From: Melioribacter roseus P3M-2
GTDB taxonomy: Bacteria > Bacteroidota > Ignavibacteria > Ignavibacteriales > Melioribacteraceae
Length of the DNA: 64,000 nt
Assembly: GCF_000279145.1 (NCBI RefSeq)
Contig: NC_018178.1
Location: 1,426,001 to 1,490,000 of the forward strand
Reading direction: 5' to 3'
Part shown: piece after piece, positions 1 through 64,000 of the stretch
Layout: each line of letters starts with the position of its first letter
Position numbering within the stretch: position 1 is the first letter of the stretch
Position numbers and translations under genes: made by a program
Notes under the pieces: model-generated
What the model saw: the letters and a program-made list of their open reading frames with translations, nothing else
Told to the model about the DNA's origin: nothing
Database searches by the model: none

Positions 1-914
1 AATTCGTTGTCTTTATTGACAAATTCGAGTATATGTTTGCCGGTCATTTCCTGGGGATTATAACCGAGCGTTTTTGAACCGTTTTTGTTGATCGTACTGA
101 TGTATCCGAAACCGTTCAATATGAAAATCAGGTCGTCGGCTGTGTCGACCAGCACCCTCAATTTCTCTTCGGAATTTTCGAGCTTCAGCTGGTTTATCTT
201 TTCTTCGGTAATGTCGATTATCATCCCGATAATTTTTTGAACTTTTCCGTCGCGTATTATCGGAATGCCGTTATGCCGCACCCAATGTTCTTTGCCGTAA
301 CGATCTTTCATTTGATATTCCACGCAGGCCGCGTCGCCGCCGCGAAGCGTATCGATAAATTCTTTGAATCTGCCGAAGTGTTCCTTTTTGATAGTCCTGA
401 GAATCAGAAATTTGTTTTCATAAATTTCCTGAGGCGTAAAGCCGAAGATCATTCTTACCGCGCCGCTGATATAATAATATTCGCTCCCGTCATAATTGGT
501 GGAAAATACAACCGCGTTGAGGTTGTCTACAGTTTCCCGCAGATTTTCTTCTCCGTCCGGTTTTTCGGCTTCTCTGAAAATAGCCAGTAGTCTCGACAAG
601 TTCTTACCGCCCAAAAAAATAGAATCGATGTAAAAAGATTTTTCAATTTTTCCGTTTTTGTAAATTAACGGCGAGTTCAATATACTTTTACCGTTTTTGA
701 AAGCCTTAATAAACGGCAATTTGTCGAAGGCAATCTTTTCTCCCTTGTCGTCGTAGAACAGATCGGAATCAAAGAATTCTGTTGTCGGTTCCTTACGGAT
801 TCCCAAAAGGCTCTTGAGTTTTTTGGACACGAATAAATTATCCGTGCTTTCCACAATTTCGAGAGCCGGCAAATTCAGGTTCTCGGTATATTTTTCGACT
901 TTGGTTTTTGTCAT
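1..914 (-). CDS. PAS-domain sensor protein, C-terminal part outside the window
   Basis: Translating the minus strand from ATG at 914 gives an open frame of about 304 codons that runs off the left edge. The first ~100 residues are not assigned. A PAS fold follows, containing 'YYYISGAVRMIFGFTPQEIY', then a PAC-type segment with 'HWVRHNGIP' and 'GMIIDITEEK'. After that a second PAS begins with 'LIFILNGFGYISTINKNG' and 'GYNPQEMTGKH'. This alternation of PAS, PAC and PAS is typical of cytoplasmic signal sensors that end in a histidine kinase, a GGDEF or a PP2C domain. The output domain is not visible, so its type is unknown. No membrane segment is seen in the available part, which suggests a soluble sensor. 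It is separated by about 70 bp from the MFS gene on the same strand and need not be co-transcribed with it. Confidence 0.8.
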   Translation of the reverse strand, partial: MTKTKVEKYTENLNLPALEIVESTDNLFVSKKLKSLLGIRKEPTTEFFDSDLFYDDKGEKIAFDKLPFIKAFKNGKSILNSPLIYKNGKIEKSFYIDSIFLGGKNLSRLLAIFREAEKPDGEENLRETVDNLNAVVFSTNYDGSEYYYISGAVRMIFGFTPQEIYENKFLILRTIKKEHFGRFKEFIDTLRGGDAACVEYQMKDRYGKEHWVRHNGIPIIRDGKVQKIIGMIIDITEEKINQLKLENSEEKLRVLVDTADDLIFILNGFGYISTINKNGSKTLGYNPQEMTGKHILEFVNKDNE

Positions 915-984
915 TTACTTTTTTGAAAAAATTATTATGAACGGTATAAAATAAATCTATTTTTGTTTAAAAACACATTTTTTG

Positions 985-2139
985 CTACGACGCAGTCAGA
1001 TTACCTCCTCCTTCTTTTTTATTGCTACGTAAAATAAGCCAGAAGAACAGACATAAAAACGAAGCAAAGATCCAATAGGCGACTTTTGTCTCGATGTCAA
1101 TCATAAGCGATCCGACGACGGGTCCTGCAATAGTGCCGATACCGTAAAACATGACATAGTATCCGTTTGCTTCCGCAATATAATGTCGGTTCACTTTTTC
1201 CATTGTATAATTAAGTCCCAGTGTATAATATGCCGGCACTATTCCGCCAATTAAGAAAAATAGAACGACCAAGTAAACAAAATTTGTGTGAAAAAGCGGA
1301 AAGACGAAAAGCAGGGCTAATATTAAGGATACGGCGGAAAGGAGATTCGTTTTGTTTACTTTATCTGCCATGTATCCGATAAGATAAAGCAGTATTATGC
1401 CTCCAATCACGAACGACGTTAAAAAAGAAGACACTTCGGTTGTGTCGTAGGAGCTTCTCAAACCGTATATCGGTATTACAACCACAAGCGAAGACTCCAT
1501 TATGCCGTAAACTGCGGAGGAGACTAAACTGATTAAAGGCATATCCCTCAACCGCATTTTACGATTATTTGAATTTCCGCCGGCGAATTGAAAATCTTCA
1601 AAGAACAAAAAATATAAGATCCAGACTATAAACATTACCGCCGAACCGATAACGAAAGGCACCCAGTCGGAAATTTCCAATGTCCATATTAAAAGCGTTC
1701 CCAGGGCAATTCCGATGGATAAAAGCACTACATAAATTCCTGTGTTTTTTCCGCGGTTGGAAGAGTCGCTGTAGTAATTTATTATGAACTCGGTAGATAC
1801 GAAAATTATCGTACCGCCTATACCCATTAAAAATTTAACCGATAGCAAGACAGGATAATTGTGCCAATATATATGTGCAAGAGCTCCGGCTGTCCATATA
1901 AAGAATCCGATTAACCCAATTTTCCTAATGCTGTATTTTTTAAGCAGCCTGCCCGCAAGCGGGGAAAACAACACGATGCTGACGTAACCGGCAGTAGTGG
2001 CTATGCCCGTTAAGAGAGCCGGAGTCTCGGCTTTTTCTAACAGAATAACCGTAACCGGATTGATTAAACCGAATCCGATTCCTCCTATTGCAATTCCAAT
2101 GAGCGACAGATAGAAATTTTTGTGCATAAATAAATCCAT
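985..2139 (-). CDS. Major facilitator superfamily (MFS) transporter
   Basis: The protein of about 384 residues has roughly twelve hydrophobic segments. Between TM2 and TM3 lies a loop 'SPLAGRLLKKYSIRKIGLIG', which resembles the MFS motif A (G-x-L-a-D-r-x-G-r-k) in degenerate form. The second half repeats the pattern with 'IGYMADKVNKTNLL'. Length and layout fit drug or sugar efflux type MFS carriers of the inner membrane. The substrate cannot be named. I take ATG 2139 as start; a TTG at 2151 and an ATG at 2127 are also in frame, and no strong ribosome binding site decides between them. It is divergent from the U32 gene, with about 80 bp between the two starts for both promoters. Confidence 0.85.
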   Translation of the reverse strand: MDLFMHKNFYLSLIGIAIGGIGFGLINPVTVILLEKAETPALLTGIATTAGYVSIVLFSPLAGRLLKKYSIRKIGLIGFFIWTAGALAHIYWHNYPVLLSVKFLMGIGGTIIFVSTEFIINYYSDSSNRGKNTGIYVVLLSIGIALGTLLIWTLEISDWVPFVIGSAVMFIVWILYFLFFEDFQFAGGNSNNRKMRLRDMPLISLVSSAVYGIMESSLVVVIPIYGLRSSYDTTEVSSFLTSFVIGGIILLYLIGYMADKVNKTNLLSAVSLILALLFVFPLFHTNFVYLVVLFFLIGGIVPAYYTLGLNYTMEKVNRHYIAEANGYYVMFYGIGTIAGPVVGSLMIDIETKVAYWIFASFLCLFFWLILRSNKKEGGGNLTAS

Positions 2140-2219
2140 ATTACCCGGCAAAAATACGAAGAATAGATTAATGGATAATAATTATATAATTTTGTACGAT
2201 AAGATTGAAAGGATGGCTA

Positions 2220-3431
2220 ATGAAGGACAGAAAACCGGAATTGCTTGCTCCCGCCGGAAATTGGAGTATGCTCAATGCGGCAATTAAAGCCGGGGCGGAC
2301 GCCGTTTATCTCGGTGTAGAAAGTTTGAATATGCGCGCCCTTGCAAAGAATTTCGAATTGAATGAACTGCCGGAAATAGTAAAACACTGTAAAGACAACG
2401 GCGTTGACGTTCATTTGACATTAAATACGATTGTATATGAAAACGAACTCGAAGAACTCGAGGAAATAATAATAAAAGCTAAAGCCGCCGGAGTAGACCT
2501 TGTAATCGGGTGGGACTTTTCGGTAATTCGGCTATGCAAAAAACACGGCGTTCCTTTTTGTATCAGCACTCAAGCTTCGATATCCAATTCCGTAAGCGCG
2601 GAATTCTTCTGGCAGCTCGGCGCAAAACGAATAGTTCTTGCGCGCGAATGTTCGCTCGATCAAATCAAAGAAATAAAGAATAAAGTCGACATTGAAATAG
2701 AGACGTTTGTTCACGGCGCAATGTGTATTGCCGTAAGCGGACGCTGCTTTATGAGTCACGAAGTATTTAATAAAAGCGCCAATCGCGGCGAGTGCCTGCA
2801 ACCATGCAGAAGGGAATACGAAATTAAGGACAGCGACGAAAAATTTTCTATGATACTCGGCGAAAATTATGTCCTCTCTCCGAAAGACTTATGTACAATC
2901 GATTTTATTGAACTCCTGATTGAAGCTGGCATCGATTCTTTTAAAATCGAAGGCAGAAAGAGAAGTCCGGAATATATCCATAAAGTAGTCTCTGCATACA
3001 GAAAAGCAATCGACCTCTACTACGAAAATAAACTGAACGATGAAATTAAATCGGAGTTGAAAAACAAATTGACCGAAGTATATAACCGAGGATTCTCTGC
3101 GGGTTTTTATCTGGGCGCCCCCGGCGAAATAGATTACGCGGAGGCATACGGCAGTTTAGCTACAACTCGAAAAAGATTTATTGGCAGAGTAATTAATTAT
3201 TATAAGAAGAATAAGGTTGCTCACATAGTTATTGACGCCGACCAACTGGAAACCGGCGATGAACTCTACATAATCGGCAATACGACAGGCGTGGTGGAAC
3301 TCAAGGTAAACTCAATGCTGAAAGACGACGAACCGAAAAACAAAGCGGTCAAAGGCGAGGATGTTACAATTTATTGTGAAGAAAAAGTTAGGGAAAACGA
3401 TAAGGTCTACAAAATAATCAAAGTTAATTGA
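2220..3431 (+). CDS. Peptidase U32 family protein, TrhP/YegQ-like (tRNA U34 hydroxylation)
   Basis: The N-terminus 'KPELLAPAGNWSMLNAAIKAGADAVYLG' matches the TIM-barrel start of U32 proteins. The family signature follows: 'ETFVHGAMCIAVSGRC' and 'NRGECLQPCRREY', carrying the cysteines thought to hold an iron-sulfur cluster. U32 proteins of this type (TrhP/YegQ, RlhA) act in prephenate-dependent hydroxylation of tRNA or rRNA rather than in proteolysis; that is family knowledge. At about 404 residues the length suits the TrhP group. I choose ATG 2220 because 'AAAGGA' stands 7-8 bases ahead; an upstream TTG at 2205 is less likely. The 3' end overlaps the convergent STAS gene by 8 bp. The specific RNA target is not proven by sequence. 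Confidence 0.88.
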   Translation: MKDRKPELLAPAGNWSMLNAAIKAGADAVYLGVESLNMRALAKNFELNELPEIVKHCKDNGVDVHLTLNTIVYENELEELEEIIIKAKAAGVDLVIGWDFSVIRLCKKHGVPFCISTQASISNSVSAEFFWQLGAKRIVLARECSLDQIKEIKNKVDIEIETFVHGAMCIAVSGRCFMSHEVFNKSANRGECLQPCRREYEIKDSDEKFSMILGENYVLSPKDLCTIDFIELLIEAGIDSFKIEGRKRSPEYIHKVVSAYRKAIDLYYENKLNDEIKSELKNKLTEVYNRGFSAGFYLGAPGEIDYAEAYGSLATTRKRFIGRVINYYKKNKVAHIVIDADQLETGDELYIIGNTTGVVELKVNSMLKDDEPKNKAVKGEDVTIYCEEKVRENDKVYKIIKVN

Positions 3432-3798
3432 CCCAGTCTAGTCCGGGTTTAGACCTTTTGATTCCGAAGCTGTCGAGCGCTTCGTCGAGCGTATCGAAAA
3501 TCTTGAAAACTTTATCCATGCGCGTAATTACAAACACTAGCGAAGGCGCTTCTTTGTTGTATACCAAGCGTAAATCCCCTTGAATCGAGTTGATTTTTTT
3601 CAATAAAGATACCATCGCCCCCAAAAATGTGGAGTCGATATACTCGCAAATAGTCAGATCAATTATTACTTTGTTGCTGCCCCGATCAATTAATTCCGTG
3701 ACGAATTCTTTAAATTTTACCGCCTTGGCAAGCGTGGCTCTTTTGAGATATACGTACACTACGGTAACGTCTTCGAACTGTTCGGATTTAAATTCCAT
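3424..3798 (-). CDS. STAS domain protein (anti-sigma factor antagonist-like)
   Basis: This 124-residue protein is a single STAS domain. It has the usual pattern 'VTVVYVYLKRATLAKAVKFKEFV', 'NKVIIDLTICEYIDSTFLGAMVSLL' and a late helix. The segment 'CEYIDSTFLG' holds the serine/threonine at the position phosphorylated in SpoIIAA/RsbV proteins (D-S/T-x-G/F-L). Such proteins usually bind anti-sigma kinases or serve in partner-switching pathways. No RsbW-like kinase or PP2C phosphatase is seen nearby, so its partner lies elsewhere. It overlaps the 3' end of the U32 gene tail to tail. Confidence 0.82.
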   Translation of the reverse strand: MEFKSEQFEDVTVVYVYLKRATLAKAVKFKEFVTELIDRGSNKVIIDLTICEYIDSTFLGAMVSLLKKINSIQGDLRLVYNKEAPSLVFVITRMDKVFKIFDTLDEALDSFGIKRSKPGLDWVN

Positions 3799-3872
3799 AA
3801 TATCAGATTTAATAATTTACTGCGGTAAATATAATGAAATTTATGTTAACTGAGTATAGGCAAAGTTTATTC

Positions 3873-3904
3873 AAAAAAAAGGTGAAGGCAAAAAACCTTC
3901 ACCT
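3873..3904 (-). terminator. Rho-independent terminator for the 4.1-11.2 kb operon
   Basis: A perfect 9-bp stem (AGGTGAAGG / CCTTCACCT) with a 7-base loop lies at 3880-3904. In the minus-strand direction it is followed by a run of T. It sits about 160 bp past the stop of the DUF5683-like gene. Confidence 0.8.
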
Positions 3905-4061
3905 ATTAAGGACGGAGCCCAATTTGCATTGGGTAAGTTTGTTTGTGTGCGGTAAATAAGCCGCAAAATTTATGCCGTAAGCTATTAAAGGCATTAGGGG
4001 CTGAATATTTTGAGTATCGGTGCGAAAAAAATGCGCAGCAAAGGAAAAATATGCGTGTGTT
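3905..4061 (-). other. Structured 3' untranslated region or small RNA candidate
   Basis: Read on the minus strand, this 157-bp stretch before the terminator can form several small hairpins. One is CCCAAT-GCAA-ATTGGG with a GNRA-type tetraloop near 3919-3934. Another is GCGG...CCGC near 3949-3964, and a third is GCC...GGC near 3973-3993. No reading frame in it looks coding. It does not match tmRNA, RNase P, SRP or 6S RNA patterns that I can recognise. It could be a long 3' UTR or a processed small RNA. Confidence 0.25.
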
Positions 4062-4859
4062 TTAAAAGCCCAGACTTATTCCAAAGAAGACGGTGTTTGT
4101 ATTTGCGTCATAGGAGACTGTTTTGCCAAAAGTTTCTTCGTCTTTATCGAAGATTAACATATCTACCTGGCTGTAGATCCAAAGCGCCGCGTATGAAATT
4201 ATTAATGCGTTTCTGATTTTATAGGCATTGTTATAATCGTTGTAGCGGGAGGGGATTAAAATCTTGTTGGTTTCGTTGAGATAACTTTTCTCTTTTTGAT
4301 TGGTATCGTATATGAAGTAGATCATTCCGGCAAGATTTAACAACGATACCGAAGTTATAACCGCTCCTTTCGTAGAAAATTCTCTTGAAAGATGACCCCA
4401 ACCCGGCAATATCAGGTTTTTTAATCGGGCAAAATTTTGTGACTGCGTCTTTTCTTTTAACGCTTCGGTGGGTTTTGCCGATGTCGAGTCGGATTGAACC
4501 GGTTGCTTCGGCCTATAATTCAATTTAACCTGATCGAAAAGCGAGATCAGTTTTGGAGAAATTATTAACGGATCGGGTGAATAATTCGGGTTTATATTTA
4601 GAATTTCCTCGAAGTTTTTTGCAGCGGAGTCTTCCCTGGCGATAGAGTAATAAGAAACGGCTCTCATCAAATAAATATCAATCGCTAACGAATCGGGCAG
4701 GTTTTTATCGCTTTTAAGCAAAGAATCCGAAAGCTGTATTACTTTTTCGTATTCGAATAAATTGAATTCTTTTTTGAGAGCTTCGTAAGAAATAACCTGC
4801 GCAAATAAAGACGACCACGCGAAAATCGATAATATGATTAAATAGAATTTTTGTTTCAT
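4062..4859 (-). CDS. DUF5683-like membrane protein with signal peptide
   Basis: The 265-residue product starts with a signal peptide ending in 'WSSLFAQ'. A helical N-terminal region of about 100 residues (two TPR-like hairpins, 'FNLFEYEKVIQLSDSLL' and 'MRAVSYYSIAREDSAAKNF') comes next. The second half holds 'NLILPGWGHLSREFSTKGA' followed by two hydrophobic helices, which is the layout of DUF5683 proteins of Bacteroidota. The function of that family is not established. It ends in '...FFGISLGF', an aromatic end that may belong to a barrel strand. Its ATG overlaps the stop of the upstream Kelch gene by 4 bp, so the two are translationally coupled and this is the last gene of the operon. Confidence 0.7.
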   Translation of the reverse strand: MKQKFYLIILSIFAWSSLFAQVISYEALKKEFNLFEYEKVIQLSDSLLKSDKNLPDSLAIDIYLMRAVSYYSIAREDSAAKNFEEILNINPNYSPDPLIISPKLISLFDQVKLNYRPKQPVQSDSTSAKPTEALKEKTQSQNFARLKNLILPGWGHLSREFSTKGAVITSVSLLNLAGMIYFIYDTNQKEKSYLNETNKILIPSRYNDYNNAYKIRNALIISYAALWIYSQVDMLIFDKDEETFGKTVSYDANTNTVFFGISLGF

Positions 4860-6142
4860 TTCATAAGAACGATTTTTCTGGATAATTGAAAGTCTTCGCC
4901 CGCTAATCTCAGCAAATAAATACCGGAACCGACTTTGTTTCCGTATCTGTCGACCCCGCTCCAGATTAAATTATGTCGACCGGCGTTCAATTCGCCTTTT
5001 TTCAAATTGATTAACAGCTCGCCTGTAGGAGAATAAATGTCGAGCGAAATATACGAACTTTTGGCAAGTTCAAACGTGATCTTCGTTTCGGGATTAAAAG
5101 GATTGGGATAATTTTGATGCAATGTGTTTTGATACGGCAAGACGTCGTCGTCCTGATTGAGCGTGGTAGGACTGTTGACGAGTTTTTCGATTTGCGGGAC
5201 TATGTTGCCTTGCGGATCGATTCCTCCGAAGACTAAAATCGTGCCGTAGTAATTTACAGCCATCGGGTAACGGCGCGGTATTCTCAGAGAAGCAAACTGG
5301 GATATGAGTATTGAACCGCCGCTGAGAAATTCGACCGCTTCGACTTTGCTGAGCGCCGGCTCGGATTCGTTGTATCCTCCGATAATCAAAGCTTTTTTCA
5401 AAAAGCTGTTGTAAATCGCAACGCCGCCTGCGCGCGGCGTCTGTAGCACATTGTCGAGTTTTACGAATTCTTTGTTTTCAAGGTCGAGCCTGTTTATCTG
5501 GTTTAATGCTCCGTGAAGAATTCCGCCGAAGATATAAATATATTTATTGTAAAGGACGGTCATTTGTTGTTCGGGCAAGTTTGCGCTTATTGTACCATAG
5601 GTAAAATTAATTTCTTTGTTTTTCAAATCGTAACCTACGATGTAAGGCATTTCGGCGTCGATACCGGGAACCGGATTTCCGCCTATTATGTAGAGCTCGT
5701 CGTTTTTGATATGACCCGTCGAGTAGCGCCTAGCGAAAATTAGCGACGTATCATAAATTTCCGGCTCCGATGGGTATGATTTGAAATTCCATGCTCCGAT
5801 ATTATTTTTGAGCAACGACGTATCGGTTACTCCTCCGAAATAGAAAATGGAATTTCCCCAAATGTCTGCCACAAACTCCGAACGCGGCTGATCCAGATTC
5901 CCCGCTATTTTCCATTGTCCGTTTATTACGTCGTATTCCTGAATCCAATCTACAGGCTGATTCGAAGCGTCGCGTCCGCCGAGGAGATAGAAATATTGAT
6001 TGTTCTTTGAGGTGGTATCGAAAACCACCTGACCTCCCGAAACGGGGTAGGGCATATTGTGTCCGGGAATTATTTGCCATTGATAATATTGGCTAAATAA
6101 CGGTTGCGTGAGCAATATTAAAATTAGTATCAGTTTTTTCAT
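4856..6142 (-). CDS. Kelch-repeat protein with T9SS C-terminal sorting domain
   Basis: A signal peptide (to about residue 17) precedes several Kelch-like blades, recognisable by 'YFLLGGRDA', 'IFYFGGVTD', 'LYIIGGNPV', 'IYIFGGILH', 'ALIIGGYNE' and 'ILVFGGIDP'. These would make a six-bladed propeller. The last ~85 residues are a type A T9SS sorting domain with 'YPNPFNPETKITFEL' and the terminal 'GSGIYLLRL...KIVLMK'. The protein is therefore predicted to be exported, moved across the outer membrane by T9SS and anchored at the surface or released. Its ligand is unknown. It lies between the Ser/Thr kinase gene (43 bp upstream) and the DUF5683-like gene (4-bp overlap). Confidence 0.88.
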   Translation of the reverse strand: MKKLILILILLTQPLFSQYYQWQIIPGHNMPYPVSGGQVVFDTTSKNNQYFYLLGGRDASNQPVDWIQEYDVINGQWKIAGNLDQPRSEFVADIWGNSIFYFGGVTDTSLLKNNIGAWNFKSYPSEPEIYDTSLIFARRYSTGHIKNDELYIIGGNPVPGIDAEMPYIVGYDLKNKEINFTYGTISANLPEQQMTVLYNKYIYIFGGILHGALNQINRLDLENKEFVKLDNVLQTPRAGGVAIYNSFLKKALIIGGYNESEPALSKVEAVEFLSGGSILISQFASLRIPRRYPMAVNYYGTILVFGGIDPQGNIVPQIEKLVNSPTTLNQDDDVLPYQNTLHQNYPNPFNPETKITFELAKSSYISLDIYSPTGELLINLKKGELNAGRHNLIWSGVDRYGNKVGSGIYLLRLAGEDFQLSRKIVLMK

Positions 6143-6185
6143 TTGCTGCCTGCGTTTTAAATTCTTTTATCAATTATTATACCAG

Positions 6186-7745
6186 TCATTTCTTGTAGAG
6201 TATAAATTTTAAACCGAGAGTATCTCCCTGCTTCAAATAAACGGTTGTGTCGACATCTGCAAAATTAGGGTTTGTAATTTTTAATCTGACGAAACCGGGA
6301 TTTACCTTAATATATTCCTTAAACGGGGTTTGACCTTTGTAGTTCCCGTTTATATAGACGTTTCCCCATGGATTTACTTTAATATCCAGGAATCCGAGAA
6401 GCGATTCCAGGGAGATTTTCAGATTCATAAGTTTATTGTTTTCAATTCTTAATATATCCGAGTAAATCGGGTAATCGGGATGAACCAGTTTCAATGTATG
6501 CTCTCCTGCGGGTAAGGTCAACGGCTTTTTCAACGGAGTGGTTTCGATTTTCTCGCCGTCTATATAAACATCAGCCCAGGGATAGCATTCTATAAAGAGT
6601 CCGCCTTCCCCCGTCTCATTAGCCGGCAGCAGCTGTTCTTCCGCTGACTTGCTTGCCGTTTCAGTATTGTTATTAGTCTTTTCGGGCTCTCTGATTTCAT
6701 TCGACTGATTATGTTCCGGCTCGGTATTTTTAACCGGGGTATTATCTTTTGCGGAGGCGTCTAAATTCGACGTAATTTCTTTTTCGGGCTGATTAAGTTC
6801 CGGAGTTGCTTCTTCTTTTACTATAATCGTAACTGCAATGATTATAATAAGCAGCGCAATCAAAGGCGCAATTATACCGTATCTTCTCTTCGATAGCACA
6901 GGTTTTGCCTGTTTCTCGATTTCGACAGGTTCGTCTTTTACATTGAGTTTATTAAGAACTTCTTTCGCCGATTCAAATCTCGCCGCCGGTTTTTTCTTCA
7001 AAAGATTTGTAAGTATATCTTTGATGTCTTCGTCGAGTCCTTCGAGATTTTCTTTAATCGCATCCTCATTGAAAGACATTATTTCGTTTAACGTAAGCGT
7101 GACGTTATCTTTCAGAAACGGATTTTTCCCGGTATACAATTCATAAATAACAACGCCGGCGGAAAATAAATCGCTCTTGTGCGTCAATTGCGACCCCGAT
7201 ACCTGCTCGGGCGACATGTAGCTCGGCGTGCCCACAATGGAATACGGACTTGTAACAAAATTGTCTTCGGCAGAAAGCGCGAGACCGAAATCCCCCAGTT
7301 TGAGATTCAGGTTTTTGTCGACGAATATATTTTCGGGCTTGATATCGCGATGAATGATTCGATTCGCATGAGCAAAGTTCAACGCTTTAAAGAGCTGGAC
7401 GGTTAACCGTCGTTTTTCTTCTTTGCTTAAATCGGATTCCTGCAATACGTTTCGCAGGCTTTTGCCTTCGATATATTCGAATGAGATATAAAAGAATTCT
7501 TTTGAAGTTCCGAAGTCGAGAACTTTGATGATATTCGGGTGGTCGAGTCGCGCAAGCAATTTGGCTTCTCGCTTAAAGCGTTCGACCAATGAAGGATCGG
7601 AAATCTTGGCGGTGTTCAGAACTTTGAGTATAATTTTTTTGCTCAAATAAATATGATTGGCGAGATAGACGCCTGCGTGTTCGTCTTTTTTGAGAACTTC
7701 CAGAATTTCGAACTTCTCGAACATTATTTCCGGATTACCGCTCAT
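6186..7745 (-). CDS. Membrane Ser/Thr protein kinase with two PEGA domains
   Basis: The kinase domain spans about residues 9-270. Lysine 41 fits the VAIK position, the catalytic loop is 'HRDIKPEN' with Asp134, and the metal-binding motif is 'GDFG' with Asp152. The activation segment 'GTPSYMSPEQV' is complete. The glycine-rich loop is degenerate ('LKKDEHAGVYLA'). One membrane helix lies near residues 288-309. Outside it come a low-complexity linker and two PEGA domains ('YPWADVYIDGEKIETTPL', 'NPWGNVYINGNYKGQTPF'). This is a Hanks-type sensor kinase with a periplasmic PEGA part. The start overlaps the end of the sigma-54 activator gene by 11 bp, so both may serve one signalling route. Phosphorylation targets are not visible. 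Confidence 0.92.
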   Translation of the reverse strand: MSGNPEIMFEKFEILEVLKKDEHAGVYLANHIYLSKKIILKVLNTAKISDPSLVERFKREAKLLARLDHPNIIKVLDFGTSKEFFYISFEYIEGKSLRNVLQESDLSKEEKRRLTVQLFKALNFAHANRIIHRDIKPENIFVDKNLNLKLGDFGLALSAEDNFVTSPYSIVGTPSYMSPEQVSGSQLTHKSDLFSAGVVIYELYTGKNPFLKDNVTLTLNEIMSFNEDAIKENLEGLDEDIKDILTNLLKKKPAARFESAKEVLNKLNVKDEPVEIEKQAKPVLSKRRYGIIAPLIALLIIIIAVTIIVKEEATPELNQPEKEITSNLDASAKDNTPVKNTEPEHNQSNEIREPEKTNNNTETASKSAEEQLLPANETGEGGLFIECYPWADVYIDGEKIETTPLKKPLTLPAGEHTLKLVHPDYPIYSDILRIENNKLMNLKISLESLLGFLDIKVNPWGNVYINGNYKGQTPFKEYIKVNPGFVRLKITNPNFADVDTTVYLKQGDTLGLKFILYKK

Positions 7746-9234
7746 CGGCTTTTTGTTCCATCTCTTTCAGTTTCATTTGGATCCAGCGCACCGAAACTCC
7801 GAGAGATTTTGCTGTTAAAGTCCTGTTTCCGTTGAATTCTTCGAGTCGCTTTTTCAAAAGCATCATTTCGAAATCGCGCAGAGTGCCCTTGAAATCCATA
7901 AGCTCCTGCGTGCCTTCGAGGATTATATGGTCGGCGGTTATTTTTTGGGAATCGCATAGTATAACCGCGCGCTGAATAACGTTAATCAGTTGACGAATAT
8001 TCCCCGGCCAGTAATAATTTTCGAGTTTTTTTATTGCCGCGGGTTCAATCGGGATGTTTTTGCCTGAAATCTTTTTAATAAAATGAGTAGCCAGCAGGGG
8101 AATGTCCTCCCGCCGTTCTCGCAGAGGCGGCATTACAATCGGAAATACATTGAGCCTGTAAAAAAGGTCTTCGCGAAATTTACCTTCTTTGACAAGCGCG
8201 GACAAATCCTTGTTGGTCGCCGCTATAATCCTTACGTTTACATTTTTTACTTTGGTGTCGCCCAGTCTAATAATTTCTTTGTTTTCCAAAACTCTCAGCA
8301 ATTTGGCTTGAAGGGCGGTAGAGATATCCGCAATTTCGTCGAGAAAGAAAGTGCCGTTATCAGCCGCTTCGAGCAGTCCCTGCTTGTCGGCGGTCGCTCC
8401 GGTAAAAGCTCCTTTTTTATACCCGAAGAGTTCGCTTTCGAGAAGGCTGTCGGGTATAGAACCGCAGAACTGCGCCAGAAACGGAAAGTCTTTTCTTTTA
8501 CTGAGCTGGTGAATTGCCTTTGCGGCAATTTCTTTTCCTGTGCCGCTTTCTCCTGTAATTAATACAGTCGCGTCGGTCTGGGCTACTTTATGAATAACCT
8601 GAGTCAGATTTTTCATTACCACGCTACGACCGACCATCTCGGGTATTTCTTCGACGGACTCGAGTTTGTTTATCAGAATTCTGTTTTCGCGTTCGAGTTC
8701 TTCCAGTTTTAATATTCTGTCGAGCGCCAGCGACAGCAGGTTCGAAAAAAAATTCAGAAATATCAAATTCTCTTCGGTGAATTCCTGCCGGTTTTTTGTG
8801 CTGTCGGCAATTATTACTCCCCACACTTTATCGTCCCTGATAATTGGAACGCCGATTACCGATTTTATACTGTGAATCTGAACGCTTGCAAATTGCGAGA
8901 GATTCGGGTCGCCCATAACGTCGTGATAAAGCAAAGGTCTTTTTTCCGAAATTACTTTTTGTAAAATGCCGGAGGAAAATTGATTCAAATCGGTTATCGA
9001 TTCATTTGAAATTTTTCGCGCGCTTATGATCGAGAAATTATTTTCTTCTTCATTGTACTTGACAAACAGACCGCGTTCGGCGTTTATTATATTGATTACT
9101 ATATCCATTGCGTCTTCAATCAGAGAATCCTGTCCCGGCGACGAGTTCAATATCTGACTGAATTGAAACAATGCCTCGAATTCTTCCTTGTCGAGATTTT
9201 TTATGTGATTGATATTTTGAGGAATAAATTTCAT
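7735..9234 (-). CDS. Sigma-54 dependent transcriptional activator with GAF sensor domain
   Basis: A GAF domain (about residues 30-175; 'ERGLFVKYNEEENNFSI', 'VIGVPIIRDDKVWGVIIAD') is followed by a sigma-54 AAA+ domain (about 200-430). The AAA+ part has Walker A 'GESGTGKE', the sigma-54 contact loop 'GAFTGA', Walker B 'GTFFLDEIAD' and the 'FREDLFYRLNVF' signature. A Fis-type helix-turn-helix ends the protein ('NRTLTAKSLGVSVRWIQMKL'). It would drive RpoN-dependent promoters in response to a small ligand or a partner. There is no receiver domain. It lies 1 bp from the lipoprotein gene upstream and overlaps the kinase gene downstream. Upstream FHA/kinase links of this kind are known elsewhere; here kinase control of the activator is an inference. 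Confidence 0.93.
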   Translation of the reverse strand: MKFIPQNINHIKNLDKEEFEALFQFSQILNSSPGQDSLIEDAMDIVINIINAERGLFVKYNEEENNFSIISARKISNESITDLNQFSSGILQKVISEKRPLLYHDVMGDPNLSQFASVQIHSIKSVIGVPIIRDDKVWGVIIADSTKNRQEFTEENLIFLNFFSNLLSLALDRILKLEELERENRILINKLESVEEIPEMVGRSVVMKNLTQVIHKVAQTDATVLITGESGTGKEIAAKAIHQLSKRKDFPFLAQFCGSIPDSLLESELFGYKKGAFTGATADKQGLLEAADNGTFFLDEIADISTALQAKLLRVLENKEIIRLGDTKVKNVNVRIIAATNKDLSALVKEGKFREDLFYRLNVFPIVMPPLRERREDIPLLATHFIKKISGKNIPIEPAAIKKLENYYWPGNIRQLINVIQRAVILCDSQKITADHIILEGTQELMDFKGTLRDFEMMLLKKRLEEFNGNRTLTAKSLGVSVRWIQMKLKEMEQKADER

Positions 9235-9235
9235 T

Positions 9236-11188
9236 TCACTTTACCGTAAATGTTCCCGGTTTTGAAATAGAGTTGTTGTTGTAATCGTCGATGCACCAGA
9301 TTACCCAGTAATAATCTCCTGCTGGCAACGAGGTTTCGCATACCTGCTCTATTGCGTCTTTTGAAATATTGTCTTTTTCCCAGACAAGAATCGGAGAAAG
9401 TTCGTCCGTATAAACTTGTATTTTGAATCTGAATTTGAATCCCGGCGTAAAGCGTTTCCATTTAAATGTAGGGCTGGCGCCGGTTTCCGCTTTGTTGACG
9501 GGACTTTCTATCGATATTTCCTGATTGATTATTCTCTTGATATTCGATTTGCCTACATTAAACTCTCTGGCAAATTTGTCTTTTACCAGAATAGTGAAAT
9601 CGAATCCGATGAGATCTTCTAACGAGGCAACTTTTAAATCCGTAGTTCGAAATGTGTTTTCAAAATATCCGTTGTCGGGATTAAAGACCAGCCGTTTTTT
9701 GAATCCGAGCGAATTATTCGCCGCAAAAACCGTATCGATGTCGTTTTCGTTGTCGGTAATGGTCGCCTGAACGATCATTCTGTAATTTTTTACGTCCGGA
9801 TATTTATTCTGCACGCTCGAATAAATTTGCAGGTTTTGCAAAACGGGCGTCGAGTTGAGGTATTTATCGTCGGCTAATTTGGAAGACGAAGTGGAGAATT
9901 CAACGTAAAGCGAGTCGTTACTGTAGCCGTCCTTTTCAAAATAGAGCCAGCCGTTTTCCGGTTCAATGTCTCTGAACTCATAAAATCCAGAGGAATTCGT
10001 TTGAGTTATTATCGATTTGTTTTTCCAGAATACCGTTACGCCTGGTATCGGTTTGCGCGGCAGAGAAAGAGTCCTGACGTATCCGTACAGGCGGACTTTT
10101 GTGTAATTAAGAATTTTTTCCTGCGCTCTTATATTGTTGCCGCCGTTCCATTCAATATAAACCGAATCGGGACTCAGTCCGTCTTTTTCGAATTTAATCC
10201 ATCCGTCTTTTATTGTAATGCCGGAAAGTTTATAATATCCGAGAGAATTAGAATAAGTGATTATATTTTGATTCTGCCAGATTACCCTTACATTCGAAGC
10301 GGGGTTTCGGGGCGCCGAATAGACAAAGCCGTCGATGGAACCCAGCGAGGGCGAAAGGAATATATTTTCAAGGTGCTTAATGTTTGCGCCGCTCCAGATA
10401 ACATAAACGGAGTCGGCAAAGTATCCTTCCTTTTCAAAAATCAACCAACCGTCTTCAAGCGAAATTTCATTGAATTTATAAAAGCCGTTTGAGTTTGTGA
10501 ATACAAGCAAATTCTGATTTTTCCAATATACTTTTACGTCGGAAAGTTCGCCGCCCGAACCGGAGTAAACATAACCGTCAAGCTGCCCCACGGTCGGAAA
10601 CAGCACCAGATTGTCGATACGCACCTTATTTCGATTTTCCCAGCTCAAGTAAACCGAATCCTCCGCATAGCCTTTTTTTTCAAAATAAATCCAACCGTCT
10701 TCCATTTGTACGTCTTCAATCAGATAGTAGCCTTCTTCGTTTGTAAGCGAAAATTTGTTCTGGTTTTTCCAATAAACTTTTGCGTTTGCCAAGCGCTGGT
10801 TGTTTATTGTAAAGACATAGCCGTCAAAAGAACCGATTCTATAAGAAAGCTGAAATTCCAGATTGCCGATGTGTTTGCCCGAATTCCAGTTGATAAAAAC
10901 CGAATCTTTCGTCATACCGTCTTTTTCTACAAAGAGCCATCCTTCGGACAAAGTCAGGTTTTCGAGTTTGAATTTTCCGGTTGAATCCGAAAGAGAGTAC
11001 ACATTTTGATTCGACCAGGTAATCCTGGCATTGGCAATCGGAAGTTTGGATTCGCCCGACAGATAAACCGCGCCTTCAACCGAACCGAGATTATTGTCCG
11101 GATTTTCGGGGTCGAAGGGATTCAAATGCGGAGCGTCGCACGAAACAAACGCCGCCAAAACCAAAAGAAATAATATCTGCTTTTTCAT
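9236..11188 (-). CDS. Lipoprotein with five tandem carboxypeptidase-regulatory-like domains
   Basis: The N-terminus 'MKKQILFLLVLAAFVSCDAP' is a lipoprotein signal with Cys17. Five similar modules of about 80 residues follow (roughly 36-435). Each begins 'G-S/Q-x-D/E-G-Y/F-V' and contains '-xxWxNQN-', 'GWxxFEKxGY' and 'DSVYxxW'. This beta-sandwich type (carboxypeptidase regulatory-like or CarboxypepD_reg) is common in surface proteins. The last ~200 residues form another beta-rich domain, ending 'ISKPGTFTVK', like a fibronectin-type module. No enzyme motif is present. It is the first gene of the operon that carries the sigma-54 activator and the PEGA kinase. A structural or carbohydrate-contact role at the cell envelope is plausible but unproven. 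Confidence 0.8.
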   Translation of the reverse strand: MKKQILFLLVLAAFVSCDAPHLNPFDPENPDNNLGSVEGAVYLSGESKLPIANARITWSNQNVYSLSDSTGKFKLENLTLSEGWLFVEKDGMTKDSVFINWNSGKHIGNLEFQLSYRIGSFDGYVFTINNQRLANAKVYWKNQNKFSLTNEEGYYLIEDVQMEDGWIYFEKKGYAEDSVYLSWENRNKVRIDNLVLFPTVGQLDGYVYSGSGGELSDVKVYWKNQNLLVFTNSNGFYKFNEISLEDGWLIFEKEGYFADSVYVIWSGANIKHLENIFLSPSLGSIDGFVYSAPRNPASNVRVIWQNQNIITYSNSLGYYKLSGITIKDGWIKFEKDGLSPDSVYIEWNGGNNIRAQEKILNYTKVRLYGYVRTLSLPRKPIPGVTVFWKNKSIITQTNSSGFYEFRDIEPENGWLYFEKDGYSNDSLYVEFSTSSSKLADDKYLNSTPVLQNLQIYSSVQNKYPDVKNYRMIVQATITDNENDIDTVFAANNSLGFKKRLVFNPDNGYFENTFRTTDLKVASLEDLIGFDFTILVKDKFAREFNVGKSNIKRIINQEISIESPVNKAETGASPTFKWKRFTPGFKFRFKIQVYTDELSPILVWEKDNISKDAIEQVCETSLPAGDYYWVIWCIDDYNNNSISKPGTFTVK

Positions 11189-11231
11189 CTAATTGATTAA
11201 AATTGACTCTATTAAGATATGATATTTGCGC

Positions 11232-11256
11232 AAAATTTTCGCAATGCGAAAATTTT
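11232..11256 (-). terminator. Candidate terminator between the PhzF gene and the lipoprotein operon
   Basis: An 11-bp inverted repeat (AAAATTTTCGC / GCGAAAATTTT) with a 3-base loop lies in the gap between two minus-strand genes. The stem is AT-rich and its T-run is short in the minus direction, longer in the plus direction. Confidence 0.45.
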
Positions 11257-11274
11257 TTTGGGTAATTATCTCAT

Positions 11275-12057
11275 TTAGCAATAAATTTTACCTTTTAGAT
11301 AGAGAACAGCATTGCCTTTAATCCTTGTTCGGTCTTCCAGGTAATGGCAAATTAATTCGCCCCCTCGCTTCGAAACCTGGCGCGCGGTTAAAGTTTTTTT
11401 GTCTAATTTTTCGGACCAATAAGGCGTTAGAACGGTATGAGCCGAGCCGGTAACCGGATCTTCGTCGATACCTTCGTTTGGCACAAATACTCTCGAGACG
11501 AAATCGACTTCTTTTCCTCTTGCGGAAATGATTACGGCATGTCGGTGCAATTTTTTAATTGCTTCGATGTCGGGAATATAATTGCGAACAAAATCTTCGT
11601 CGTCGAAAATCAACAGAAGGAAAAAACCGTCTTCGAGCGATTCGATCGGTTTTCTGCCAAAACATTCGAATGTTCCTTCGGGAGCAGCCGTCGGTTTCGG
11701 TTTGTGAGAAGGGAAATCGAGCGTTAAATAATCATTTTCTTTCGAGACAGAAAGAAGTCCGCTTTTTGAAACGAAATTTAAAACCCGCGCATTCTTTTCG
11801 ATGAAATTGAAAATGACAAACGCAGCGGCGAGCGTGGCGTGACCGCAAAGAGGAACTTCCGAAACCGGCGTCATCCAACGAATTTTGTAATTGTCCCCGT
11901 TTTTGATAAAAAACGCCGTCTCCGAAAGATTGTTTTCCGCCGCAAGTTTTTGCATTAAATTATCGTCGAGCCAATTTTCCAGAGGCACAACAGCGGCGGG
12001 ATTGCCTTTGAATAATTCTGACGTAAAAGCGTCGACCTGGTAAATATCGAGTTCCAT
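11275..12057 (-). CDS. PhzF family phenazine biosynthesis-like isomerase
   Basis: The 260-residue protein has the two-fold PhzF/diaminopimelate-epimerase-like fold signature. The start is 'IYQVDAFTSELFKGNPAAV', then 'NNLSETAFF' with the catalytic glutamate of PhzF proteins (about residue 45), 'VPLCGHATLAAA', and near the end 'DEDPVTGSAHTVLTPYW'. PhzF itself isomerises a phenazine precursor, but most relatives in bacteria without phenazine genes have unknown substrates. No phenazine genes are seen here. It lies 12 bp downstream of the acidic protein gene and is probably co-transcribed with it. Confidence 0.9.
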   Translation of the reverse strand: MELDIYQVDAFTSELFKGNPAAVVPLENWLDDNLMQKLAAENNLSETAFFIKNGDNYKIRWMTPVSEVPLCGHATLAAAFVIFNFIEKNARVLNFVSKSGLLSVSKENDYLTLDFPSHKPKPTAAPEGTFECFGRKPIESLEDGFFLLLIFDDEDFVRNYIPDIEAIKKLHRHAVIISARGKEVDFVSRVFVPNEGIDEDPVTGSAHTVLTPYWSEKLDKKTLTARQVSKRGGELICHYLEDRTRIKGNAVLYLKGKIYC

Positions 12058-12069
12058 TTCCGTTCCGTT

Positions 12070-12582
12070 TTAATACAGTTCTTCGTCGTCTTCGAAGTCG
12101 TCGCCGAATAGATCGTCGATATCGATATCCTCGTCGTCTAAATCGACATTGTCGATGTCCACCAGCGGCGGTTCGTCTTCCGAATCCGCTTTTTCATCGT
12201 CATCGGCGGAAATATATTCGTCGTCTTCGCTGAAAAAAGTATCCCGCTTAGAATAATTCTCGTCCATTCGGTCCATTACCTGTCCAACCAGCTCGTCGGT
12301 TATATCGCTCTTCATTTGTTTTACTGAAGGTTTCGCCCCGAGCGAATCTTCGGCTGCGGGAGTCGATTCCCATAATTCCTCGATGTTTTTCTTGTCGAGC
12401 TTAGAGAGAAATTTGTCGATTTCTTTTTCAATCGTATTTATATGTTTTTGCTCCCACTCGCCCTCTTCGGTTAATTGACTTTTCATGAAGTCCCAGAAAG
12501 AGCCGCTTCTTTTGCCCGGTTCCGGGAGTTTCTTTAAAGACGTGATTACATCGTCGACTAATTTTTTCATTGTCTTGGACAT
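12070..12582 (-). CDS. Highly acidic protein of unknown function
   Basis: I do not recognise a family. The 170-residue product has a helical, charged N-terminal half ('KKLVDDVITSLKKLPEPGKR', 'WEQKHINTIEKEIDKFLSKL'). Its C-terminal half is very rich in Asp and Glu, ending '...DIDDLFGDDFEDDEELY'. There is no signal peptide, membrane segment or cysteine. Such acidic tails occur on proteins that bind basic partners, but nothing here shows which. The frame is well supported by codon pattern and by its position in front of the PhzF gene (12 bp gap). Confidence 0.7.
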   Translation of the reverse strand: MSKTMKKLVDDVITSLKKLPEPGKRSGSFWDFMKSQLTEEGEWEQKHINTIEKEIDKFLSKLDKKNIEELWESTPAAEDSLGAKPSVKQMKSDITDELVGQVMDRMDENYSKRDTFFSEDDEYISADDDEKADSEDEPPLVDIDNVDLDDEDIDIDDLFGDDFEDDEELY

Positions 12583-12714
12583 AAATTCCTCTCATTTAAA
12601 ATGATATCATAAAAATAGTTTTACTGACAAAGGATAATATATATATAGAAAAGAAATAATGAAAATATAATTTCCGTTAAGCGCAAATTTATTATTTTGG
12701 AAGTAGAAAAAAAT

Positions 12715-12786
12715 GCCCCTGTAGTTCAAAGGATAGAACGCGAGCCTCCGGAGCTCGAGATGTGGGTTCGATTCCCGCCGGGGGTA
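12715..12786 (+). tRNA. tRNA-Arg (anticodon CCG)
   Basis: A full cloverleaf of 72 bases can be drawn. The D stem is GTTC/GAAC. The anticodon stem is CGAGC/GCTCG with loop CTCCGGA, giving anticodon CCG. The T stem is GTGGG/CCCGC with loop TTCGATT. The acceptor stem is GCCCCTG/CGGGGGT, which has a G-T closing pair. The 3' CCA is not encoded. It would read CGG arginine codons. Confidence 0.93.
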
Positions 12787-12815
12787 CAGATTTTCTCCAT
12801 ATTGTAAGGATAGCT

Positions 12816-14105
12816 ATGTCTTTCAAAAAAACTCTCACTCAATTCCCCCGCAATTTCTGGACAGTAATCACAATGGAATTTTTTGAGCGAGGCTCATATT
12901 ACGGCGTTATGTCTGTCCTGTCGGTTTATCTTGTCATAAGCCAAGACGAAGGCGGGCTCGGATTTTCAAAAGAGAGCGTGGGTATAATCAAAAGCACCAT
13001 TACGCCGCTGCTTTATTTTTTGCCCATTCTCTCCGGAGCAATAGCCGACAGATTCGGCTATAAAAAAACTCTTATGTTTGCATTCGTACTTATGAGCAGC
13101 GGATATTTTTTGACTTCTCTTTTTACTTCTTACGGACTGGTTTTTGCAAGTTTGATTTTGATGGCGATCGGCGCGGGATTTTTTAAGCCCGTTATATCGG
13201 GTACGATTGCGCGCAGCACGGACAAATCGAATTCAACGCTTGCTTTCGGAATATTTTATTGGACAATTAATCTGGGCGCGTTTTTATTCCCTCTTATTCT
13301 CGTACCGATGCTGAAGCAAATATCGTGGTCGTATATTTTCGTAATGGCGGCTGTGGGAACGGGCTGGCTTATTTTGCTCAACATATTTGTGTACAAGGAA
13401 CCGGAAAAGCCGAGCAATACAAAGTCGTTGGCGCGGGTTCTTGTCGATATGGTAAAAGTTCTCGGAGATTTCAGATTCGTAATTATGATTGTAATTTATT
13501 CGGGATTCTGGATTCTCTATTTCCAACAGTTCGACACGGTGCTCTGGTACGTAAGAGAATATGTGGATACAACGCCGGTAAATAATCTGGTAAATTCCGC
13601 TCTTGGAATCTTTGTTTCGAATCCGAATTGGAAATTCGACGTGGAACATGTAACGGTTATTAATGCCGGCACAATCATTTTACTGCAGATATTCATTTCC
13701 AATCTGGTAAAAAACAAGAAGGCGCTGCCTACAATGATTACGGGTATAGCTCTCGGAACAATAGGAATGGGAATACTCGCAATTTCAACTCACCCTTACG
13801 TTTTTATTCTGGGAATTTTTATTTTTTCCGTCGGCGAAATGACCGCGCATCCTAAATTTATAAGTTACGTGGGTCTTATTGCTCCGGAGGATAAAAAGGC
13901 GCTCTATCTGGGTTATGCGTTTCTTTACGGTGTAATCGGCAGCGGAATAGGAGGCGTTCTTGGAGCAAACCTGTATGTTCACTTTGTCGACAATTTGAAA
14001 AATCCCCAAATCTTATGGCTCATTTTCAGTTCTATAGGACTTGCCACAATTGTCGGCTTGCTTTTATACAACAAATTTTTGCGTCCCAAAACAGAAGATG
14101 TGTAA
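12816..14105 (+). CDS. POT-family (proton-dependent oligopeptide type) MFS transporter
   Basis: The 429-residue protein has about twelve membrane segments. Its N-terminal motif 'FWTVITMEFFERGSYYGVMS' matches the ExxER-xxYY pattern of the POT/PTR family, which couples peptide uptake to protons. 'GAIADRFGYKKTLM' is the MFS motif A. A short loop with hydrophobic pairs lies in the middle, as in bacterial POT proteins. Substrate could be di- or tripeptides or another small compound. I use ATG 12816, with 'TAAGGA' 6 bases ahead, because a frame opening at 12762 would overlap the tRNA. The Wzi-like gene follows after 6 bp, so the two form an operon. Confidence 0.85.
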   Translation: MSFKKTLTQFPRNFWTVITMEFFERGSYYGVMSVLSVYLVISQDEGGLGFSKESVGIIKSTITPLLYFLPILSGAIADRFGYKKTLMFAFVLMSSGYFLTSLFTSYGLVFASLILMAIGAGFFKPVISGTIARSTDKSNSTLAFGIFYWTINLGAFLFPLILVPMLKQISWSYIFVMAAVGTGWLILLNIFVYKEPEKPSNTKSLARVLVDMVKVLGDFRFVIMIVIYSGFWILYFQQFDTVLWYVREYVDTTPVNNLVNSALGIFVSNPNWKFDVEHVTVINAGTIILLQIFISNLVKNKKALPTMITGIALGTIGMGILAISTHPYVFILGIFIFSVGEMTAHPKFISYVGLIAPEDKKALYLGYAFLYGVIGSGIGGVLGANLYVHFVDNLKNPQILWLIFSSIGLATIVGLLLYNKFLRPKTEDV

Positions 14106-14111
14106 GAAAAT

Positions 14112-15764
14112 ATGAAGCGAAAAATTATTTCGTTATTGTTATTCGTTATCGTTATGCCTGTTTTTTCTCAACAGGAAAATGTGCCGTTAGACCACCCGGT
14201 CTATATTTTCTTAAAAGAAATGAAAGTCAAAGGTATTCTTGACAATATTTATGAAGACAATTCCAATTTATCCCGCAAAGAGGTGTGGAACTTTCTTGAG
14301 AACATACGGAAGAAGAGTAACGAACTGTCCGGAACAGAAACGGGATTGCTCGCCAAATTCGCTGAGGAATTCGACCCGGCGCAATCGAATGTCGTTAATC
14401 TGATTGACGGAGCGGGATTGAAGGGTCTGTTTGAAGACAGGGTTAAAAACGCGTTTTCGTATAACGACAAAAACGCAAATCTTTACTTCGAAATACTGGG
14501 CCGCGCTATGCACGGACAAATTGTTAAACCAAAAATCAATAATTCCGAATTGCTCGATATCGGATTTCGCATGCGCGGTACATTGTTCGGAAAATTGGGT
14601 TACAGTATGACGATACAAAAAGGCGGAGTGTGGGGCTCTTCAGGCAAAGCGCCGATTTTCGACCCGAGGTTGAATTACAATTTCAAATTCTACGAGAACA
14701 TCGAGAATATTTCCAATTACGATTTTACCGAAGGATATTTGCGCTACAATACCGAACCTGCGGAAGGGATGGATCTGGCTTTTCAAATCGGTAGGGAAAA
14801 AATAAAACTCGGCTACGGCTACGGAGAGCCGCTCGCGCTTACCGGCAATCATCCTTATATCGATTTTATCAGGATGAATTTTCGCTACGGCATATTAAAC
14901 TTCTATTCGTTGCACGGTTCAACAGTGGGTGAATTTCATGAAGACCGCTCTCTCAATTACACAAAATATATCGCTTATAATAAATTTACCCTCTCGTTTC
15001 CGGGATTGTTTAATGCCGGTATAGGCGAAGCGGTTATCTATACGGGCAGGAGTCTCGATTTGGCGTATTTGAATCCGTTTGCGTTCTATAAATTCGAAGA
15101 AATGTCGTTGCAGGACAGGGATAACGGCGTTCTGTTTCTGGATATGCAAACAAAATTCTTGAAAAATCTCGAATTGCAGGGAACGTTTTTCCTCGATGAA
15201 AATATCCTGTCGCACCTGCAGGAACTGAATCTTTATTCGAATAAAACGGCTTACCAAATCGGCGCTTTCTGGTATTCGCCGTTCGGTTTGGATGATTTAT
15301 CGTTGATTGCGGAATATACTAAAATAAGACCGTATGTTTATTCGCATATCACTTTTAAAAATTCTTATACGGCCCACAGCCAGCTTTTAGGGCACCGGAT
15401 CGGACCAAATTCCGACGAGTTGCTTATTAAAACCGCTTATAATGTGAACGAAAAATTGAGATTGGAAGCGGAATACAGATACGTAAGAAACGGCGAAAAT
15501 ATATACGACGCATTGGGCAACTTGGTGTTCAACGCGGGCGGCGATCCGCTTGTGTCGCACCGTCAGGGCATTGACCCCGAACATATCGATTTCCTCGACG
15601 GGATAAGGTTCGGCAACGATTTAATATTGCTAACCATAAAATACGAACCCGTGAGGGATTTCCACTTCGAAGTTTCCTACTTTTATCATTCCACAAAAAA
15701 CATAACGGAAAATCGCCGGAATGACAATCGGCATTTTTACATTAAAATGTACTTCGATTTATAA
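14112..15764 (+). CDS. Capsule assembly Wzi-like outer-membrane beta-barrel protein
   Basis: The 550-residue protein has a signal peptide ending 'VMPVFSQ'. Next comes an N-terminal helical part containing 'DHPVYIFLKEMKVKGIL', typical of the Wzi-like proteins of Bacteroidota. The rest is a long run of alternating amphipathic strands. The last residue pattern 'HFYIKMYFDL' fits a barrel end, though Leu rather than Phe closes it. Wzi of E. coli is an outer-membrane lectin that holds capsule polysaccharide; the Bacteroidota relatives are assigned by similarity only. No capsule operon is nearby. Confidence 0.78.
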   Translation: MKRKIISLLLFVIVMPVFSQQENVPLDHPVYIFLKEMKVKGILDNIYEDNSNLSRKEVWNFLENIRKKSNELSGTETGLLAKFAEEFDPAQSNVVNLIDGAGLKGLFEDRVKNAFSYNDKNANLYFEILGRAMHGQIVKPKINNSELLDIGFRMRGTLFGKLGYSMTIQKGGVWGSSGKAPIFDPRLNYNFKFYENIENISNYDFTEGYLRYNTEPAEGMDLAFQIGREKIKLGYGYGEPLALTGNHPYIDFIRMNFRYGILNFYSLHGSTVGEFHEDRSLNYTKYIAYNKFTLSFPGLFNAGIGEAVIYTGRSLDLAYLNPFAFYKFEEMSLQDRDNGVLFLDMQTKFLKNLELQGTFFLDENILSHLQELNLYSNKTAYQIGAFWYSPFGLDDLSLIAEYTKIRPYVYSHITFKNSYTAHSQLLGHRIGPNSDELLIKTAYNVNEKLRLEAEYRYVRNGENIYDALGNLVFNAGGDPLVSHRQGIDPEHIDFLDGIRFGNDLILLTIKYEPVRDFHFEVSYFYHSTKNITENRRNDNRHFYIKMYFDL

Positions 15765-15787
15765 TTGGATTTTAATTTAGGAAGGGG

Positions 15788-15852
15788 ATAGAGGGAAGCG
15801 GAGGAAAGAGATGTCGAGGGCAAAACATCTCTCTGAGCATGCTCCCCTCTAT
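15788..15852. repeat. Nested inverted repeat (possible hairpin) after the Wzi-like gene
   Basis: An outer arm ATAGAGGG / CCCTCTAT (15788-15795 and 15845-15852) encloses an inner perfect stem AGAGATGT / ACATCTCT (15807-15814 and 15825-15832). No T-run follows directly. It may terminate transcription from the left or be a processed RNA end. The rest of this 200-bp gap shows nothing else. Confidence 0.4.
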
Positions 15853-15964
15853 ATAGTAGTTGAGGGTGTTTTAAACTTTTTTCTGTTTTGAGTCAGTAAG
15901 AATTTACTTAGACAAATATAAAAAGAACATAATAAAAAGCCACAAAAAAATTCGAGAAAAATTT

Positions 15965-16357
15965 TTACACCGCTTTGTTTTTTTCTTTTTCTTTAACGTC
16001 CGAAATAACGGTTTTCAATATTTTCAAAAAACTGTCGAATTCTGTCAACTTGTCAAAATTGTAATCAACACCCAGGTCGAAAAATCTTTTCCTTAGTATC
16101 GGAATGTCGTACGACGTCAAAAGAATTATAACAGCGTCTTTGTTTTTCGATTTGGTTAACTCGATTACTTTTTTCAACTCGCCTTCGGTGCTGTCGCCGT
16201 CAATAATTACAATATCAAAAGAACACTTGGATAATTCTTTAACCGTTCCGTAGAGATTACGTGTCAAAATAACATCTGCCTGCGAATTAATCAACTTAAT
16301 TTGTTTAGCGATAATTTTTCTTACGTCATTTGAATATTCGAAAACAAGTAATCTCAT
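15965..16357 (-). CDS. Degenerate response-regulator receiver protein
   Basis: The 130-residue protein is a single receiver (CheY-like) domain without output domain. The phosphoacceptor region 'FDIVIIDGDS' offers Asp53. Thr81 ('LLTS') and Lys103 ('FDKL') fit the switch and lysine positions. The acidic pair at the N-terminus that normally binds magnesium is replaced by 'FEYSND', so only Glu7 and perhaps Asp11 remain. This suggests weak or altered phosphorylation. It is the last of three response-regulator genes downstream of a large hybrid-type PAS kinase. About 115 bp separate it from the CheY-like gene ahead. Confidence 0.75.
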   Translation of the reverse strand: MRLLVFEYSNDVRKIIAKQIKLINSQADVILTRNLYGTVKELSKCSFDIVIIDGDSTEGELKKVIELTKSKNKDAVIILLTSYDIPILRKRFFDLGVDYNFDKLTEFDSFLKILKTVISDVKEKEKNKAV

Positions 16358-16460
16358 ACAACTACAACCGGCTTAAATTTTATCAGCAACTTAAAGAACA
16401 AACGGAAGGTGTCAAATAGTAAAAAAATTATTTTTGCGTCGAAAATCGCTCGCAAATACC

Positions 16461-16476
16461 GTAGTAAAATTACTAC
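16461..16476. promoter_or_regulatory. 7-2-7 dyad, copy 1
   Basis: GTAGTAAAATTACTAC is a 7-bp inverted repeat with a 2-base spacer. It overlaps the stop codon of the CheY-like gene and lies about 105 bp ahead of the start of the next response-regulator gene at 16357. An identical copy stands at 16942-16957. Repeats of 7-2-7 layout are the binding form of NarL-type regulators; binding here is inferred. Confidence 0.4.
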
Positions 16477-16847
16477 TCAACCGTTCCGTTGCCGCCCAAT
16501 TTTTTCAGCGTCGATATCAGTTTTTCAATATCGGCGGACTTGTCGAAAAAATATTCGGCTTCTTTGGCGGCTTTCCTGAAAATAGGATCGGTATAGTTTG
16601 TAAACATTATGACAATCGGCTTGGAATTTAATCCGCTCTTGATTTTGTACAAAATGTCGATGCCGCTTTGTTCGCCGAGATTGATGTCGAGAATCAAAAT
16701 GTCGGGCGTTTCGTCGACAATTTTTTCTATGGCAGATTGATAGTCTTCGGCTTCGTCGTAGAGCTCAATTCCTTCTATTGAGTCGATAATCTTTTTAAGA
16801 TTATGTCGTACAATATGAGAATCGTCAACGATCAGCACTTTTTTCAT
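16473..16847 (-). CDS. CheY-like single-domain response regulator
   Basis: All receiver residues are present in the 124-residue protein: Asp8/Asp9 ('LIVDDSH'), phosphoacceptor Asp54 ('ILILDINLG'), Thr83 ('MFTN') and Lys103 ('FDKS'). There is no output domain, so it acts through protein contact. It is in line with the LuxR-type regulator (about 105 bp ahead) and the PAS kinase, and is probably phosphorylated by that or a related kinase. Confidence 0.88.
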   Translation of the reverse strand: MKKVLIVDDSHIVRHNLKKIIDSIEGIELYDEAEDYQSAIEKIVDETPDILILDINLGEQSGIDILYKIKSGLNSKPIVIMFTNYTDPIFRKAAKEAEYFFDKSADIEKLISTLKKLGGNGTVE

Positions 16848-16941
16848 TATCGGTTCTGCCGTTTTTAAATAAATAAATTAAGTCGTAATAAATATAAAAC
16901 TCGCGTTTGAAGAAAAAAGTAGCAAAAATAATTAAAGAGGC

Positions 16942-16957
16942 GTAGTAAAATTACTAC
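16942..16957. promoter_or_regulatory. 7-2-7 dyad, copy 2
   Basis: GTAGTAAAATTACTAC again overlaps the stop codon of a response-regulator gene (16954-17598). It lies about 95 bp ahead of the next start at 16847. It is identical to the copy at 16461-16476. Confidence 0.4.
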
Positions 16958-17598
16958 GAGTTATACTCGTTAATGTTATGCTGAATAGCGAAGCGGATAA
17001 GGTCGGCGGTCGATTTCAGATCGAGTTTTTCAAGAATACGGCTACGGTAGGTGTTTACTGTCGAGACGCTCAGATTCAGATCGCGGGCAATATCGGTTTG
17101 CGATTTGCCGGTAGAGATTAATTTTAGAATTAACATTTCCCTGTCGGATAAAAGCTCTAGCGGCTCTTTGTCGGCTTTATTCTCTTCGAGGTCTTCGGCA
17201 AGTTTTTCGGCAAGAGTCTGCGAGATGTATTTTCTGCCCGATGAAATTTTACGAATAGCATTAATTATCTCGTCGACTGCGGAATCCTTTGTAATATAAC
17301 CCGAAGCGCCCGCTTTTAAAGTTCTTTTGGCGAATTGGTCTTCCGGCATCATTGTCATTACAAGAATCTTGCTTTCGGGCAGGAGAGTTTTAATATCCTT
17401 CAACACATCGAGCCCGCTTCTGCCCGGCATAGACAGATCGAGTATAATCAGGTCGGGTTTTAATTTCATTACGTCGTCTATGATATCGAGAGGATTGCCG
17501 GTTTCTCCGACTACCTTCATGTCGGATTCGTGTTTTATTAAATTCTTAATGCCCTCTCTTATCAAAGAGTGATCGTCGGCTATATATATAGTTAACAT
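16954..17598 (-). CDS. NarL/FixJ-family response regulator with LuxR-type DNA-binding domain
   Basis: The receiver part (1-120) has Asp8/Asp9 ('IADDHS'), phosphoacceptor Asp54 ('LIILDLSMPG'), Thr82 ('VMTMM') and Lys104 ('ITKD'). A LuxR helix-turn-helix follows (about 148-205; 'LSDREMLILKLISTGKS', 'DIARDLNLSVSTVNTYRSRI'). It is 69 bp downstream of the HisKA_3-type kinase gene, and that kinase class normally pairs with this regulator class, so the two form a two-component system. The ribosome binding site AAGG lies inside the 3' arm of a hairpin (17602-17632), which could lower or switch translation. Confidence 0.93.
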   Translation of the reverse strand: MLTIYIADDHSLIREGIKNLIKHESDMKVVGETGNPLDIIDDVMKLKPDLIILDLSMPGRSGLDVLKDIKTLLPESKILVMTMMPEDQFAKRTLKAGASGYITKDSAVDEIINAIRKISSGRKYISQTLAEKLAEDLEENKADKEPLELLSDREMLILKLISTGKSQTDIARDLNLSVSTVNTYRSRILEKLDLKSTADLIRFAIQHNINEYNS

Positions 17599-17601
17599 AA
17601 C

Positions 17602-17632
17602 TAACCTTAATTATGGTTATAATCTAAGGTTA
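17602..17632 (-). promoter_or_regulatory. Hairpin covering the ribosome binding site of the NarL-type regulator
   Basis: On the minus strand TAACCTTAGATTAT and ATAATTAAGGTTA pair with one bulged base around an AACC loop. The Shine-Dalgarno AAGG sits in the 3' arm, six bases before ATG 17598. The same sequence is also a possible dyad operator. Confidence 0.45.
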
Positions 17633-17667
17633 TTTTAGCTAAAAAATAAAAAAATTTGTGATATCTG

Positions 17668-20502
17668 TCATAATTTTAATGTGATGACTGTTCCTTCCCC
17701 TTTTTTACTTTCGATTTCGAAGGAGGCGCCAATCGAAGCGGCGCGTTCCTGCATTCCCATCAATCCGAACGTCTTTTTGCCTCTCAGCGCTTTATTATCG
17801 AAGCCAATGCCGTTGTCTTTAATTGTTAGACGGACAGAGTTTCCTTCTTTTATTAGCGAGACGGTTACTTTTGTAGCTTTCGAATGTCTGCCGATGTTTG
17901 TCAGAGCTTCCTGAATAATTCTGAATATGACCAGTTCTTTTTCAGAATCGAGTTGAATCGATTCGTGAGAGTATTTATAACTGCAGTCGATTTTTGAAGT
18001 TTTCTTGAAATTTTCCACCAGCCATTCAACAGCGGGAACCAATCCGAGTTTATCGAGCACTTCGGGTCTCAATTCCGTTATCATTTTTCTTACGCCCTTA
18101 ACCGCACGATCAATGAGCTCCGACATCGAATCCAATTCTGAGACAACGGTAGACATGTCCATTATTTGTTTTTCGTTAATGTCTTTTTTTATAATCGATA
18201 AATTCATTTTAAGGGACGTCAACAATTGACCCAATTCGTCGTGCATTTCACGAGCTATGGCGGCTCTTTCGGATTCTCTGAGCGTTTGCATGTGCAATAC
18301 CAGCTGCCTGTATCGTTCTCTGGATTCGTTCAAACTTGCTTCTGCATTCTTCATTTCCGTAATGTCGAATGCCGTTCCGATTACTGCCGGTTTATTCTTG
18401 AATGTGATTGTGCCTGCGGAAAAGTCGATCCAACGCTCACTGCCATCCTTTGTAATTATTTTGAATGAATATCTGCCGGGTACGGAATCCCCTTTCAGTC
18501 GAGCTATTCCCGTTTTCATTACTTCGTTTCGGAAATCAGGATGAATAATATCCCAAATTTCCATTCCCATTAATTCCTCTTTAGAATAGCCGGTCATTAT
18601 TTCGGTGTATGGATTTAGATAAACAAATTTTTTGCCCTGGTAGATAAAAATGGCGCTCGACGTCGTCTCGGTTAAAATGCGGAATTTCTCTTCGTTTTCC
18701 TGAAGCGCTTTTTCAGCCAGATACTGGTCGGTTATGTCGATTGACATTACGAGCCGGTAATTTCCCCCGAGCGTATAAGGCAATGCATGAGAACTGATTT
18801 CGACATAGATGATTGTGCCGTCCTTCTTTCGATGACGCCATCCCCGGTGTCTCTGCGTCGGTTCGGTATCTTCGCGTACGCTTCTAATCAGGTATGGAAC
18901 ATCTTCTATGGGTCTAATATCTGCAATTGTCATGTTGAGAAATTCTTCTCTGGAATAACCGTAATGATATACCGCGGAGTCGTTAACTTCAACAAATTTC
19001 ATTGTTTCGACGTCGTAAATCCACATCGGATGGGGATTGTCAATAAATAAAATTCTGAATTTTTTTTCGCTTTCTTTAAGCGCATTTTCGATTTTATAGC
19101 GTTCCGTAATGTCTTCGACCGTGCAAACGACTCCTTCGAATTCATTGTCCGGACTTTTTAACGGCGTGGAATTGACCGACAAAATTTTGAAACCTTCTGC
19201 GCTTTTGTAACCGTAAAGATTATTTCTGATGGCGGCGCCGCTTGTTTTTACGATGTTAAACGGAAGTGCGGAATCCTCTAGTTTTTCTCCTTCGGCCGTA
19301 TAAAAAGTAAGTTCGTCCGAATGACAGTTTTTGTTTACCAGGTTGTCTTTATTAGCCGAAAGAATGGTTTGGGCGGCTTCGTTTGCAAAGGTTATTATGC
19401 CGTTTTGATTGACGGAGATAATGCCGACGGGACTAGTTTCCAGTATTTGGTTCAGAAGCTCTCTGTTGCGAACTACTTCTTCCTCTTTTCTTTTTATTTC
19501 CGTTACATCGATTACCATCGACATCAGCCCGTTGTATTCTCCTTTTGAATCGTAAAGCGGGGTGTCGTACCATTCGCAGAGAATAAGTCTGCCGTCTTTA
19601 GTTATATTCTGCTCTGTCGATTTTTGAGTTTCTTTCTTCTTAATCAATTCCCGAAAATGCCTTGCGATTTCCGAACGCATTTCCGGAGGCGTAATCAATT
19701 CGTGAATTTTCTTGTTCGTCGTCTCTTCTTTTTTATAGCTGAAAATTTTTTCAGCTGTGGGATTCCACTCCTTTATTGTAAAGTCGGGATTGAGAATTAT
19801 CATGCCGATTGGCATTCTTTCGAATTCCAATTGCAATTGACTCAGCAAATATTCCTTTTCTTCTTTGAGCTTTTTAAATTCTGAAATATCGGTATGGGTG
19901 CCGATCATACGGAGCGGTTTGCCGTCTTTGTCCCACTCAAAAATCTTACCGCGGTCTAAAATCCATTTGTAAGAGCCGTCTTTTGTTCGAAGTCTGCTTT
20001 CCACAGAATAAATATCCGACCTGCCTTCCAGGTAATCTTTCAGCTTTTTTAGAACAATTTCTTTATCCTCGGGATGAAGCCGACTTTCCCATTCAAGATA
20101 ATCGTGTTCTATTTCGTCCTCGCTGTAACCGAGCATTGTCTTCCAATTTTTCGAAAAAAATACTTCGTTTGTTTTAATATTCCAGTCCCACACTCCGTCG
20201 CCGGCTCCTTCGAAAGCATAGTTCCATCTCTTTTCCTGCTCAATCAATTCTTCATTTTGCTGGAGTATTTGTTTAGTGTCGTATTGGAGTAAATAATAAA
20301 GTATCAGAGCGGTAAGAAGTATATAGGCAACTGCTTGTGTAATTGCGGCAATTTTTAATGTATCGGGGTCGGTCTCAATATCAAAGGTCAGGAGTATTGA
20401 GATTACAGTGAAGGCGGAACTTACAAGAAAATAAATCAATGCGATTTTCAGGGGTCTTTTCTTCAAAAAATTTGTAAATTTAGCAGGACTGTTGTTGTCC
20501 AT
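17668..20502 (-). CDS. Multi-PAS sensor histidine kinase (HisKA_3 / NarX-type)
   Basis: Two membrane helices (about 18-40 and 50-68) leave almost no periplasmic loop. Five PAS/PAC units follow between about 90 and 735, each marked by WxW/GYSEEE and 'DITE'-like PAC ends, for example 'MIGTHTDISEFKK', 'MVIDVTEIKRK', 'VCTVEDITERYK' and 'VMSIDITDQYL'. The HisKA_3 phosphoacceptor helix is 'RAAIAREMHDELGQLL' with His754. The ATPase part has 'QEALTNIGRHSKAT' and 'DNGIGFD', and ends 'GEGTVITLKL'. At 944 residues it is long for the class because of the PAS units. Its partner is the LuxR-type regulator immediately downstream. Signals may be redox, oxygen or small ligands, as PAS domains allow; none can be named. 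Confidence 0.93.
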   Translation of the reverse strand: MDNNSPAKFTNFLKKRPLKIALIYFLVSSAFTVISILLTFDIETDPDTLKIAAITQAVAYILLTALILYYLLQYDTKQILQQNEELIEQEKRWNYAFEGAGDGVWDWNIKTNEVFFSKNWKTMLGYSEDEIEHDYLEWESRLHPEDKEIVLKKLKDYLEGRSDIYSVESRLRTKDGSYKWILDRGKIFEWDKDGKPLRMIGTHTDISEFKKLKEEKEYLLSQLQLEFERMPIGMIILNPDFTIKEWNPTAEKIFSYKKEETTNKKIHELITPPEMRSEIARHFRELIKKKETQKSTEQNITKDGRLILCEWYDTPLYDSKGEYNGLMSMVIDVTEIKRKEEEVVRNRELLNQILETSPVGIISVNQNGIITFANEAAQTILSANKDNLVNKNCHSDELTFYTAEGEKLEDSALPFNIVKTSGAAIRNNLYGYKSAEGFKILSVNSTPLKSPDNEFEGVVCTVEDITERYKIENALKESEKKFRILFIDNPHPMWIYDVETMKFVEVNDSAVYHYGYSREEFLNMTIADIRPIEDVPYLIRSVREDTEPTQRHRGWRHRKKDGTIIYVEISSHALPYTLGGNYRLVMSIDITDQYLAEKALQENEEKFRILTETTSSAIFIYQGKKFVYLNPYTEIMTGYSKEELMGMEIWDIIHPDFRNEVMKTGIARLKGDSVPGRYSFKIITKDGSERWIDFSAGTITFKNKPAVIGTAFDITEMKNAEASLNESRERYRQLVLHMQTLRESERAAIAREMHDELGQLLTSLKMNLSIIKKDINEKQIMDMSTVVSELDSMSELIDRAVKGVRKMITELRPEVLDKLGLVPAVEWLVENFKKTSKIDCSYKYSHESIQLDSEKELVIFRIIQEALTNIGRHSKATKVTVSLIKEGNSVRLTIKDNGIGFDNKALRGKKTFGLMGMQERAASIGASFEIESKKGEGTVITLKL

Positions 20503-20624
20503 AGAGCCACCGCGGGCAAATTAGGGTAATTTTTTTATTTAATATAAATAAAATTTTGTTTTATTTTCCGTAATGATACTTTCAAATTGAATTATTATCA
20601 TCCCAATTTATTTATGGAGAACCA

Positions 20625-21950
20625 ATGAAAAGACATATTTCATTTTTATTCCTGTTTCTGATATCCGGTTTTATGACGGCTCAAACTAAAAAAATCGAGT
20701 TTGTCCATTATAAACTCGATAACGGTTTGAATGTCATTTTGCACCGGGATAACTCGACTCCGATCGTAGCCGTTACGGTGTTGTATCACGTCGGAAGCAA
20801 AAACGAAGACCCGGAACGTACGGGCTTTGCGCATTTTTTCGAACATCTGATGTTCGAGGGCTCGCCCAATATTGGGAGGGGAGAATATTTTAAGATTGTG
20901 GAATCTGCCGGAGGGCAATTGAATGCAAATACTTCATTCGACAGAACTTTTTATTATGAAATACTCCCTTCGAATCAGCTTGAACTTGGGCTCTATCTCG
21001 AATCCGAAAGGATGCTTCATCTGAAAATCGACAGTATCGGAGTGGAAACCCAGAGGAAAGTGGTTAAAGAAGAAAGAAAACAGAGCTACGAAAACCGTCC
21101 TTACGGTTCGCTGCTCGAAAAGATATTCAGCAACGCATATAAAGTGCATCCGTACAGATGGATTCCGATCGGAAGCGCGCAATATATCGACCAGGCAAAG
21201 CTGGAAGAATTCATAGAATTCTATAAGACGTTTTACGTGCCTGAAAATGCTACGCTTTCGATAGCGGGCGACATCGATATTGAAGAAACCAAAAAACTGG
21301 TTGAAAAATATTTCGGCGATATTCCAAGAGGGAATAAACCGATTCCGAGACCTGAAGTAGTCGAGCCGCCTCAGCAAAAAGAAATAAGGGAAATAGTCTA
21401 CGACAACGTACAACTTCCGATGGTTGTGCTTGCATATCACATTCCCGAACAGGGAACGCCCGATTATTACGCATTGCGCCTGCTGACGACTCTGTTGTCG
21501 GGAGGAGAAAGCGCTCGTCTTCAAAAGGAAATAAAGGATAAAAAACAGATGGCTTTGGCGGTCGGTTCGATTCCCCTGTCTCTGGAAGACCCCGGACTTT
21601 TTATCGTTTACGGACTTACGAACGTAGGCGTTAAAGCCGAAGATCTGGAGAATGCTATTGAATCGGAAATCGATAAAGTAAAAAAAGAATTGATAAGCGA
21701 GTACGAATTCCAAAAAGTGCGCAATCAAATTGAATCGGATTTTGTCAATCAAAATTCGAGAGTCGCTGGCATTGCAGAAAATCTTGCCGACTATCTGGTT
21801 TATTTCGGCGATCCGAATCTGATTAATACGGAAATCGAACGCTATATGAAAGTTACACGCGAAGATATTAAACGCGTAGCCAATAAATACTTCACGAAAG
21901 AAAACAGAGTCGTTCTTTATTATTTGCCCAAATCAATGGAAAAGAAATAA
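20625..21950 (+). CDS. M16 family zinc metallopeptidase, catalytic subunit
   Basis: A signal peptide ending 'GFMTAQ' precedes the M16 domain. The inverted zinc motif HxxEH is present as 'HFFEH' (His70, Glu73, His74), with the distal glutamate in 'KEERKQSYENRPYG'. A second M16 domain (about 230-430) completes the clam-shell half. Length (441) is standard. These enzymes cut peptides in the periplasm. The next gene, 20 bp on, encodes a related protein without HxxEH, so the pair probably forms an active/inactive dimer as in mitochondrial processing peptidase and other bacterial M16 pairs. Confidence 0.93.
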   Translation: MKRHISFLFLFLISGFMTAQTKKIEFVHYKLDNGLNVILHRDNSTPIVAVTVLYHVGSKNEDPERTGFAHFFEHLMFEGSPNIGRGEYFKIVESAGGQLNANTSFDRTFYYEILPSNQLELGLYLESERMLHLKIDSIGVETQRKVVKEERKQSYENRPYGSLLEKIFSNAYKVHPYRWIPIGSAQYIDQAKLEEFIEFYKTFYVPENATLSIAGDIDIEETKKLVEKYFGDIPRGNKPIPRPEVVEPPQQKEIREIVYDNVQLPMVVLAYHIPEQGTPDYYALRLLTTLLSGGESARLQKEIKDKKQMALAVGSIPLSLEDPGLFIVYGLTNVGVKAEDLENAIESEIDKVKKELISEYEFQKVRNQIESDFVNQNSRVAGIAENLADYLVYFGDPNLINTEIERYMKVTREDIKRVANKYFTKENRVVLYYLPKSMEKK

Positions 21951-21970
21951 AAATTTAACGGAGCATAGAA

Positions 21971-24040
21971 ATGTTTAAGAAAATAATTTCACTTTTATTA
22001 ATTGCGGGTTTGATTCCCGTATTGGCTCAAGTCGATCGAAGCCGATTGCCCGAGCCGGGACCCGCGCCCGAAATTCAACTCGGAGAATACGAGTCGTTCG
22101 AACTGCCGAACGGTCTCAAAGTTTTCGTGGTGGAAAATCACAAACTGCCGAAAGTTACTTTTTATTTACAAGTCGATTCCGACCCGGCGCTGCAAAAAGA
22201 GCAAACCGGATATGTGGAAGCCGTTGGCGAGTTATTGCGAACCGGAACAAAAAACAGAACGAAAGACAAACTCGACGAAGAAATCGATTTTCTGGGCGCT
22301 TCGTTTTCAACTTCGGCCGACAATATAACGGCGTCGGCGCTCTCGAAATATAAAGACAAAATATTCGAGATTATGGCTGACGTTATTATGAATTCGGAGT
22401 TCAAACAGGAAGAGCTCGACAAGGTCAAAAAACAAATGATTTCCTCTCTTGCGGCATCGAAAGACGAACCGAATGCAATAGCAAGACGAGTTCGTTCGGT
22501 GTTGATGTTCGGTAAAGATCATCCGTATGGAGAACTCGAAACGGAAGAAACAGTGAATGCGATCAGTCTGGATGCATGTAAAAATTACTATCAAACATAT
22601 TTCAAACCCAACATTTCTTATCTGGCAATTGTTGGGGATATTAGTCTTGAAGAAGCAAAACAACTTGTGGAAAAATATCTCGGCGGCTGGCAAAAGGGAA
22701 ACGTTCCGGAACATAAGTATAACACGCCCAAGCCTCCTCTTATTATGAAAGTTGCAATGGTGGACAGGGCAAATTCCGTCCAATCCGTTATATCGGTTTG
22801 TTATCCGGTAGAATTGCCCGTAGGATCGGAAGACGCTATCAAAGCGTCTGTAGCAAATCTGATATTGGGCGGCAGCGCAACGGGTAGATTGTTTATGAAT
22901 CTCCGCGAAGATAAGGCTTATACCTACGGCGCTTATTCGGCGCTGCGACCGGATCCGATAGTGGGAACTTACTTTGCATTTGCGCAAGTGCGCAACAGCG
23001 TTACGGACAGCGCCGTAGCCGAAATATTGAAGGAGATGAAAAGAATACGCAGCGAAAAGGTATCTGAGGACGAATTGGCAAAAGCCAAAAATTATTTGAC
23101 GGGCAATTTTATTCGCGACCTCGAAAATCCGGCTACGATTGCCCGTTTTGCGGTTAATACAGCGCGTTATAATCTTCCGAAAGATTATTACAAAAATTAT
23201 CTGAAAAATCTCGCCGCCGTTACGATAGACGACGTGTACAATACGGCAAAAAAATATATAAAGCCGAATAATGCTTACATTCTGGTGGTCGGCAGCGCAG
23301 ACGAAGTAGCCGACAAGCTGACTAAATTTACAGTTACGAATAAAATCGAATATTACGACATTAACGGCAATCCGTATGACCCGACAATGAAAAAAATACC
23401 CGAAGGCTTGACGGCGGAGCAGGTAATCAGAAATTACGTCGAGGCGGTCGGCGGAGCCGACAAGCTTGCGGCGGTTAAGGACAGAACCGTTAAAATGAGC
23501 GGATCGATGCAGGGTATGAATGTAAATGTGACGCTCTATCAAAAATACCCCAACAAATTGTACCAGGAAGTCGACGCCGGGGTCTTTAAGCAAAAGACCG
23601 TCTTCGACGGCGAGAAAGGTTACGTGGAAGCAATGGGTCAGAAACAGGAACTTCAAGGCGATCAACTCGAGTCGCTCAAAAACGAAGCTCTCGACGCCGT
23701 GCTCGATTATTCGAAATACGGAATCACGCCCGAACTGACGGGAATGGAAAACATTAACGGAAAAGACGCATACCGGGTGGTATTGACTTCCGCCGGAGGC
23801 AAAAAGACCACGCAATACTACGACCCCGATACTTGGTTGTTAATTAGGAGCGTATCTTCGATTTCGACTCCGCAAGGAAGCTTTACTCAAACAATGGATA
23901 TGAGCGATTATAAAGAAGTGGACGGGGTTAAATACCCGTTCAAATATATACAGAGTTTCGGACCTCAGTCGATAGAATTAAACGTAAATGGAATTGAGAT
24001 AAATACAGGTTTGCCGGATTCGTTGTTTGAGGTTAAATAG
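21971..24040 (+). CDS. M16 family protein without zinc motif, with C-terminal lipoprotein-sorting-like domain
   Basis: After a signal peptide ('LIPVLAQ') come two M16 domains (about 35-450). In place of HxxEH the first has 'TGYVEAVGEL', so the protein cannot bind zinc in the usual way and is the non-catalytic partner of the preceding gene. An R/Y pair 'GGSATGRLFMNLREDKAYTYGAYS' typical of the second M16 domain is present. The last ~220 residues ('AEQVIRNYVEAVGGADKLAAVKDRTVKMSG', given here only in part) form a beta-rich domain like outer-membrane lipoprotein sorting (LolA/DUF4292-like) proteins. That fusion is seen in several Bacteroidota M16 proteins. Its role may be to bind hydrophobic substrate; this is inference. 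Confidence 0.88.
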   Translation: MFKKIISLLLIAGLIPVLAQVDRSRLPEPGPAPEIQLGEYESFELPNGLKVFVVENHKLPKVTFYLQVDSDPALQKEQTGYVEAVGELLRTGTKNRTKDKLDEEIDFLGASFSTSADNITASALSKYKDKIFEIMADVIMNSEFKQEELDKVKKQMISSLAASKDEPNAIARRVRSVLMFGKDHPYGELETEETVNAISLDACKNYYQTYFKPNISYLAIVGDISLEEAKQLVEKYLGGWQKGNVPEHKYNTPKPPLIMKVAMVDRANSVQSVISVCYPVELPVGSEDAIKASVANLILGGSATGRLFMNLREDKAYTYGAYSALRPDPIVGTYFAFAQVRNSVTDSAVAEILKEMKRIRSEKVSEDELAKAKNYLTGNFIRDLENPATIARFAVNTARYNLPKDYYKNYLKNLAAVTIDDVYNTAKKYIKPNNAYILVVGSADEVADKLTKFTVTNKIEYYDINGNPYDPTMKKIPEGLTAEQVIRNYVEAVGGADKLAAVKDRTVKMSGSMQGMNVNVTLYQKYPNKLYQEVDAGVFKQKTVFDGEKGYVEAMGQKQELQGDQLESLKNEALDAVLDYSKYGITPELTGMENINGKDAYRVVLTSAGGKKTTQYYDPDTWLLIRSVSSISTPQGSFTQTMDMSDYKEVDGVKYPFKYIQSFGPQSIELNVNGIEINTGLPDSLFEVK

Positions 24041-24050
24041 AGAGGATAAA

Positions 24051-24076
24051 AAAGCCCCCGCTGAAACGGGGGCTTT
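24051..24076. terminator. Bidirectional terminator between the M16 operon and a cold-shock gene
   Basis: A 10-bp stem AAAGCCCCCG / CGGGGGCTTT with a 6-base loop is flanked by A-run on the left and T-rich sequence on the right. It serves both convergent genes. Confidence 0.9.
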
Positions 24077-24088
24077 TGGTTTATTTGC

Positions 24089-24301
24089 TTACTGAATTAC
24101 TTTCACTTCGGATGCTTGAAGACCTTTCGGACCCTGAGTAACACTGAATTCAACTTTGTCGTTTTCATTCAGCGTCTTGTAGCCTTCGCCTACAATCGAC
24201 TGATAATGAACAAAAACGTCTTCGCCGTTTTCTTGTGAAATAAATCCGTAACCTTTTGAACTGTTAAACCATTTAACAGATCCTGTTTTGCGCTCTGCCA
24301 T
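24089..24301 (-). CDS. Cold-shock domain protein (CspA family), copy 1
   Basis: The 70-residue protein is a single cold-shock domain. It has both RNA-binding motifs: RNP1 'SKGYGFISQ' and RNP2 'DVFVHYQSI'. It binds single-stranded RNA and acts as RNA chaperone. It is about 86 percent identical by eye to the second copy at 24568-24777, so the two come from a tandem duplication. A conserved leader precedes both genes. Confidence 0.97.
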
Positions 24302-24343
24302 AACAGATGCTCCTTAAAATAAATTTGTAAATACGTTTATTTT

Positions 24344-24419
24344 AGACAGAGGTTAAGAACTACTGAGGGTTCGAGCGGGTTGCTTCTACTACTTCGTATA
24401 CTTCTAAAACAACTGTCTT
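24344..24419 (-). promoter_or_regulatory. Conserved 5' leader of cold-shock gene copy 1
   Basis: A block of about 63 bp (24357-24419) is strongly conserved with the leader of the second cold-shock gene, for example ACCCTCAGTAGT and AGAAGTATAC on the minus strand. The ends AGACAG and CTGTCT (24344-24349, 24414-24419) are complementary and could close a structured leader. Long structured 5' UTRs that sense temperature are established for cspA of E. coli; the same role here is inferred. Confidence 0.55.
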
Positions 24420-24532
24420 ACGGGTACTAACTTAAGAAATTATTCTTTTACTTCCAAATGAATAATAAAAAGCGGTTTGTATAAAACGATGCCGTTGCAT
24501 TTGCAGAAGGGTTTTCTGAATTGTACAAAAAA

Positions 24533-24554
24533 AAGCCCCGTCGTTGCGGGGCTT
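24533..24554 (-). terminator. Terminator of cold-shock gene copy 2
   Basis: An 8-bp stem AAGCCCCG / CGGGGCTT with a 6-base loop is followed by a run of eight T in the minus-strand direction, 14 bp past the stop codon. Confidence 0.9.
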
Positions 24555-24567
24555 CTGAAATTTATTT

Positions 24568-24777
24568 TTATATTACTTTCACTTCGGTAGCTTGCAGCCC
24601 CTTGGGACCCTGAGTAATATTGAATTCCACGTTGTCGTTTTCGTCTAAGGATTTGTATCCCTGGCTTACGATAGCCTGATAATGAACGAATACGTCTTCG
24701 CCGTTTTCTTGTGAAATAAATCCGTAACCTTTTGAGCTGTTAAACCATTTAACAGTTCCTGTTTTGCGCTCTGCCAT
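24568..24777 (-). CDS. Cold-shock domain protein (CspA family), copy 2
   Basis: This 69-residue single cold-shock domain has RNP1 'SKGYGFISQ' and RNP2 'DVFVHYQAI'. It differs from copy 1 at only about ten positions. It has its own leader and terminator, so the two copies are independent transcription units. Both stand between the M16 operon and the divergent TetR gene. Confidence 0.97.
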
Positions 24778-24817
24778 AAGAGTGCTCCTTTTTTTGATTG
24801 TTGTTTGTGTTTTTTTA

Positions 24818-24895
24818 TGACAGGTGCTATGGAACTACTACTGAGGGTTAAGCGGTTTGCTATTACTTCTTAGTAAACTTCTATATCAACTGTCT
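24818..24895 (-). promoter_or_regulatory. Conserved 5' leader of cold-shock gene copy 2
   Basis: The block 24832-24895 matches the leader of copy 1 over nearly its full length, with a 3-base difference in length (ACTACTACTGAGGG against ACTACTGAGGG on the plus strand). GACAG and CTGTC ends can pair. The rest of the gap up to 25108 is AT-rich and must hold the promoters of this gene and of the TetR gene; I see no further feature in it. Confidence 0.55.
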
Positions 24896-25108
24896 TTCAA
24901 TAACAAACATACGTAAATAATAATTAATATCCTAATGGAACAAAAAATAAATTTAGTATCGTTAAAAAATGCGTGATTTCGGATATTTTGCCGGCATAAT
25001 CCGGGCGTTTACCGAATAGATGTTTTAGATAATACAAATATTCTCCACTTTTCTTAAGAAGATTTTTGAAATATGCTTGACAGAACAACGAAGAGGTTAT
25101 ATATTTGA

Positions 25109-25136
25109 GGAAACGAATTACACAAATTTCGTTTCC
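25109..25136. promoter_or_regulatory. Candidate TetR operator
   Basis: A perfect 9-bp inverted repeat GGAAACGAA / TTCGTTTCC with a 10-base spacer ends 25 bp before the start codon of the TetR gene. Its length of 28 bp and position suit an autoregulatory site that also controls the efflux operon behind it. Confidence 0.6.
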
Positions 25137-25161
25137 ATAGAATAGGATTAAAGGTGTTATT

Positions 25162-25782
25162 TTGAGCGAAAATTTAGAATTACAGGATCGTATTTTAGCC
25201 TTAGCCGAAGAGAAATTCCAAAAATACGGCTTCGGCAAAGTTACAATGGAAGAAATTGCCGCCGACCTCGGCATCAGTAAAAAGACATTATACAAACATT
25301 TTTCCAACAAAGAACATATTCTCCGAGAAGTAATTAAGAAGATTAAGGTCGATTTCGAAACATTTTTTGACGAGCTGTTTAATAACGAAAGCCTCGACTT
25401 TTTTGAAAAGCTGAAACGGCTTATGGAATATGTGACGAAAAATTCAGCCCGCTTTGAAGGAAATATGATAAAAGACCTTGTGCACAATCATCCCGGTATC
25501 TGGGCGGAGCTGAAAGAATATCGAAAAGAACAAGCGCGAAGCCGCATTGTCAGAATACTCGACGAAGGAACCAAAAGCGGTTTTTTCAGAAACGATATTC
25601 TGAGCGAACTGGTCGCTGTTTTGATTTCTTCCGTTCACAATATTATTACTCCGGAGGTAATCAAGGAACTTCCTATTACGGAAAAGAATGCCCACATCTA
25701 TTTTTCCCGAATTATTTTCGAAGGCATTCTTACCGATGAAGGAAGGAAAAAGTTAAAGGAATTGGACCTCCCCCAAAAATAA
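25162..25782 (+). CDS. TetR/AcrR family transcriptional regulator of the efflux operon
   Basis: The N-terminal helix-turn-helix is 'KYGFGKVTMEEIAADLGISKKTLYKHFSNKEHIL', here residues about 18-52, a standard TetR domain. The C-terminal ligand-binding part (about 60-206) is all helical, as usual. The start is TTG 25162, preceded by AAAGG. The TolC, adaptor and RND genes follow at once on the same strand, so it probably represses its own operon until an inducer binds. The inverted repeat at 25109-25136 is the likely operator. Confidence 0.93.
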   Translation: MSENLELQDRILALAEEKFQKYGFGKVTMEEIAADLGISKKTLYKHFSNKEHILREVIKKIKVDFETFFDELFNNESLDFFEKLKRLMEYVTKNSARFEGNMIKDLVHNHPGIWAELKEYRKEQARSRIVRILDEGTKSGFFRNDILSELVAVLISSVHNIITPEVIKELPITEKNAHIYFSRIIFEGILTDEGRKKLKELDLPQK

Positions 25783-25810
25783 GTTTAATAAACAAAAGAG
25801 AGGATAAAAA

Positions 25811-27148
25811 GTGAAAAAAATCTGGTTGTTAATCGCAATGTCGGCGGGACTTGTTTTCGGTCAAACAAACGAAAAACTCGTCCTCGATATCGATACGGCT
25901 ATTAAATTAGCCCTCGAGAACAATCCGAATGTTAAAATTGCGCGTATGGAAGTTAACAAGTCGGAAGAAAAATTCAGGGAAACCGTCAGCGGCTATTATC
26001 CCAAAATCGACGCAAGCGCGCAGTATCAAAGATATATCAATAAACCGGTTATTTTTCTGCCTCCCGGATCCCCTTTCGGAACGACGCTCGAAATAGGATC
26101 GGACAATTCATACAATGCGGCTGTCAGCTTGAGCCTTCCGATTTTTTCTCTTTCCTTAATTGAAGGCACAAAAACTGCCTCGCTCGGAATTGATATTGCA
26201 AAAGTAAATTTACGCAACACCGAAATAAAAACAGTTACCAGCGTTAAAAAATCATTCCTCGGCGTATTGCTAGCCCGCGAATATAAAATTGTAATGCAGC
26301 AAAGCTTAAAAAACGCACAGGACAATCTCGAAAATATCAGGAAATTAAACGCGCAGGGACTTATGTCCGATTATGATTTGTTGCGCGCCGAAGTCCAGGT
26401 GGAAAATTTAAGACCGGCTGTATTGCAAGCCGAAAACAACTATAAATTGGCTCTCGACGGTCTCAAAGTTACAATTGGTCTTGATGCATCTAAAAATATC
26501 GACGTAACGGGCGAACTTAATTACGACGAGAATTATATCGTTCCCGAATATAGTGCGGCGCTCGAAGAAGTTTTGAAAAATAATCCTCAGCTCGAAATGC
26601 TCGATAAACAGGTCGAAATCAGCCAAAAGAGCGTGTCGTTTCAGAAAGCCGCATATTATCCGTCGCTTGCGGCTTTCAGCAACTATCAATATCAAACCCA
26701 GTCGAACGACTTCAAATTCCAGGATTATAAATGGGTAAAAACTTTCCTTGTCGGCGTGCAGGTTCAACTGCCGATATTCAACGGTTTTAAAACAAACGCT
26801 CTGGTGGAACAAGCGGAAATTTCGCTCAACCAGGCGGTCGAACAAAAAGAAGGATTCTTAAAAGCAATTAAAACTCAGATAAGCAGCGTTATCTACAATA
26901 TATCGCAGGCTGTTAAAAGAATAGAAGCGCAGTCGAAAACCGTCGAACAGGCGCAAAAGGGATATGAAATAGCCAAAACGCGACTCGAAAACGGATTGAG
27001 CACTCAACTCGAAGTTAACGACGCCGAACTTGCGCTGCGACAGGCTAAATTAAATCGTCTGCAGGCGGTTTACGATTTCCATTCGGCGCTTGCCGATCTG
27101 CACGAGTTAACGGGCAAAAGTTTTAATTATGAAATCAAGGAGAACTAA
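25811..27148 (+). CDS. TolC-family outer-membrane efflux channel
   Basis: The 445-residue protein starts at GTG 25811 (GAGAGGAT ahead) with a signal peptide ending 'LVFGQ'. It has the two OEP repeats of TolC proteins, each with long coiled helices ('LDIDTAIKLALENNPNVKIARMEV', shown in part, and 'LEEVLKNNPQLEMLDKQVEI') and barrel strands. It forms a trimeric channel across the outer membrane. With the next two genes it makes a complete tripartite pump. The adaptor gene starts 2 bp after its stop. Confidence 0.94.
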   Translation: MKKIWLLIAMSAGLVFGQTNEKLVLDIDTAIKLALENNPNVKIARMEVNKSEEKFRETVSGYYPKIDASAQYQRYINKPVIFLPPGSPFGTTLEIGSDNSYNAAVSLSLPIFSLSLIEGTKTASLGIDIAKVNLRNTEIKTVTSVKKSFLGVLLAREYKIVMQQSLKNAQDNLENIRKLNAQGLMSDYDLLRAEVQVENLRPAVLQAENNYKLALDGLKVTIGLDASKNIDVTGELNYDENYIVPEYSAALEEVLKNNPQLEMLDKQVEISQKSVSFQKAAYYPSLAAFSNYQYQTQSNDFKFQDYKWVKTFLVGVQVQLPIFNGFKTNALVEQAEISLNQAVEQKEGFLKAIKTQISSVIYNISQAVKRIEAQSKTVEQAQKGYEIAKTRLENGLSTQLEVNDAELALRQAKLNRLQAVYDFHSALADLHELTGKSFNYEIKEN

Positions 27149-27150
27149 AA

Positions 27151-28188
27151 ATGAAATCGAATAAAATTTTGGCGGCTTTATTGCTTCTCTTGTTTATCGG
27201 ATTTACCGGTTGTTCTTCGAAAAAAGAAGAAATTAAAGCGGATAAAACCGTGCCGGTCGAAGTAACCATAGTTGTAAAGACCAGCATTGAAAGAGAAATC
27301 GAACTCGTCGGCACTCTGCAGCCCTGGAAAGAAGCCAATCTGGGCGCGCAGACAACCGGTAGAGTCGAAAAGATTTTTGTCGAAGAAGGCAGCTATGTTA
27401 AAGAAGGCGATCTGCTTTTTCAGATGGACGACACCCAATTGATTCAGGCTAAACTTCAGTACCAACTGGCAAAAGACAATTACGAAAGAATGAAACCGCT
27501 CTACGAAACCGGCTCCGTTTCACAGTCTCAGTTTGATCAGGTAAAAGCCGCTTACGAATCGGCTGAGAAATCGTATAACCTTTTGCTTACAAACACTCAA
27601 TTCAGAGCTCCGTTTTCCGGAGTGGTAACGTCCAAAAAATTGAACGACGGGGAAATCTTTTTGCTGGCGCCCACAGGAGGGGCTCCCACAATTGTAACGT
27701 TGATGCAATTAAATCCTTTGAAATTAATTCTGAATGTAAGCGAATCAGATTTTAATCTTGTTAAAACAGGTCAAACTGTAATAGTAAAAACGGATATATA
27801 TCCCGATAAGGAATTTAAGGGAGTAATTAACAGGATTAATCCTGCTATAAATCCCGCTACAAGGACATTCCAGGCGGAAGTCAAAGTGCCAAATGACGGT
27901 AATCTTCTGCGTCCTGGAATGTTTGTAAGGGCTTCAATTGAAATCGGAGCTAAAGACGGCATTATTATAAACCGCTCGGCTGCGTTAAAACAGCTCGGTT
28001 CCGACGCTTATTACGGATTCATTGTAAAGAACAATACGGCTAAACGAGTGGAATTAAAATTAGGCAAGGAATTTAATTCTGTTGTGGAAATAGTAAGCGG
28101 ATTGTCCGAGGGAGATTACCTTGTTACTAAAGGTCAGGGACTCCTGAAAGACGGTTCCGCCGTCGAAATCAAAGCTAAAGCAGAGTAA
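27151..28188 (+). CDS. RND efflux periplasmic adaptor (membrane fusion protein)
   Basis: The signal 'LLFIGFTGCSS' gives a lipoprotein Cys21. Next come the lipoyl-like half-motifs ('GRVEKIFVEEGSYVKEGDLL', 'APFSGVVTSKKLNDGE'), a short helical hairpin ('AKDNYERMKPLYETGSVSQS') and the beta-barrel and membrane-proximal domains. Length 345 is normal for HlyD/AcrA-type adaptors. It links the RND pump to the TolC channel. It is 12 bp ahead of the pump gene. Confidence 0.95.
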   Translation: MKSNKILAALLLLLFIGFTGCSSKKEEIKADKTVPVEVTIVVKTSIEREIELVGTLQPWKEANLGAQTTGRVEKIFVEEGSYVKEGDLLFQMDDTQLIQAKLQYQLAKDNYERMKPLYETGSVSQSQFDQVKAAYESAEKSYNLLLTNTQFRAPFSGVVTSKKLNDGEIFLLAPTGGAPTIVTLMQLNPLKLILNVSESDFNLVKTGQTVIVKTDIYPDKEFKGVINRINPAINPATRTFQAEVKVPNDGNLLRPGMFVRASIEIGAKDGIIINRSAALKQLGSDAYYGFIVKNNTAKRVELKLGKEFNSVVEIVSGLSEGDYLVTKGQGLLKDGSAVEIKAKAE

Positions 28189-28200
28189 AAGGAGAGGGAA

Positions 28201-31200
28201 ATGAATCTACCAGAAATTTCAGTAAGAAGACCGATAACAACTATCATGCTGTTTATAGCGATAGTTATAATCGGATTGGTTTCCTTTCAGAGATTGCCTA
28301 TCGATTTGTTCCCGGAAATCGATCCGCCTTACATAAGCGTTTTGACGCAATATCCGGGCGCCAGCGCGCAGGACGTTGAAATAAATGTAAGTAAAAAAAT
28401 AGAAAGCGGTTTGAGCTCCGTTACAAATCTTAAAAAGATTTCATCTGTATCGATCGACAATATTTCGGTTGTTCAGCTCGAATTCGAATACGGCACAAAT
28501 CTCGACGAGGCTTCGAACGATATCCGTTCGGCTCTCGAATTTGCAAAGCGAAATCTTCCGGACGACGCCGAAGACCCGATCATCTTTAAATTCAGCACAA
28601 ATATATTCCCGATCCTCTTTATTGCGGTTCAGGCTGAAGAAAGCTATGTAGGACTCAACAAACTTGTCGAAAGAGAAATAATCGACCCGCTCAAACGCGT
28701 TAACGGCGTGGGCACGGTTCAGGCTTTCGGCGGCCCGGTAAGACAAATATTGATTAATGTCGACGCTAAAAAGCTCGAGGCCTACAATATTTCGCCGGCG
28801 CAGATATCCCAAATATTACAGGCTGAAAACGTGAACCTCCCCTCCGGCTCTATTAAAGTCGGAGACATGGAGTACAACCTCAGAGTACCAGGCGAATTTA
28901 CTGATGTTAATGATATAAAAAATATTGTCGTTTCCCAATCGGGAGGCAGATTAGTCTATCTTAAAGACGTAGCAGTAGTTAAGGACAGCTTGAAGGACAG
29001 AACGATCGACGTTCGTCTTAACGGCGGCAGAGGACTTTTCATTATCGTCCAGAAACAGTCCGGCGCCAATACGGTGCAGGTTGCCGAAGATGTAAAAGCC
29101 AAAATCGAGGAACTCAAAAAGAATCTCCCTTCGGACGTTAAAATCGATATAACCCAGGACTCGTCCGAATTTATTATTCAATCGGTGAATAATCTTACAG
29201 AAGCGGTATTGCTCGGAGCCGTATTTGTTTCTTTTGTAGTGTTGCTGTTTCTTAGAAAGTGGCGAGCCACATTCATTATCGTGCTAACATTACCTGTGTC
29301 ATTAATCGGCGCATTTATTTATCTCTATTTTTCGGGCAATACTATAAATATTATTTCTCTTTCTTCCTTGTCTATTGCGGTCGGATTGGTGGTAGACGAC
29401 GCGATAGTTATACTCGAAAATATAGCTCGACACGTAGAACGGGGAGCGCGACCGCGCGAAGCTGCGGTTTTCGGCTCTTCCGAAGTGGGGCTTGCCGTCG
29501 CCGCAGCCACGTTTACTATCGTGGCGGTATTTTTCCCGCTGGTGTTTATTTCGGGTATAGCCGGAATTCTTTTTAATCAGCTCGGATTTCTTGTTACGGT
29601 AATGATTCTTGTTTCGTTACTCGCGGCGTTGACGCTCATTCCGATGCTTTCTTCTAAACTTCTGAAATCGCGCAAAGAAGAAAAACCGATTAAGAATCCT
29701 CTGCTTAAAAAAATTGATGAAGGCTTGTCGTCCGCTTTAGAGAGCGTCGATAATTTTTATACAAGAGTTCTCAAATGGGCTTTGGATCATCGCAAAACCG
29801 TAGTGCTGACCGCTTTGTTGATATTTGCCTCTTCCATAATGTTATTGGGAACGTTGGGAACCGAATTCATACCGAAATCGGATTCCTCGCAGTTCCAGCT
29901 CACTTTGGAAATAGAACCCGGCAAAAGACTCGAAGAAACCATCAATTACGTAAAGGAAATCGAACGTATTGTTAAAGAAGATTTTCCGGAAGTTCAATAT
30001 ATGACAGCCCGCTCGGGAGTTAACGACCAGGGCTTTTCTTCTGTTCTGTTCGGTCAAAGCGAAGGCACGAATATAGCTACATTCCAATTCAAAACGTCGA
30101 AGATAGACGAGAGAAACCGTTCCGTATTTGAAATGGCTGATGCGCTGAGGGAACGGCTCAATTCGTTTGTGGGAATAAAAAGCATTAGCGTAAATACGGC
30201 CGGAGCCGGCGCGTTTTTAACAGGGGCTACCGGCGCTCCCGTGGAAGTCGATATTATCGGTCCCGACCTCGATGAATCGTACAAAATCGCTAACAGCATT
30301 AAAGAATATATGAATTCAATCGAAGGCACCAGAGACGTTCGTATCGACATCGGAGACCCGCGGCCCGAATTGCAGATAGTTTTGCAGCGCGATAAAATGG
30401 CGATGAGCGGATTAAATACGGCTATGGTTGGAAACGCTCTGAGAAGTCATTATTACGGCATTACTTCGACTACATACAGGGAGTTGGGAGACGAGTACGA
30501 TATCTTTATCAGTCTTCCGCCTGAAAAGAAAACCAGCATAGACGACATCGAAAATCTGCCTGTTAAAACCTTGCTGGGAACGACCGTCAGACTGAAAGAC
30601 GTCGGCAAAGTAGTTCAGGCGTATTCTCCTCCTACTATCAAAAGAAGAGAGCAGGAGCGCGTGATTGCAGTGCTCTCCGACGTCGAAGGCAGATCCCTCG
30701 GCGAAGTTACTTCGGATATTCAAAACTTTGTTGCCGGTATCGAATTGCCTCCGAATACAACTATCGAATACGGCGGGCAGATCGAACAACAGAGCGATAC
30801 TTTCAAAGACTTGATGCTGCTGCTTGCGCTTAGCGTTATATTGGTATATATGGTTATGGCCGCTCAGTTCGAATCGCTGCTCGATCCGTTTATAATTATG
30901 TTCTCTGTGCCGTTTGCTTTTACGGGAGTTTTCATCGCTCTCTTTATTACGGGAATTCCTTTCAGCGTGATCGCATTCCTCGGCAGTATTATGCTCGTCG
31001 GTATAGTAGTTAAGAACGCTATTGTGCTTGTCGACTTTACGAATATTACAAGAGCCCGAGGCTATGAATTGCGCGAAGCGATTATTTATTCGGGCAGAAA
31101 CAGACTGCGTCCCGTTTTGATGACCACATTTACTACTTTGCTGGGTCTGCTGCCGCTGGCAATCAGCACGGGCGAGGGTTCGGAAATATGGCAGCCGCTA

Positions 31201-31314
31201 GGCATTTCGACTATCGGCGGTCTCTTTTTCTCGACGTTGATCACGCTGATTCTCGTGCCCGTTCTCTATTCGTATTTCGAAACTAAAGTTAAACAGAAAA
31301 AAATTGTAGACTGA
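28201..31314 (+). CDS. RND multidrug efflux permease (HAE1/AcrB-type)
   Basis: The 1037-residue protein has the classic RND plan: TM1, a large porter loop, TM2-7, a second large loop and TM8-12. TM4 carries 'GLVVDDAIVILENI', the proton-relay aspartate pair. The start 'ISVRRPITTIMLFIAIVIIG' and the C-terminal 'RLRPVLMTTFTTLLGLLPLA' motifs are standard. It exports amphiphilic compounds using the proton gradient. No heavy-metal RND signature is present. It is followed 10 bp later by the PG0541-like gene. Confidence 0.96.
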   Translation: MNLPEISVRRPITTIMLFIAIVIIGLVSFQRLPIDLFPEIDPPYISVLTQYPGASAQDVEINVSKKIESGLSSVTNLKKISSVSIDNISVVQLEFEYGTNLDEASNDIRSALEFAKRNLPDDAEDPIIFKFSTNIFPILFIAVQAEESYVGLNKLVEREIIDPLKRVNGVGTVQAFGGPVRQILINVDAKKLEAYNISPAQISQILQAENVNLPSGSIKVGDMEYNLRVPGEFTDVNDIKNIVVSQSGGRLVYLKDVAVVKDSLKDRTIDVRLNGGRGLFIIVQKQSGANTVQVAEDVKAKIEELKKNLPSDVKIDITQDSSEFIIQSVNNLTEAVLLGAVFVSFVVLLFLRKWRATFIIVLTLPVSLIGAFIYLYFSGNTINIISLSSLSIAVGLVVDDAIVILENIARHVERGARPREAAVFGSSEVGLAVAAATFTIVAVFFPLVFISGIAGILFNQLGFLVTVMILVSLLAALTLIPMLSSKLLKSRKEEKPIKNPLLKKIDEGLSSALESVDNFYTRVLKWALDHRKTVVLTALLIFASSIMLLGTLGTEFIPKSDSSQFQLTLEIEPGKRLEETINYVKEIERIVKEDFPEVQYMTARSGVNDQGFSSVLFGQSEGTNIATFQFKTSKIDERNRSVFEMADALRERLNSFVGIKSISVNTAGAGAFLTGATGAPVEVDIIGPDLDESYKIANSIKEYMNSIEGTRDVRIDIGDPRPELQIVLQRDKMAMSGLNTAMVGNALRSHYYGITSTTYRELGDEYDIFISLPPEKKTSIDDIENLPVKTLLGTTVRLKDVGKVVQAYSPPTIKRREQERVIAVLSDVEGRSLGEVTSDIQNFVAGIELPPNTTIEYGGQIEQQSDTFKDLMLLLALSVILVYMVMAAQFESLLDPFIIMFSVPFAFTGVFIALFITGIPFSVIAFLGSIMLVGIVVKNAIVLVDFTNITRARGYELREAIIYSGRNRLRPVLMTTFTTLLGLLPLAISTGEGSEIWQPLGISTIGGLFFSTLITLILVPVLYSYFETKVKQKKIVD

Positions 31315-31324
31315 GAGGTGAAAA

Positions 31325-31618
31325 ATGAAAGCTGTAATGATTGTATATAATCACGGTATAACCGAGGAAGTGGACGAAGCTCTTGAAAAATTATCCATTC
31401 GAGGCTTTACAAGATTTATTAACGTGCACGGTCAGGGCTCGGATAAAGGCGAGCCCCACCTCGGCACGCACATCTGGCCAAGCCAAAATGCCGTTGTGCT
31501 TACGGTTATAGAAGACGATAAGGTAGACCCGTTGCTCGAGGAAGTGCGTCAAATCAATCGCGAAGCGGAAGAACAGGGTATTCACGCCTTTGTGTGGAAT
31601 ATTGAAAAGACGGTATAG
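31325..31618 (+). CDS. PG0541-family transporter-associated small protein
   Basis: The 97-residue protein resembles the small ferredoxin-like-fold/PII-like proteins that follow RND operons in Bacteroidota (PG0541 family). Signature-like features are 'MKAVMIVYNHGITEEVDEAL' and 'HGQGSDKGEPHLGTHIWPSQN'. The function is not known; it may modulate the pump. It closes the efflux operon. Its stop codon overlaps by two bases the start of the left 165-bp repeat. In the ancestral order the cytidylyltransferase gene would have followed 12 bp after it. Confidence 0.85.
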   Translation: MKAVMIVYNHGITEEVDEALEKLSIRGFTRFINVHGQGSDKGEPHLGTHIWPSQNAVVLTVIEDDKVDPLLEEVRQINREAEEQGIHAFVWNIEKTV

Positions 31619-31781
31619 GAGCGGTTAATAATGAAGTTCGGTATAATAGCGGCGGGAACGGGAGAACGATTAAAGGAAGAAGGCATAACCGCGCCCAAGC
31701 CGATGGTAGAGATAGCCGGGAAACCGCTGATTAGAATAATAATAGACGAAGCCCTCCGCAACGGCGCTTCGTCTATTTCAA
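31617..31781 (+). repeat. 165-bp direct repeat, left copy
   Basis: This stretch is identical to 34253-34417 except for one base (C at 31727, T at 34363). It covers the ribosome binding site and the first ~50 codons of the cytidylyltransferase gene. The left copy keeps the original junction with the PG0541-like gene. Confidence 0.97.
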
Positions 31782-31828
31782 ATTTTTTGAATGATAAACA
31801 GACAAAAATAATTTGTAATGAATTTTAG
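31631..31828 (+). pseudogene. Truncated 5' copy of the inositol-phosphate cytidylyltransferase gene
   Basis: The first 50 codons are the same as those of the intact gene at 34267. After 'NGASSIS' the frame runs into unrelated AT-rich DNA and stops at 31828. Only the nucleotide-binding start (GxGxR...PKPM) is kept, so the 65-residue product cannot be an enzyme. It is a by-product of the duplication that flanks the 31.8-34.25 kb insert. It keeps a ribosome binding site and start codon, so a short peptide may still be made. Confidence 0.9.
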
Positions 31829-31844
31829 TAAAAAGATTGTATAA

Positions 31845-31864
31845 ATACGTGCGTGTATGTATGT
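31845..31864. promoter_or_regulatory. AcrR-type operator, copy 1
   Basis: ATACGTGCGTGTATGTATGT lies 23 bp ahead of ATG 31888. It differs by one base from the copy at 32516-32535. It contains the GTATGTA half-site and an ATAC/GTAT dyad, resembling the TACATACA...TGTATGTA operator known for E. coli AcrR. Confidence 0.6.
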
Positions 31865-31887
31865 TTAAAGAAAAAAAATATAATGTT

Positions 31888-32496
31888 ATGAGAAAAACGA
31901 AAAAGGAAGCGGAGCAGACAAAAAAGAGACTGATGAAGGAAGCGCTGATTATTTTTAATAGAAAAGGGTATGAAAACGCACGATTAGAGGATATTGCAAA
32001 AGCAGCGGGAGTAACAAGAGGTGCTATTTATCACCACTTCGGAAACAAAGCTAAATTGTTTATGGAACTAGCATTGCAAAATAAGCATAACTTGAATGAA
32101 ATTATCGAAAGTAGCATAGATGAATCAGAGGAAGACCCATTCAATACAATGTATAATGTCATTAGCAAAATATTTGATAAATTAAAAAAAGACCCCTTGT
32201 TTCGCGGATTTGAGGAACTTAGAATTAAAACTGTTATGAATGATGAGCTCGAACCATTAAAACATATTGTTGATAAAGAACTTAAGGAAAGTTTTGGTAA
32301 AATGATGGGCATCTTAAATGGAATGGAAAGAAAAAATAAATTAGATAAGAATATAGATAAAGAAGCTCTTTCTCTGTTAATAATTTCTTTGGTAAGTGGA
32401 TTGATTTATCTGAGATTAAGACATCCTAGCATTCTGAATATTGATAAGAAGTTAAAAAATATTATTCAAATTTTATCCGCAAGCATAGTGAAATAA
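31888..32496 (+). CDS. AcrR-like TetR-family regulator of the inserted segment
   Basis: The start 'MRKTKKEAEQTKKRLMKEAL' and helix-turn-helix 'LEDIAKAAGVTRGAIYHHFGNKAKLF' are very close to AcrR/TtgR-type repressors of RND pumps. The rest (about 75-203) is the helical ligand-binding domain. I choose ATG 31888 because it matches the family start; an upstream in-frame ATG at 31837 would put the operator inside the gene. Codon use is AT-rich, unlike the TetR gene at 25162. It probably represses itself and the adaptor gene through the two near-identical operators. Confidence 0.9.
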   Translation: MRKTKKEAEQTKKRLMKEALIIFNRKGYENARLEDIAKAAGVTRGAIYHHFGNKAKLFMELALQNKHNLNEIIESSIDESEEDPFNTMYNVISKIFDKLKKDPLFRGFEELRIKTVMNDELEPLKHIVDKELKESFGKMMGILNGMERKNKLDKNIDKEALSLLIISLVSGLIYLRLRHPSILNIDKKLKNIIQILSASIVK

Positions 32497-32515
32497 TATC
32501 TTTATAAAATTATTC

Positions 32516-32535
32516 ATACGTACGTGTATGTATGT
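32516..32535. promoter_or_regulatory. AcrR-type operator, copy 2
   Basis: ATACGTACGTGTATGTATGT lies 29 bp ahead of the adaptor start at 32565 and is 19 of 20 bases identical to copy 1. The core CATAC-N6-GTATG (32515-32530) is a dyad. It would place the adaptor and barrel genes under the AcrR-like regulator. Confidence 0.6.
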
Positions 32536-32564
32536 TAAAGTTATAAATAATACGAAAGATTAAA

Positions 32565-33482
32565 ATGAAACTAAAAGGAAGCAATGTATTGATGTTTTTT
32601 TCCATTTCGTTGTTTTTGATTTTGACTGCTTGTTCACAAGAGGATAAATCTGCGAAAAGCATGGAAGAGATTTATCATGAAGAAGGAATACCTGTTAAAG
32701 TAAAAACAGTTGAAATGTCAAGGATGTCAAAAAAATACTTATATAATGCTGTTCTGGAAGGCATAGAAGAAACATCTAAATGCTCAATGATAGGAGATAG
32801 AGTGGAAAAAATATATGCTGAAGTAGGAGATTTTGTTAAAAAAGACCAGCCAATTATAAAATTTCCGAACGGCAATCCTTCGATAAAATATAACCAGGCT
32901 AAAGTAGCATTTGAAAACGCGCAGAGCACATATAAGAGATATGAAGAATTATATAAAGAAGGAGGCGTTTCTAAACAAGAGTTGGATAATATTAAGACTC
33001 AATATGAAATAGCTAAAGCTGATTTAGAAGCGGTTGAACAAGTAATTGAAGTTAGAGCGCCCATAGATGGGTATATTACTAATATAGCAGTTAAAGAAAC
33101 GCAAAATGTGGACAAGGATCAGCTGTTATTTACTATATCGAATACTAACATATTAAAAGCGAAAATAAAAATAAGCGAGCAGGAAATTGAGTATATAAAA
33201 ACGGGACAGAAAGCTTATGCAAAATGGAAAGAATATATAATTGGAGGAAAAGTAAAGCGTATATCTATGTTAATGAATCCTATAACAAAATCGTTCGATG
33301 CTACAGTGGAGTTCAATAATGCCCTGCATAAACTTAAAGCGGGAGTTACAGCGAATATTTACGTTGAGGAAGAAATCGGCGACGGTATCTTTGTCCATCG
33401 GGAAAACATATTAAGAGAGGGCAATGACTACTATGTATATCTTACTAACAATGGGAAAGCACAGAAGAGGAAAAATTGTTAA
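32565..33482 (+). CDS. RND efflux adaptor, C-terminally truncated
   Basis: A lipoprotein signal ('FLILTACSQE') is followed by the lipoyl half-motifs ('CSMIGDRVEKIYAEVGDFVK', 'VRAPIDGYITNIAVKETQNV') and a short coiled hairpin ('YKRYEELYKEGGVSKQELD'). A barrel domain follows. The protein stops at 305 residues with '...DYYVYLTNNGKAQKRKNC', just where the membrane-proximal domain should start its last strands. Normal adaptors have 340-380 residues. No TolC or RND permease gene follows, so this is probably the remnant of a larger efflux operon. Whether the product still works with the complete pump upstream is unknown. Confidence 0.82.
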   Translation: MKLKGSNVLMFFSISLFLILTACSQEDKSAKSMEEIYHEEGIPVKVKTVEMSRMSKKYLYNAVLEGIEETSKCSMIGDRVEKIYAEVGDFVKKDQPIIKFPNGNPSIKYNQAKVAFENAQSTYKRYEELYKEGGVSKQELDNIKTQYEIAKADLEAVEQVIEVRAPIDGYITNIAVKETQNVDKDQLLFTISNTNILKAKIKISEQEIEYIKTGQKAYAKWKEYIIGGKVKRISMLMNPITKSFDATVEFNNALHKLKAGVTANIYVEEEIGDGIFVHRENILREGNDYYVYLTNNGKAQKRKNC

Positions 33483-33514
33483 ATAACTAATTAAAAATTA
33501 AACTGGAGGTAATT

Positions 33515-34054
33515 ATGAAAAAACTACTATTAACATTATGGCTAATGTTAGCAGCTTTTAGCTTAACAAATGCTCAAACAAGCCTCAAGGGAACATTCGG
33601 ATTGGGTATTGACGGAGTTGATTCACCTAATTTATCTGCCAAACTGTTTTTGAGCGATAAAGTAGCTATGGAATTTATGGCCGGTTTAAACCTATATGCC
33701 CCTGGGGGAGATGAACCTGTTGGGTATACGAAAGTTACCGGCATTAATTATCGTTGTGGGTTGGGTTTCTATTATAATTTTAATCATACAGAAAATCTTA
33801 TGCCATATTTAGGATTAGACGCCCTATTTGAATCGGAGAAAGACGGAGGTTTTTTTGTAACAGAGCCGGATGCTAAAAACCGCTTAAAGCTAAATTTTGT
33901 TTTGGGTGCAGAGTATTTTATTTCCAGCCACTTCTCTATCGGATTGAAAGAGAAGTTGGGTTGCAAAATTGACTTTTCAAGGGATTTACCAAAAGAAGAA
34001 ACAGACTTTTATCTAATTACAGGAGCTATTATAACAGCTAAGTATTACTTCTAG
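33515..34054 (+). CDS. Small outer-membrane beta-barrel protein
   Basis: The signal peptide ends 'FSLTNAQ'. The 179-residue product shows about eight amphipathic strands ('LKGTFGLGIDG', 'INYRCGLGFYYNF', 'LKLNFVLGAEYFI', 'FYLITGAIITAKYYF'). It ends in Phe, the C-terminal signal for barrel insertion. It resembles OmpX/OmpW-sized porin-like proteins of Bacteroidota. It follows the truncated adaptor by 32 bp with a good GGAGG site. A link to export is only positional. Confidence 0.75.
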   Translation: MKKLLLTLWLMLAAFSLTNAQTSLKGTFGLGIDGVDSPNLSAKLFLSDKVAMEFMAGLNLYAPGGDEPVGYTKVTGINYRCGLGFYYNFNHTENLMPYLGLDALFESEKDGGFFVTEPDAKNRLKLNFVLGAEYFISSHFSIGLKEKLGCKIDFSRDLPKEETDFYLITGAIITAKYYF

Positions 34055-34063
34055 TTATGTAAG

Positions 34064-34090
34064 ATGCCGTCTCTGTGTAAGAGGCGGCAT
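34064..34090 (+). terminator. Candidate terminator behind the small barrel gene
   Basis: An 11-bp stem (ATGCCGTCTCT / AGAGGCGGCAT, one G-T pair) lies 10 bp past the stop codon. No T-run follows, so it may only slow transcription. The remaining 160 bp up to the right repeat are AT-rich without a recognisable gene. Confidence 0.5.
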
Positions 34091-34252
34091 TAAATAACAC
34101 AGAACCACTATGCTGGATGAGTTTATTTAAGAACTTTTTTTAAAAATAAATATTGTTTTACAAAAATTATTTCTGATAGGATAATTCTCGAAAGAGGCTT
34201 ATAAGAAGTACAGAATAAAAGACAGAGCAAACTAAACTATTTGGAATATAAC

Positions 34253-34417
34253 AGGAGCGGTTAATAATGAAGTTCGGTATAATAGCGGCGGGAACGGGAG
34301 AACGATTAAAGGAAGAAGGCATAACCGCGCCCAAGCCGATGGTAGAGATAGCCGGGAAACCGTTGATTAGAATAATAATAGACGAAGCCCTCCGCAACGG
34401 CGCTTCGTCTATTTCAA
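34253..34417 (+). repeat. 165-bp direct repeat, right copy
   Basis: It is identical to 31617-31781 apart from one base. This copy belongs to the intact cytidylyltransferase gene. Confidence 0.97.
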
Positions 34418-34977
34418 TTATTATTAATGAAGAGTCGAAAGAAGTAGAAAAGTATCTGAATAATTTGAAGCTGAATATACCGTTAAATATAGTCGTAAAA
34501 TCAACGCCTAGCTCGATGCATAGTTTGTTCGCATTAAAAAAATTTCTGGCAGACGAATCTTTTATACTTGCTACTACAGACTCCGTATTCTTGCCGGATG
34601 AATTCCGAAGGTTTATAAAGTTTGTTAAGATCAATAAGGCTTACGATGGAATTTTATCGGTGACCGATTACGTGGAGGATGAAATGCCTCTCAGTGTTTC
34701 AGTGGATCGTAGCATGATTATTCGTTCTTTCGACGATGGAATTAATAATAACAAGTACGTTACCGGAGGACTCTATTATTTTTCGCCGGATATTTTCAAA
34801 GAGATGGATTTAGCCCTGGATTCAGGTATTAACCGACTTAGAAATTTTCTCAGGTTGCTTCTCTTCAGAGGATATCTTTTCAGGGCGTATCCATTTTCAA
34901 TTATTATAGACGTAGACCATAAAACGGATATTCAAAAAGCCAACAGTCTGTTGACCGAAGCAAAATTAAATTTATGA
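34267..34977 (+). CDS. Nucleotidyltransferase, probable inositol-1-phosphate cytidylyltransferase
   Basis: The protein (236 residues) is a Rossmann-like NTP transferase. It has the nucleotide loop 'IAAGTGERLKEEGITAPKPM', a metal site 'LATTDSVFLPDEF', and a second acidic site 'IIDVDHKTDI'. The sequence alone only says sugar- or polyol-phosphate nucleotidyltransferase. In this gene run it stands with myo-inositol-1-phosphate synthase and a CDP-alcohol phosphotransferase. This is the set used to make CDP-inositol for inositol phospholipid (Rhodothermus type) or di-inositol phosphate. I therefore propose CTP:inositol-1-phosphate cytidylyltransferase. It is the first gene of the run, 7 bp ahead of the MlaE-like gene. 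Its first 50 codons are duplicated at 31631. Confidence 0.75.
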   Translation: MKFGIIAAGTGERLKEEGITAPKPMVEIAGKPLIRIIIDEALRNGASSISIIINEESKEVEKYLNNLKLNIPLNIVVKSTPSSMHSLFALKKFLADESFILATTDSVFLPDEFRRFIKFVKINKAYDGILSVTDYVEDEMPLSVSVDRSMIIRSFDDGINNNKYVTGGLYYFSPDIFKEMDLALDSGINRLRNFLRLLLFRGYLFRAYPFSIIIDVDHKTDIQKANSLLTEAKLNL

Positions 34978-34984
34978 GTTATTA

Positions 34985-35740
34985 ATGACGCGTTTTCAAA
35001 ATATGATCGCCGGATTACAGGAATATTCTCTTTTAGTGAGAGATATTATCATCGGATTCTCCAAAATAAAAGAAAACTGGAACGAAACAATCCAGGAAAT
35101 GTATTTGATCGGCACTAAATCATTTTATCTGATTTTCTTGGGAGGTTTATTTACAGGCGTTATACTTGCAATAGAAACGGGTCATCAACTTGAAACCTTT
35201 GGGGCTACGAGCTGGATTGCAAAGACCGTTTCCCTGGGAATGGTAAGGGAACTCGGCCCTGTAATTACCGGATTGCTGCTTGCCGCCAGAACTGGCGCTA
35301 AGAATACTTCCGAGTTGGGAGCCATGCAATTAAGCGAACAAATAGACGCATTGCGCGCTTTCGGCGTGAGTCCTGTTGAAAAACTTGTAATCCCCAGAAC
35401 TGCCGCTGCGCTTGCAATGTTTTTGCCTCTTACGCTGATTGCAGACCTCGTGGGTATTGTCGGAGGAATGCTCGTCTCCAATCAGACGTTTAACAGCGAC
35501 CTAAATACTTTCTGGCATACTGCGGTTATTTCTCTTAAAATGAAAGATTTATTTGTCGGTTTCTTAAAACCGTTCTTTTTTGGGTTCTTTATTGCCACCA
35601 TAAGCAGTTATTACGGACTAACTACAAAAGGCGGCACTACGGGGCTTGGAAAAAATACAATCAATGCGGTGGTCTATTCCTCGGCTATTATTCTGGTCCT
35701 AGACTTTGTTTTTACAAAAGTGGTTTGGGAGCTATTGTAA
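34985..35740 (+). CDS. MlaE-like ABC transporter permease (lipid transport)
   Basis: The 251-residue permease has five to six membrane helices. It also has the MlaE family signature 'VRELGPVITGLLLAARTGAKNTSELGAMQLSEQIDALRAFGV', quoted here only in its key parts 'RELGPV', 'ARTGA' and 'EQIDAL.A'. It forms the inner-membrane core with the ATPase and MCE proteins encoded next. In E. coli MlaFEDB moves phospholipids between the inner and outer membranes. Here MlaB, MlaC and MlaA are not present in the run. The location inside an inositol-lipid run suggests a special lipid cargo; that is inference. Confidence 0.92.
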   Translation: MTRFQNMIAGLQEYSLLVRDIIIGFSKIKENWNETIQEMYLIGTKSFYLIFLGGLFTGVILAIETGHQLETFGATSWIAKTVSLGMVRELGPVITGLLLAARTGAKNTSELGAMQLSEQIDALRAFGVSPVEKLVIPRTAAALAMFLPLTLIADLVGIVGGMLVSNQTFNSDLNTFWHTAVISLKMKDLFVGFLKPFFFGFFIATISSYYGLTTKGGTTGLGKNTINAVVYSSAIILVLDFVFTKVVWELL

Positions 35741-35742
35741 TT

Positions 35743-36498
35743 ATGATCGAATTAAAGAATGTTACGATTGAAAAAAACGACAAAACAATTCTGAATAACG
35801 TTTCGTTGGAAATTGAAAAAGGCAAAAATACGATTATTATGGGACCCAGCGGCGCAGGTAAAAGCTCCATACTGAAAGTCATTCTTGGATTATGGATGCC
35901 CGACGAAGGAAACGTTCTGTTTGAAGGCAGGGATATCTGTCAAATGAATGATAATGAATTGCTGGAGTTAAGAAAAAATATCGGAATGGTATTCCAGGGA
36001 AATGCGCTTTTTGATTCTCTTACTGTAGCCGATAACATACTTTATTTTCTGCCCGATAAAAGAAAATACTCGGAAGCAGAATTAAAAAAGAAGATTGACG
36101 AGTTGCTATCTTTTGTTAATCTCTCGGGCGCCGAAAATTTATATCCTGAAGAATTAAGCGGCGGAATGAAAAAAAGAGTCGCTATTGCTCGCGCTCTTGC
36201 TTTTAATCCGAAAGTTATACTCTTCGATGAGCCGACTACCGGACTCGATCCGATTAATACGGCTTCAGTCCTTGAATTAATAGATAAATTGAAAGTCAAA
36301 GGCTCCACGTCGGTAATAGTTACGCATATTATTGACGATGCGATGGAAATTGGGGATAAGTTTATAGTTATTAATCGGGGCGAAGTGGCGGATTCGGGAA
36401 ATCTGCAAAAGATATTGAATTCGAGTAATTCCTTTGTAAATCAATTCTTTTTGAAAAGAAAACAATTGTTATCCGAAAGAATATCATTTGGAGCTTGA
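35743..36498 (+). CDS. MlaF-like ABC transporter ATPase
   Basis: Walker A 'GPSGAGKSS', the ABC signature 'LSGGMKKRVAIARAL' and Walker B 'VILFDEPTTGLDP' are all present, and the switch histidine lies in 'VIVTHIID'. The 'GM-KKRVAIARAL' form is typical of MlaF. I start at ATG 35743, two bases after the permease stop, rather than at an upstream TTG. It powers the MlaE-like permease. Confidence 0.93.
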   Translation: MIELKNVTIEKNDKTILNNVSLEIEKGKNTIIMGPSGAGKSSILKVILGLWMPDEGNVLFEGRDICQMNDNELLELRKNIGMVFQGNALFDSLTVADNILYFLPDKRKYSEAELKKKIDELLSFVNLSGAENLYPEELSGGMKKRVAIARALAFNPKVILFDEPTTGLDPINTASVLELIDKLKVKGSTSVIVTHIIDDAMEIGDKFIVINRGEVADSGNLQKILNSSNSFVNQFFLKRKQLLSERISFGA

Positions 36499-36501
36499 AA
36501 A

Positions 36502-37461
36502 ATGATTAGAAATGAGAAGAAAAATTATAGCTTAAAAGTTGGATACACTGTCTTTACGGGACTCGTAATATTTTTTCTGTTTATAATCCTTGTCGGGACG
36601 GAAGGTTACTATTTCTCGAAAACATATAACCTGAACATGTATGTTAAAAACACAAACGGACTGATAGAAGGCAGCAAGGTATACCTGGGCGGATTGAAAG
36701 TAGGCGCCATCGATAAAATTGAATTTACAACGGTGGGAGAGAACAACCTTGTGTTGCTCCGCCTCGAAATCCTCGAAAAATATAAATCGCGTATAACGGT
36801 CAATTCTTACGCTAAAATAGAAACAAGCGGTTTGTTGGGAGACAAACTAATTAATATCTCTCTCGGCGACCCTTCCGAAAAACCTCTAAATGAAAACGAC
36901 TTTATTCCGGTTAAAGAGTCATTGTCGTTCGATAATCTAACCGATAAAATTGATCCTATTGTTTATAGCATTGATAAAATAGCAAACAATATAGCCGTTA
37001 TTACCGATTCTTTGAATGGCAAAAGTAAGCTTTCGGGTATATTATTCGGCATGGAAACGTCGAACGACCTGAAGTTCGCTATTAAACAACTGAATTCCCT
37101 TGCGTCTAAACTAAATAACGGCAACAATACATTTAGTCGCCTGATAAACGAAGACAGTTTATATACTGGTATGAAAACGCTCGTTGATAATCTGCAAAAT
37201 ATATCCGACACGTTGAAATCGGGTAAAGGCACAATCGGTAAATTAATCGTGAACGACTCGTTATATAATAACATAAACGAGATTACCAGAAACCTTGAAA
37301 AAGTCGCCTCGTCGTTAAATAATAATTCGACTTTGGCGGGAGGAATTCTGAATAATCCCGACGGTTATGAAAAGTTAGAGATTCTGCTCGATCAACTTGC
37401 AAAGCTTATAGAAGATATGAATACAAATCCGGAAAAATACTTTCATATATCGGTTTTTTAA
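36502..37461 (+). CDS. MlaD-like MCE-domain protein
   Basis: One N-terminal membrane helix (about 13-32) is followed by an MCE domain (about 40-125; 'YVKNTNGLIEGSKVYLGGLKVG', shown in part, 'YAKIETSGLLGDKLINISLG'). A long helical C-terminal part with heptad-like repeats extends from about 150 to 319 ('LDQLAKLIEDMNTNPEKYF'). Such proteins form hexameric rings that bind lipid in the periplasm. The long tail is typical of MlaD relatives in diderms without MlaC. Confidence 0.9.
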   Translation: MIRNEKKNYSLKVGYTVFTGLVIFFLFIILVGTEGYYFSKTYNLNMYVKNTNGLIEGSKVYLGGLKVGAIDKIEFTTVGENNLVLLRLEILEKYKSRITVNSYAKIETSGLLGDKLINISLGDPSEKPLNENDFIPVKESLSFDNLTDKIDPIVYSIDKIANNIAVITDSLNGKSKLSGILFGMETSNDLKFAIKQLNSLASKLNNGNNTFSRLINEDSLYTGMKTLVDNLQNISDTLKSGKGTIGKLIVNDSLYNNINEITRNLEKVASSLNNNSTLAGGILNNPDGYEKLEILLDQLAKLIEDMNTNPEKYFHISVF

Positions 37462-37478
37462 TAAAAAGGAAACACGCT

Positions 37479-38312
37479 ATGAAAACTATAGCCGGGGTTA
37501 AAAGAAACAGGGATTACTCTCCCAACCATATAGAAAACGACTCCCTTATCTTTATGAAAACAGTTGAGGAAATTAAACAGCTGGGATTAGAAGTGAATGT
37601 ATATGATGAAGAAGAATTGGAAAAGGACCTGAAAATCGAAGAAAATTTAATATTCTCAATGGCAAGGGGCGCATTAGCTTTAAGAAAGCTTTTGAAAGCG
37701 GAGTTGGAAGGTAAAATAGTAATCAATTCTCCGTTAACGGCGCTCAAATGTCACAGAATCAATATGTCAAAATTGCTTAAAGAGGCCGGTGTGCCGTTCC
37801 CGTTTACTGTGTCCGGCACGCTAGATGGACTAACTGACTATAAGTTCGATAACTTTAACTCGACAATTGTTTGGGTTAAAAGAGGCGATATACACGCCAT
37901 TCACAGAGAAGATGTGACGTTAGTATTCAGCGAAGAGGAGAAAAGAAATATCCTTAAAGAATTTGGGCATCGGGGAATTGCTTCGGCAGTATTGCAAAAA
38001 CATATTGAGGGAGAAGTGCTTAAGTTTTATGCAATAAAAGACACCGATTTTTTTTACTACTATTTCTATAATAGGGATAAATCAATTCATTTTGATGAAG
38101 ACAAACTGAAACTGTATACATCGAAAGCCGCCGAGGTGTTAGGGCTGGAAATTTACGGCGGCGACGCTATTATTTCCGAAAGAGGGGAGATAACGATAAT
38201 CGATATGAACGATTGGCCGAGTTTTGCTCCTGTAAGGGATAAAGTGTCTAAATATATCGCGAAATACATTTATCGGAAACTTTTCGGCGCAGAAGAAAGG
38301 GCTTTGATATGA
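37479..38312 (+). CDS. ATP-grasp protein of the inositol-lipid gene run, first paralogue
   Basis: The 277-residue protein resembles RimK-like ATP-grasp enzymes. Lys134 in 'VWVKRGDIHA' fits the ATP-binding lysine, 'HIEGEVLKFYAI' (Glu178) the next strand, and 'ITIIDMNDWPSF' (Asp242, Asn244) the D-x-N metal-binding end. The substrate is unknown. ATP-grasp proteins join an acyl phosphate to an amine or thiol, but inositol 1,3,4-trisphosphate 5/6-kinases share this fold and have a similar 'DIN.(F/W)P' end, so kinase action on inositol is possible. It overlaps the next gene, a paralogue, by 4 bp. Confidence 0.75.
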   Translation: MKTIAGVKRNRDYSPNHIENDSLIFMKTVEEIKQLGLEVNVYDEEELEKDLKIEENLIFSMARGALALRKLLKAELEGKIVINSPLTALKCHRINMSKLLKEAGVPFPFTVSGTLDGLTDYKFDNFNSTIVWVKRGDIHAIHREDVTLVFSEEEKRNILKEFGHRGIASAVLQKHIEGEVLKFYAIKDTDFFYYYFYNRDKSIHFDEDKLKLYTSKAAEVLGLEIYGGDAIISERGEITIIDMNDWPSFAPVRDKVSKYIAKYIYRKLFGAEERALI

Positions 38313-39151
38313 TCACTTTGGCCGGTATTAGAAGACAAACTACTTATTCGCCTAATCACGTTAGCAACGACGCTAAAATATTTTTAAGAACGGTAGAGCG
38401 GCTCAATGAGAAAGGCTTTCGTGTTAATATATATGATGAACATGACCTTGGTTTGGTGGATATTAAAGAGCGGGTAATTTTCTCTATGGCTCAAGGTGTA
38501 GAAAGCACGCTATTGTTAAATGAGCTCGAAGAAAAAGGTAAAATAATTATTAATTCGCCTAAGGGCTCTATTAATAGTTATAGAACAAATATGGTTAAAA
38601 TACTGCCTGAAAAGGGGCTCCCCTTTCCCAAAAGTTTTGTGATAAATGTGGAAGAAAAAAACAAAATTAAGTTCGAGGATTTCAACGCCAGAAAAATCTG
38701 GATAAAAAGAGGCGACGTCCACGCAATACATCGCGAGGATGTGACCGTCGTATATTCGGAAGAAGAAAAGAATAACATTATTACGGAATTTGCCTGGCGC
38801 GGCATTCGGGATGTTGTTCTTCAGGAACATCTCGACGGCGATGTAATTAAATTTTATTCAGTCAGGAATACAAGTCTGTTTCACTGGTTTTATCTCAATG
38901 GAATTAATCACACTCCATTTGAAATCAAACTTCTCAAAGATTTAGGAAATAAAGCTGCAGACGCGCTCGGGCTGGAAGTATACGGCGGAGATGCAATAGT
39001 ATCCGAAGAAGGTAAGATATCGATTATCGACATAAATGATTGGCCGAGCTTTGCTCCTGTCCGGGAAGAAGCCAGTGTGGCAATTGCCGAATTGATTGTA
39101 AAAAAGATAAACAATTATATCTCGGGAGATAATTATAATGGAAGTAATTAA
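38309..39151 (+). CDS. ATP-grasp protein of the inositol-lipid gene run, second paralogue
   Basis: It aligns over its whole length (280 residues) with the preceding protein. The same marks are present: 'SPNHVSNDAKIF', 'WIKRGDVHAIHREDVT', 'HLDGDVIKFY', 'YGGDAI', and 'ISIIDINDWPSFAPVR' (Asp241, Asn243). The two genes come from a tandem duplication and may form a heterodimer or act in sequence on the same product. The stop overlaps the start of the aminotransferase gene by 14 bp. Confidence 0.75.
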   Translation: MITLAGIRRQTTYSPNHVSNDAKIFLRTVERLNEKGFRVNIYDEHDLGLVDIKERVIFSMAQGVESTLLLNELEEKGKIIINSPKGSINSYRTNMVKILPEKGLPFPKSFVINVEEKNKIKFEDFNARKIWIKRGDVHAIHREDVTVVYSEEEKNNIITEFAWRGIRDVVLQEHLDGDVIKFYSVRNTSLFHWFYLNGINHTPFEIKLLKDLGNKAADALGLEVYGGDAIVSEEGKISIIDINDWPSFAPVREEASVAIAELIVKKINNYISGDNYNGSN

Positions 39152-40492
39152 AAAAATAAGTATGCTTCGATAGCGACCGAAATTCCGGGCCCTAAATCAT
39201 TAAAACTATTTGAAGAAGAACAAAATTATATTGCGCCTGGCATTCAAACAATTGCAACCCGCTCAAAAATTGCTATCGATAAAGGAGAAGGTTGTTTTGT
39301 ATATGACGTAGACGGTAATCGTTATATCGATTTCTTCGTTGGCGTAGGGGTGGCAAGTCTTGGATATAATCACCCGGTTTATACGAAACTAATGAAAGAA
39401 CAAATCGATAAAATTCATGTAGGTAGCTTTACGTCAGAAAATCGGGTCAGATTGACCAAATTATTGTCGGAAGTTGCAATCGGCGACCTGAAACGAAGCC
39501 AGTTCTATAGCGGAGGAGCCGAGGCGGTCGAAGCGGCTCTGAGAATGGCTAAATCGTATACAAAGAAAACGGAATTTATAGGCTTCTGGAACGGATTTCA
39601 CGGTAAGACGGCTGGAGTTCTGGGATTACTGGGCGACAGTTTTAAGTTCGATTTGGGACCGCTGCCGGCGGGTATTTATACGAGCCCTTATGCAGATTGC
39701 CGTCATTGCGAATTCAACAGGAGTTTCCCCGGCTGCAACTGGGAATGTGTTGACCACATTAGAAAAAAAATACGATACGAAACTACTAACAATATTGCCG
39801 CTATCATTGTAGAGCCGATTCAGGGTACGGCGGGTAATGTTGTGCCTCCTCCCGGCTTTTTGAAACAATTAAGAATTCTGGCCGACGAGATCGGCGCTTT
39901 GTTAATATGCGACGAAATGATTACAGGATTCGGTAGAACCGGTAAAATGTTCGGTACGCAACACGAAGAAATTGTTCCCGATATTATTACCATTGGCAAA
40001 GGATTCGGTGGCGGATTCCCCGTAACGGGAGTAATGTCGCGCGACGAAATTATTTTTGCAAAACCGTTTGGAAATCCGAGCGGCAGCTCCTCCAGTTACG
40101 GCGGTAATCCTATGGCGTCTACAGCGGCTTATGCTACCTTAAAAACAATTATCGAAGAAGGACTTGTGGAAAATTCTGCCGATGTCGGCGCATTTATGAT
40201 TAACAAATTCAATGAATTAAAAGATCGAATCCCGATTATGGGAGATGTGCGAGGCAAGGGATTAATGATTGGAATCGAATTGGTTAAAGGGAAAAATTCA
40301 AAAGATAAGCTGGATAAAGTATACACGGAAATGTTTTTCAATGAATGTCTGAAACGAGGTCTGATAGTAATGGGATACAATGCGGATATTAGAGTTTATC
40401 CGCCGTTGATTATTAACAAAGAAATTGCCGAAGAAGGCATCTCTATTATGGAGGAGGCTTTTACATATGTCGCAGAAAAAATTAAATATTGA
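39138..40492 (+). CDS. Class III PLP-dependent aminotransferase, frameshifted at an A7 tract
   Basis: From about 39160 the frame encodes a full class III aminotransferase. Its marks are 'GCFVYDVDGNRYIDFFVG', 'YSGGAEAVEAALRMAKSY', 'CDEMITGFGRTGKMFG' and the PLP lysine in 'IITIGKGFGGGFPVTGV'. The only ATG in a sensible place (39138, coupled to the gene before) is in another frame. One more A in the run of seven at 39150-39156 would join the two as 'MEVIKKNKYASIATEIPGPK'. So this is a real frameshift, a sequencing error, or expression by slippage on the A-run. A GTG at 39350 is in frame but would lack about 65 conserved residues. The Cys-rich insert 'CRHCEFNRSFPGC' resembles that of archaeal omega-aminotransferases. 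In context it may aminate a keto-inositol or supply an amino compound; this is inference. Confidence 0.8.
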
Positions 40493-41378
40493 GTCTACCT
40501 ATAAATCAAAAGATACAGAGGAATTTCTCGATAGGATTTTTTACCGTAGAGTCGGGTATGCAATGGCTCTGGCTGCCAGGTCGTTGGGTTTGACTCCAAA
40601 CGCCGTAACGCTTATCAGCGTAATATTCGGCGTGGCGGCGGGACACTTGTTCTTTTATCAGAATACGACTGTCAATTGGATCGGCGTCTTGTTTCTGGTA
40701 ATTGCAGAAGCCCTGGACGGCGCCGACGGTCAACTAGCGCGCATGACAAATACGCATTCACGATATGGCAGAATATTCGACGGTGTCGCCGGAAATCTTT
40801 GGTTTATTAGTATCTATTTACATATGTCTGCCCGCTTTGTTGCCGAAGGCGGTTCGCCGTATATATTTTTAATAGCGGTGCTTGCCGGGTTAAGCCATTC
40901 CTTCCAAAGCGCTATGGCGGACTTCTATAGGGTTTTTTATCTCTACTTTGTTCAGGGAAAAGATAAGGATATCGACGATATAAGCGAGGTTAAAAACACC
41001 TATTCCGGGCTTTCGTGGTCGAAGTCTCCTTTTAAAAAATTTCTGTTGAGAGTTTATATTAACTATATACGCGAACAATACTTGCTTGCCAAAAAAGTAA
41101 GAGAGTTGTTTAGCTACGTTAAGGACAATTTGAGCGGCAGAGTGCCTGAATGGTTTCGTTCCGAGTACAGAAAGCTGAATAAACCAATGATTAAATATCA
41201 GAATATTTTAACCACTAACACGCGTATGATCGTCCTCTTTATTACCGTATTCCTCGGCAATATACTTCATTATTTCCTTTTTGAACTTATAATTCTAAAT
41301 GCCGTGCTGGTCTATTTTGTAATTAAAGAAGAAGCGATTCATAATTATTTACTCGACGTTATTAAAAGGGGAAAATAA
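40467..41378 (+). CDS. CDP-alcohol phosphatidyltransferase family enzyme
   Basis: The membrane protein of 303 residues has the family motif in 'LDGADGQLARMTNTHSRYGR' followed by 'IFDGVAGN'. The pattern DG-x2-AR-x8-G-x3-D is complete. The last aspartate of the canonical motif, four residues on, is a glycine (D-GVA-G). That residue is the proposed base in the family, so the change is notable. ATG 40467 has a strong GGAGGAGG site eight bases ahead; the frame upstream lies inside the aminotransferase gene. In this run the likely reaction is transfer of inositol phosphate from CDP-inositol to a lipid alcohol, as shown for Rhodothermus, or use of CDP-diacylglycerol. Confidence 0.85.
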   Translation: MSQKKLNIESTYKSKDTEEFLDRIFYRRVGYAMALAARSLGLTPNAVTLISVIFGVAAGHLFFYQNTTVNWIGVLFLVIAEALDGADGQLARMTNTHSRYGRIFDGVAGNLWFISIYLHMSARFVAEGGSPYIFLIAVLAGLSHSFQSAMADFYRVFYLYFVQGKDKDIDDISEVKNTYSGLSWSKSPFKKFLLRVYINYIREQYLLAKKVRELFSYVKDNLSGRVPEWFRSEYRKLNKPMIKYQNILTTNTRMIVLFITVFLGNILHYFLFELIILNAVLVYFVIKEEAIHNYLLDVIKRGK

Positions 41379-41382
41379 TAAA

Positions 41383-42405
41383 ATGTTACAAGGCGCTGTA
41401 ATCGGATTTGGCGGAATAATACAGAAGAGCCATCTGCCTGCTTTTGCCGATTCTATGTTGCGAACGAAATTAAAAATAAAAGCCGCTGTGGAATTGAATA
41501 AACGAAACAGAATCGAAAGCGGCAAAAAATACAGGGACTTGAATTTTTACGCTTCTTTTGAAGAAATGCTAGATAATGAAAAAATCGATTTCGTGGATAT
41601 TGCAACTCCGCCGGTATATCACAAAGAATATATTGAAAAAGCTATATCTCGCAATCTCAATATCATTTGTGAAAAACCTTTCGTGCTAAATACAAAAGAA
41701 GCTCTCTATATATATGATAAACTATCCGGATATAATGGAACGTTCGTCGTATGTCATCAATATAAATACTCTCCTTTATGGCGGGAATTCAAGAAAGCAA
41801 TAGAAGCAGCTCCTAAAACTAAAAAAATGTTTTTACAATTTAACGTAATACGTTCCAAAGCCGATAAAGGTACTGAAATGTTTCGTAACGTATGGCGAAT
41901 CGATAAAAATATTAGCGGCGGAGGAATACTTGCCGATACTGGCATACATTACATTTATTTGTCTCTCTGGTTAATAGGTAAGCCCCGGTCGGTCTGGTCC
42001 TCGGCGAGGAACATTACTCATCATAATTATAAAGTTGAAGATACGGCTATTGTGATATTGGAATTCGACAGAGGCATAGCTCAAATTAATTTAACATGGG
42101 GAGGCAACAGGAGACATAACAGCGCTTTTTTGAGCTCGGGAAATGTTTCGCTACAGTATTTGGGAGGCAGAAAATTAATAAAATATATAAATGATAAAGA
42201 AGAGATTTTAGAAGTTCCCGACCCATCTGACAAAAACACATATATAGATTTGTACGTCGAACTGTTTAACGAATTCTACAATATGGCAACAAGAAAAAGT
42301 ACTGATAAATCGGCGGCTGAAGAAGCATTAATGTCAATTAAAATTATGGAACTGGCCTATAAATCGTCAGAAAAAAATAAGACAATGGCAATAATAAATG
42401 AATAA
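41383..42405 (+). CDS. Gfo/Idh/MocA-family oxidoreductase
   Basis: The N-terminal Rossmann domain has 'AVIGFGGIIQKSHLPAF', and 'ICEKPF' gives the conserved EKP lysine. The C-terminal domain has 'SGGGILADTGIHYIYL' with the usual D-x-G-x-H. Such enzymes oxidise or reduce sugars and cyclitols with NAD(P); inositol dehydrogenases belong here. Together with the aminotransferase it could convert an inositol to an inosose and then an aminocyclitol. The substrate is not proven. It starts 4 bp after the CDP-alcohol enzyme gene. Confidence 0.9.
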   Translation: MLQGAVIGFGGIIQKSHLPAFADSMLRTKLKIKAAVELNKRNRIESGKKYRDLNFYASFEEMLDNEKIDFVDIATPPVYHKEYIEKAISRNLNIICEKPFVLNTKEALYIYDKLSGYNGTFVVCHQYKYSPLWREFKKAIEAAPKTKKMFLQFNVIRSKADKGTEMFRNVWRIDKNISGGGILADTGIHYIYLSLWLIGKPRSVWSSARNITHHNYKVEDTAIVILEFDRGIAQINLTWGGNRRHNSAFLSSGNVSLQYLGGRKLIKYINDKEEILEVPDPSDKNTYIDLYVELFNEFYNMATRKSTDKSAAEEALMSIKIMELAYKSSEKNKTMAIINE

Positions 42406-43405
42406 TAAAATACATAGCGCTTTCTTTATAGGCGGATTGATAATCTTCGTTATTCTCGTTTACAATTTTGGCGTGAATGAGATAATTGAAAATATATATA
42501 AAACGGGCGTTTGGTTTCTGCCTATTGTAGGAATCTGGGGATTTGTATATCTGATTAATACATGCGCCTGGTTTATTATTATAGACGGCTTTAATAGCCC
42601 TTTGAAATTTTCTAAAATCTTTTCGATAACGCTGAGCGGATTTGCAATTAACTATATTACTCCCGTTGCAAGCATGGGCGGCGAGCCGTATAGAATTTAC
42701 GCTCTTAAGAATTTTATAGGACTCGACAAATCTGTGTCGTCTACAATCCTATATACTATGATTCATTATACGTCGCATTTTTTGTTCTGGCTAACAGCCA
42801 TTGCTTTGCTTGCTATTTATTCGCCCCTTTCCTTTACGCTAACGGTAATATTGATTGCTCTGGCTGCCGTTTTGATTCTATTAATTCTCTTTTTTATTTC
42901 AAGACACAAAAAGGGCGTCCTGGTATCTTTATACAGATTGCTCGGTAAAATTTCTTTTTTCAATAAATATTTTGGTGAAAAGTATTTCAAAGAAGACTCC
43001 ATAATCAAAATCGATAAAGAAATAACGTCGTTTTATAATAAACGCAAAAAGGCGTTCTACTTATCGCTTATTCTTGACTACCTCGGAAGAATAGTAGCCT
43101 CAATCGAATTCCTTTTTATCCTAAAATCAATTGGCGCCGACATTTCTTTTTTTGACGCCATATTTATAAGCGCGGCTTCATCTCTTATTATGAATATTAT
43201 CTTTTTTGTTCCGATGGAGTTGGGAATAAGGGAAGGTTCCCTTATGCTCGTTATGAACGCTCTTAAGTACGGTAGTGGAATAGGTGTTTATATAGGATTG
43301 GTAAACAGGATACGCGAATTTTTCTGGATATTAGTCGGATTATTACTGATACAATTTAATAAATACGGCATCAAGAAGGGAAATATTATGGAAGACTTAT
43401 TATGA
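42398..43405 (+). CDS. Flippase-like integral membrane protein (LPG synthase TM / UPF0104 family)
   Basis: About eight membrane segments fill the 335 residues. Signature-like regions are 'GFAINYITPVASMGGEPYRIYAL' (here in part: 'NYITPVASMGGEPYRI') and 'FVPMELGIREGSLMLVM'. They match the lysylphosphatidylglycerol synthase transmembrane family, which includes MprF flippase domains and proteins of lipid-linked glycan synthesis. A role in moving the finished lipid across the inner membrane fits the context. The start overlaps the oxidoreductase gene by 8 bp and the stop overlaps the HAD gene by 4 bp. Confidence 0.85.
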   Translation: MNNKIHSAFFIGGLIIFVILVYNFGVNEIIENIYKTGVWFLPIVGIWGFVYLINTCAWFIIIDGFNSPLKFSKIFSITLSGFAINYITPVASMGGEPYRIYALKNFIGLDKSVSSTILYTMIHYTSHFLFWLTAIALLAIYSPLSFTLTVILIALAAVLILLILFFISRHKKGVLVSLYRLLGKISFFNKYFGEKYFKEDSIIKIDKEITSFYNKRKKAFYLSLILDYLGRIVASIEFLFILKSIGADISFFDAIFISAASSLIMNIIFFVPMELGIREGSLMLVMNALKYGSGIGVYIGLVNRIREFFWILVGLLLIQFNKYGIKKGNIMEDLL

Positions 43406-44100
43406 ACGAACAAAACATAACCGCATATCTTTTTGATTTTGGCGGCACGTTAGACATTAACGGAAAGCATTGGAGCGTTGAATTTTGGGAAGTATACGAA
43501 AGCCTCGGCGTGCCGGTTTCGTACGAAGAATTCAGGCAAGCTTATATCTTTGCCGAAGATCGCGCCGACCGCATAATTAATCAAGATTATTCTCTGTATA
43601 ATACGCTCGAGACGAAAATTACATTGCAGTTCGACTATTTGAAAAAAAACAACGCTGATATAGACGACAAAACCGTAGAAGTCATAACTAAAAGATGCTA
43701 TGCCGATATAATAAACAATATCCCCGAGACAAAAAGAATCTTGAAAAAGTTTAATTCGCTTTACAAAACAGCTCTGGTGTCAAATTACTACGGTAATCTC
43801 AAAACCGTATGCGAGGAATTAAATATCGATGAATATTTCGACGTGATCGTTGAGTCTTCAAAAATAAAGATATACAAGCCGGACCCCAGGATATTTGAAA
43901 TTGCTTTACAGAAACTCGGAATAGAGCCTAGAGAAGCGGCGGTTGTGGGAGATTCATACGACAGGGATATTGTTCCCGCCAAGCGGATTGGATGCGCGAC
44001 GATTTGGCTTAAAGGTAAGAGCTGGAAAGAACAAAATGAATCGACAGCCGCCGATTTTATTATTACATCAATAGAAGAACTGGACAAATTTCTGTCATAA
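43402..44100 (+). CDS. HAD-superfamily hydrolase of the inositol-lipid gene run
   Basis: Motif I is 'LFDFGGTLD' (Asp11, with Gly in place of the second Asp, as in several HAD-IA proteins). Motif II is 'TALVSN', the lysine is in 'KIKIYKPDPRIF', and motif IV is 'AVVGDSYDRDI'. The 232-residue protein is a phosphatase by family. A step such as phosphatidylinositol-phosphate or inositol-phosphate dephosphorylation would suit the run, because no IMPase-type gene is present. This assignment is from context only. Confidence 0.85.
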   Translation: MNEQNITAYLFDFGGTLDINGKHWSVEFWEVYESLGVPVSYEEFRQAYIFAEDRADRIINQDYSLYNTLETKITLQFDYLKKNNADIDDKTVEVITKRCYADIINNIPETKRILKKFNSLYKTALVSNYYGNLKTVCEELNIDEYFDVIVESSKIKIYKPDPRIFEIALQKLGIEPREAAVVGDSYDRDIVPAKRIGCATIWLKGKSWKEQNESTAADFIITSIEELDKFLS

Positions 44101-44129
44101 AATAACATGTTTAATTGGAGGAAATTTAT

Positions 44130-45467
44130 ATGAAACGAGAAATTGAAAATCCGAAAGGCAAACTCGGAATTCTAAGCGTTGGATTGAACGGAGCGGTAAC
44201 TACAACTTTTTTGGCGGGTACGCTCGCAATACGCAAAGGGGACAAAAAGCCAATCGGCTCTCTAACTCAGATGGGCACTATTCGCATCGGTAGAAGAATC
44301 GATAATAATTTCCCTTTAATTAAAGATTTTGTGCCCCTGGCAAATCTTAACGATCTTGTTTTTGGCGGATGGGATATAAGGAATGAAAACGTTTATGAGA
44401 GCGCTATTAGCGCAAACGTGCTTGAGAAGAACGATCTGGAAACGGTAAAAGATGAGATGAAGCGAATAAAACCAATGAAAGCGGTATTTGAAAAAAGGTT
44501 CGTAAAGAGACTGGACGGCGATTGGGTGAAAACCGGTTCCACAAAATACGAATTGATGGAGTCTCTACGAGAGGATATACGGAATTTTAAGAAAGAAAAT
44601 AAGTTAGACCGCGTAGTGGTTATCTGGTCGGCTAGCACCGAGATATTTATAAAAGAGAGCGAAGTGCACAGCAGTCTGAAATTATTTGAAGAAGGGATGA
44701 AAAATAATCACCCGGATATATCTCCGAGTATGTTGTATGCTTATGCCGCCTTAGCCGAAGGAGCTCCTTTTGTAATGGGCGCTCCAAATCTTTCCGTAGA
44801 AATTCCGGCGCTCGTGGAATTATCGTTAAAAAATCAAGTGCCGATTGCAGGCAAGGATTATAAAACAGGCCAAACGCTGGTCAAAACTGTTATAGCTCCC
44901 ATGTTAAAAGCCAGAATGCTCGGACTTCATGGTTGGTTTTCGACGAATATATTAGGAAACAGAGACGGAGAGGTGCTCGATGAACCGGATAATTTCAAGA
45001 CCAAAGAAGAAAGTAAACTCTCCGTAATTGATACTATCCTTCAGCCGGAACTCTATCCTGATTTATATAATAAATATTATCATAAAGTAAGAATAAATTA
45101 TTATCCGCCCCGAGGAGATAATAAAGAAGGTTGGGACAATATCGATATTTTTGGCTGGATGGGATATCCGATGCAATTGAAAATTAATTTCCTGTGCAGA
45201 GACTCTATACTGGCTGCGCCAATTGTATTGGACCTTGCTCTGTTTGCCGACCTTGCGCTACGCAGCGGTATGTATGGCATTCAAGAGTGGCTGTCGTTCT
45301 ACTTTAAAAGCCCTATCCATAGTAAAGAAAAAGTTCCTGAACACGACCTCTTTATTCAGTTGATGAAATTAAAGAATACTTTGCGAAAATTAATGGGAGT
45401 TAACCCAATTACACATCTGGATTCCAATGGCGTTGAAGAATCGGTAGAGGAGTATTACCCGGATTGA
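44130..45467 (+). CDS. ino1: myo-Inositol-1-phosphate synthase
   Basis: The 445-residue protein has the NAD-binding start 'GILSVGLNGAVTTTFLAG', 'NDLVFGGWDI', 'GAPFVMGAPN', 'IAGKDYKTGQTLVKT' and 'GWFSTNILGNRDGEVLDEP'. These correspond to the active-site blocks of Ino1/MIPS proteins (GWDI, GDDxKSGQT, NxLGNxDG). It turns glucose 6-phosphate into inositol 1-phosphate with internal NAD cycling. This is the key proof that the run deals with inositol. ATG 44130 has GGAGGA seven bases ahead; a TTG at 44115 is unlikely. Confidence 0.95.
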   Translation: MKREIENPKGKLGILSVGLNGAVTTTFLAGTLAIRKGDKKPIGSLTQMGTIRIGRRIDNNFPLIKDFVPLANLNDLVFGGWDIRNENVYESAISANVLEKNDLETVKDEMKRIKPMKAVFEKRFVKRLDGDWVKTGSTKYELMESLREDIRNFKKENKLDRVVVIWSASTEIFIKESEVHSSLKLFEEGMKNNHPDISPSMLYAYAALAEGAPFVMGAPNLSVEIPALVELSLKNQVPIAGKDYKTGQTLVKTVIAPMLKARMLGLHGWFSTNILGNRDGEVLDEPDNFKTKEESKLSVIDTILQPELYPDLYNKYYHKVRINYYPPRGDNKEGWDNIDIFGWMGYPMQLKINFLCRDSILAAPIVLDLALFADLALRSGMYGIQEWLSFYFKSPIHSKEKVPEHDLFIQLMKLKNTLRKLMGVNPITHLDSNGVEESVEEYYPD

Positions 45468-45513
45468 AGCGAATTGCAACCGCGAATTATTATCTGAAAA
45501 GGAGAGCTAATAT

Positions 45514-46191
45514 ATGCATAGTGTTGAGACAATTAAATTGCTGGAATCATTTCGATTTGGAGTCAGAGAAGCGCTGCTGAGCCTTTCGGCGACGGCGGCT
45601 CTCTCGCTATTCGTTGCGTGGGTCTATCATATTACCCACAGAAAGAAAAAGTACAGTAAGGAATTTCTGCAAACTCTTGTATTTATCAGCGCGGTAGTGG
45701 CTTCGGTTATGCTTGTTATCGGCAACAACCTCGCCGGAGCGTTCGGCCTTATAGGAGCGGTGTCGATTATTCGATTCCGCACAAAAGTTAAAAATCCTCA
45801 GGATACCGCTTATATCTTTTTCGTGATGGCTATCGGAGTAGCGTGCGGATTTAAGTATTATTATGTCGCGCTTGTCTCGACCGTCTTTATCGGAACAATG
45901 CTGATAATCTTTTCCAAGCTCAATTTTACAGAAGAAGAGGTTTCCCGAAAATCTCACATACTCAGGATCCTAGTAAACGACATAAACGAAGGCAAAGCTG
46001 CAATTGAAAAACTGCTGGACGCCGAAGTCGAATGGTGGGATATCTACCAGCTAAAGACCGACAAGAACGATAAACTAGTTGTCGACTATATAGTCAATTT
46101 GAAAAAAAATACTCCCGTAAAAGTATTTCTCGATTTTGTGTTCAATAAAGCCGAAAGCTTTTTCACAGTTCTGGAATTTAAAGATGCGTAG
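45514..46191 (+). CDS. DUF4956 membrane protein
   Basis: The 225-residue protein has about four membrane helices, then a cytoplasmic domain of about 85 residues. The segment 'NNLAGAFGLIGAVSIIRFRTKVKNPQDTAYIFF' (key part 'AFGLIGAVSIIRFRT') is the DUF4956 signature. The family often neighbours CotH and VTC-domain polyphosphate genes; here CotH is present but no VTC gene. The function is unknown. It has a GGAGAG site and follows the synthase by 46 bp. Confidence 0.85.
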   Translation: MHSVETIKLLESFRFGVREALLSLSATAALSLFVAWVYHITHRKKKYSKEFLQTLVFISAVVASVMLVIGNNLAGAFGLIGAVSIIRFRTKVKNPQDTAYIFFVMAIGVACGFKYYYVALVSTVFIGTMLIIFSKLNFTEEEVSRKSHILRILVNDINEGKAAIEKLLDAEVEWWDIYQLKTDKNDKLVVDYIVNLKKNTPVKVFLDFVFNKAESFFTVLEFKDA

Positions 46192-47170
46192 ATTATTATT
46201 GATTTTTTTGACAATCCAACTTTTACCCGTTCTTCTTTATTCTCAAAAGAAAGTAAGCTACGACGGTTATTTCGAAATAGGCGGCAAAGCCGAGTATAAC
46301 GGAATTTATATAGAGAGCTATTACAAAGCCAAAATGGAATTCGAATATAAAATCAATAAATACACCGAAGTCGAAATCGATATAAGAGGAAATTCCGAAG
46401 AGAGGGAACTTATTCTTTATGAAGCGTCGGCAGAGTTCGAATTGTCGGACAATCTCGAACTTGAAGTCGGCGATTTAAAGAAAAGGTTCGGTTACGAAGA
46501 ATGGACTGCGAGAGAAAAACTGCCCACGATAAGACGAAGTATTGTTAACAGGTATTTAGAACCGCTCGGATACGTTAACCGGGAACCCGGAGTTCAGGTT
46601 GAATGGGAACGCGAGGGTTATTTGCTGACCGGCGGCGTGCATTATAACGAGTCGCATTCGGTAAGTTATATTATTAAAGCCGTAAAACGTTCGATCTCTT
46701 CTTTAGACGGCGTTTTTGCAAATCTTCAAATAATACGCACGCGCGATACGGAAATACCGAACGCCACGGCTTTCAATGCAGGCGTATTCGATACGGTTGC
46801 GGGTTTTGCTTCCGTTTTGGAATTCTACTACGGACTCGATCCCGTCGAATCGCACTACAGCGCGCTCGAAGGCGGAGATAACGACGTTTACCTTGGAGCG
46901 GTCAGATTTATTACGTCTAAAATATTCCTGTTTGAAAACAAAATTATCTGCGGTTTCGAACCCGTCCTTTCGGGAGCCGTACTGGTAAATAATATGGATT
47001 ATACCGACGTCAACAAGCTTCAGCTTATGTTAGGATTCAACTTTTATTTCAACGACAATGCGCGATTAATGATTAACGGCGACCTGGTGGCAAGTAATCG
47101 TCCCTTTAGCAAATCGAAAAGATCGTTAACCGACAGCAGCGCTCTAATTCAGCTGCAGGTAAGATGGTAA
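46184..47170 (+). CDS. Outer-membrane beta-barrel protein, porin-like
   Basis: A signal peptide ending 'PVLLYSQ' leads a protein of 328 residues made of alternating strands ('GYFEIGGKAEYNGIYIES', 'LELEVGDLKKRFGYEEW', 'ALIQLQVRW'). The 'VGDLKKRFGYEEW' type of strand occurs in phosphate-selective porin-like and related barrels. The aromatic C-terminus (Trp) supports outer-membrane insertion. ATG 46184 overlaps the DUF4956 stop by 8 bp, and the stop overlaps the CotH start by 7 bp. The three genes are thus coupled. Confidence 0.72.
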   Translation: MRRLLLIFLTIQLLPVLLYSQKKVSYDGYFEIGGKAEYNGIYIESYYKAKMEFEYKINKYTEVEIDIRGNSEERELILYEASAEFELSDNLELEVGDLKKRFGYEEWTAREKLPTIRRSIVNRYLEPLGYVNREPGVQVEWEREGYLLTGGVHYNESHSVSYIIKAVKRSISSLDGVFANLQIIRTRDTEIPNATAFNAGVFDTVAGFASVLEFYYGLDPVESHYSALEGGDNDVYLGAVRFITSKIFLFENKIICGFEPVLSGAVLVNNMDYTDVNKLQLMLGFNFYFNDNARLMINGDLVASNRPFSKSKRSLTDSSALIQLQVRW

Positions 47171-48300
47171 AGAAAACGATAAAATATCCGGGTCTTCTTT
47201 TTCTGGTGTTACTGATTGTTTCCTGCGACTTTATTGCCGACCCTCCCGCAGTAGAAAATTATAATCTTCCGGTCTACAGTATTGAAATATCGGAAGAGAA
47301 TTACGGGCTTCTGAAAAAGAACGCGTATTCGAATCTTAAAGTATCCGCGCGCCTGAACATTAACGGCGAGGAACATAAAATTAAAATAAGGCATCAGGGA
47401 TTCAGTTCGCGCGGCAATTTTAAAAAGAACTTCCGTATTATTTACGAAGAGGGAAGCGATCCGTTTTTCGAAGGTTCGGAAGTCATATTGAATTCTCAGG
47501 CGATCGATCCTTCTATGTTGAAATCATTTCTCGCAATAGAAATTTTTAAACGTACCGACCTCATAACTTTTGAGGTTCAACCCGTAGCCTTTTACATTAA
47601 TGACGCTTACGAAGGGCTCTATTATTTAATCGAGCCGATTGACGAGGATTTTTTTGTCAGAAGGAATATTAAGACGTCGGAATTATATAAAGCCTACAAC
47701 GGATTTGCATTTTTTAATTATAAAGATTTGCCCGACGTACGGAAAGGCTACGAAAAAAAATTTCCCGAAGACGAAAATTATCATACGCTCGAAAAACTTA
47801 TTGCGGCAACGAGCTACGACGGACCCGATTTCCCCGAAAAGCTCGAAAAAATATTCGACGTGGATAAATTTTTGCAATACTGGGCTGTAACCGTTCTTAT
47901 ATGTAATTGGGACGGGATAATTCATAATTTCTGTTTGAGACGGGATGCGTTTTCGAATAAATTCGAGATTGTGCCGTGGGACCTCGACAGAACGTTCGTT
48001 TGGGACGATTACAGAACCGCTTTCCCGGGAGATAATTATCTTGTTCGTAAGCTTATGAATTATCCGAAATACAGAAAAATCTATAAAGCTCGCTTCGAAC
48101 GATTGCTCGAAGAAGTATTCAACGCTTCGGTTTTATTTCCCAAAATCGATTCGATGAAGACCGTCATAAGGGAGGCTTATAATAACGACAGATGGCTTAA
48201 TGCAAATGGTTATGACATCGACCGGGAATCTGAAAACATAAAAATGTTTATCGAGAAAAGAATCGGCTACATTAAAAATCAACTCGAAAATTTCAACTGA
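47164..48300 (+). CDS. CotH kinase family lipoprotein
   Basis: A lipoprotein signal ('LLVLLIVSC', written here from 'FLVLLIVSCDF') is followed by the CotH domain. The domain has 'IRHQGFSSRGNFKKNFRI', 'YYLIEPIDEDFF' and the active-site block 'EIVPWDLDRTFVWDD', which matches the WDxDxTFG-type motif of CotH kinases. CotH is an atypical protein kinase in spores of Bacillus. In other bacteria the role is not settled; several sit with DUF4956 genes. It ends the gene run, 43 bp before a HAD gene. Confidence 0.88.
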   Translation: MVKKTIKYPGLLFLVLLIVSCDFIADPPAVENYNLPVYSIEISEENYGLLKKNAYSNLKVSARLNINGEEHKIKIRHQGFSSRGNFKKNFRIIYEEGSDPFFEGSEVILNSQAIDPSMLKSFLAIEIFKRTDLITFEVQPVAFYINDAYEGLYYLIEPIDEDFFVRRNIKTSELYKAYNGFAFFNYKDLPDVRKGYEKKFPEDENYHTLEKLIAATSYDGPDFPEKLEKIFDVDKFLQYWAVTVLICNWDGIIHNFCLRRDAFSNKFEIVPWDLDRTFVWDDYRTAFPGDNYLVRKLMNYPKYRKIYKARFERLLEEVFNASVLFPKIDSMKTVIREAYNNDRWLNANGYDIDRESENIKMFIEKRIGYIKNQLENFN

Positions 48301-48343
48301 GCGGGGAATAACATATCTTTACAAAAATATTTCGGGGATTTAT

Positions 48344-48964
48344 ATGAGTTATTCGGTTATTGTTTTCGATCTGGGCAACGTTCTTATTCCGTTTGATTAT
48401 AATAAAGCAATTGAAAGAATCAATAAAATTGAAGACGGACTTGGAAATAAATTTGCGCGGCTTTATGCGAGCAATTACGAATTTCACAGAGACTTTGAAC
48501 GGGGAAAGATCAGCCGAGAAAAGTTTCTGGATAAGATGTGCGAATGGCTCGAAGGCAAAGTCGACAGCGAAGAATTCTGCGGAATCTTTTCGGACATTTT
48601 TACTACAAACGACGACGTCATAAAATTGCTGCCCGTATTGAAAAAAAATTACAAACTTGTTCTTCTTTCCAACACCAATGAGATTCACGAAGAATACGGA
48701 TATTCGCATTACGAATTCCTGAAATATTTCGACAAACTTTTTCTTTCGCATAAAGTCGGCGCCGTTAAACCGGAAGAAAAAATTTACCGCGCGGTCGAGT
48801 CTTTTACCGGAGTTCCTTCTTCAGAACACCTTTTTATCGACGATATTCAGGAATATGCGGACGGAGCCAAACGATGCGGCTGGGATGCGGTCAGATATAC
48901 CGATTACAACTCGTTAATTGACGAATTGAAAGCAAGGAATATTAACCTCGACGGGCTATTCTGA
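48344..48964 (+). CDS. HAD-superfamily hydrolase (YihX-like)
   Basis: Motif I 'IVFDLGNVLIPFD', motif II 'LVLLSNTNEIH', the lysine in 'VGAVKPEEKIY' and motif IV 'LFIDDIQEYADGA' are all present in 206 residues. The 'DLGNVL' form is like that of YihX-type sugar-phosphate phosphatases. It ends 9 bp inside the convergent ArsC-like gene. It could be the last gene of the large run before it, but the 43-bp gap leaves this open. Confidence 0.88.
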   Translation: MSYSVIVFDLGNVLIPFDYNKAIERINKIEDGLGNKFARLYASNYEFHRDFERGKISREKFLDKMCEWLEGKVDSEEFCGIFSDIFTTNDDVIKLLPVLKKNYKLVLLSNTNEIHEEYGYSHYEFLKYFDKLFLSHKVGAVKPEEKIYRAVESFTGVPSSEHLFIDDIQEYADGAKRCGWDAVRYTDYNSLIDELKARNINLDGLF

Positions 48965-49294
48965 AATCCATTTTTTCCAGATATCGGGTTGATATCCGAG
49001 GGTTACGTCGTTTCCGTTCCGGACTATCGGCGTTTTTAACAGCAACGGATCGTTGAGCAGCTCTTCTTCTATATCGTAAACCATATATTCGAGATTTCTC
49101 TTTTTGTATTGTTTGCCTTCTTTGTCGAGCAAATCGTCGAGACTGATTTTTCTTATAATATTATCGAGTTCGCCTTTTGTCAAACCTTTTTCGGTAAGGT
49201 CTTTGAAATGGAATTTAATTCCTCTTTCCTTAAAAAAACGTTCCGCTTTTTTTGTGTCGTTGCATTTTTTCGTTCCGATAATTTGTATGTTCAT
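48956..49294 (-). CDS. ArsC/Spx-family thioredoxin-fold protein
   Basis: The 112-residue protein has the ArsC-family start 'IQIIGTKKCNDTKKAERFF' with Cys11 and one cysteine only, as in YffB/Spx-like members. 'LLLKTPIVRNGNDVTLGYQP' holds the conserved Thr-Pro-Ile-Val and Arg. Family members may be arsenate reductases, but many act in redox or glutathione-linked reactions. No ars genes stand nearby, so arsenate use is not supported. Confidence 0.85.
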   Translation of the reverse strand: MNIQIIGTKKCNDTKKAERFFKERGIKFHFKDLTEKGLTKGELDNIIRKISLDDLLDKEGKQYKKRNLEYMVYDIEEELLNDPLLLKTPIVRNGNDVTLGYQPDIWKKWISE

Positions 49295-49382
49295 CTTGAT
49301 TCTCCCATAGAAGACTTTTTGTTTGCCATTTTACAAAATGATATTTTAGCGACACTGAAAATTAATTAATGACGGAGTAGTC

Positions 49383-51419
49383 ATGAATCTTAAAAATTTT
49401 TTTCTAATTAGTATTATAGGAATTTCGCTTATGAATTGCACTACCGAAAAGAAAGACGATTTCAAATATGTTGCGGAGCAATTTGCCGATCTTAGAATTC
49501 AAAGATATAAAATCGACAATTTCGACAAACTTACTCTAAATCAGAAAAAATTAGTTTACTATCTCTATCAGGCTGCATTGGCAGGCAGAGATATAATTTG
49601 GGACCAAAATTATAAACATAATCTTTATATAAGAAGAACTCTCGAGGGAATCGTCAAAACATATAACGGCGACAGAAACGACCCTCAGTTTGCAAAATTT
49701 ATGGAATATACAAAACGAGTCTGGTTTTCAAACGGTATTCATCATCATTATTCCAATAAAAAATTCCAGCCGGAATTTTCAAAAGAATATTTTGCAAAAC
49801 TTGTAAAGGGTTCGGACGAATGGGAACTACCTCTGCAAAATAACGAAACCCCGGACGATCTTATTAACAAACTGACTCCCATTTTATTTGATCCAAAAGT
49901 AGATCCGGTAAAGGTAAATCAGGACCCGAACGCCGACCTGATTAAAACATCGGCGGTAAATTTTTACGAAGGGGTAACGCAAAAAGAAGCCGAAGACTTT
50001 TATAACAGTCTTGCCGACCCGAAAGATACCAGACCGGTATCGTACGGACTGAATTCCAAACTCGTTAAAGAAAACGGCAAGATATTCGAACGCACCTGGC
50101 GGTATAAAGGAATGTACCATCTGGCAATCGACAAAATTACTTATTGGCTCGAAAAAGCGATGGCGGTGGCGGAAAACGAACAGCAGAAAAAAGCTCTCGA
50201 TTTGTTGGTTAAATATTATGTGACCGGCAATCTAAAACTGTGGGATCAATATAATATCGAGTGGATCAAGGATACAAATTCCGTCGTCGACGTTATCAAC
50301 GGATTCATCGAAACTTATAACGATCCGCTCGGATATAAAGCAAATTTCGAATCCGTCGTTTCTTTCAAAGATTTCGAAGCCACCAAAAGAATTAAAGCCA
50401 TTAGCGACAACGCTCAATGGTTCGAAGACAATTCGCCCATAATGCCCGAACATAAAAAGAAAAACGTAAAAGGAATTTCGGCTAAAGTTATAACCGTGGT
50501 TGTTGAATCGGGCGACGCTTCGCCTTCTACGCCGATCGGCATAAATCTTCCCAATGCAAACTGGATAAGAAAAGAATACGGATCTAAATCGGTCAACCTC
50601 GGAAATATTGTCCATTCATACAACAAAGCTTCGGAAAGCAGCGGATTGATTGAAGAATTCGCTTATTCGCAGGAAGAAATTGAACGCGCAAAAAAATACG
50701 GGGCGCTTGCAAGCGACCTCCATACAGATATGCACGAAGTAATCGGTCACGCTTCAGGACAGTTGAATCCGGGCGTCGGTCAGCCGAATGAAACTCTCAA
50801 GAATTACGCTTCGGTTCTGGAAGAAGCGCGCGCCGACCTGGTGGCTCTCTATTTCATTATGGACCCCAAACTTGTCGAAATTGGAGTTATGCCTTCTCTC
50901 GACGCCGGTAAAGCCGAATACGACGCTTATATCAGAAACGGATTGATGACTCAGCTTGCCCGCATTGAATTGGGAGACGATATCGAACAGGCGCACATGA
51001 GAAACAGACAGCTCGTTTCAAAGTGGGTTTATGAAAAAGGTATGAACGACAATGTAATCGAAAAGAAAGTTAAAGATGGAAAAACTTATTTTGTAATTAA
51101 CGATTATCGGAAATTACGCGCTTTGTTTGGCGAACTTCTCAGGGAAATTCAAAGAATTAAATCGGAAGGCGACTACGAAGCGGGTAAAAATCTGGTGGAA
51201 AACTACGGCGTTAAAGTCGATAGGGCGCTCCATGCGGAAGTTCTCGAACGATATAAAAAACTTAATATCGCTCCGTATGCCGGCTTTATAAATCCCGTCC
51301 TTGTCCCGGTTATGAACGGCGACGAAATTATCGACGTGAAAATTGAATATCCCGAAGACTTTACAGAACAGATGCTCTATTACGCAAAAGAATATTCGTT
51401 TTTGCCGACATATAATTAA
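49383..51419 (+). CDS. M49 family dipeptidyl peptidase III-like metallopeptidase
   Basis: The zinc motif HExxGH appears as 'MHEVIGHASG' (His451, Glu452, His456), and the third ligand lies in 'LEEARADLVALYF' (Glu480/481). These are the M49 marks; HELLGH is usual and HEVIGH is a mild variant. The N-terminus 'LISIIGISLMNCTTEKKDD' looks like a lipoprotein signal with an unusual Asn before Cys. DPP III removes dipeptides from short peptides. At 678 residues the length fits bacterial members. It is a single gene with its own terminator. Confidence 0.9.
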   Translation: MNLKNFFLISIIGISLMNCTTEKKDDFKYVAEQFADLRIQRYKIDNFDKLTLNQKKLVYYLYQAALAGRDIIWDQNYKHNLYIRRTLEGIVKTYNGDRNDPQFAKFMEYTKRVWFSNGIHHHYSNKKFQPEFSKEYFAKLVKGSDEWELPLQNNETPDDLINKLTPILFDPKVDPVKVNQDPNADLIKTSAVNFYEGVTQKEAEDFYNSLADPKDTRPVSYGLNSKLVKENGKIFERTWRYKGMYHLAIDKITYWLEKAMAVAENEQQKKALDLLVKYYVTGNLKLWDQYNIEWIKDTNSVVDVINGFIETYNDPLGYKANFESVVSFKDFEATKRIKAISDNAQWFEDNSPIMPEHKKKNVKGISAKVITVVVESGDASPSTPIGINLPNANWIRKEYGSKSVNLGNIVHSYNKASESSGLIEEFAYSQEEIERAKKYGALASDLHTDMHEVIGHASGQLNPGVGQPNETLKNYASVLEEARADLVALYFIMDPKLVEIGVMPSLDAGKAEYDAYIRNGLMTQLARIELGDDIEQAHMRNRQLVSKWVYEKGMNDNVIEKKVKDGKTYFVINDYRKLRALFGELLREIQRIKSEGDYEAGKNLVENYGVKVDRALHAEVLERYKKLNIAPYAGFINPVLVPVMNGDEIIDVKIEYPEDFTEQMLYYAKEYSFLPTYN

Positions 51420-51429
51420 TCTTATAAAA

Positions 51430-51464
51430 AAAGAGAGGGAGATGATTGATATCTCCCCCTCTTT
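51430..51464. terminator. Terminator between convergent M49 and VIT/vWA genes
   Basis: A 14-bp stem (AAAGAGAGGGAGAT / ATCTCCCCCTCTTT, one mismatch) has a 7-base loop and A-rich and T-rich flanks. It serves both strands. Confidence 0.8.
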
Positions 51465-51473
51465 GCCCTCGGA

Positions 51474-53624
51474 TTATTTCATGTAAACGAGTTTGATCGA
51501 TTTCTTGAACGCGCCTCCCGAGACCGTAAAGATATAAACGCCCGAAGAAAGCTGTTCCCCTTCGTCGTTTTTTCCGTCCCAGAAAAGATTAATAATATTT
51601 GAACTGTTCGGCGTATACTCGAATGTTTTAACTTCCTGTCCGAGTAAATTATAAATTTTGATTTTGATATTTTCCTTAGTTGCCTCGGCAGGCAAAGTAA
51701 CGGAAATATTTACCTGCGAATTGAACGGATTCGGATAAGCTTTAACGTCGAATTCCGTGGGAACTTCATTCTCTTCGTCAACCGATATTATGCCTCCACC
51801 GTCGTTCCTGCCCCCCTGCTGTTCCTGAACGCATTCTATACAAATCGTGTCCCCGGGTTCCAGGCAGAGGAATGAAGTATAAGTAGACAATATGCGGTAA
51901 CGAGCGCTCAAATCGACCAGTTCAATTATTTCTTTGTTTGTTAAATACCCTTTTTCGAGACTGCTTATATACCATCCCGTCCACATTTGCGCTGTCGTAC
52001 TGTCGGCGTTGGCTATTTCGTTTTCGTAAATATTCAAAGTCGACGTGAACGGTTTCGAGTCGTATATTCCTGAGGCTTTTATCGTAAAGGGAAAACTACC
52101 GATATATTTGCCAATTTGTACGATCGGTTCGCCGATGTTGATGGAAGCTTCAATACTTTTTAAGTTCAGTCTGCTAAAACAAAAACCGGCTTCCAGAGTC
52201 GTATAGAGATCGAACGAAGTTATTAATCCGCTTATTTGTCCGAAGAGTTCGTTCATTGTTGCAAGCGGCGAATTGTTTAATCTTTTGTAGTCTCCGCCCG
52301 TCAATCTCGAAAGGTTTGTGTAAAAATATTCGTTACCCAGATACGATCTGTTGCCGAAATAATAATAGTAAAAATTATTGTTGTTGAAGTCAAAAATGTA
52401 TGTGGGCGGCAAAGGGGAGTAATAAGTTTGCAGGTCGTTTATCAATTGATTTGCCTGTTCGAAGCTGCCGAATTGATCGGAAGAAGCCATCAGATAAACG
52501 ACGGCGCTGTCTCCGTTATTCCGGAGATATTCGTAACCGTCGTTCAATAATGTCGCCAAATTGCTGTAGGAAGAAAGATGACCGCCTTTGAAGTATTCCA
52601 GTACGGCGTTAATTGAATTGGTGTCGGCGTTAATCCAATTCTCGCTCAGCCGTTGGGTGCCTAGCATCGAATAAAAAATGTTGAATTGGTCGTCTTCTTT
52701 CAAATTCGTTTTTATCAATGTCTTTAGATTTGAAACTATGTCGTCTTTTGTAAGCGTAGTTTTTCTTACGTCGTAATCAATGAGGAATAAAACTTTGTTC
52801 TTCTTTTTATCGATGATCGTATTGCCCGGGAAGAGAGCCATTTGATAGTATCCCGTTTCTCCGTCGTCGTACTTTTTCAGGTAGACTCCGTTTATCATTG
52901 GATTGGGATATTCTACCGCCAAGTTCGACGGCAGACCTGAAACATTCGCGAATGTGACATATTCGTAGTCGGGGGGATATTCCGTCCCGGAGGCGTCAAC
53001 AAACTCGCCGTCCTTGCCGGCTAATACGGGATTTCTCCATTCATTAAAGTTCAATGCGGCTATTTCAAGAGTCCCTACGGGTTTGTTTGCGGCATTCAAA
53101 ATGTGGTAGGGTAAAGGAAGGAGAGCCTTTTCACTGTACCAATTGTTGGGCGTCAAATACTGGATTTTAAATTTCCTGAAGGATTTGGGAAAAAGCGGGT
53201 AAACGCGCAGTTCATAATTGTTTGCAGACCGTTTGTACAGTATTGCAGGGTCGCGTCTTCGGTTGACGATATTTTCATAAATAGTAGACGCAGTCCATGT
53301 ATCGAGCAATAGTCCTTTGCTGATTTCATCTCCTACCCAGAGCCACAGATCAGTTACCACGCTTCCTTCCGGCAATGAAAAATTAAGCACAATCTCGAGC
53401 TGCTTATCGTTGTTTAAATTTGTGGCTGTAGTCGCTACTTCGAGTATGAGGTCGACCTTGCTGAAAACTCCCTCCGGCGTTACTACAACTTGAGCTCTGT
53501 TAATAACAGGGTTGTAATTTCCCCATCCATGCGGGTCGTTTATCGACAGGTAAGCGTACTGCTGCGCTTGAATACTAAAAGCAAGAGCAAAAAGAATTAG
53601 AAAAAAAGTATATTTTTTTAACAT
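51474..53624 (-). CDS. VIT/vWA-domain secreted protein with T9SS sorting domain
   Basis: A signal peptide ends 'FSIQAQ'. A VIT domain (about 30-170) follows with 'LEIVLNFSLPEGSVVTDLWL' and 'YENIVNRRRDPAILYKRSAN'. A von Willebrand A-like region (about 255-440) has 'NKVLFLIDYDVRKTTLTKDD', where the usual DxSxS MIDAS is reduced to 'DYDVR', so metal binding is doubtful. The end (about 630-716) is a T9SS sorting domain with 'VKAYPNPFNSQVNISVTL' and 'SSGVYIFTVSGG'. It is an exported surface protein, perhaps adhesive. The gene stands alone, with about 170 bp of AT-rich DNA upstream. Confidence 0.87.
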   Translation of the reverse strand: MLKKYTFFLILFALAFSIQAQQYAYLSINDPHGWGNYNPVINRAQVVVTPEGVFSKVDLILEVATTATNLNNDKQLEIVLNFSLPEGSVVTDLWLWVGDEISKGLLLDTWTASTIYENIVNRRRDPAILYKRSANNYELRVYPLFPKSFRKFKIQYLTPNNWYSEKALLPLPYHILNAANKPVGTLEIAALNFNEWRNPVLAGKDGEFVDASGTEYPPDYEYVTFANVSGLPSNLAVEYPNPMINGVYLKKYDDGETGYYQMALFPGNTIIDKKKNKVLFLIDYDVRKTTLTKDDIVSNLKTLIKTNLKEDDQFNIFYSMLGTQRLSENWINADTNSINAVLEYFKGGHLSSYSNLATLLNDGYEYLRNNGDSAVVYLMASSDQFGSFEQANQLINDLQTYYSPLPPTYIFDFNNNNFYYYYFGNRSYLGNEYFYTNLSRLTGGDYKRLNNSPLATMNELFGQISGLITSFDLYTTLEAGFCFSRLNLKSIEASINIGEPIVQIGKYIGSFPFTIKASGIYDSKPFTSTLNIYENEIANADSTTAQMWTGWYISSLEKGYLTNKEIIELVDLSARYRILSTYTSFLCLEPGDTICIECVQEQQGGRNDGGGIISVDEENEVPTEFDVKAYPNPFNSQVNISVTLPAEATKENIKIKIYNLLGQEVKTFEYTPNSSNIINLFWDGKNDEGEQLSSGVYIFTVSGGAFKKSIKLVYMK

Positions 53625-53797
53625 TGGAGCCCTCTTTTAATAATGAATATTTAAAATAATTTTACTCAAAAATTATTCCAAATTCAATATATAAATACGG
53701 TATGTTTTCTTACTTTTTTTAAAATGCATGCGAAATATTTTCGTATCGGAGTAAATTTTTCGTTTAAAAAGATTATTTTGAGATTAATTGCTATTTT

Positions 53798-54451
53798 ATG
53801 AGCATGGATTTGAGACTAGTAGTATTCGATCTGGACGGTACGCTTGTAAGTTCGCACAAAACAATTTACGAGGCTACAATAGAAACCTTTAACCGTCTCG
53901 GAATTGAGCATAATTTGACGGAAGATGAATTCTATTCCCGGATCGGTCTTCATTTCGAAGATATTTTCGAAGAATTCGGAATCAACGTCCCGGACTTTAA
54001 AGAATTCATCGAGTTGTATAAGTCGATTTATTTCGACTTTATTAAATACTCCGAACTATACGAAGGCGTCAAAGATATATTAACGGAATTAAAGAGGAAT
54101 AAAATCATGCGCGCTCTTTTGACTACCAAGTCGCAGGAGCAGGCGGAATTGATTTTGAAACATTTCGACATCGATCCGGAATTCGATTTTATAATGGGGC
54201 GGCGCCCGGGTTTCGAGCATAAACCTTCGCCGCAGCCGCTCCTTTTTATTTGTGAAAGTTTGAATGTAATTCCGAGCGAAACTTTAATGGTCGGCGATAC
54301 CGAACTCGACGTTCTTTGCGCCAAAAATGCGGGCGCAAAATCGTGCGCAGTAACGTACGGATATCGAACCGGAAAAGATTTAATACGGCTCGATCCCGAT
54401 CTGATTGTCGGATCGCTCGATGAATTGAGATTGAGTTTCAACGGGAAATAA
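53798..54451 (+). CDS. HAD-superfamily phosphatase (Gph/PpaX-like)
   Basis: Motif I 'LVVFDLDGTLVSSHKT', motif II 'RALLTTKSQEQ', the lysine in 'GFEHKPSPQPL' and motif IV 'LMVGDTELDVLCAKNAGA' mark a HAD-IA phosphatase with a helical cap. The length of 217 residues is that of phosphoglycolate or pyrophosphate phosphatases. The substrate is not certain. It lies 1 bp before the Mut7-C gene. Confidence 0.9.
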   Translation: MSMDLRLVVFDLDGTLVSSHKTIYEATIETFNRLGIEHNLTEDEFYSRIGLHFEDIFEEFGINVPDFKEFIELYKSIYFDFIKYSELYEGVKDILTELKRNKIMRALLTTKSQEQAELILKHFDIDPEFDFIMGRRPGFEHKPSPQPLLFICESLNVIPSETLMVGDTELDVLCAKNAGAKSCAVTYGYRTGKDLIRLDPDLIVGSLDELRLSFNGK

Positions 54452-54452
54452 A

Positions 54453-55199
54453 ATGAAATCCGTTACTCTTCGTTTCTACGAAGAACTAAACGATTTTCTC
54501 CCTCCTTCAAAAAGAAAAGTCCCGTTTCAATACCGTTTTTACGGCAGCCCTTCGGTTAAAGACGTAATCGAGTCATGCGGAGCGCCGCATACGGAAGTAG
54601 ACCTTATAATTGTAAACGGCAGTTCCGTCGGATTCGATTATCAAATAAAAGAAGGCGATTATATTTCGGTTTATCCGGAATTCGAATCGATCGATATTAC
54701 TCCCGTTCAGAAATTAAGACCAGCGCCGTTAAGGAATCCGCGTTTCATTCTAGACGCGCACTTAGGAAGACTTGCGCGCTATCTGAGAATGTGCGGTTTC
54801 GATTCGCTTTACAGAAACGATTTTTCAGACGAGGAAATTATCGATGTTTCAGTAGATGAAAAAAGGTGCATACTTACGCGCGACGTCGGCATCTTAAAAA
54901 ATAACAAAGTGGTCAGAGGCTACTGGATCAGAAATCAGGCGCCTGTAAAGCAGCTTGAAGAGGTCGTCGCAAGATTCGACCTCGTCGACTCGATGAAACC
55001 GTTTTCTCTTTGTATCGAATGCAACGTAAAACTCATTAAAACAGAGAAGGACAAAATCGAATATCTTTTGCCCCCAAAAGTTAAAAAAATGGATACGGAA
55101 TTTTGCCGCTGTCCCAATTGTAAAAAAATCTTTTGGAAAGGAACGCATTACAAAAAGATGTCGGGGATTATTCAAATGATTCAAAATAAAGGGCAGTAA
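54453..55199 (+). CDS. Mut7-C RNase-domain protein with N-terminal ubiquitin-like domain
   Basis: The first ~85 residues are a ubiquitin-like (Ub-Mut7C) fold ('MKSVTLRFYEELNDFLPPSK'). Residues about 95-240 are a Mut7-C domain: 'FILDAHLGRLARYLRMCGFD', 'CILTRDVGIL' and a four-cysteine zinc knuckle 'CIECNVKL...CRCPNCKKIFWKGTHYKKM' (in part). Mut7-C is a PIN-like nuclease domain; the acidic residues D in 'LDAHLG' and 'TRDVG' fit its site. RNA cleavage is family inference. Confidence 0.9.
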   Translation: MKSVTLRFYEELNDFLPPSKRKVPFQYRFYGSPSVKDVIESCGAPHTEVDLIIVNGSSVGFDYQIKEGDYISVYPEFESIDITPVQKLRPAPLRNPRFILDAHLGRLARYLRMCGFDSLYRNDFSDEEIIDVSVDEKRCILTRDVGILKNNKVVRGYWIRNQAPVKQLEEVVARFDLVDSMKPFSLCIECNVKLIKTEKDKIEYLLPPKVKKMDTEFCRCPNCKKIFWKGTHYKKMSGIIQMIQNKGQ

Positions 55200-55248
55200 T
55201 GACTATCTGTTTCTAAAATCATATATTATGTCAAAGGGTTAAAAGATT

Positions 55249-56055
55249 ATGGAATACAGACTGAGCGAAATATATATCTATCCTTTCAAATCTTTGGGGG
55301 GAATATCATTAAAGCGCGCAGAAGTTACTGACCGGGGACTAAAATACGATAGGCGTTTCATGCTCGTCGACGCAGAAGGCAATTTCCTTACGCAAAGGAA
55401 ATTTCCGGTTATGGCTTTGATAAAACCGGAAATTACAGACGGGGGTTTTCGTCTAAAGAGTTCAATGGACGACAGTATAATTGAAATAACTTATAAACCG
55501 AAAACCGACGGCAGAGTAAAAGTTAAAATATGGGACGACGTAGTAGAAGCCATGCTCGTTTCCGAAGAAGCGGACAAATGGTTCGAAGAGATATTGGACG
55601 TAAAATGCCGTCTTGTATTTATGGACGACGATGTTAAAAGGTATGTAGATAAAAAATACGCGGTCAAAAATGAGCTTGTAAGTTTTGCCGACGGATTTCC
55701 GTTCTTGATTATCGGCGAGGAATCGCTCAACGATCTGAATTCCCGCCTGAAAGTTAAATTGCCTATGAATCGTTTCCGTCCCAATCTCGTTTTTAAGGGA
55801 GGACGTCCCTTCGACGAGGATAAATGGGAATCTTTCGTATTGAACGGAATTGAATTTCGAGTTGTAAAACCGTGCGCGCGTTGCGTGATAACGACTGTCG
55901 ACCAGGCGAACGCCAGGAAAAGCGAAGAGCCCCTCAACACTCTTTCTCTTTATCGGAAAGAGGGAAATAAAATTTTTTTCGGACAAAATTTGTTGCACGA
56001 AGGAGTGGGATTAATCGAAACGGATTCTGTAATAACGGTAACCCAATGGAAGTAA
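55249..56055 (+). CDS. MOSC domain protein (mARC-like molybdenum cofactor sulfurase fold)
   Basis: An N-terminal beta-barrel part ('IYIYPFKSLGGISLKRAEV', 'DRRFMLVDAEG') leads to a MOSC domain with 'NRFRPNLVFKGGRPFDEDKW' and the conserved cysteine motif 'VKPCARCVITTVDQ'. This matches YcbX/mARC proteins that carry molybdenum cofactor and reduce N-hydroxylated compounds. The ferredoxin domain of YcbX is missing at 268 residues. The partner reductase is unknown. Confidence 0.9.
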   Translation: MEYRLSEIYIYPFKSLGGISLKRAEVTDRGLKYDRRFMLVDAEGNFLTQRKFPVMALIKPEITDGGFRLKSSMDDSIIEITYKPKTDGRVKVKIWDDVVEAMLVSEEADKWFEEILDVKCRLVFMDDDVKRYVDKKYAVKNELVSFADGFPFLIIGEESLNDLNSRLKVKLPMNRFRPNLVFKGGRPFDEDKWESFVLNGIEFRVVKPCARCVITTVDQANARKSEEPLNTLSLYRKEGNKIFFGQNLLHEGVGLIETDSVITVTQWK

Positions 56056-56076
56056 TATTTTGTAAACGGAGAGATA

Positions 56077-56685
56077 ATGGAAAAATTAAAAGCGTTTTTA
56101 AGAACTACTTTCCTCGGCGGATTTTTGATTGTGCTGCCTGTTATCCTTTTGATTTTCGTGCTCGACTGGTTTTTCAACTTTTTGACGGATAAAATAAGAC
56201 CTGTTACGAATATCCTCGTGGAAACCGCCAAGCTGAACGAGCTGGTCGCTTCGGCGGCTGCGTTAATAATAATTTTGCTCCTCTTTTTTATAGTCGGATT
56301 AATTGTTCGAACGAGTCTGGGACGTTATGTAATCGGATTTCTGGAAGAAAAAATTTTAAAACGCGTGCCTCTTTATAAAATTATAAAAGATACAGTTCTG
56401 CATCTCTTCGGCGACGAGAAATTGATTTTCAAAGGAGTGGCGCTGGTAAAACCGTTTGGCAACGATACTTTGGTTACCGCATTTATTACGGACGAAAGCT
56501 TCGAAGGATACACAACCGTCTTTATTCCTTCGGCGCCCGCTCCGACTGGAGGATACATTTATCATATCAAAAATGAATTTGTTATAAAACTCGACTACCC
56601 GGTGGAAGAAGCAATGCGAACGGTTCTGAGCCTCGGCGGCGGCTCCGGTAAGCTACTTAATAAGATGAATGAGAAAAAATCATAA
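56077..56685 (+). CDS. DUF502 family membrane protein
   Basis: Two membrane helices (about 14-36 and 52-74) are followed by a soluble domain with 'RVPLYKIIKDTVLHLFGDE', 'FIPSAPAPTGGYIYHI' and 'GGGSGKLLNKM'. These are the DUF502 marks. The function of the family is unknown. The frame is 21 bp after the MOSC gene and overlaps the proA end by 6 bp tail to tail. Confidence 0.88.
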   Translation: MEKLKAFLRTTFLGGFLIVLPVILLIFVLDWFFNFLTDKIRPVTNILVETAKLNELVASAAALIIILLLFFIVGLIVRTSLGRYVIGFLEEKILKRVPLYKIIKDTVLHLFGDEKLIFKGVALVKPFGNDTLVTAFITDESFEGYTTVFIPSAPAPTGGYIYHIKNEFVIKLDYPVEEAMRTVLSLGGGSGKLLNKMNEKKS

Positions 56686-57942
56686 TTCGACATTGTGACG
56701 CGTTTGACCTTCGCCGAAAACTATGAATTTTTTTGTGGTCAACGCTTCCAATCCCATCGGTCCGTATGCGTGAAGCTTGGAAGTGGATATCCCTATTTCA
56801 GCTCCGAGTCCCAATTCGCCGCCGTCTGCAAAACGAGAGGAGGCATTGACCATTACCGACGAAGAATCGACGTCTTTAATGAATTTCCGCGCGGTAAAAA
56901 TATTTCGCGTCGCAATTACGTCGGTATGGTTTGAGCCGTATTTCGCAATGTGTTCCACAGCCTCGTCGTAATCTTCGACGACTTTTACGGCTATAATCAA
57001 ATCGAGATATTCGGCATAATAGTCTTCTTCCGTGGCGGCTTTTGCGTCGGGAATAAATTCAATTGTTCTGCCGCATCCGCGTATCTCTACTTTCTTCTTT
57101 TTTAAAACGGAAGCGGCGGCGGGCAAAAATATATCGGCTATATCTTTATGAACCAGAAGAGTTTCGAGCGCATTGCAAACCGCCGGTCTGGACGTTTTTC
57201 CGTCTATCAATAAATTTAATGCGAGTTCCAAGTCGGCGTCTTTGTCGACATAAAGATGACAAACGCCTTTGTAATGCTTGATGACGGGTATTCTGCTGTT
57301 TTGAGAAACGAATCTTATTAAACCCTCTCCTCCTCGCGGAATTACGAGGTCGATGTATTCCTCGAGTTTCAGTAGTTCGACCATTGCTTCGCGGTCTGTC
57401 GTAGGAATAAAAGTAAGAATGTCCGGACTAACCGCCGATTCTTCAATTCCCGATTTAAGAGCTTCGACTATTGCGACATTCGAATTAAAAGCTTCCGAAC
57501 CTCCGCGCAGTATTACTCCGTTGCCGCTTTTGATGCAAAGCGCCGCAGCGTCGGACGTTACGTTTGGACGCGCTTCGTAGATAATTGCAATCACTCCAAG
57601 CGGTATGCGGATTGTGCCCACTTGTATTCCGTTGGGTCGGGTCTTTACGCTTTCGATTTCACCGACAGGGTCGTTAAGTTGTACGATCTCTTTTATTGCA
57701 TTTATCATCGAGTCGATTCGATCGTCGTTCAATCTGAGGCGGTCGACGAGCGCGCCGCTCAATCCTTTTTCTTCGGCGGCTTTCAGGTCGGTTTCGTTTG
57801 CCGCAATTATTTTATCCCTCGAATTGTTTAAACTCTCGGCCATTGAGGTTAATAATATATTTTTTGAATTCGTATCTAAAGCGGCAAGTTTACGGGAAGC
57901 GATTTTACATTTTTGAGCGAGTTTTATTAATTCGTTCTCCAA
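56680..57942 (-). CDS. proA: Gamma-glutamyl phosphate reductase
   Basis: The 420-residue protein has 'EARPNVTSDAAALCIKSGN', 'VIPRGGEGLI' and the catalytic cysteine Cys256 in 'SRPAVCNALETLLVH'. The end 'GPMGLEALTTKKFIVFG' is typical of ProA. It reduces gamma-glutamyl phosphate to the semialdehyde with NADPH, the second step of proline synthesis. It follows proB by 11 bp, so the two form the usual operon. Confidence 0.97.
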   Translation of the reverse strand: MENELIKLAQKCKIASRKLAALDTNSKNILLTSMAESLNNSRDKIIAANETDLKAAEEKGLSGALVDRLRLNDDRIDSMINAIKEIVQLNDPVGEIESVKTRPNGIQVGTIRIPLGVIAIIYEARPNVTSDAAALCIKSGNGVILRGGSEAFNSNVAIVEALKSGIEESAVSPDILTFIPTTDREAMVELLKLEEYIDLVIPRGGEGLIRFVSQNSRIPVIKHYKGVCHLYVDKDADLELALNLLIDGKTSRPAVCNALETLLVHKDIADIFLPAAASVLKKKKVEIRGCGRTIEFIPDAKAATEEDYYAEYLDLIIAVKVVEDYDEAVEHIAKYGSNHTDVIATRNIFTARKFIKDVDSSSVMVNASSRFADGGELGLGAEIGISTSKLHAYGPMGLEALTTKKFIVFGEGQTRHNVEL

Positions 57943-57953
57943 TTTGAATACCC

Positions 57954-59087
57954 CTATTTAGTTTCCGTTATTATTAATTCGTCGCGGTGAATTACTTCTT
58001 CCGTAATTACAAAACCGAGTAACTTTTCTATTTCAACGCTTTTGCGTCCTTTGATTTTCGACAGGTCGGAGGAATTGTACTGCGTAATTCCTTTGGCAAT
58101 CGGCTTTAATAAATTGCTTCCGTCTTTGTAAATATCGACGGCGTCGCCCTGTTTGAATTCTCCTTCAAATCTCGTAATACCGGAAGGCAAAAGCGAAGCG
58201 CCTTTTTTCAGTATAGCGTTCTCGGCGCCTTTGTCGATATAAATTTTTCCTTTCGATTCTAATGCGTGAAGCAGCCAGTGTTTGCGCGCATTAACAGGCG
58301 AAGTTGCCTTTTTAAACAACGTGCCCCTCACTTTGCCTTTGGCAAGATCGTCGAACACTTCTTTTTTCGTAGCGTTAATTATAATCGTATCGATACCAAT
58401 ATTCGTCGCTTTTTGAGCGGCTTCGATTTTGGTTTTCATTCCGCCAGTGGCAACAGGATTTTTCGATTTTCCGGCGAGACTGAAAATATCGTCAGTAATT
58501 TTATTTACGACGGAAATCAATTTAACGTCGTTTTTCCTTTTCGGGTCTGCGTTGTATAATCCGTCGATGTCCGAGCAGATAATTAATAAATCGGCTTCTG
58601 TCAGCATAGCCACATAAGCGGCGAGATTATCGTTGTCCCCGACTTTTAATTCTTCCGTAGCTACGGAATCGTTTTCGTTGATAATCGGGAGCGTGCCCAG
58701 TTCGATCAGTTTATTTAATGTGTTTTTCGCGTTTACAAATCGACGACGATTGTGAATGTCGTCGTAAGTCAACAATATTTGGGAACACGGAAAGTCGAAA
58801 AAACGGCTCCACAATGAAATCAATATCGACTGCCCGATGGCGGCAAGCGCCTGCTTTTCGGGAATGGAACGATGATTTTTTTTAGACAATGCCGGCTGAG
58901 TCGTTAAACCCGCAGCAACGGCTCCCGACGAAACCAAAATAATTTCCTTGCCCGAATTAATCGATTCGGAAATGAATCCCGCAATCGGCAGCAAATAACG
59001 CGTCGAACATTTTCCTTCGGGCGCTATTATGCCGCTTCCTACTTTTATTACCGCCCTCTTCCAGCCGCTTAGTTTCAATTTAGACAT
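57954..59087 (-). CDS. proB: Glutamate 5-kinase with PUA domain
   Basis: The amino acid kinase domain (about 8-260) has 'VIKVGSGIIAPEGK', 'LVSSGAVAAGLTTQP' and 'PIINENDSVATEEL'. A PUA domain follows (about 280-370; 'GSLLPSGITRFEGEFKQGD' in part). Length 377 is that of ProB with PUA. It phosphorylates glutamate as the first, usually proline-inhibited, step. The gap upstream (about 220 bp) to the DUF302 gene holds AT-rich promoter-like DNA. Confidence 0.97.
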   Translation of the reverse strand: MSKLKLSGWKRAVIKVGSGIIAPEGKCSTRYLLPIAGFISESINSGKEIILVSSGAVAAGLTTQPALSKKNHRSIPEKQALAAIGQSILISLWSRFFDFPCSQILLTYDDIHNRRRFVNAKNTLNKLIELGTLPIINENDSVATEELKVGDNDNLAAYVAMLTEADLLIICSDIDGLYNADPKRKNDVKLISVVNKITDDIFSLAGKSKNPVATGGMKTKIEAAQKATNIGIDTIIINATKKEVFDDLAKGKVRGTLFKKATSPVNARKHWLLHALESKGKIYIDKGAENAILKKGASLLPSGITRFEGEFKQGDAVDIYKDGSNLLKPIAKGITQYNSSDLSKIKGRKSVEIEKLLGFVITEEVIHRDELIITETK

Positions 59088-59307
59088 AATTCACGAATTT
59101 TTATGTATAAATATACGTGATTATGTATAATAATGCATTTATAAAAATGTTGTTTTCGATGAATGTTTATTAATCAAACATACCGGTATTGGAAAATAGG
59201 GACGTTTCCCGCTCCCGTTTTGAATCGAATTTAGCCGCGTTTCATCTAACTGTTTACGATGAGTAATATTATCCCCAATGTTTTCAATATAAAAGAAAGG
59301 TAAAATT

Positions 59308-59769
59308 ATGAATAAATTGTTCTTAGCAATCACTGTTTTTTTTACTCTAAATTTATTTGCGCAAGAAAAAAACGCCCCGCAATTTCTGACAGAAAACGAA
59401 AGTAAATATACTTTCTCGGAGACAGTCGATAGTCTGAGCAGGCTGGGAAACCGGAACGGATGGAAGATTGTTGCGATACACGATCTTCAAAAATCGCTTA
59501 AGAAAAACGGCAAGGAGGTTTTGCCGGTCAATATAATTGAATTTTGCAATCCCGAATATTCTTACGAGGTTTTAAAGGAAGACAATTACAAAACAGTTTC
59601 GGCTTTAATGCCTTGCCGAATTTCCGTATATGAAAAGTCGGACGGAAAAACGTACATTTCCCGTATAAATCCGGAATTTTTATCGGCGTCTTTCGGGAAT
59701 GTGAAAAATTCTCCAATGGCAAAGGCAATTGGCGACGTTGAAAACATATTGAGCCGATTGCTCAAATAA
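59308..59769 (+). CDS. DUF302 domain secreted protein
   Basis: A signal peptide ends 'LNLFAQ'. The rest is a DUF302 domain with 'GWKIVAIHDLQKSLKKNG', 'IIEFCNPEYSYEVLKED', and 'LMPCRISVYEKSDGKTYISR'. The two cysteines and the 'PCRISVYE...GKTYI' stretch are the family marks. The function is not established. It is probably periplasmic. It is a single gene. Confidence 0.85.
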   Translation: MNKLFLAITVFFTLNLFAQEKNAPQFLTENESKYTFSETVDSLSRLGNRNGWKIVAIHDLQKSLKKNGKEVLPVNIIEFCNPEYSYEVLKEDNYKTVSALMPCRISVYEKSDGKTYISRINPEFLSASFGNVKNSPMAKAIGDVENILSRLLK

Positions 59770-59863
59770 CGAATAAAATAACCATTGGCGTTGAATCCTT
59801 GATATTCAATCTTCTCGTTGTTAATTTTATTTCCGGATTCGGGATTAGGGGGCTATTCGCGTT

Positions 59864-59910
59864 TAATTCGTGCATTCGTGGCTATTTTTTTGCCACGAAT
59901 TCACGAATGA
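59864..59910. repeat. Palindromic repeat ahead of the GxxExxY gene
   Basis: Arms TAATTCGTGCATTCGTGGC (59864-59882) and GCCACGAATTCACGAATGA (59892-59910) pair over 19 bp with two mismatches around a T-rich 9-base loop. It has the form of a dispersed REP-like palindrome. Confidence 0.7.
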
Positions 59911-59927
59911 ATAAGGGGCGTCAATCA

Positions 59928-60302
59928 ATGGTTGATATTTTATACAAAGACGAATCGTACAAAATTATCGGATTGTGTATGGAAGTGCACAATAATATTG
60001 GAAAAGGGTTTTTAGAAATTGTCTACAAAGACGCGCTCGAACTCGAGTTCAGCAGTTGCAATGTCCCCTTCGAAAGAGAAAAAGAATACGAAGTAAATTA
60101 CAAAGGCATAATTCTGCCCCATAAATTTTACGCCGATTTTGTAGTCTACAATAAAATAATTCTCGAAATAAAAAGCATTAGCGAAATTGCAAACGAGCAT
60201 ATAGCTCAAACCCTGAATTATCTAAAAGTATCGGGGTGCAAGTTGGGTTTATTAGTAAACTTCGGTAAATTATCCTTGCAGTATAAAAGAATTCTCCTGT
60301 AG
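59928..60302 (+). CDS. GxxExxY family protein (PD-(D/E)XK nuclease-like)
   Basis: The 125-residue protein contains 'EVHNNIGKGFLEIVYKDAL', the G-x-x-E-x-x-Y signature, then 'FYADFVVYNKIILEIKSISE' with a D...ExK pattern of PD-(D/E)XK proteins. 'HIAQTLNYLKVSGCKLGLLVNFG' is the conserved end. I start at ATG 59928 with AAGGGG nine bases ahead; an ATG at 59907 is also in frame but lies in the palindrome. A nuclease role is inferred from fold and unproven. The gene stands between palindromic repeats, and its kind is often spread among bacteria. Confidence 0.9.
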   Translation: MVDILYKDESYKIIGLCMEVHNNIGKGFLEIVYKDALELEFSSCNVPFEREKEYEVNYKGIILPHKFYADFVVYNKIILEIKSISEIANEHIAQTLNYLKVSGCKLGLLVNFGKLSLQYKRILL

Positions 60303-60322
60303 TCATTTGCGTTTTCGGTATC

Positions 60323-60341
60323 GAATTCGTGCATTTGCAGC
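60323..60341. repeat. Partial copy of the palindromic repeat arm behind the GxxExxY gene
   Basis: GAATTCGTGCATTTGCAGC shares AATTCGTGCATT with the left arm at 59864. It lies 20 bp past the GxxExxY stop codon. Confidence 0.45.
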
Positions 60342-60425
60342 TTTCTCCCGTTGCTCAAAGTCCTATCTTAGCTCCATTTTATTTATATTTGCGTTTAATT
60401 TTTTCAAGGAAATTAAGAGCGAAAA

Positions 60426-63050
60426 ATGAAACCCAAAAATTTGTCCGAAATTCCCAAAGCCTACAATCCTTCGGATGCCGAAGGCAAATGGTATAAGTAC
60501 TGGTACGACCACAATCTCTATCATTCGGAAGTCGACGAAACAAAAGTTCCCTACACAATTGTAATTCCGCCGCCGAATATTACCGGCATTCTTCATATCG
60601 GACACATTCTCAATAATACGTTGCAGGACATTTACATCAGATACAAAAGGATGATGGGTTTTAACGCATGTTGGGTTCCCGGCATAGATCATGCATCGAT
60701 TGCCACAGAAGCCAAAGTTGTGGCTATGCTGAAAGAAAAGGGAATCGACAAGAAAGACCTGACAAGAGAAGAATTCTTAAAGTATTGCTACGAATGGAAA
60801 GAAAAATACGGCGGTATAATTTTTCAACAGCTGCGTAAACTCGGAGTGAGCTGCGACTGGCAGCGCGAACGTTTTACGATGGACGAACATTATTACCGCA
60901 AAGTAATCGAAGCGTTCGTCAAACTTTATAAAGAAGGTTATATATACCGCGGTTATAGAATGGTCAATTGGGACCCGGCGTCCAAATCGGCTATTTCCGA
61001 CGAGGAAGTATTCTACAAAGAAGTAAAAGGTCATCTATGGCATATTAAGTATCCGGTAAAGGGTACGAATGAATTTCTCGTGGTAGCAACGACTCGTCCC
61101 GAAACAATGCTGGGCGATACCGCTGTTGCGGTCAATCCTAACGACGAACGTTACAAACATTTAATCGGCAAAACGGTAACGCTTCCGATTGTCGGCAGGG
61201 AAATTCCGGTTATTGCGGACGAGTACGTCGATATGGAATTCGGAACCGGAGCCGTTAAAGTAACGCCTGCGCACGACGTAAACGACTACGAAATGGGACT
61301 GCGACACAATCTCGAAATGATAAATATATTCAACGAAGAAGCGTCGACAAACGAAAACGCGCCGGAAGAATTTAGAAACCTCGACAGATACGAAGCGCGC
61401 AAAAAAGTAGTAAAAAAACTGGAAGAGCTCGGATTTCTCCTGAAGACGGAAGATTATACTCACAAAGTCGGCTACTCCCAGCGCGGAAACGTTCCTATCG
61501 AACCTTACCTTTCGGAACAATGGTTCATGAAAATGGACGAATTGGCAAAGCCCGCTTTGGAAGTAGTGCTCGACGGCAAAATTAAATTTCATCCGGAACA
61601 TTGGATAAAAACTTACGAACATTGGATGACAAACATCCGCGACTGGTGTATATCGCGTCAATTGTGGTGGGGTCACCGTATTCCTGTATGGTATCACAAA
61701 GAAACGGGAGAAATCTATTGCGAAGTAGATCCGCCTGCGGACATCGAAAACTGGACTCAGGACGAGGACGTACTCGACACATGGGCGTCGAGCTGGCTGT
61801 GGGCTCAGGACGTGTTTACCAACGAACGCGACCAGAGATATTATTATCCGACCGATTTGCTGGTTACCGCTCCCGATATAATCTTTTTCTGGGTGGCTCG
61901 TATGATTATTGCCGGTATGCATTTTATGAAAGAAATTCCGTTTAAAGACGTCTATTTTACGAGCACCGTGCGCGATACTCAAGGTCGTAAAATGAGTAAA
62001 TCGCTCGGCAATTCGCCCGACCCTCTCGATTTGATCGAAGAATACGGCGCCGACGCTCTCAGATTTACAATGACTTACATTTCCCCGCTCGGACAGGACG
62101 TCCATTTCAGCAACGAAATGGTCGAAATCGGCAGAAACTTTGCTAATAAAATCTGGAACGCCGGCAGATTCCTTTTGATGAACGCTCAGAATATCGAAAT
62201 TAAGCCGGATCTGGCGGATAAACATATCGACTTTACCGACAGATGGATTATTTCAAGATTCAATCGCACGTTGAAGGAATTTACCGATGCAATCGACAAT
62301 TTCGAAGTAAATGCCGCCTCGAAAATTTTGTATTCATACGTATGGAATGATTTCTGTGACTGGTACGTCGAGCTTTCGAAAGAACGGCTCTACAAAGGCT
62401 CCGACGAAGAAAAATCCGCCGTTCTGACCCGGGCTCTCAAACTCTACGGGGAAATGCTCAAAATGGTTCATCCTTTTATGCCGTTCATTACGGAAGAAAT
62501 ATGGCAACTGCTCGATTCCAGAAAAGAAGGCGAAAGTATTTCGATCGAAGAATTTCCGAAATACGACGAACAAAAAATCGATTCGGCGGCCGAAAAAGAA
62601 ACCGAATTTTTGCAGGGCATTATTACCGCAATCAGAAATATACGGGGCGAACTTAATATTCCTCCGTCAAAAAATATTAATGTTTATCTGAAGAGCGGGG
62701 AAACGACTGAAGGGCAAATACGATATATCAAAGCGCTTGTTAAAGCCGATAAAATCGAAGCCGGCGCCGGACTGCTCAAACCGAAAGCCAGCGCGTCTTC
62801 GGTAGTTAAAGAATGCGAGATTTTCGTTCCGCTAGAAGGCTTGATCGACCTCGATAAAGAAAGAGGTCGCATCGAAAAGGAAATCGAAAGGATTTCAAAA
62901 TCGCTTGAAGGCGTTAAGAAAAAATTGTCCAACGAAAATTTCGTTTCGAAAGCGCCCGCCGATGTTGTCGAAAGGGAAAAGGCTAAACAAAAAGATTGGG
63001 AAACTGCTCTCGAAAAATTAGAATCGATTTATAACGATTTGAAGGGCTGA
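60426..63050 (+). CDS. valS: Valyl-tRNA synthetase
   Basis: The class I marks are 'PPPNITGILHIGHIL' (HIGH) and 'GRKMSKSLGN' (KMSKS). The editing domain has 'VVATTRPETMLGDTAVAVNP'. 'GIDHASIATEAKVV' and 'NKIWNAGRFLLMN' are ValRS-like. The C-terminal arm (about 810-874) is a coiled coil ('DLDKERGRIEKEIERISKSL'). Length 874 is standard. It charges tRNA-Val and edits threonine. It is a single gene with a hairpin after it. Confidence 0.98.
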   Translation: MKPKNLSEIPKAYNPSDAEGKWYKYWYDHNLYHSEVDETKVPYTIVIPPPNITGILHIGHILNNTLQDIYIRYKRMMGFNACWVPGIDHASIATEAKVVAMLKEKGIDKKDLTREEFLKYCYEWKEKYGGIIFQQLRKLGVSCDWQRERFTMDEHYYRKVIEAFVKLYKEGYIYRGYRMVNWDPASKSAISDEEVFYKEVKGHLWHIKYPVKGTNEFLVVATTRPETMLGDTAVAVNPNDERYKHLIGKTVTLPIVGREIPVIADEYVDMEFGTGAVKVTPAHDVNDYEMGLRHNLEMINIFNEEASTNENAPEEFRNLDRYEARKKVVKKLEELGFLLKTEDYTHKVGYSQRGNVPIEPYLSEQWFMKMDELAKPALEVVLDGKIKFHPEHWIKTYEHWMTNIRDWCISRQLWWGHRIPVWYHKETGEIYCEVDPPADIENWTQDEDVLDTWASSWLWAQDVFTNERDQRYYYPTDLLVTAPDIIFFWVARMIIAGMHFMKEIPFKDVYFTSTVRDTQGRKMSKSLGNSPDPLDLIEEYGADALRFTMTYISPLGQDVHFSNEMVEIGRNFANKIWNAGRFLLMNAQNIEIKPDLADKHIDFTDRWIISRFNRTLKEFTDAIDNFEVNAASKILYSYVWNDFCDWYVELSKERLYKGSDEEKSAVLTRALKLYGEMLKMVHPFMPFITEEIWQLLDSRKEGESISIEEFPKYDEQKIDSAAEKETEFLQGIITAIRNIRGELNIPPSKNINVYLKSGETTEGQIRYIKALVKADKIEAGAGLLKPKASASSVVKECEIFVPLEGLIDLDKERGRIEKEIERISKSLEGVKKKLSNENFVSKAPADVVEREKAKQKDWETALEKLESIYNDLKG

Positions 63051-63067
63051 AAATAAAGGTAATTTAA

Positions 63068-63096
63068 TTAACCGTCCCTGCTGCGGGGACGGTTAA
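63068..63096. terminator. Terminator between valS and tex
   Basis: A perfect 11-bp stem TTAACCGTCCC / GGGACGGTTAA with a 7-base loop lies between two convergent genes. T-runs are short on both sides. Confidence 0.65.
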
Positions 63097-63114
63097 AATA
63101 TTAACTCGCGGTTT

Positions 63115-64000
63115 TCAAATTTCCGCGGCTTTGCCAATCAGTTTGAGACTTATCCTTTCTTTTTCGATGTCGACATTCAGGATTTCCACTTCCACAATAT
63201 CGCTAACGTTTATAATATCGAAGGGATTTTTCACAAACCGGTTCGACATCTGTGAGATATGAATCAATCCGTCGTGCTTGACTCCGATATCGACAAACGC
63301 GCCGAAGTCGACAATATTTCGCACGGTGCCTTTCAGGCGCATACCGATTTTCAGGTCTTCCATTTTAAGCACGTCGCTTCGCAGAATCGGTTTCGGTAAA
63401 TCCTCGCGCGGGTCTCTGCCCGGTTTTTTTAGATTTTCTATTATGTCTTTTAATGTAGGCACGCCCGTTCCGACTTGTTCTGCGACTTTATCGATTCCTT
63501 TCGATTTTACATAAAGTTCGATCAAATTTCCTTTCTTGTTTATTTCGGCGGGGCTTACGCCTGCAAGATCGAGCAATTTTTGGACTGCGCCGTACGACTC
63601 GGGGTGAATGAATGTATTGTCCAAAGGATTTTCGCCGCCCGGTATTTTAAGGAATCCGGCGGATTGCTCGAATACTTTTTCGCCGATACCGCGGATTTCT
63701 TTCAATTCCTCGCGTGTATTGAATCTTCCGCGCTTCTCGCGGTAATCGACAATTCTTTTGGCTATCGGTTTGGATAAACCGGAAACGTACGAAAGCAACG
63801 AAAGGCTCGCCGTATTCAGATCGACTCCGACGTAGTTGACGCAACTTACTACAACGTCGTCGAGTTTTTTGCTCAATTTCTTCTGATCCACATCGTGCTG
63901 ATACAGACCGACTCCGATCGATTTCGGATCTATTTTAACGAGTTCAGCCAGCGGATCGAGAACCCGGCGAGCTATCGAAATATTGCCTCTTTGAGCGGCT
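63115..64000 (-). CDS. tex: Tex-like RNA-binding protein, C-terminal part
   Basis: The minus frame is open to the right edge, so the N-terminal part of the gene is outside. From the edge it reads 'RRVLDPLAELVKIDPKSIGV', then the Tex core 'YQHDVDQKKLSKKLDDVV' and 'NYVGVDLNTASLSLLSYVSG'. Helix-hairpin-helix repeats follow ('REELKEIRGIGEKVFEQSAG'). The C-terminal S1 domain is 'LKGTVRNIVDFGAFVDIGVK' and 'HDGLIHISQM'. These are the highly conserved Tex parts. Tex is a nucleic-acid binding transcription accessory protein. Confidence 0.96.
   Translation of the reverse strand, partial: AAQRGNISIARRVLDPLAELVKIDPKSIGVGLYQHDVDQKKLSKKLDDVVVSCVNYVGVDLNTASLSLLSYVSGLSKPIAKRIVDYREKRGRFNTREELKEIRGIGEKVFEQSAGFLKIPGGENPLDNTFIHPESYGAVQKLLDLAGVSPAEINKKGNLIELYVKSKGIDKVAEQVGTGVPTLKDIIENLKKPGRDPREDLPKPILRSDVLKMEDLKIGMRLKGTVRNIVDFGAFVDIGVKHDGLIHISQMSNRFVKNPFDIINVSDIVEVEILNVDIEKERISLKLIGKAAEI

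Follow-up and report, generated by a model that had tools for sequence, protein, structure and literature searches.

A 165-bp direct repeat in the genome of Melioribacter roseus P3M-2 encloses a 2.47-kb segment between the last gene of an efflux operon and an NTP transferase gene (hereafter NTP). We read this structure, with about an even chance of being right, as a scar of gene turnover, in which two versions of the locus would have recombined and one illegitimate joint would have left the truncated 165-bp copy. Three marks of such turnover seem to be preserved within 3.4 kb: the first gene (NTP) has apparently been exchanged, a pump operon has decayed, and a gene start is present a second time in truncated form. 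The joints at this variable operon border would still be readable in a naturally evolved locus. All positions (Table 1) refer to the window, i.e. the whole stretch of 64 000 nucleotides that was analysed.

Table 1. Features of the repeat-flanked segment and adjoining genes, in window positions.
Feature	Position	Strand	Basis or remark
PG0541-family (P-II-like) transporter-associated gene	31325..31618	+	NF045581 E 2.9e-34; Pfam P-II
Left repeat copy	31617..31781	+	NTP ribosome-binding site and first codons, truncated, joined to PG0541 stop codon
TetR-family repressor, AcrR/MtrR-like	31837..32496	+	Pfam TetR_N 4.3e-16
TetR operator-like dyad, 5′ of TetR gene	31844..31863	+	Pattern match, 2 mismatches
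Second TetR operator-like dyad, ahead of adaptor gene	32515..32534	+	Exact pattern match
RND efflux periplasmic adaptor, about 40 C-terminal residues absent	32565..33482	+	TIGR01730 1.5e-41, above cut-off
Outer-membrane beta-barrel gene	33515..34054	+	Pfam OMP_b-brl 8.5e-4, under cut-off; NTP's upstream neighbour elsewhere
Strong RNA hairpin 3′ of barrel gene	34063..34091	+	12-bp stem, z −4.25 over surrounding 71 nt
Promoter-like TTTACA-17-GATAAT ahead of intact NTP gene	34157..34185	+	Pattern
Right repeat copy	34253..34417	+	Start of intact NTP gene
Intact NTP transferase	34267..34977	+	Pfam NTP_transferase; no NCBIfam model above cut-off
Hairpin-forming stretch in NTP gene	34371..34422	+	Single-stranded DNA fold, z −4.37; inverted repeat
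Rest of cluster	34985..45467	+	MlaE, MlaF, MlaD, two paralogues without Pfam family, aminotransferase, CDP-alcohol phosphatidyltransferase, oxidoreductase, LPG_synthase_TM, HAD hydrolase, inositol-1-phosphate synthase

The duplicated gene start

The two copies lie exactly where the original prediction had placed them and differ, as it also said, at one base (99.4% identity); where the left copy has C (31727) the right has T (34363), a silent change in a leucine codon (CTG/TTG). The repeat begins 14 bp 5′ of the NTP ATG, AGGAG included, and the first two bases of the left copy finish the TAG stop codon of the PG0541-family gene. The predicted division into a copy at the PG0541 junction and a copy opening an intact gene was likewise borne out: the frame of the left copy stops after 65 amino acids, whereas the right copy opens the complete NTP gene of 236 amino acids. 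An assembly artefact is very improbable, as nothing in the sequence speaks in its favour and it sits badly with a single chromosome that is closed and has the published length, with distinct flanks at each copy and with the mismatch between them.

Ungapped extension of the repeat adds 13 columns with nine matches (178 nt in all, 97%), a score reached by 0.2% of random 13-mer pairs drawn from the segment and the gene and no more than a weak hint. The best local match between the 60 bp 5′ of both copies is at chance level (equalled by 359 of 2000 mononucleotide shuffles), and a repeat reaching farther upstream, based on the TGGAATAT common to the DNA ahead of both copies, was rejected because shuffles do equally well. 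The repeat terminates inside the distal arm of the hairpin-forming stretch in NTP, the fold of which was equalled by none of 200 shuffles.

Other forward pairs of at least 100 bp and at least 97% identity, more than 1 kb apart, were absent from a 464-kb genome sample (the window and 20 stretches of 20 kb, 19 evenly spaced and one shifted so as to include a pump gene). This sample does contain closer tandem arrays (e.g. in L159, 154 bp, 99.4%, 714 bp apart) and, in L151, a spaced repeat set at 88–92%. A search of the closed genome listed the whole stretch at a single place, and the NTP protein hit, besides its own gene and the left copy, three paralogues (27–34%). The strain is a thermophile, and its genome is closed.

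Flanking operons

The PG0541 gene is the last of a TetR-OEP-MFP-RND efflux operon (25162–31618) whose members were recognized by profile (TetR_N, OEP, adaptor, RND permease), and efflux operon genes adjoin it also in G001, G007, G010, G016, G020, G034 and G149. On the other side, NTP, a probable inositol-phosphate cytidylyltransferase, is found together with a CDP-alcohol phosphatidyltransferase, a HAD hydrolase and an inositol-phosphate synthase (Pfam). This combination is shared with the alternative inositol-lipid cluster of Bacteroidetes, as presented in those parts of PMC9246714 that deal with it, whereas here MlaEFD-like genes and an aminotransferase are added and the order is that of Melioribacter. 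The cluster is predicted to be an inositol-lipid cluster of the alternative type, its lipid product being a prediction as well. The Mla models matched the cluster genes under their cut-offs, and the gene order is kept in relatives. The words inositol and transposase are absent from the main text of PMC3534657.

The segment between the copies

The 2.47-kb segment is a composite of a TetR gene with its dyads, a truncated adaptor gene and an outer-membrane barrel gene. It had been described as foreign and AT-rich, a label that best fits the TetR (28.5% GC) and adaptor (33.2%) part, these being the two ORFs of lowest GC among the 55 of the window; the barrel part stands at 33.9%. The best NCBIfam models for the TetR protein are MtrR and AcrR, each under its cut-off, and translation may in fact begin at ATG 31888. 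The operator dyad pattern, which was composed from the second site (hence the exact match there), occurs twice in the window where 0.08 matches would be expected, and similar dyads lie 5′ of related TetR genes in G003, G005 and G013.

In these three genomes the related genes belong to TetR-MFP-RND-OEP operons of the acrR-acrAB type, which the segment resembles in its TetR gene, operator dyads and adaptor; here, in contrast, the complete set is lacking, with the adaptor truncated and no gene for an RND permease or an outer-membrane channel 3′ of it. The truncated adaptor is 45–49% identical to full-length adaptors of 342–346 amino acids with RND and OEP genes behind them. Relocation of the transporter within the genome was considered and rejected, a query with a related RND permease having returned four RND genes of the genome at 25–34%, with the neighbouring intact pump as the best; no orphan partner for the truncated adaptor was recognized among these four. 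An adaptor scan of genome contigs gave 44 loci, the best at 46%, and a close donor was rejected on this value and on that of the best barrel relative (59%).

Comparison with other genomes

A search of 164 genomes found the barrel gene in 13 others, NTP in 31 others and both in nine others. The barrel gene lies immediately 5′ of NTP on the same strand in three of these nine (G062, G093 and G098, the adjoining NTP of G093 being only 27% identical) and less than 5 kb from it in three more, all of one genus (G023, G073 and G076). Both genes of G060 are at contig ends (24 and 90 bp off) in an order compatible with adjacency, those of G148 are on two contigs, and those of G016 are unlinked. Four barrel-bearing genomes (G031, G034, G078 and G081) yielded no NTP match with E of 1e-25 or lower, and G112, the nearest NTP relative, has no barrel gene alongside. 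As the barrel gene is the upstream neighbour of NTP elsewhere, the context of the right copy is a known one, and the left copy beside PG0541 is the odd one. The claim of a foreign insert of about 2.47 kb thus keeps its long gene-start duplication around DNA of that length, but the right third of this DNA (33515–34252) holds the usual neighbour of NTP. DNA flanked by direct repeats need not be a foreign insert, a caution that in this case came from the relatives.

The NTP allele is xenologous on phylogenetic evidence. It pairs with that of G112 in the NTP tree (98/96), and the AU test rejects a clade with G010, G020 and G016 (p-AU 3e-33), whereas the adjacent MlaE is 85–86% identical to those of the same three genomes and forms a group with these and with G148 (95/94). 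The gap between PG0541 and NTP is filled by other genes in all four relatives that have both in one place (G010, G016, G020 and G149), and none of the four has NTP directly 3′ of the PG0541 gene. The comparison with a strain lacking the insert, which had been proposed as a check, met a larger difference: G001, of the same genus, is without the whole cluster and lacks 13.9 kb (PG0541 stop to 45512) in place of 2.47 kb.

A second NTP fragment was present at none of 24 further NTP loci, from 23 of the 31 other NTP genomes, among the best four matches listed per locus, some loci being short contigs, so that the locus does not habitually make such scars. A short NTP-like frame in G015 was rejected by eye as a truncated nucleotidyltransferase of a different kind in a different context.

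Mobile elements and foreign DNA

As the original prediction had observed, there is neither a recombinase or integrase among the scanned ORFs of the segment and cluster nor an inverted repeat of at least 20 nt linking the two ends of the segment, the only inter-copy pair being the internal hairpin of the repeat. A transposon or insertion sequence does not agree with the absence of a transposase and of terminal inverted repeats or with a duplication of 165 bp rather than a short one. A genomic island of the integrase type would share the repeats, but no integrase was seen and no tRNA gene is near, the only one found in the window lying at 12715. Direct repeats that rebuild a gene start from both ends would also suit a site-specific element with 165-bp attachment sites, its integrase lost or acting from elsewhere; we hold this highly improbable, given the same missing integrase and distant tRNA gene, a content of decayed operon pieces and the lack of a second fragment at the 24 other NTP loci.

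The proposed search of the segment against mobile elements gave no DNA match at blastn sensitivity in plasmid and phage collections. None of 16 pattern hits for TetR relatives in viral contigs was confirmed, and PHROGs matches were to families of unknown function only. A foreign mobile element was rejected on the missing plasmid, phage and viral relatives and the lack of a recombinase in the scanned ORFs.

A foreign circle with 165 bp of homology, entering an intact PG0541-NTP-MlaE operon by a single crossover, had been put forward as one explanation. The crossover is a good mechanism with laboratory precedent: in the E. coli conjugation experiments with a selected plasmid reported within PMC3240628, 56 of 60 clones gave a partial-duplication PCR product, and 14 sequenced clones had duplications of 109–950 bp, involving circularised fragments. 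The geometry fits exactly, and the TetR-adaptor part is low in GC. The foreign form of the circle is nevertheless unlikely, since it would have to bear an NTP start of the species itself at 99.4% together with the gene that precedes NTP in other genera, and the plasmid, phage and viral searches also count against it. Both cases show partial duplication of a homologous gene end around inserted DNA, but the plasmid there was selected, whereas the event here is natural, with a cargo that includes the gene neighbouring NTP elsewhere. What the locus does display is a near-identical direct repeat of part of a gene at both segment ends, as expected of a scar, with neither recombinase nor terminal inverted repeats. 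Because part of the inter-copy DNA is the usual neighbour of NTP, behind a broken pump operon, we favour an ordinary recombination scar over a new mobile element.

Origin of the left copy

Under the preferred reading, recombination between two locus versions, turnover would have taken place in the variable DNA that separates the PG0541 gene from the NTP-Mla-inositol-lipid cluster. DNA with the barrel gene and the xenologous NTP allele, and with an efflux operon ahead, would have entered the locus and, by recombining close to where NTP meets MlaE, would have displaced the NTP gene then resident; the incoming efflux operon would have lost its transporter genes. A version with PG0541 directly followed by NTP would then have recombined with the barrel-NTP version through a single homologous end, either by circularization of a fragment of the second version and a crossover within the 165 bp, or by a homologous joint on the right and an illegitimate one at 31781/31782. 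The first 165 bp of NTP would stay at the PG0541 gene, with the complete NTP behind the barrel gene. We start from the observed composite content, recurrent barrel-NTP neighbourhood, xenologous NTP, truncated adaptor and variable gap in relatives, and infer from these the order of events and the use of a circle or a one-sided step. ComEC is encoded in the genome, but it is present also in E. coli and is no proof of competence; Ku was not found in the genome.

Several observations count against this two-version origin. With NTP directly after PG0541 in none of the four relatives, the parental version for the last step is unattested, and with the nearest relatives found at only 59% (barrel), 58% (NTP) and 49% (adaptor), the donor DNA at the joint is not comparable. 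The missing barrel gene beside NTP in G112, the four barrel-bearing genomes in which NTP was not found, the low identity in G093 and the lack of second fragments at the 24 loci weigh in the same direction. The hairpin at the repeat end suits an intrachromosomal break or a template switch at least as well. The main alternative, less likely than the two-version scar, is that the segment already lay 5′ of NTP and that the left copy was made within the chromosome, either through template switching at a break behind PG0541, which would have inserted 165 templated bp, or as the remnant, after deletion, of a tandem TetR-to-NTP duplication. The context of the right copy is attested in other genomes and that of the left copy is not, the two copies represent one xenologous allele and differ by a single silent change, the copied stretch ends where copying could stall, in the distal arm of the strong hairpin, and the break sits just 5′ of the TetR promoter region. 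Such an origin accords less well with a left joint that falls precisely where the PG0541 stop meets the NTP ribosome-binding site, since an arrangement so like that of an operon should be rare among chance joints; the tandem route, moreover, requires one duplication and two deletions, and direct evidence of template switching was not found.

Homology-facilitated illegitimate recombination resembles the two-version scar in its one homologous and one illegitimate joint and in inserts of about 1–2 kb, but its usual product, where PMC3240628 describes it, has a deletion of recipient DNA, whereas here there is a duplication. We regard the scar as a further case of the known partial-duplication recombination and do not claim the locus as undescribed.

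Expression and stability

The left copy is probably non-functional, and the promoter of the intact NTP gene probably lies in the segment. Promoter-like sites such as the one ahead of NTP number 15 in the region against 13.3 in shuffles and are thus not commoner there. The RNA hairpin 3′ of the barrel gene, a possible terminator, has no T run and was missed by the terminator scan. The biological effect is probably small, although recombination between the repeats might remove the segment. It is very unlikely that the repeats form a reversible switch, excising a 2.64-kb circle and fusing the NTP-Mla-inositol-lipid cluster to the TetR-OEP-MFP-RND-PG0541 operon; in that event the operon junction would be perfect, and the cells of one culture would differ, their membrane-lipid synthesis following either the pump or its own promoter.

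Structure of the repeat and of the segment it frames

The 165 bp direct repeat of the original prediction was confirmed exactly, coordinates included, on the chromosome of Melioribacter roseus P3M-2 (G000; single, circular, 3,300,414 bases; PMC3534657), its two copies differing by one silent mismatch. The window covers bases 1426001-1490000 of this chromosome. The repeat starts 14 bp upstream of the ATG of a 236-amino-acid nucleotidyltransferase (NTP). The left copy directly abuts the PG0541-family gene and contributes its first two bases to the TAG stop of that gene; the frame of the copy enters other sequence after 165 bp and then stops. With 65 amino acids encoded and the remainder of the enzyme lacking, this copy is probably non-functional. 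The complete NTP gene begins in the right copy, and its residues just past the break (IIN) recur in the 12 other NTP loci compared. A second, more diverged pair (211 nt, 86% identical, 476 bp apart) lies upstream of the efflux operon, and cross-matches to the same-genus genome G001 suggest its presence there too.

Coordinates of the features discussed
Feature	Position	Strand
Second direct repeat, first copy	24096-24306
Second direct repeat, second copy	24572-24782
PG0541-family gene	31325-31618	+
165 bp repeat, left copy	31617-31781
Stretch missing in G001	31619-45512
165 bp repeat, right copy	34253-34417
NTP gene	34267-34977	+
Mla and inositol-lipid cluster	34267-45467
Tandem paralogues	37479-39151

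Between the copies lie 2,471 bp with three plus-strand genes, encoding a TetR repressor (nearest models MtrR and AcrR, both below cut-off), an RND periplasmic adaptor (TIGR01730, over cut-off) and a beta-barrel protein (Pfam match below cut-off). Some 40 C-terminal residues of the adaptor (305 amino acids) are missing, since the alignments with its relatives in G003 and G013 (346 and 342 amino acids) end at its residues 303 and 301, respectively. Downstream of the related TetR-adaptor pairs in genomes G003, G005 and G013 lie genes for an RND permease and a channel; the M. roseus segment has neither. A 20 bp dyad, possibly similar to the AcrR operator, precedes both the TetR and the adaptor gene (two matches against 0.08 expected, with a pattern drawn from the two sites themselves), and similar dyads lie upstream of the TetR genes of the same three genomes. 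The TetR and adaptor genes have the lowest GC contents (30.4% and 33.4%) of the 55 non-overlapping ORFs of at least 100 amino acids in the window (mean 40.5%, sd 3.2); that of the adaptor alone is not extreme, as the third-lowest ORF, elsewhere in the window, has 33.6%.

The barrel gene as a neighbour of the NTP gene

Among 164 genomes of the order, the barrel gene was found in 13 others, the NTP gene (E up to 1e-25) in 31 others and both in nine. The barrel gene directly precedes the NTP gene, in the same orientation, in G098, G062 and G093 (approximately 285, 160 and 120 bp between matches), G093 being the weaker case because its NTP is only 27% identical. The two are at most 5 kb apart in G023, G073 and G076, all of one genus. 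In G060 they sit near the ends of two different contigs (24 and 90 bp away), in an order that would fit adjacency; they are on separate contigs in G148 and unlinked in G016. No NTP was found at E up to 1e-25 in the remaining four genomes with a barrel gene. An RND pump operon (G098) or RND and channel-like genes (G060) stand in front of the barrel gene. By its neighbourhood, the barrel gene appears to belong with the NTP gene. Since the two occur side by side elsewhere, the intact NTP gene has a right-hand context that other genomes share, and the AT-rich segment is therefore not a single foreign unit set before it. The prediction of a single foreign insert of about 2.47 kb falls, while that of a recombination product stands.

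Exchange of the NTP allele and variability of the locus

MlaE, encoded next to NTP, groups with its counterparts in G010, G020 and G016, at 85-86% identity; the NTP is 44-47% identical to the NTPs of these three genomes, which share 67-68% (G016 with G010 or G020) and 85% (G010 with G020). In the NTP tree G112 was the partner of G000 (98/96), and the AU test rejected (p-AU 3e-33) a clade uniting G000 with G010, G020 and G016, a group picked after the identities were seen. G148 repeats the pattern (MlaE 93% identical to G010, NTP 49%). These comparisons indicate that the NTP allele itself was exchanged. At loci L120, L121 and L122, and also in G148, this first gene of the cluster was swapped between lineages independently of MlaE, and G149 has two cluster versions, one without Mla genes.

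What lies between the PG0541 and NTP genes varies. Where both were seen in one place, in the four relatives G010, G016, G020 and G149, between two and five further ORFs of 80 amino acids or more separate them. Neither the adaptor nor the barrel gene has a match among these ORFs; a TetR-family gene occupies the gap in G016 and G020. The alignment with G001 runs to 31614 and resumes at 45513 (flanks 84% and 81% identical), so that G001 lacks 13.9 kb comprising the segment, the NTP gene and the whole cluster through inositol-1-phosphate synthase. Loss in G001 is the simpler, though tentative, reading, because other family members have the cluster at the PG0541 gene; G007, G033 and G034 also have this gene but no cluster there.

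Origin of the duplication

Any explanation must cover a xenologous gene start present twice, the operon-like joint between the PG0541 gene and the left copy, the barrel gene in its usual position before the right copy and the lack of a recombinase among the ORFs scanned. Most likely, two versions of the locus recombined through a single homologous end, which would yield the whole arrangement in one step. For plasmid DNA that was cut after its transfer by conjugation into Escherichia coli, PMC3240628 describes partial duplications of the homologous gene end, indicated by a PCR product in 56 of the 60 clones in the class studied (109-950 bp in 14 sequenced clones); its authors explain them by one crossover with a circular molecule from which part of the end was missing. 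The other four clones were apparently one-sided illegitimate events. The presence of ComEC in M. roseus carries little weight, as E. coli also encodes it; Ku was looked for in M. roseus and not found. The rival is an intrachromosomal origin, whether through template switching or through a tandem duplication of which most was later lost. A strong hairpin within the NTP gene, whose distal arm contains the end of the repeat, suits this rival; the sequence does not decide between the two. The locus is a well-preserved but ordinary scar, most likely of recombination.

The NTP gene and the downstream cluster

Expression of the intact NTP gene probably starts inside the segment, as a strong RNA hairpin and a promoter-like site precede it, such sites being no commoner here than in shuffles. 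Its product is probably an inositol-phosphate cytidylyltransferase, given the inositol-1-phosphate synthase and CDP-alcohol phosphatidyltransferase of its cluster; no NCBIfam model reached its own cut-off for NTP, and an inositol-phosphate cytidylyltransferase model was among the weaker matches. PMC9246714 proposes the same gene set for an alternative route to inositol lipids in Bacteroidetes, which is unconfirmed.

The cluster, present in several genera of the order, combines MlaEFD-like lipid-transport genes with those for the NTP transferase, CDP-alcohol phosphatidyltransferase, an aminotransferase, a HAD hydrolase and inositol-1-phosphate synthase, and from this content looks like one operon making and moving an inositol-type lipid. 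It includes two tandem paralogues (277 and 280 amino acids) that matched no family in a Pfam search and, judged by eye, resemble ATP-grasp enzymes; some relatives have just one of the two.
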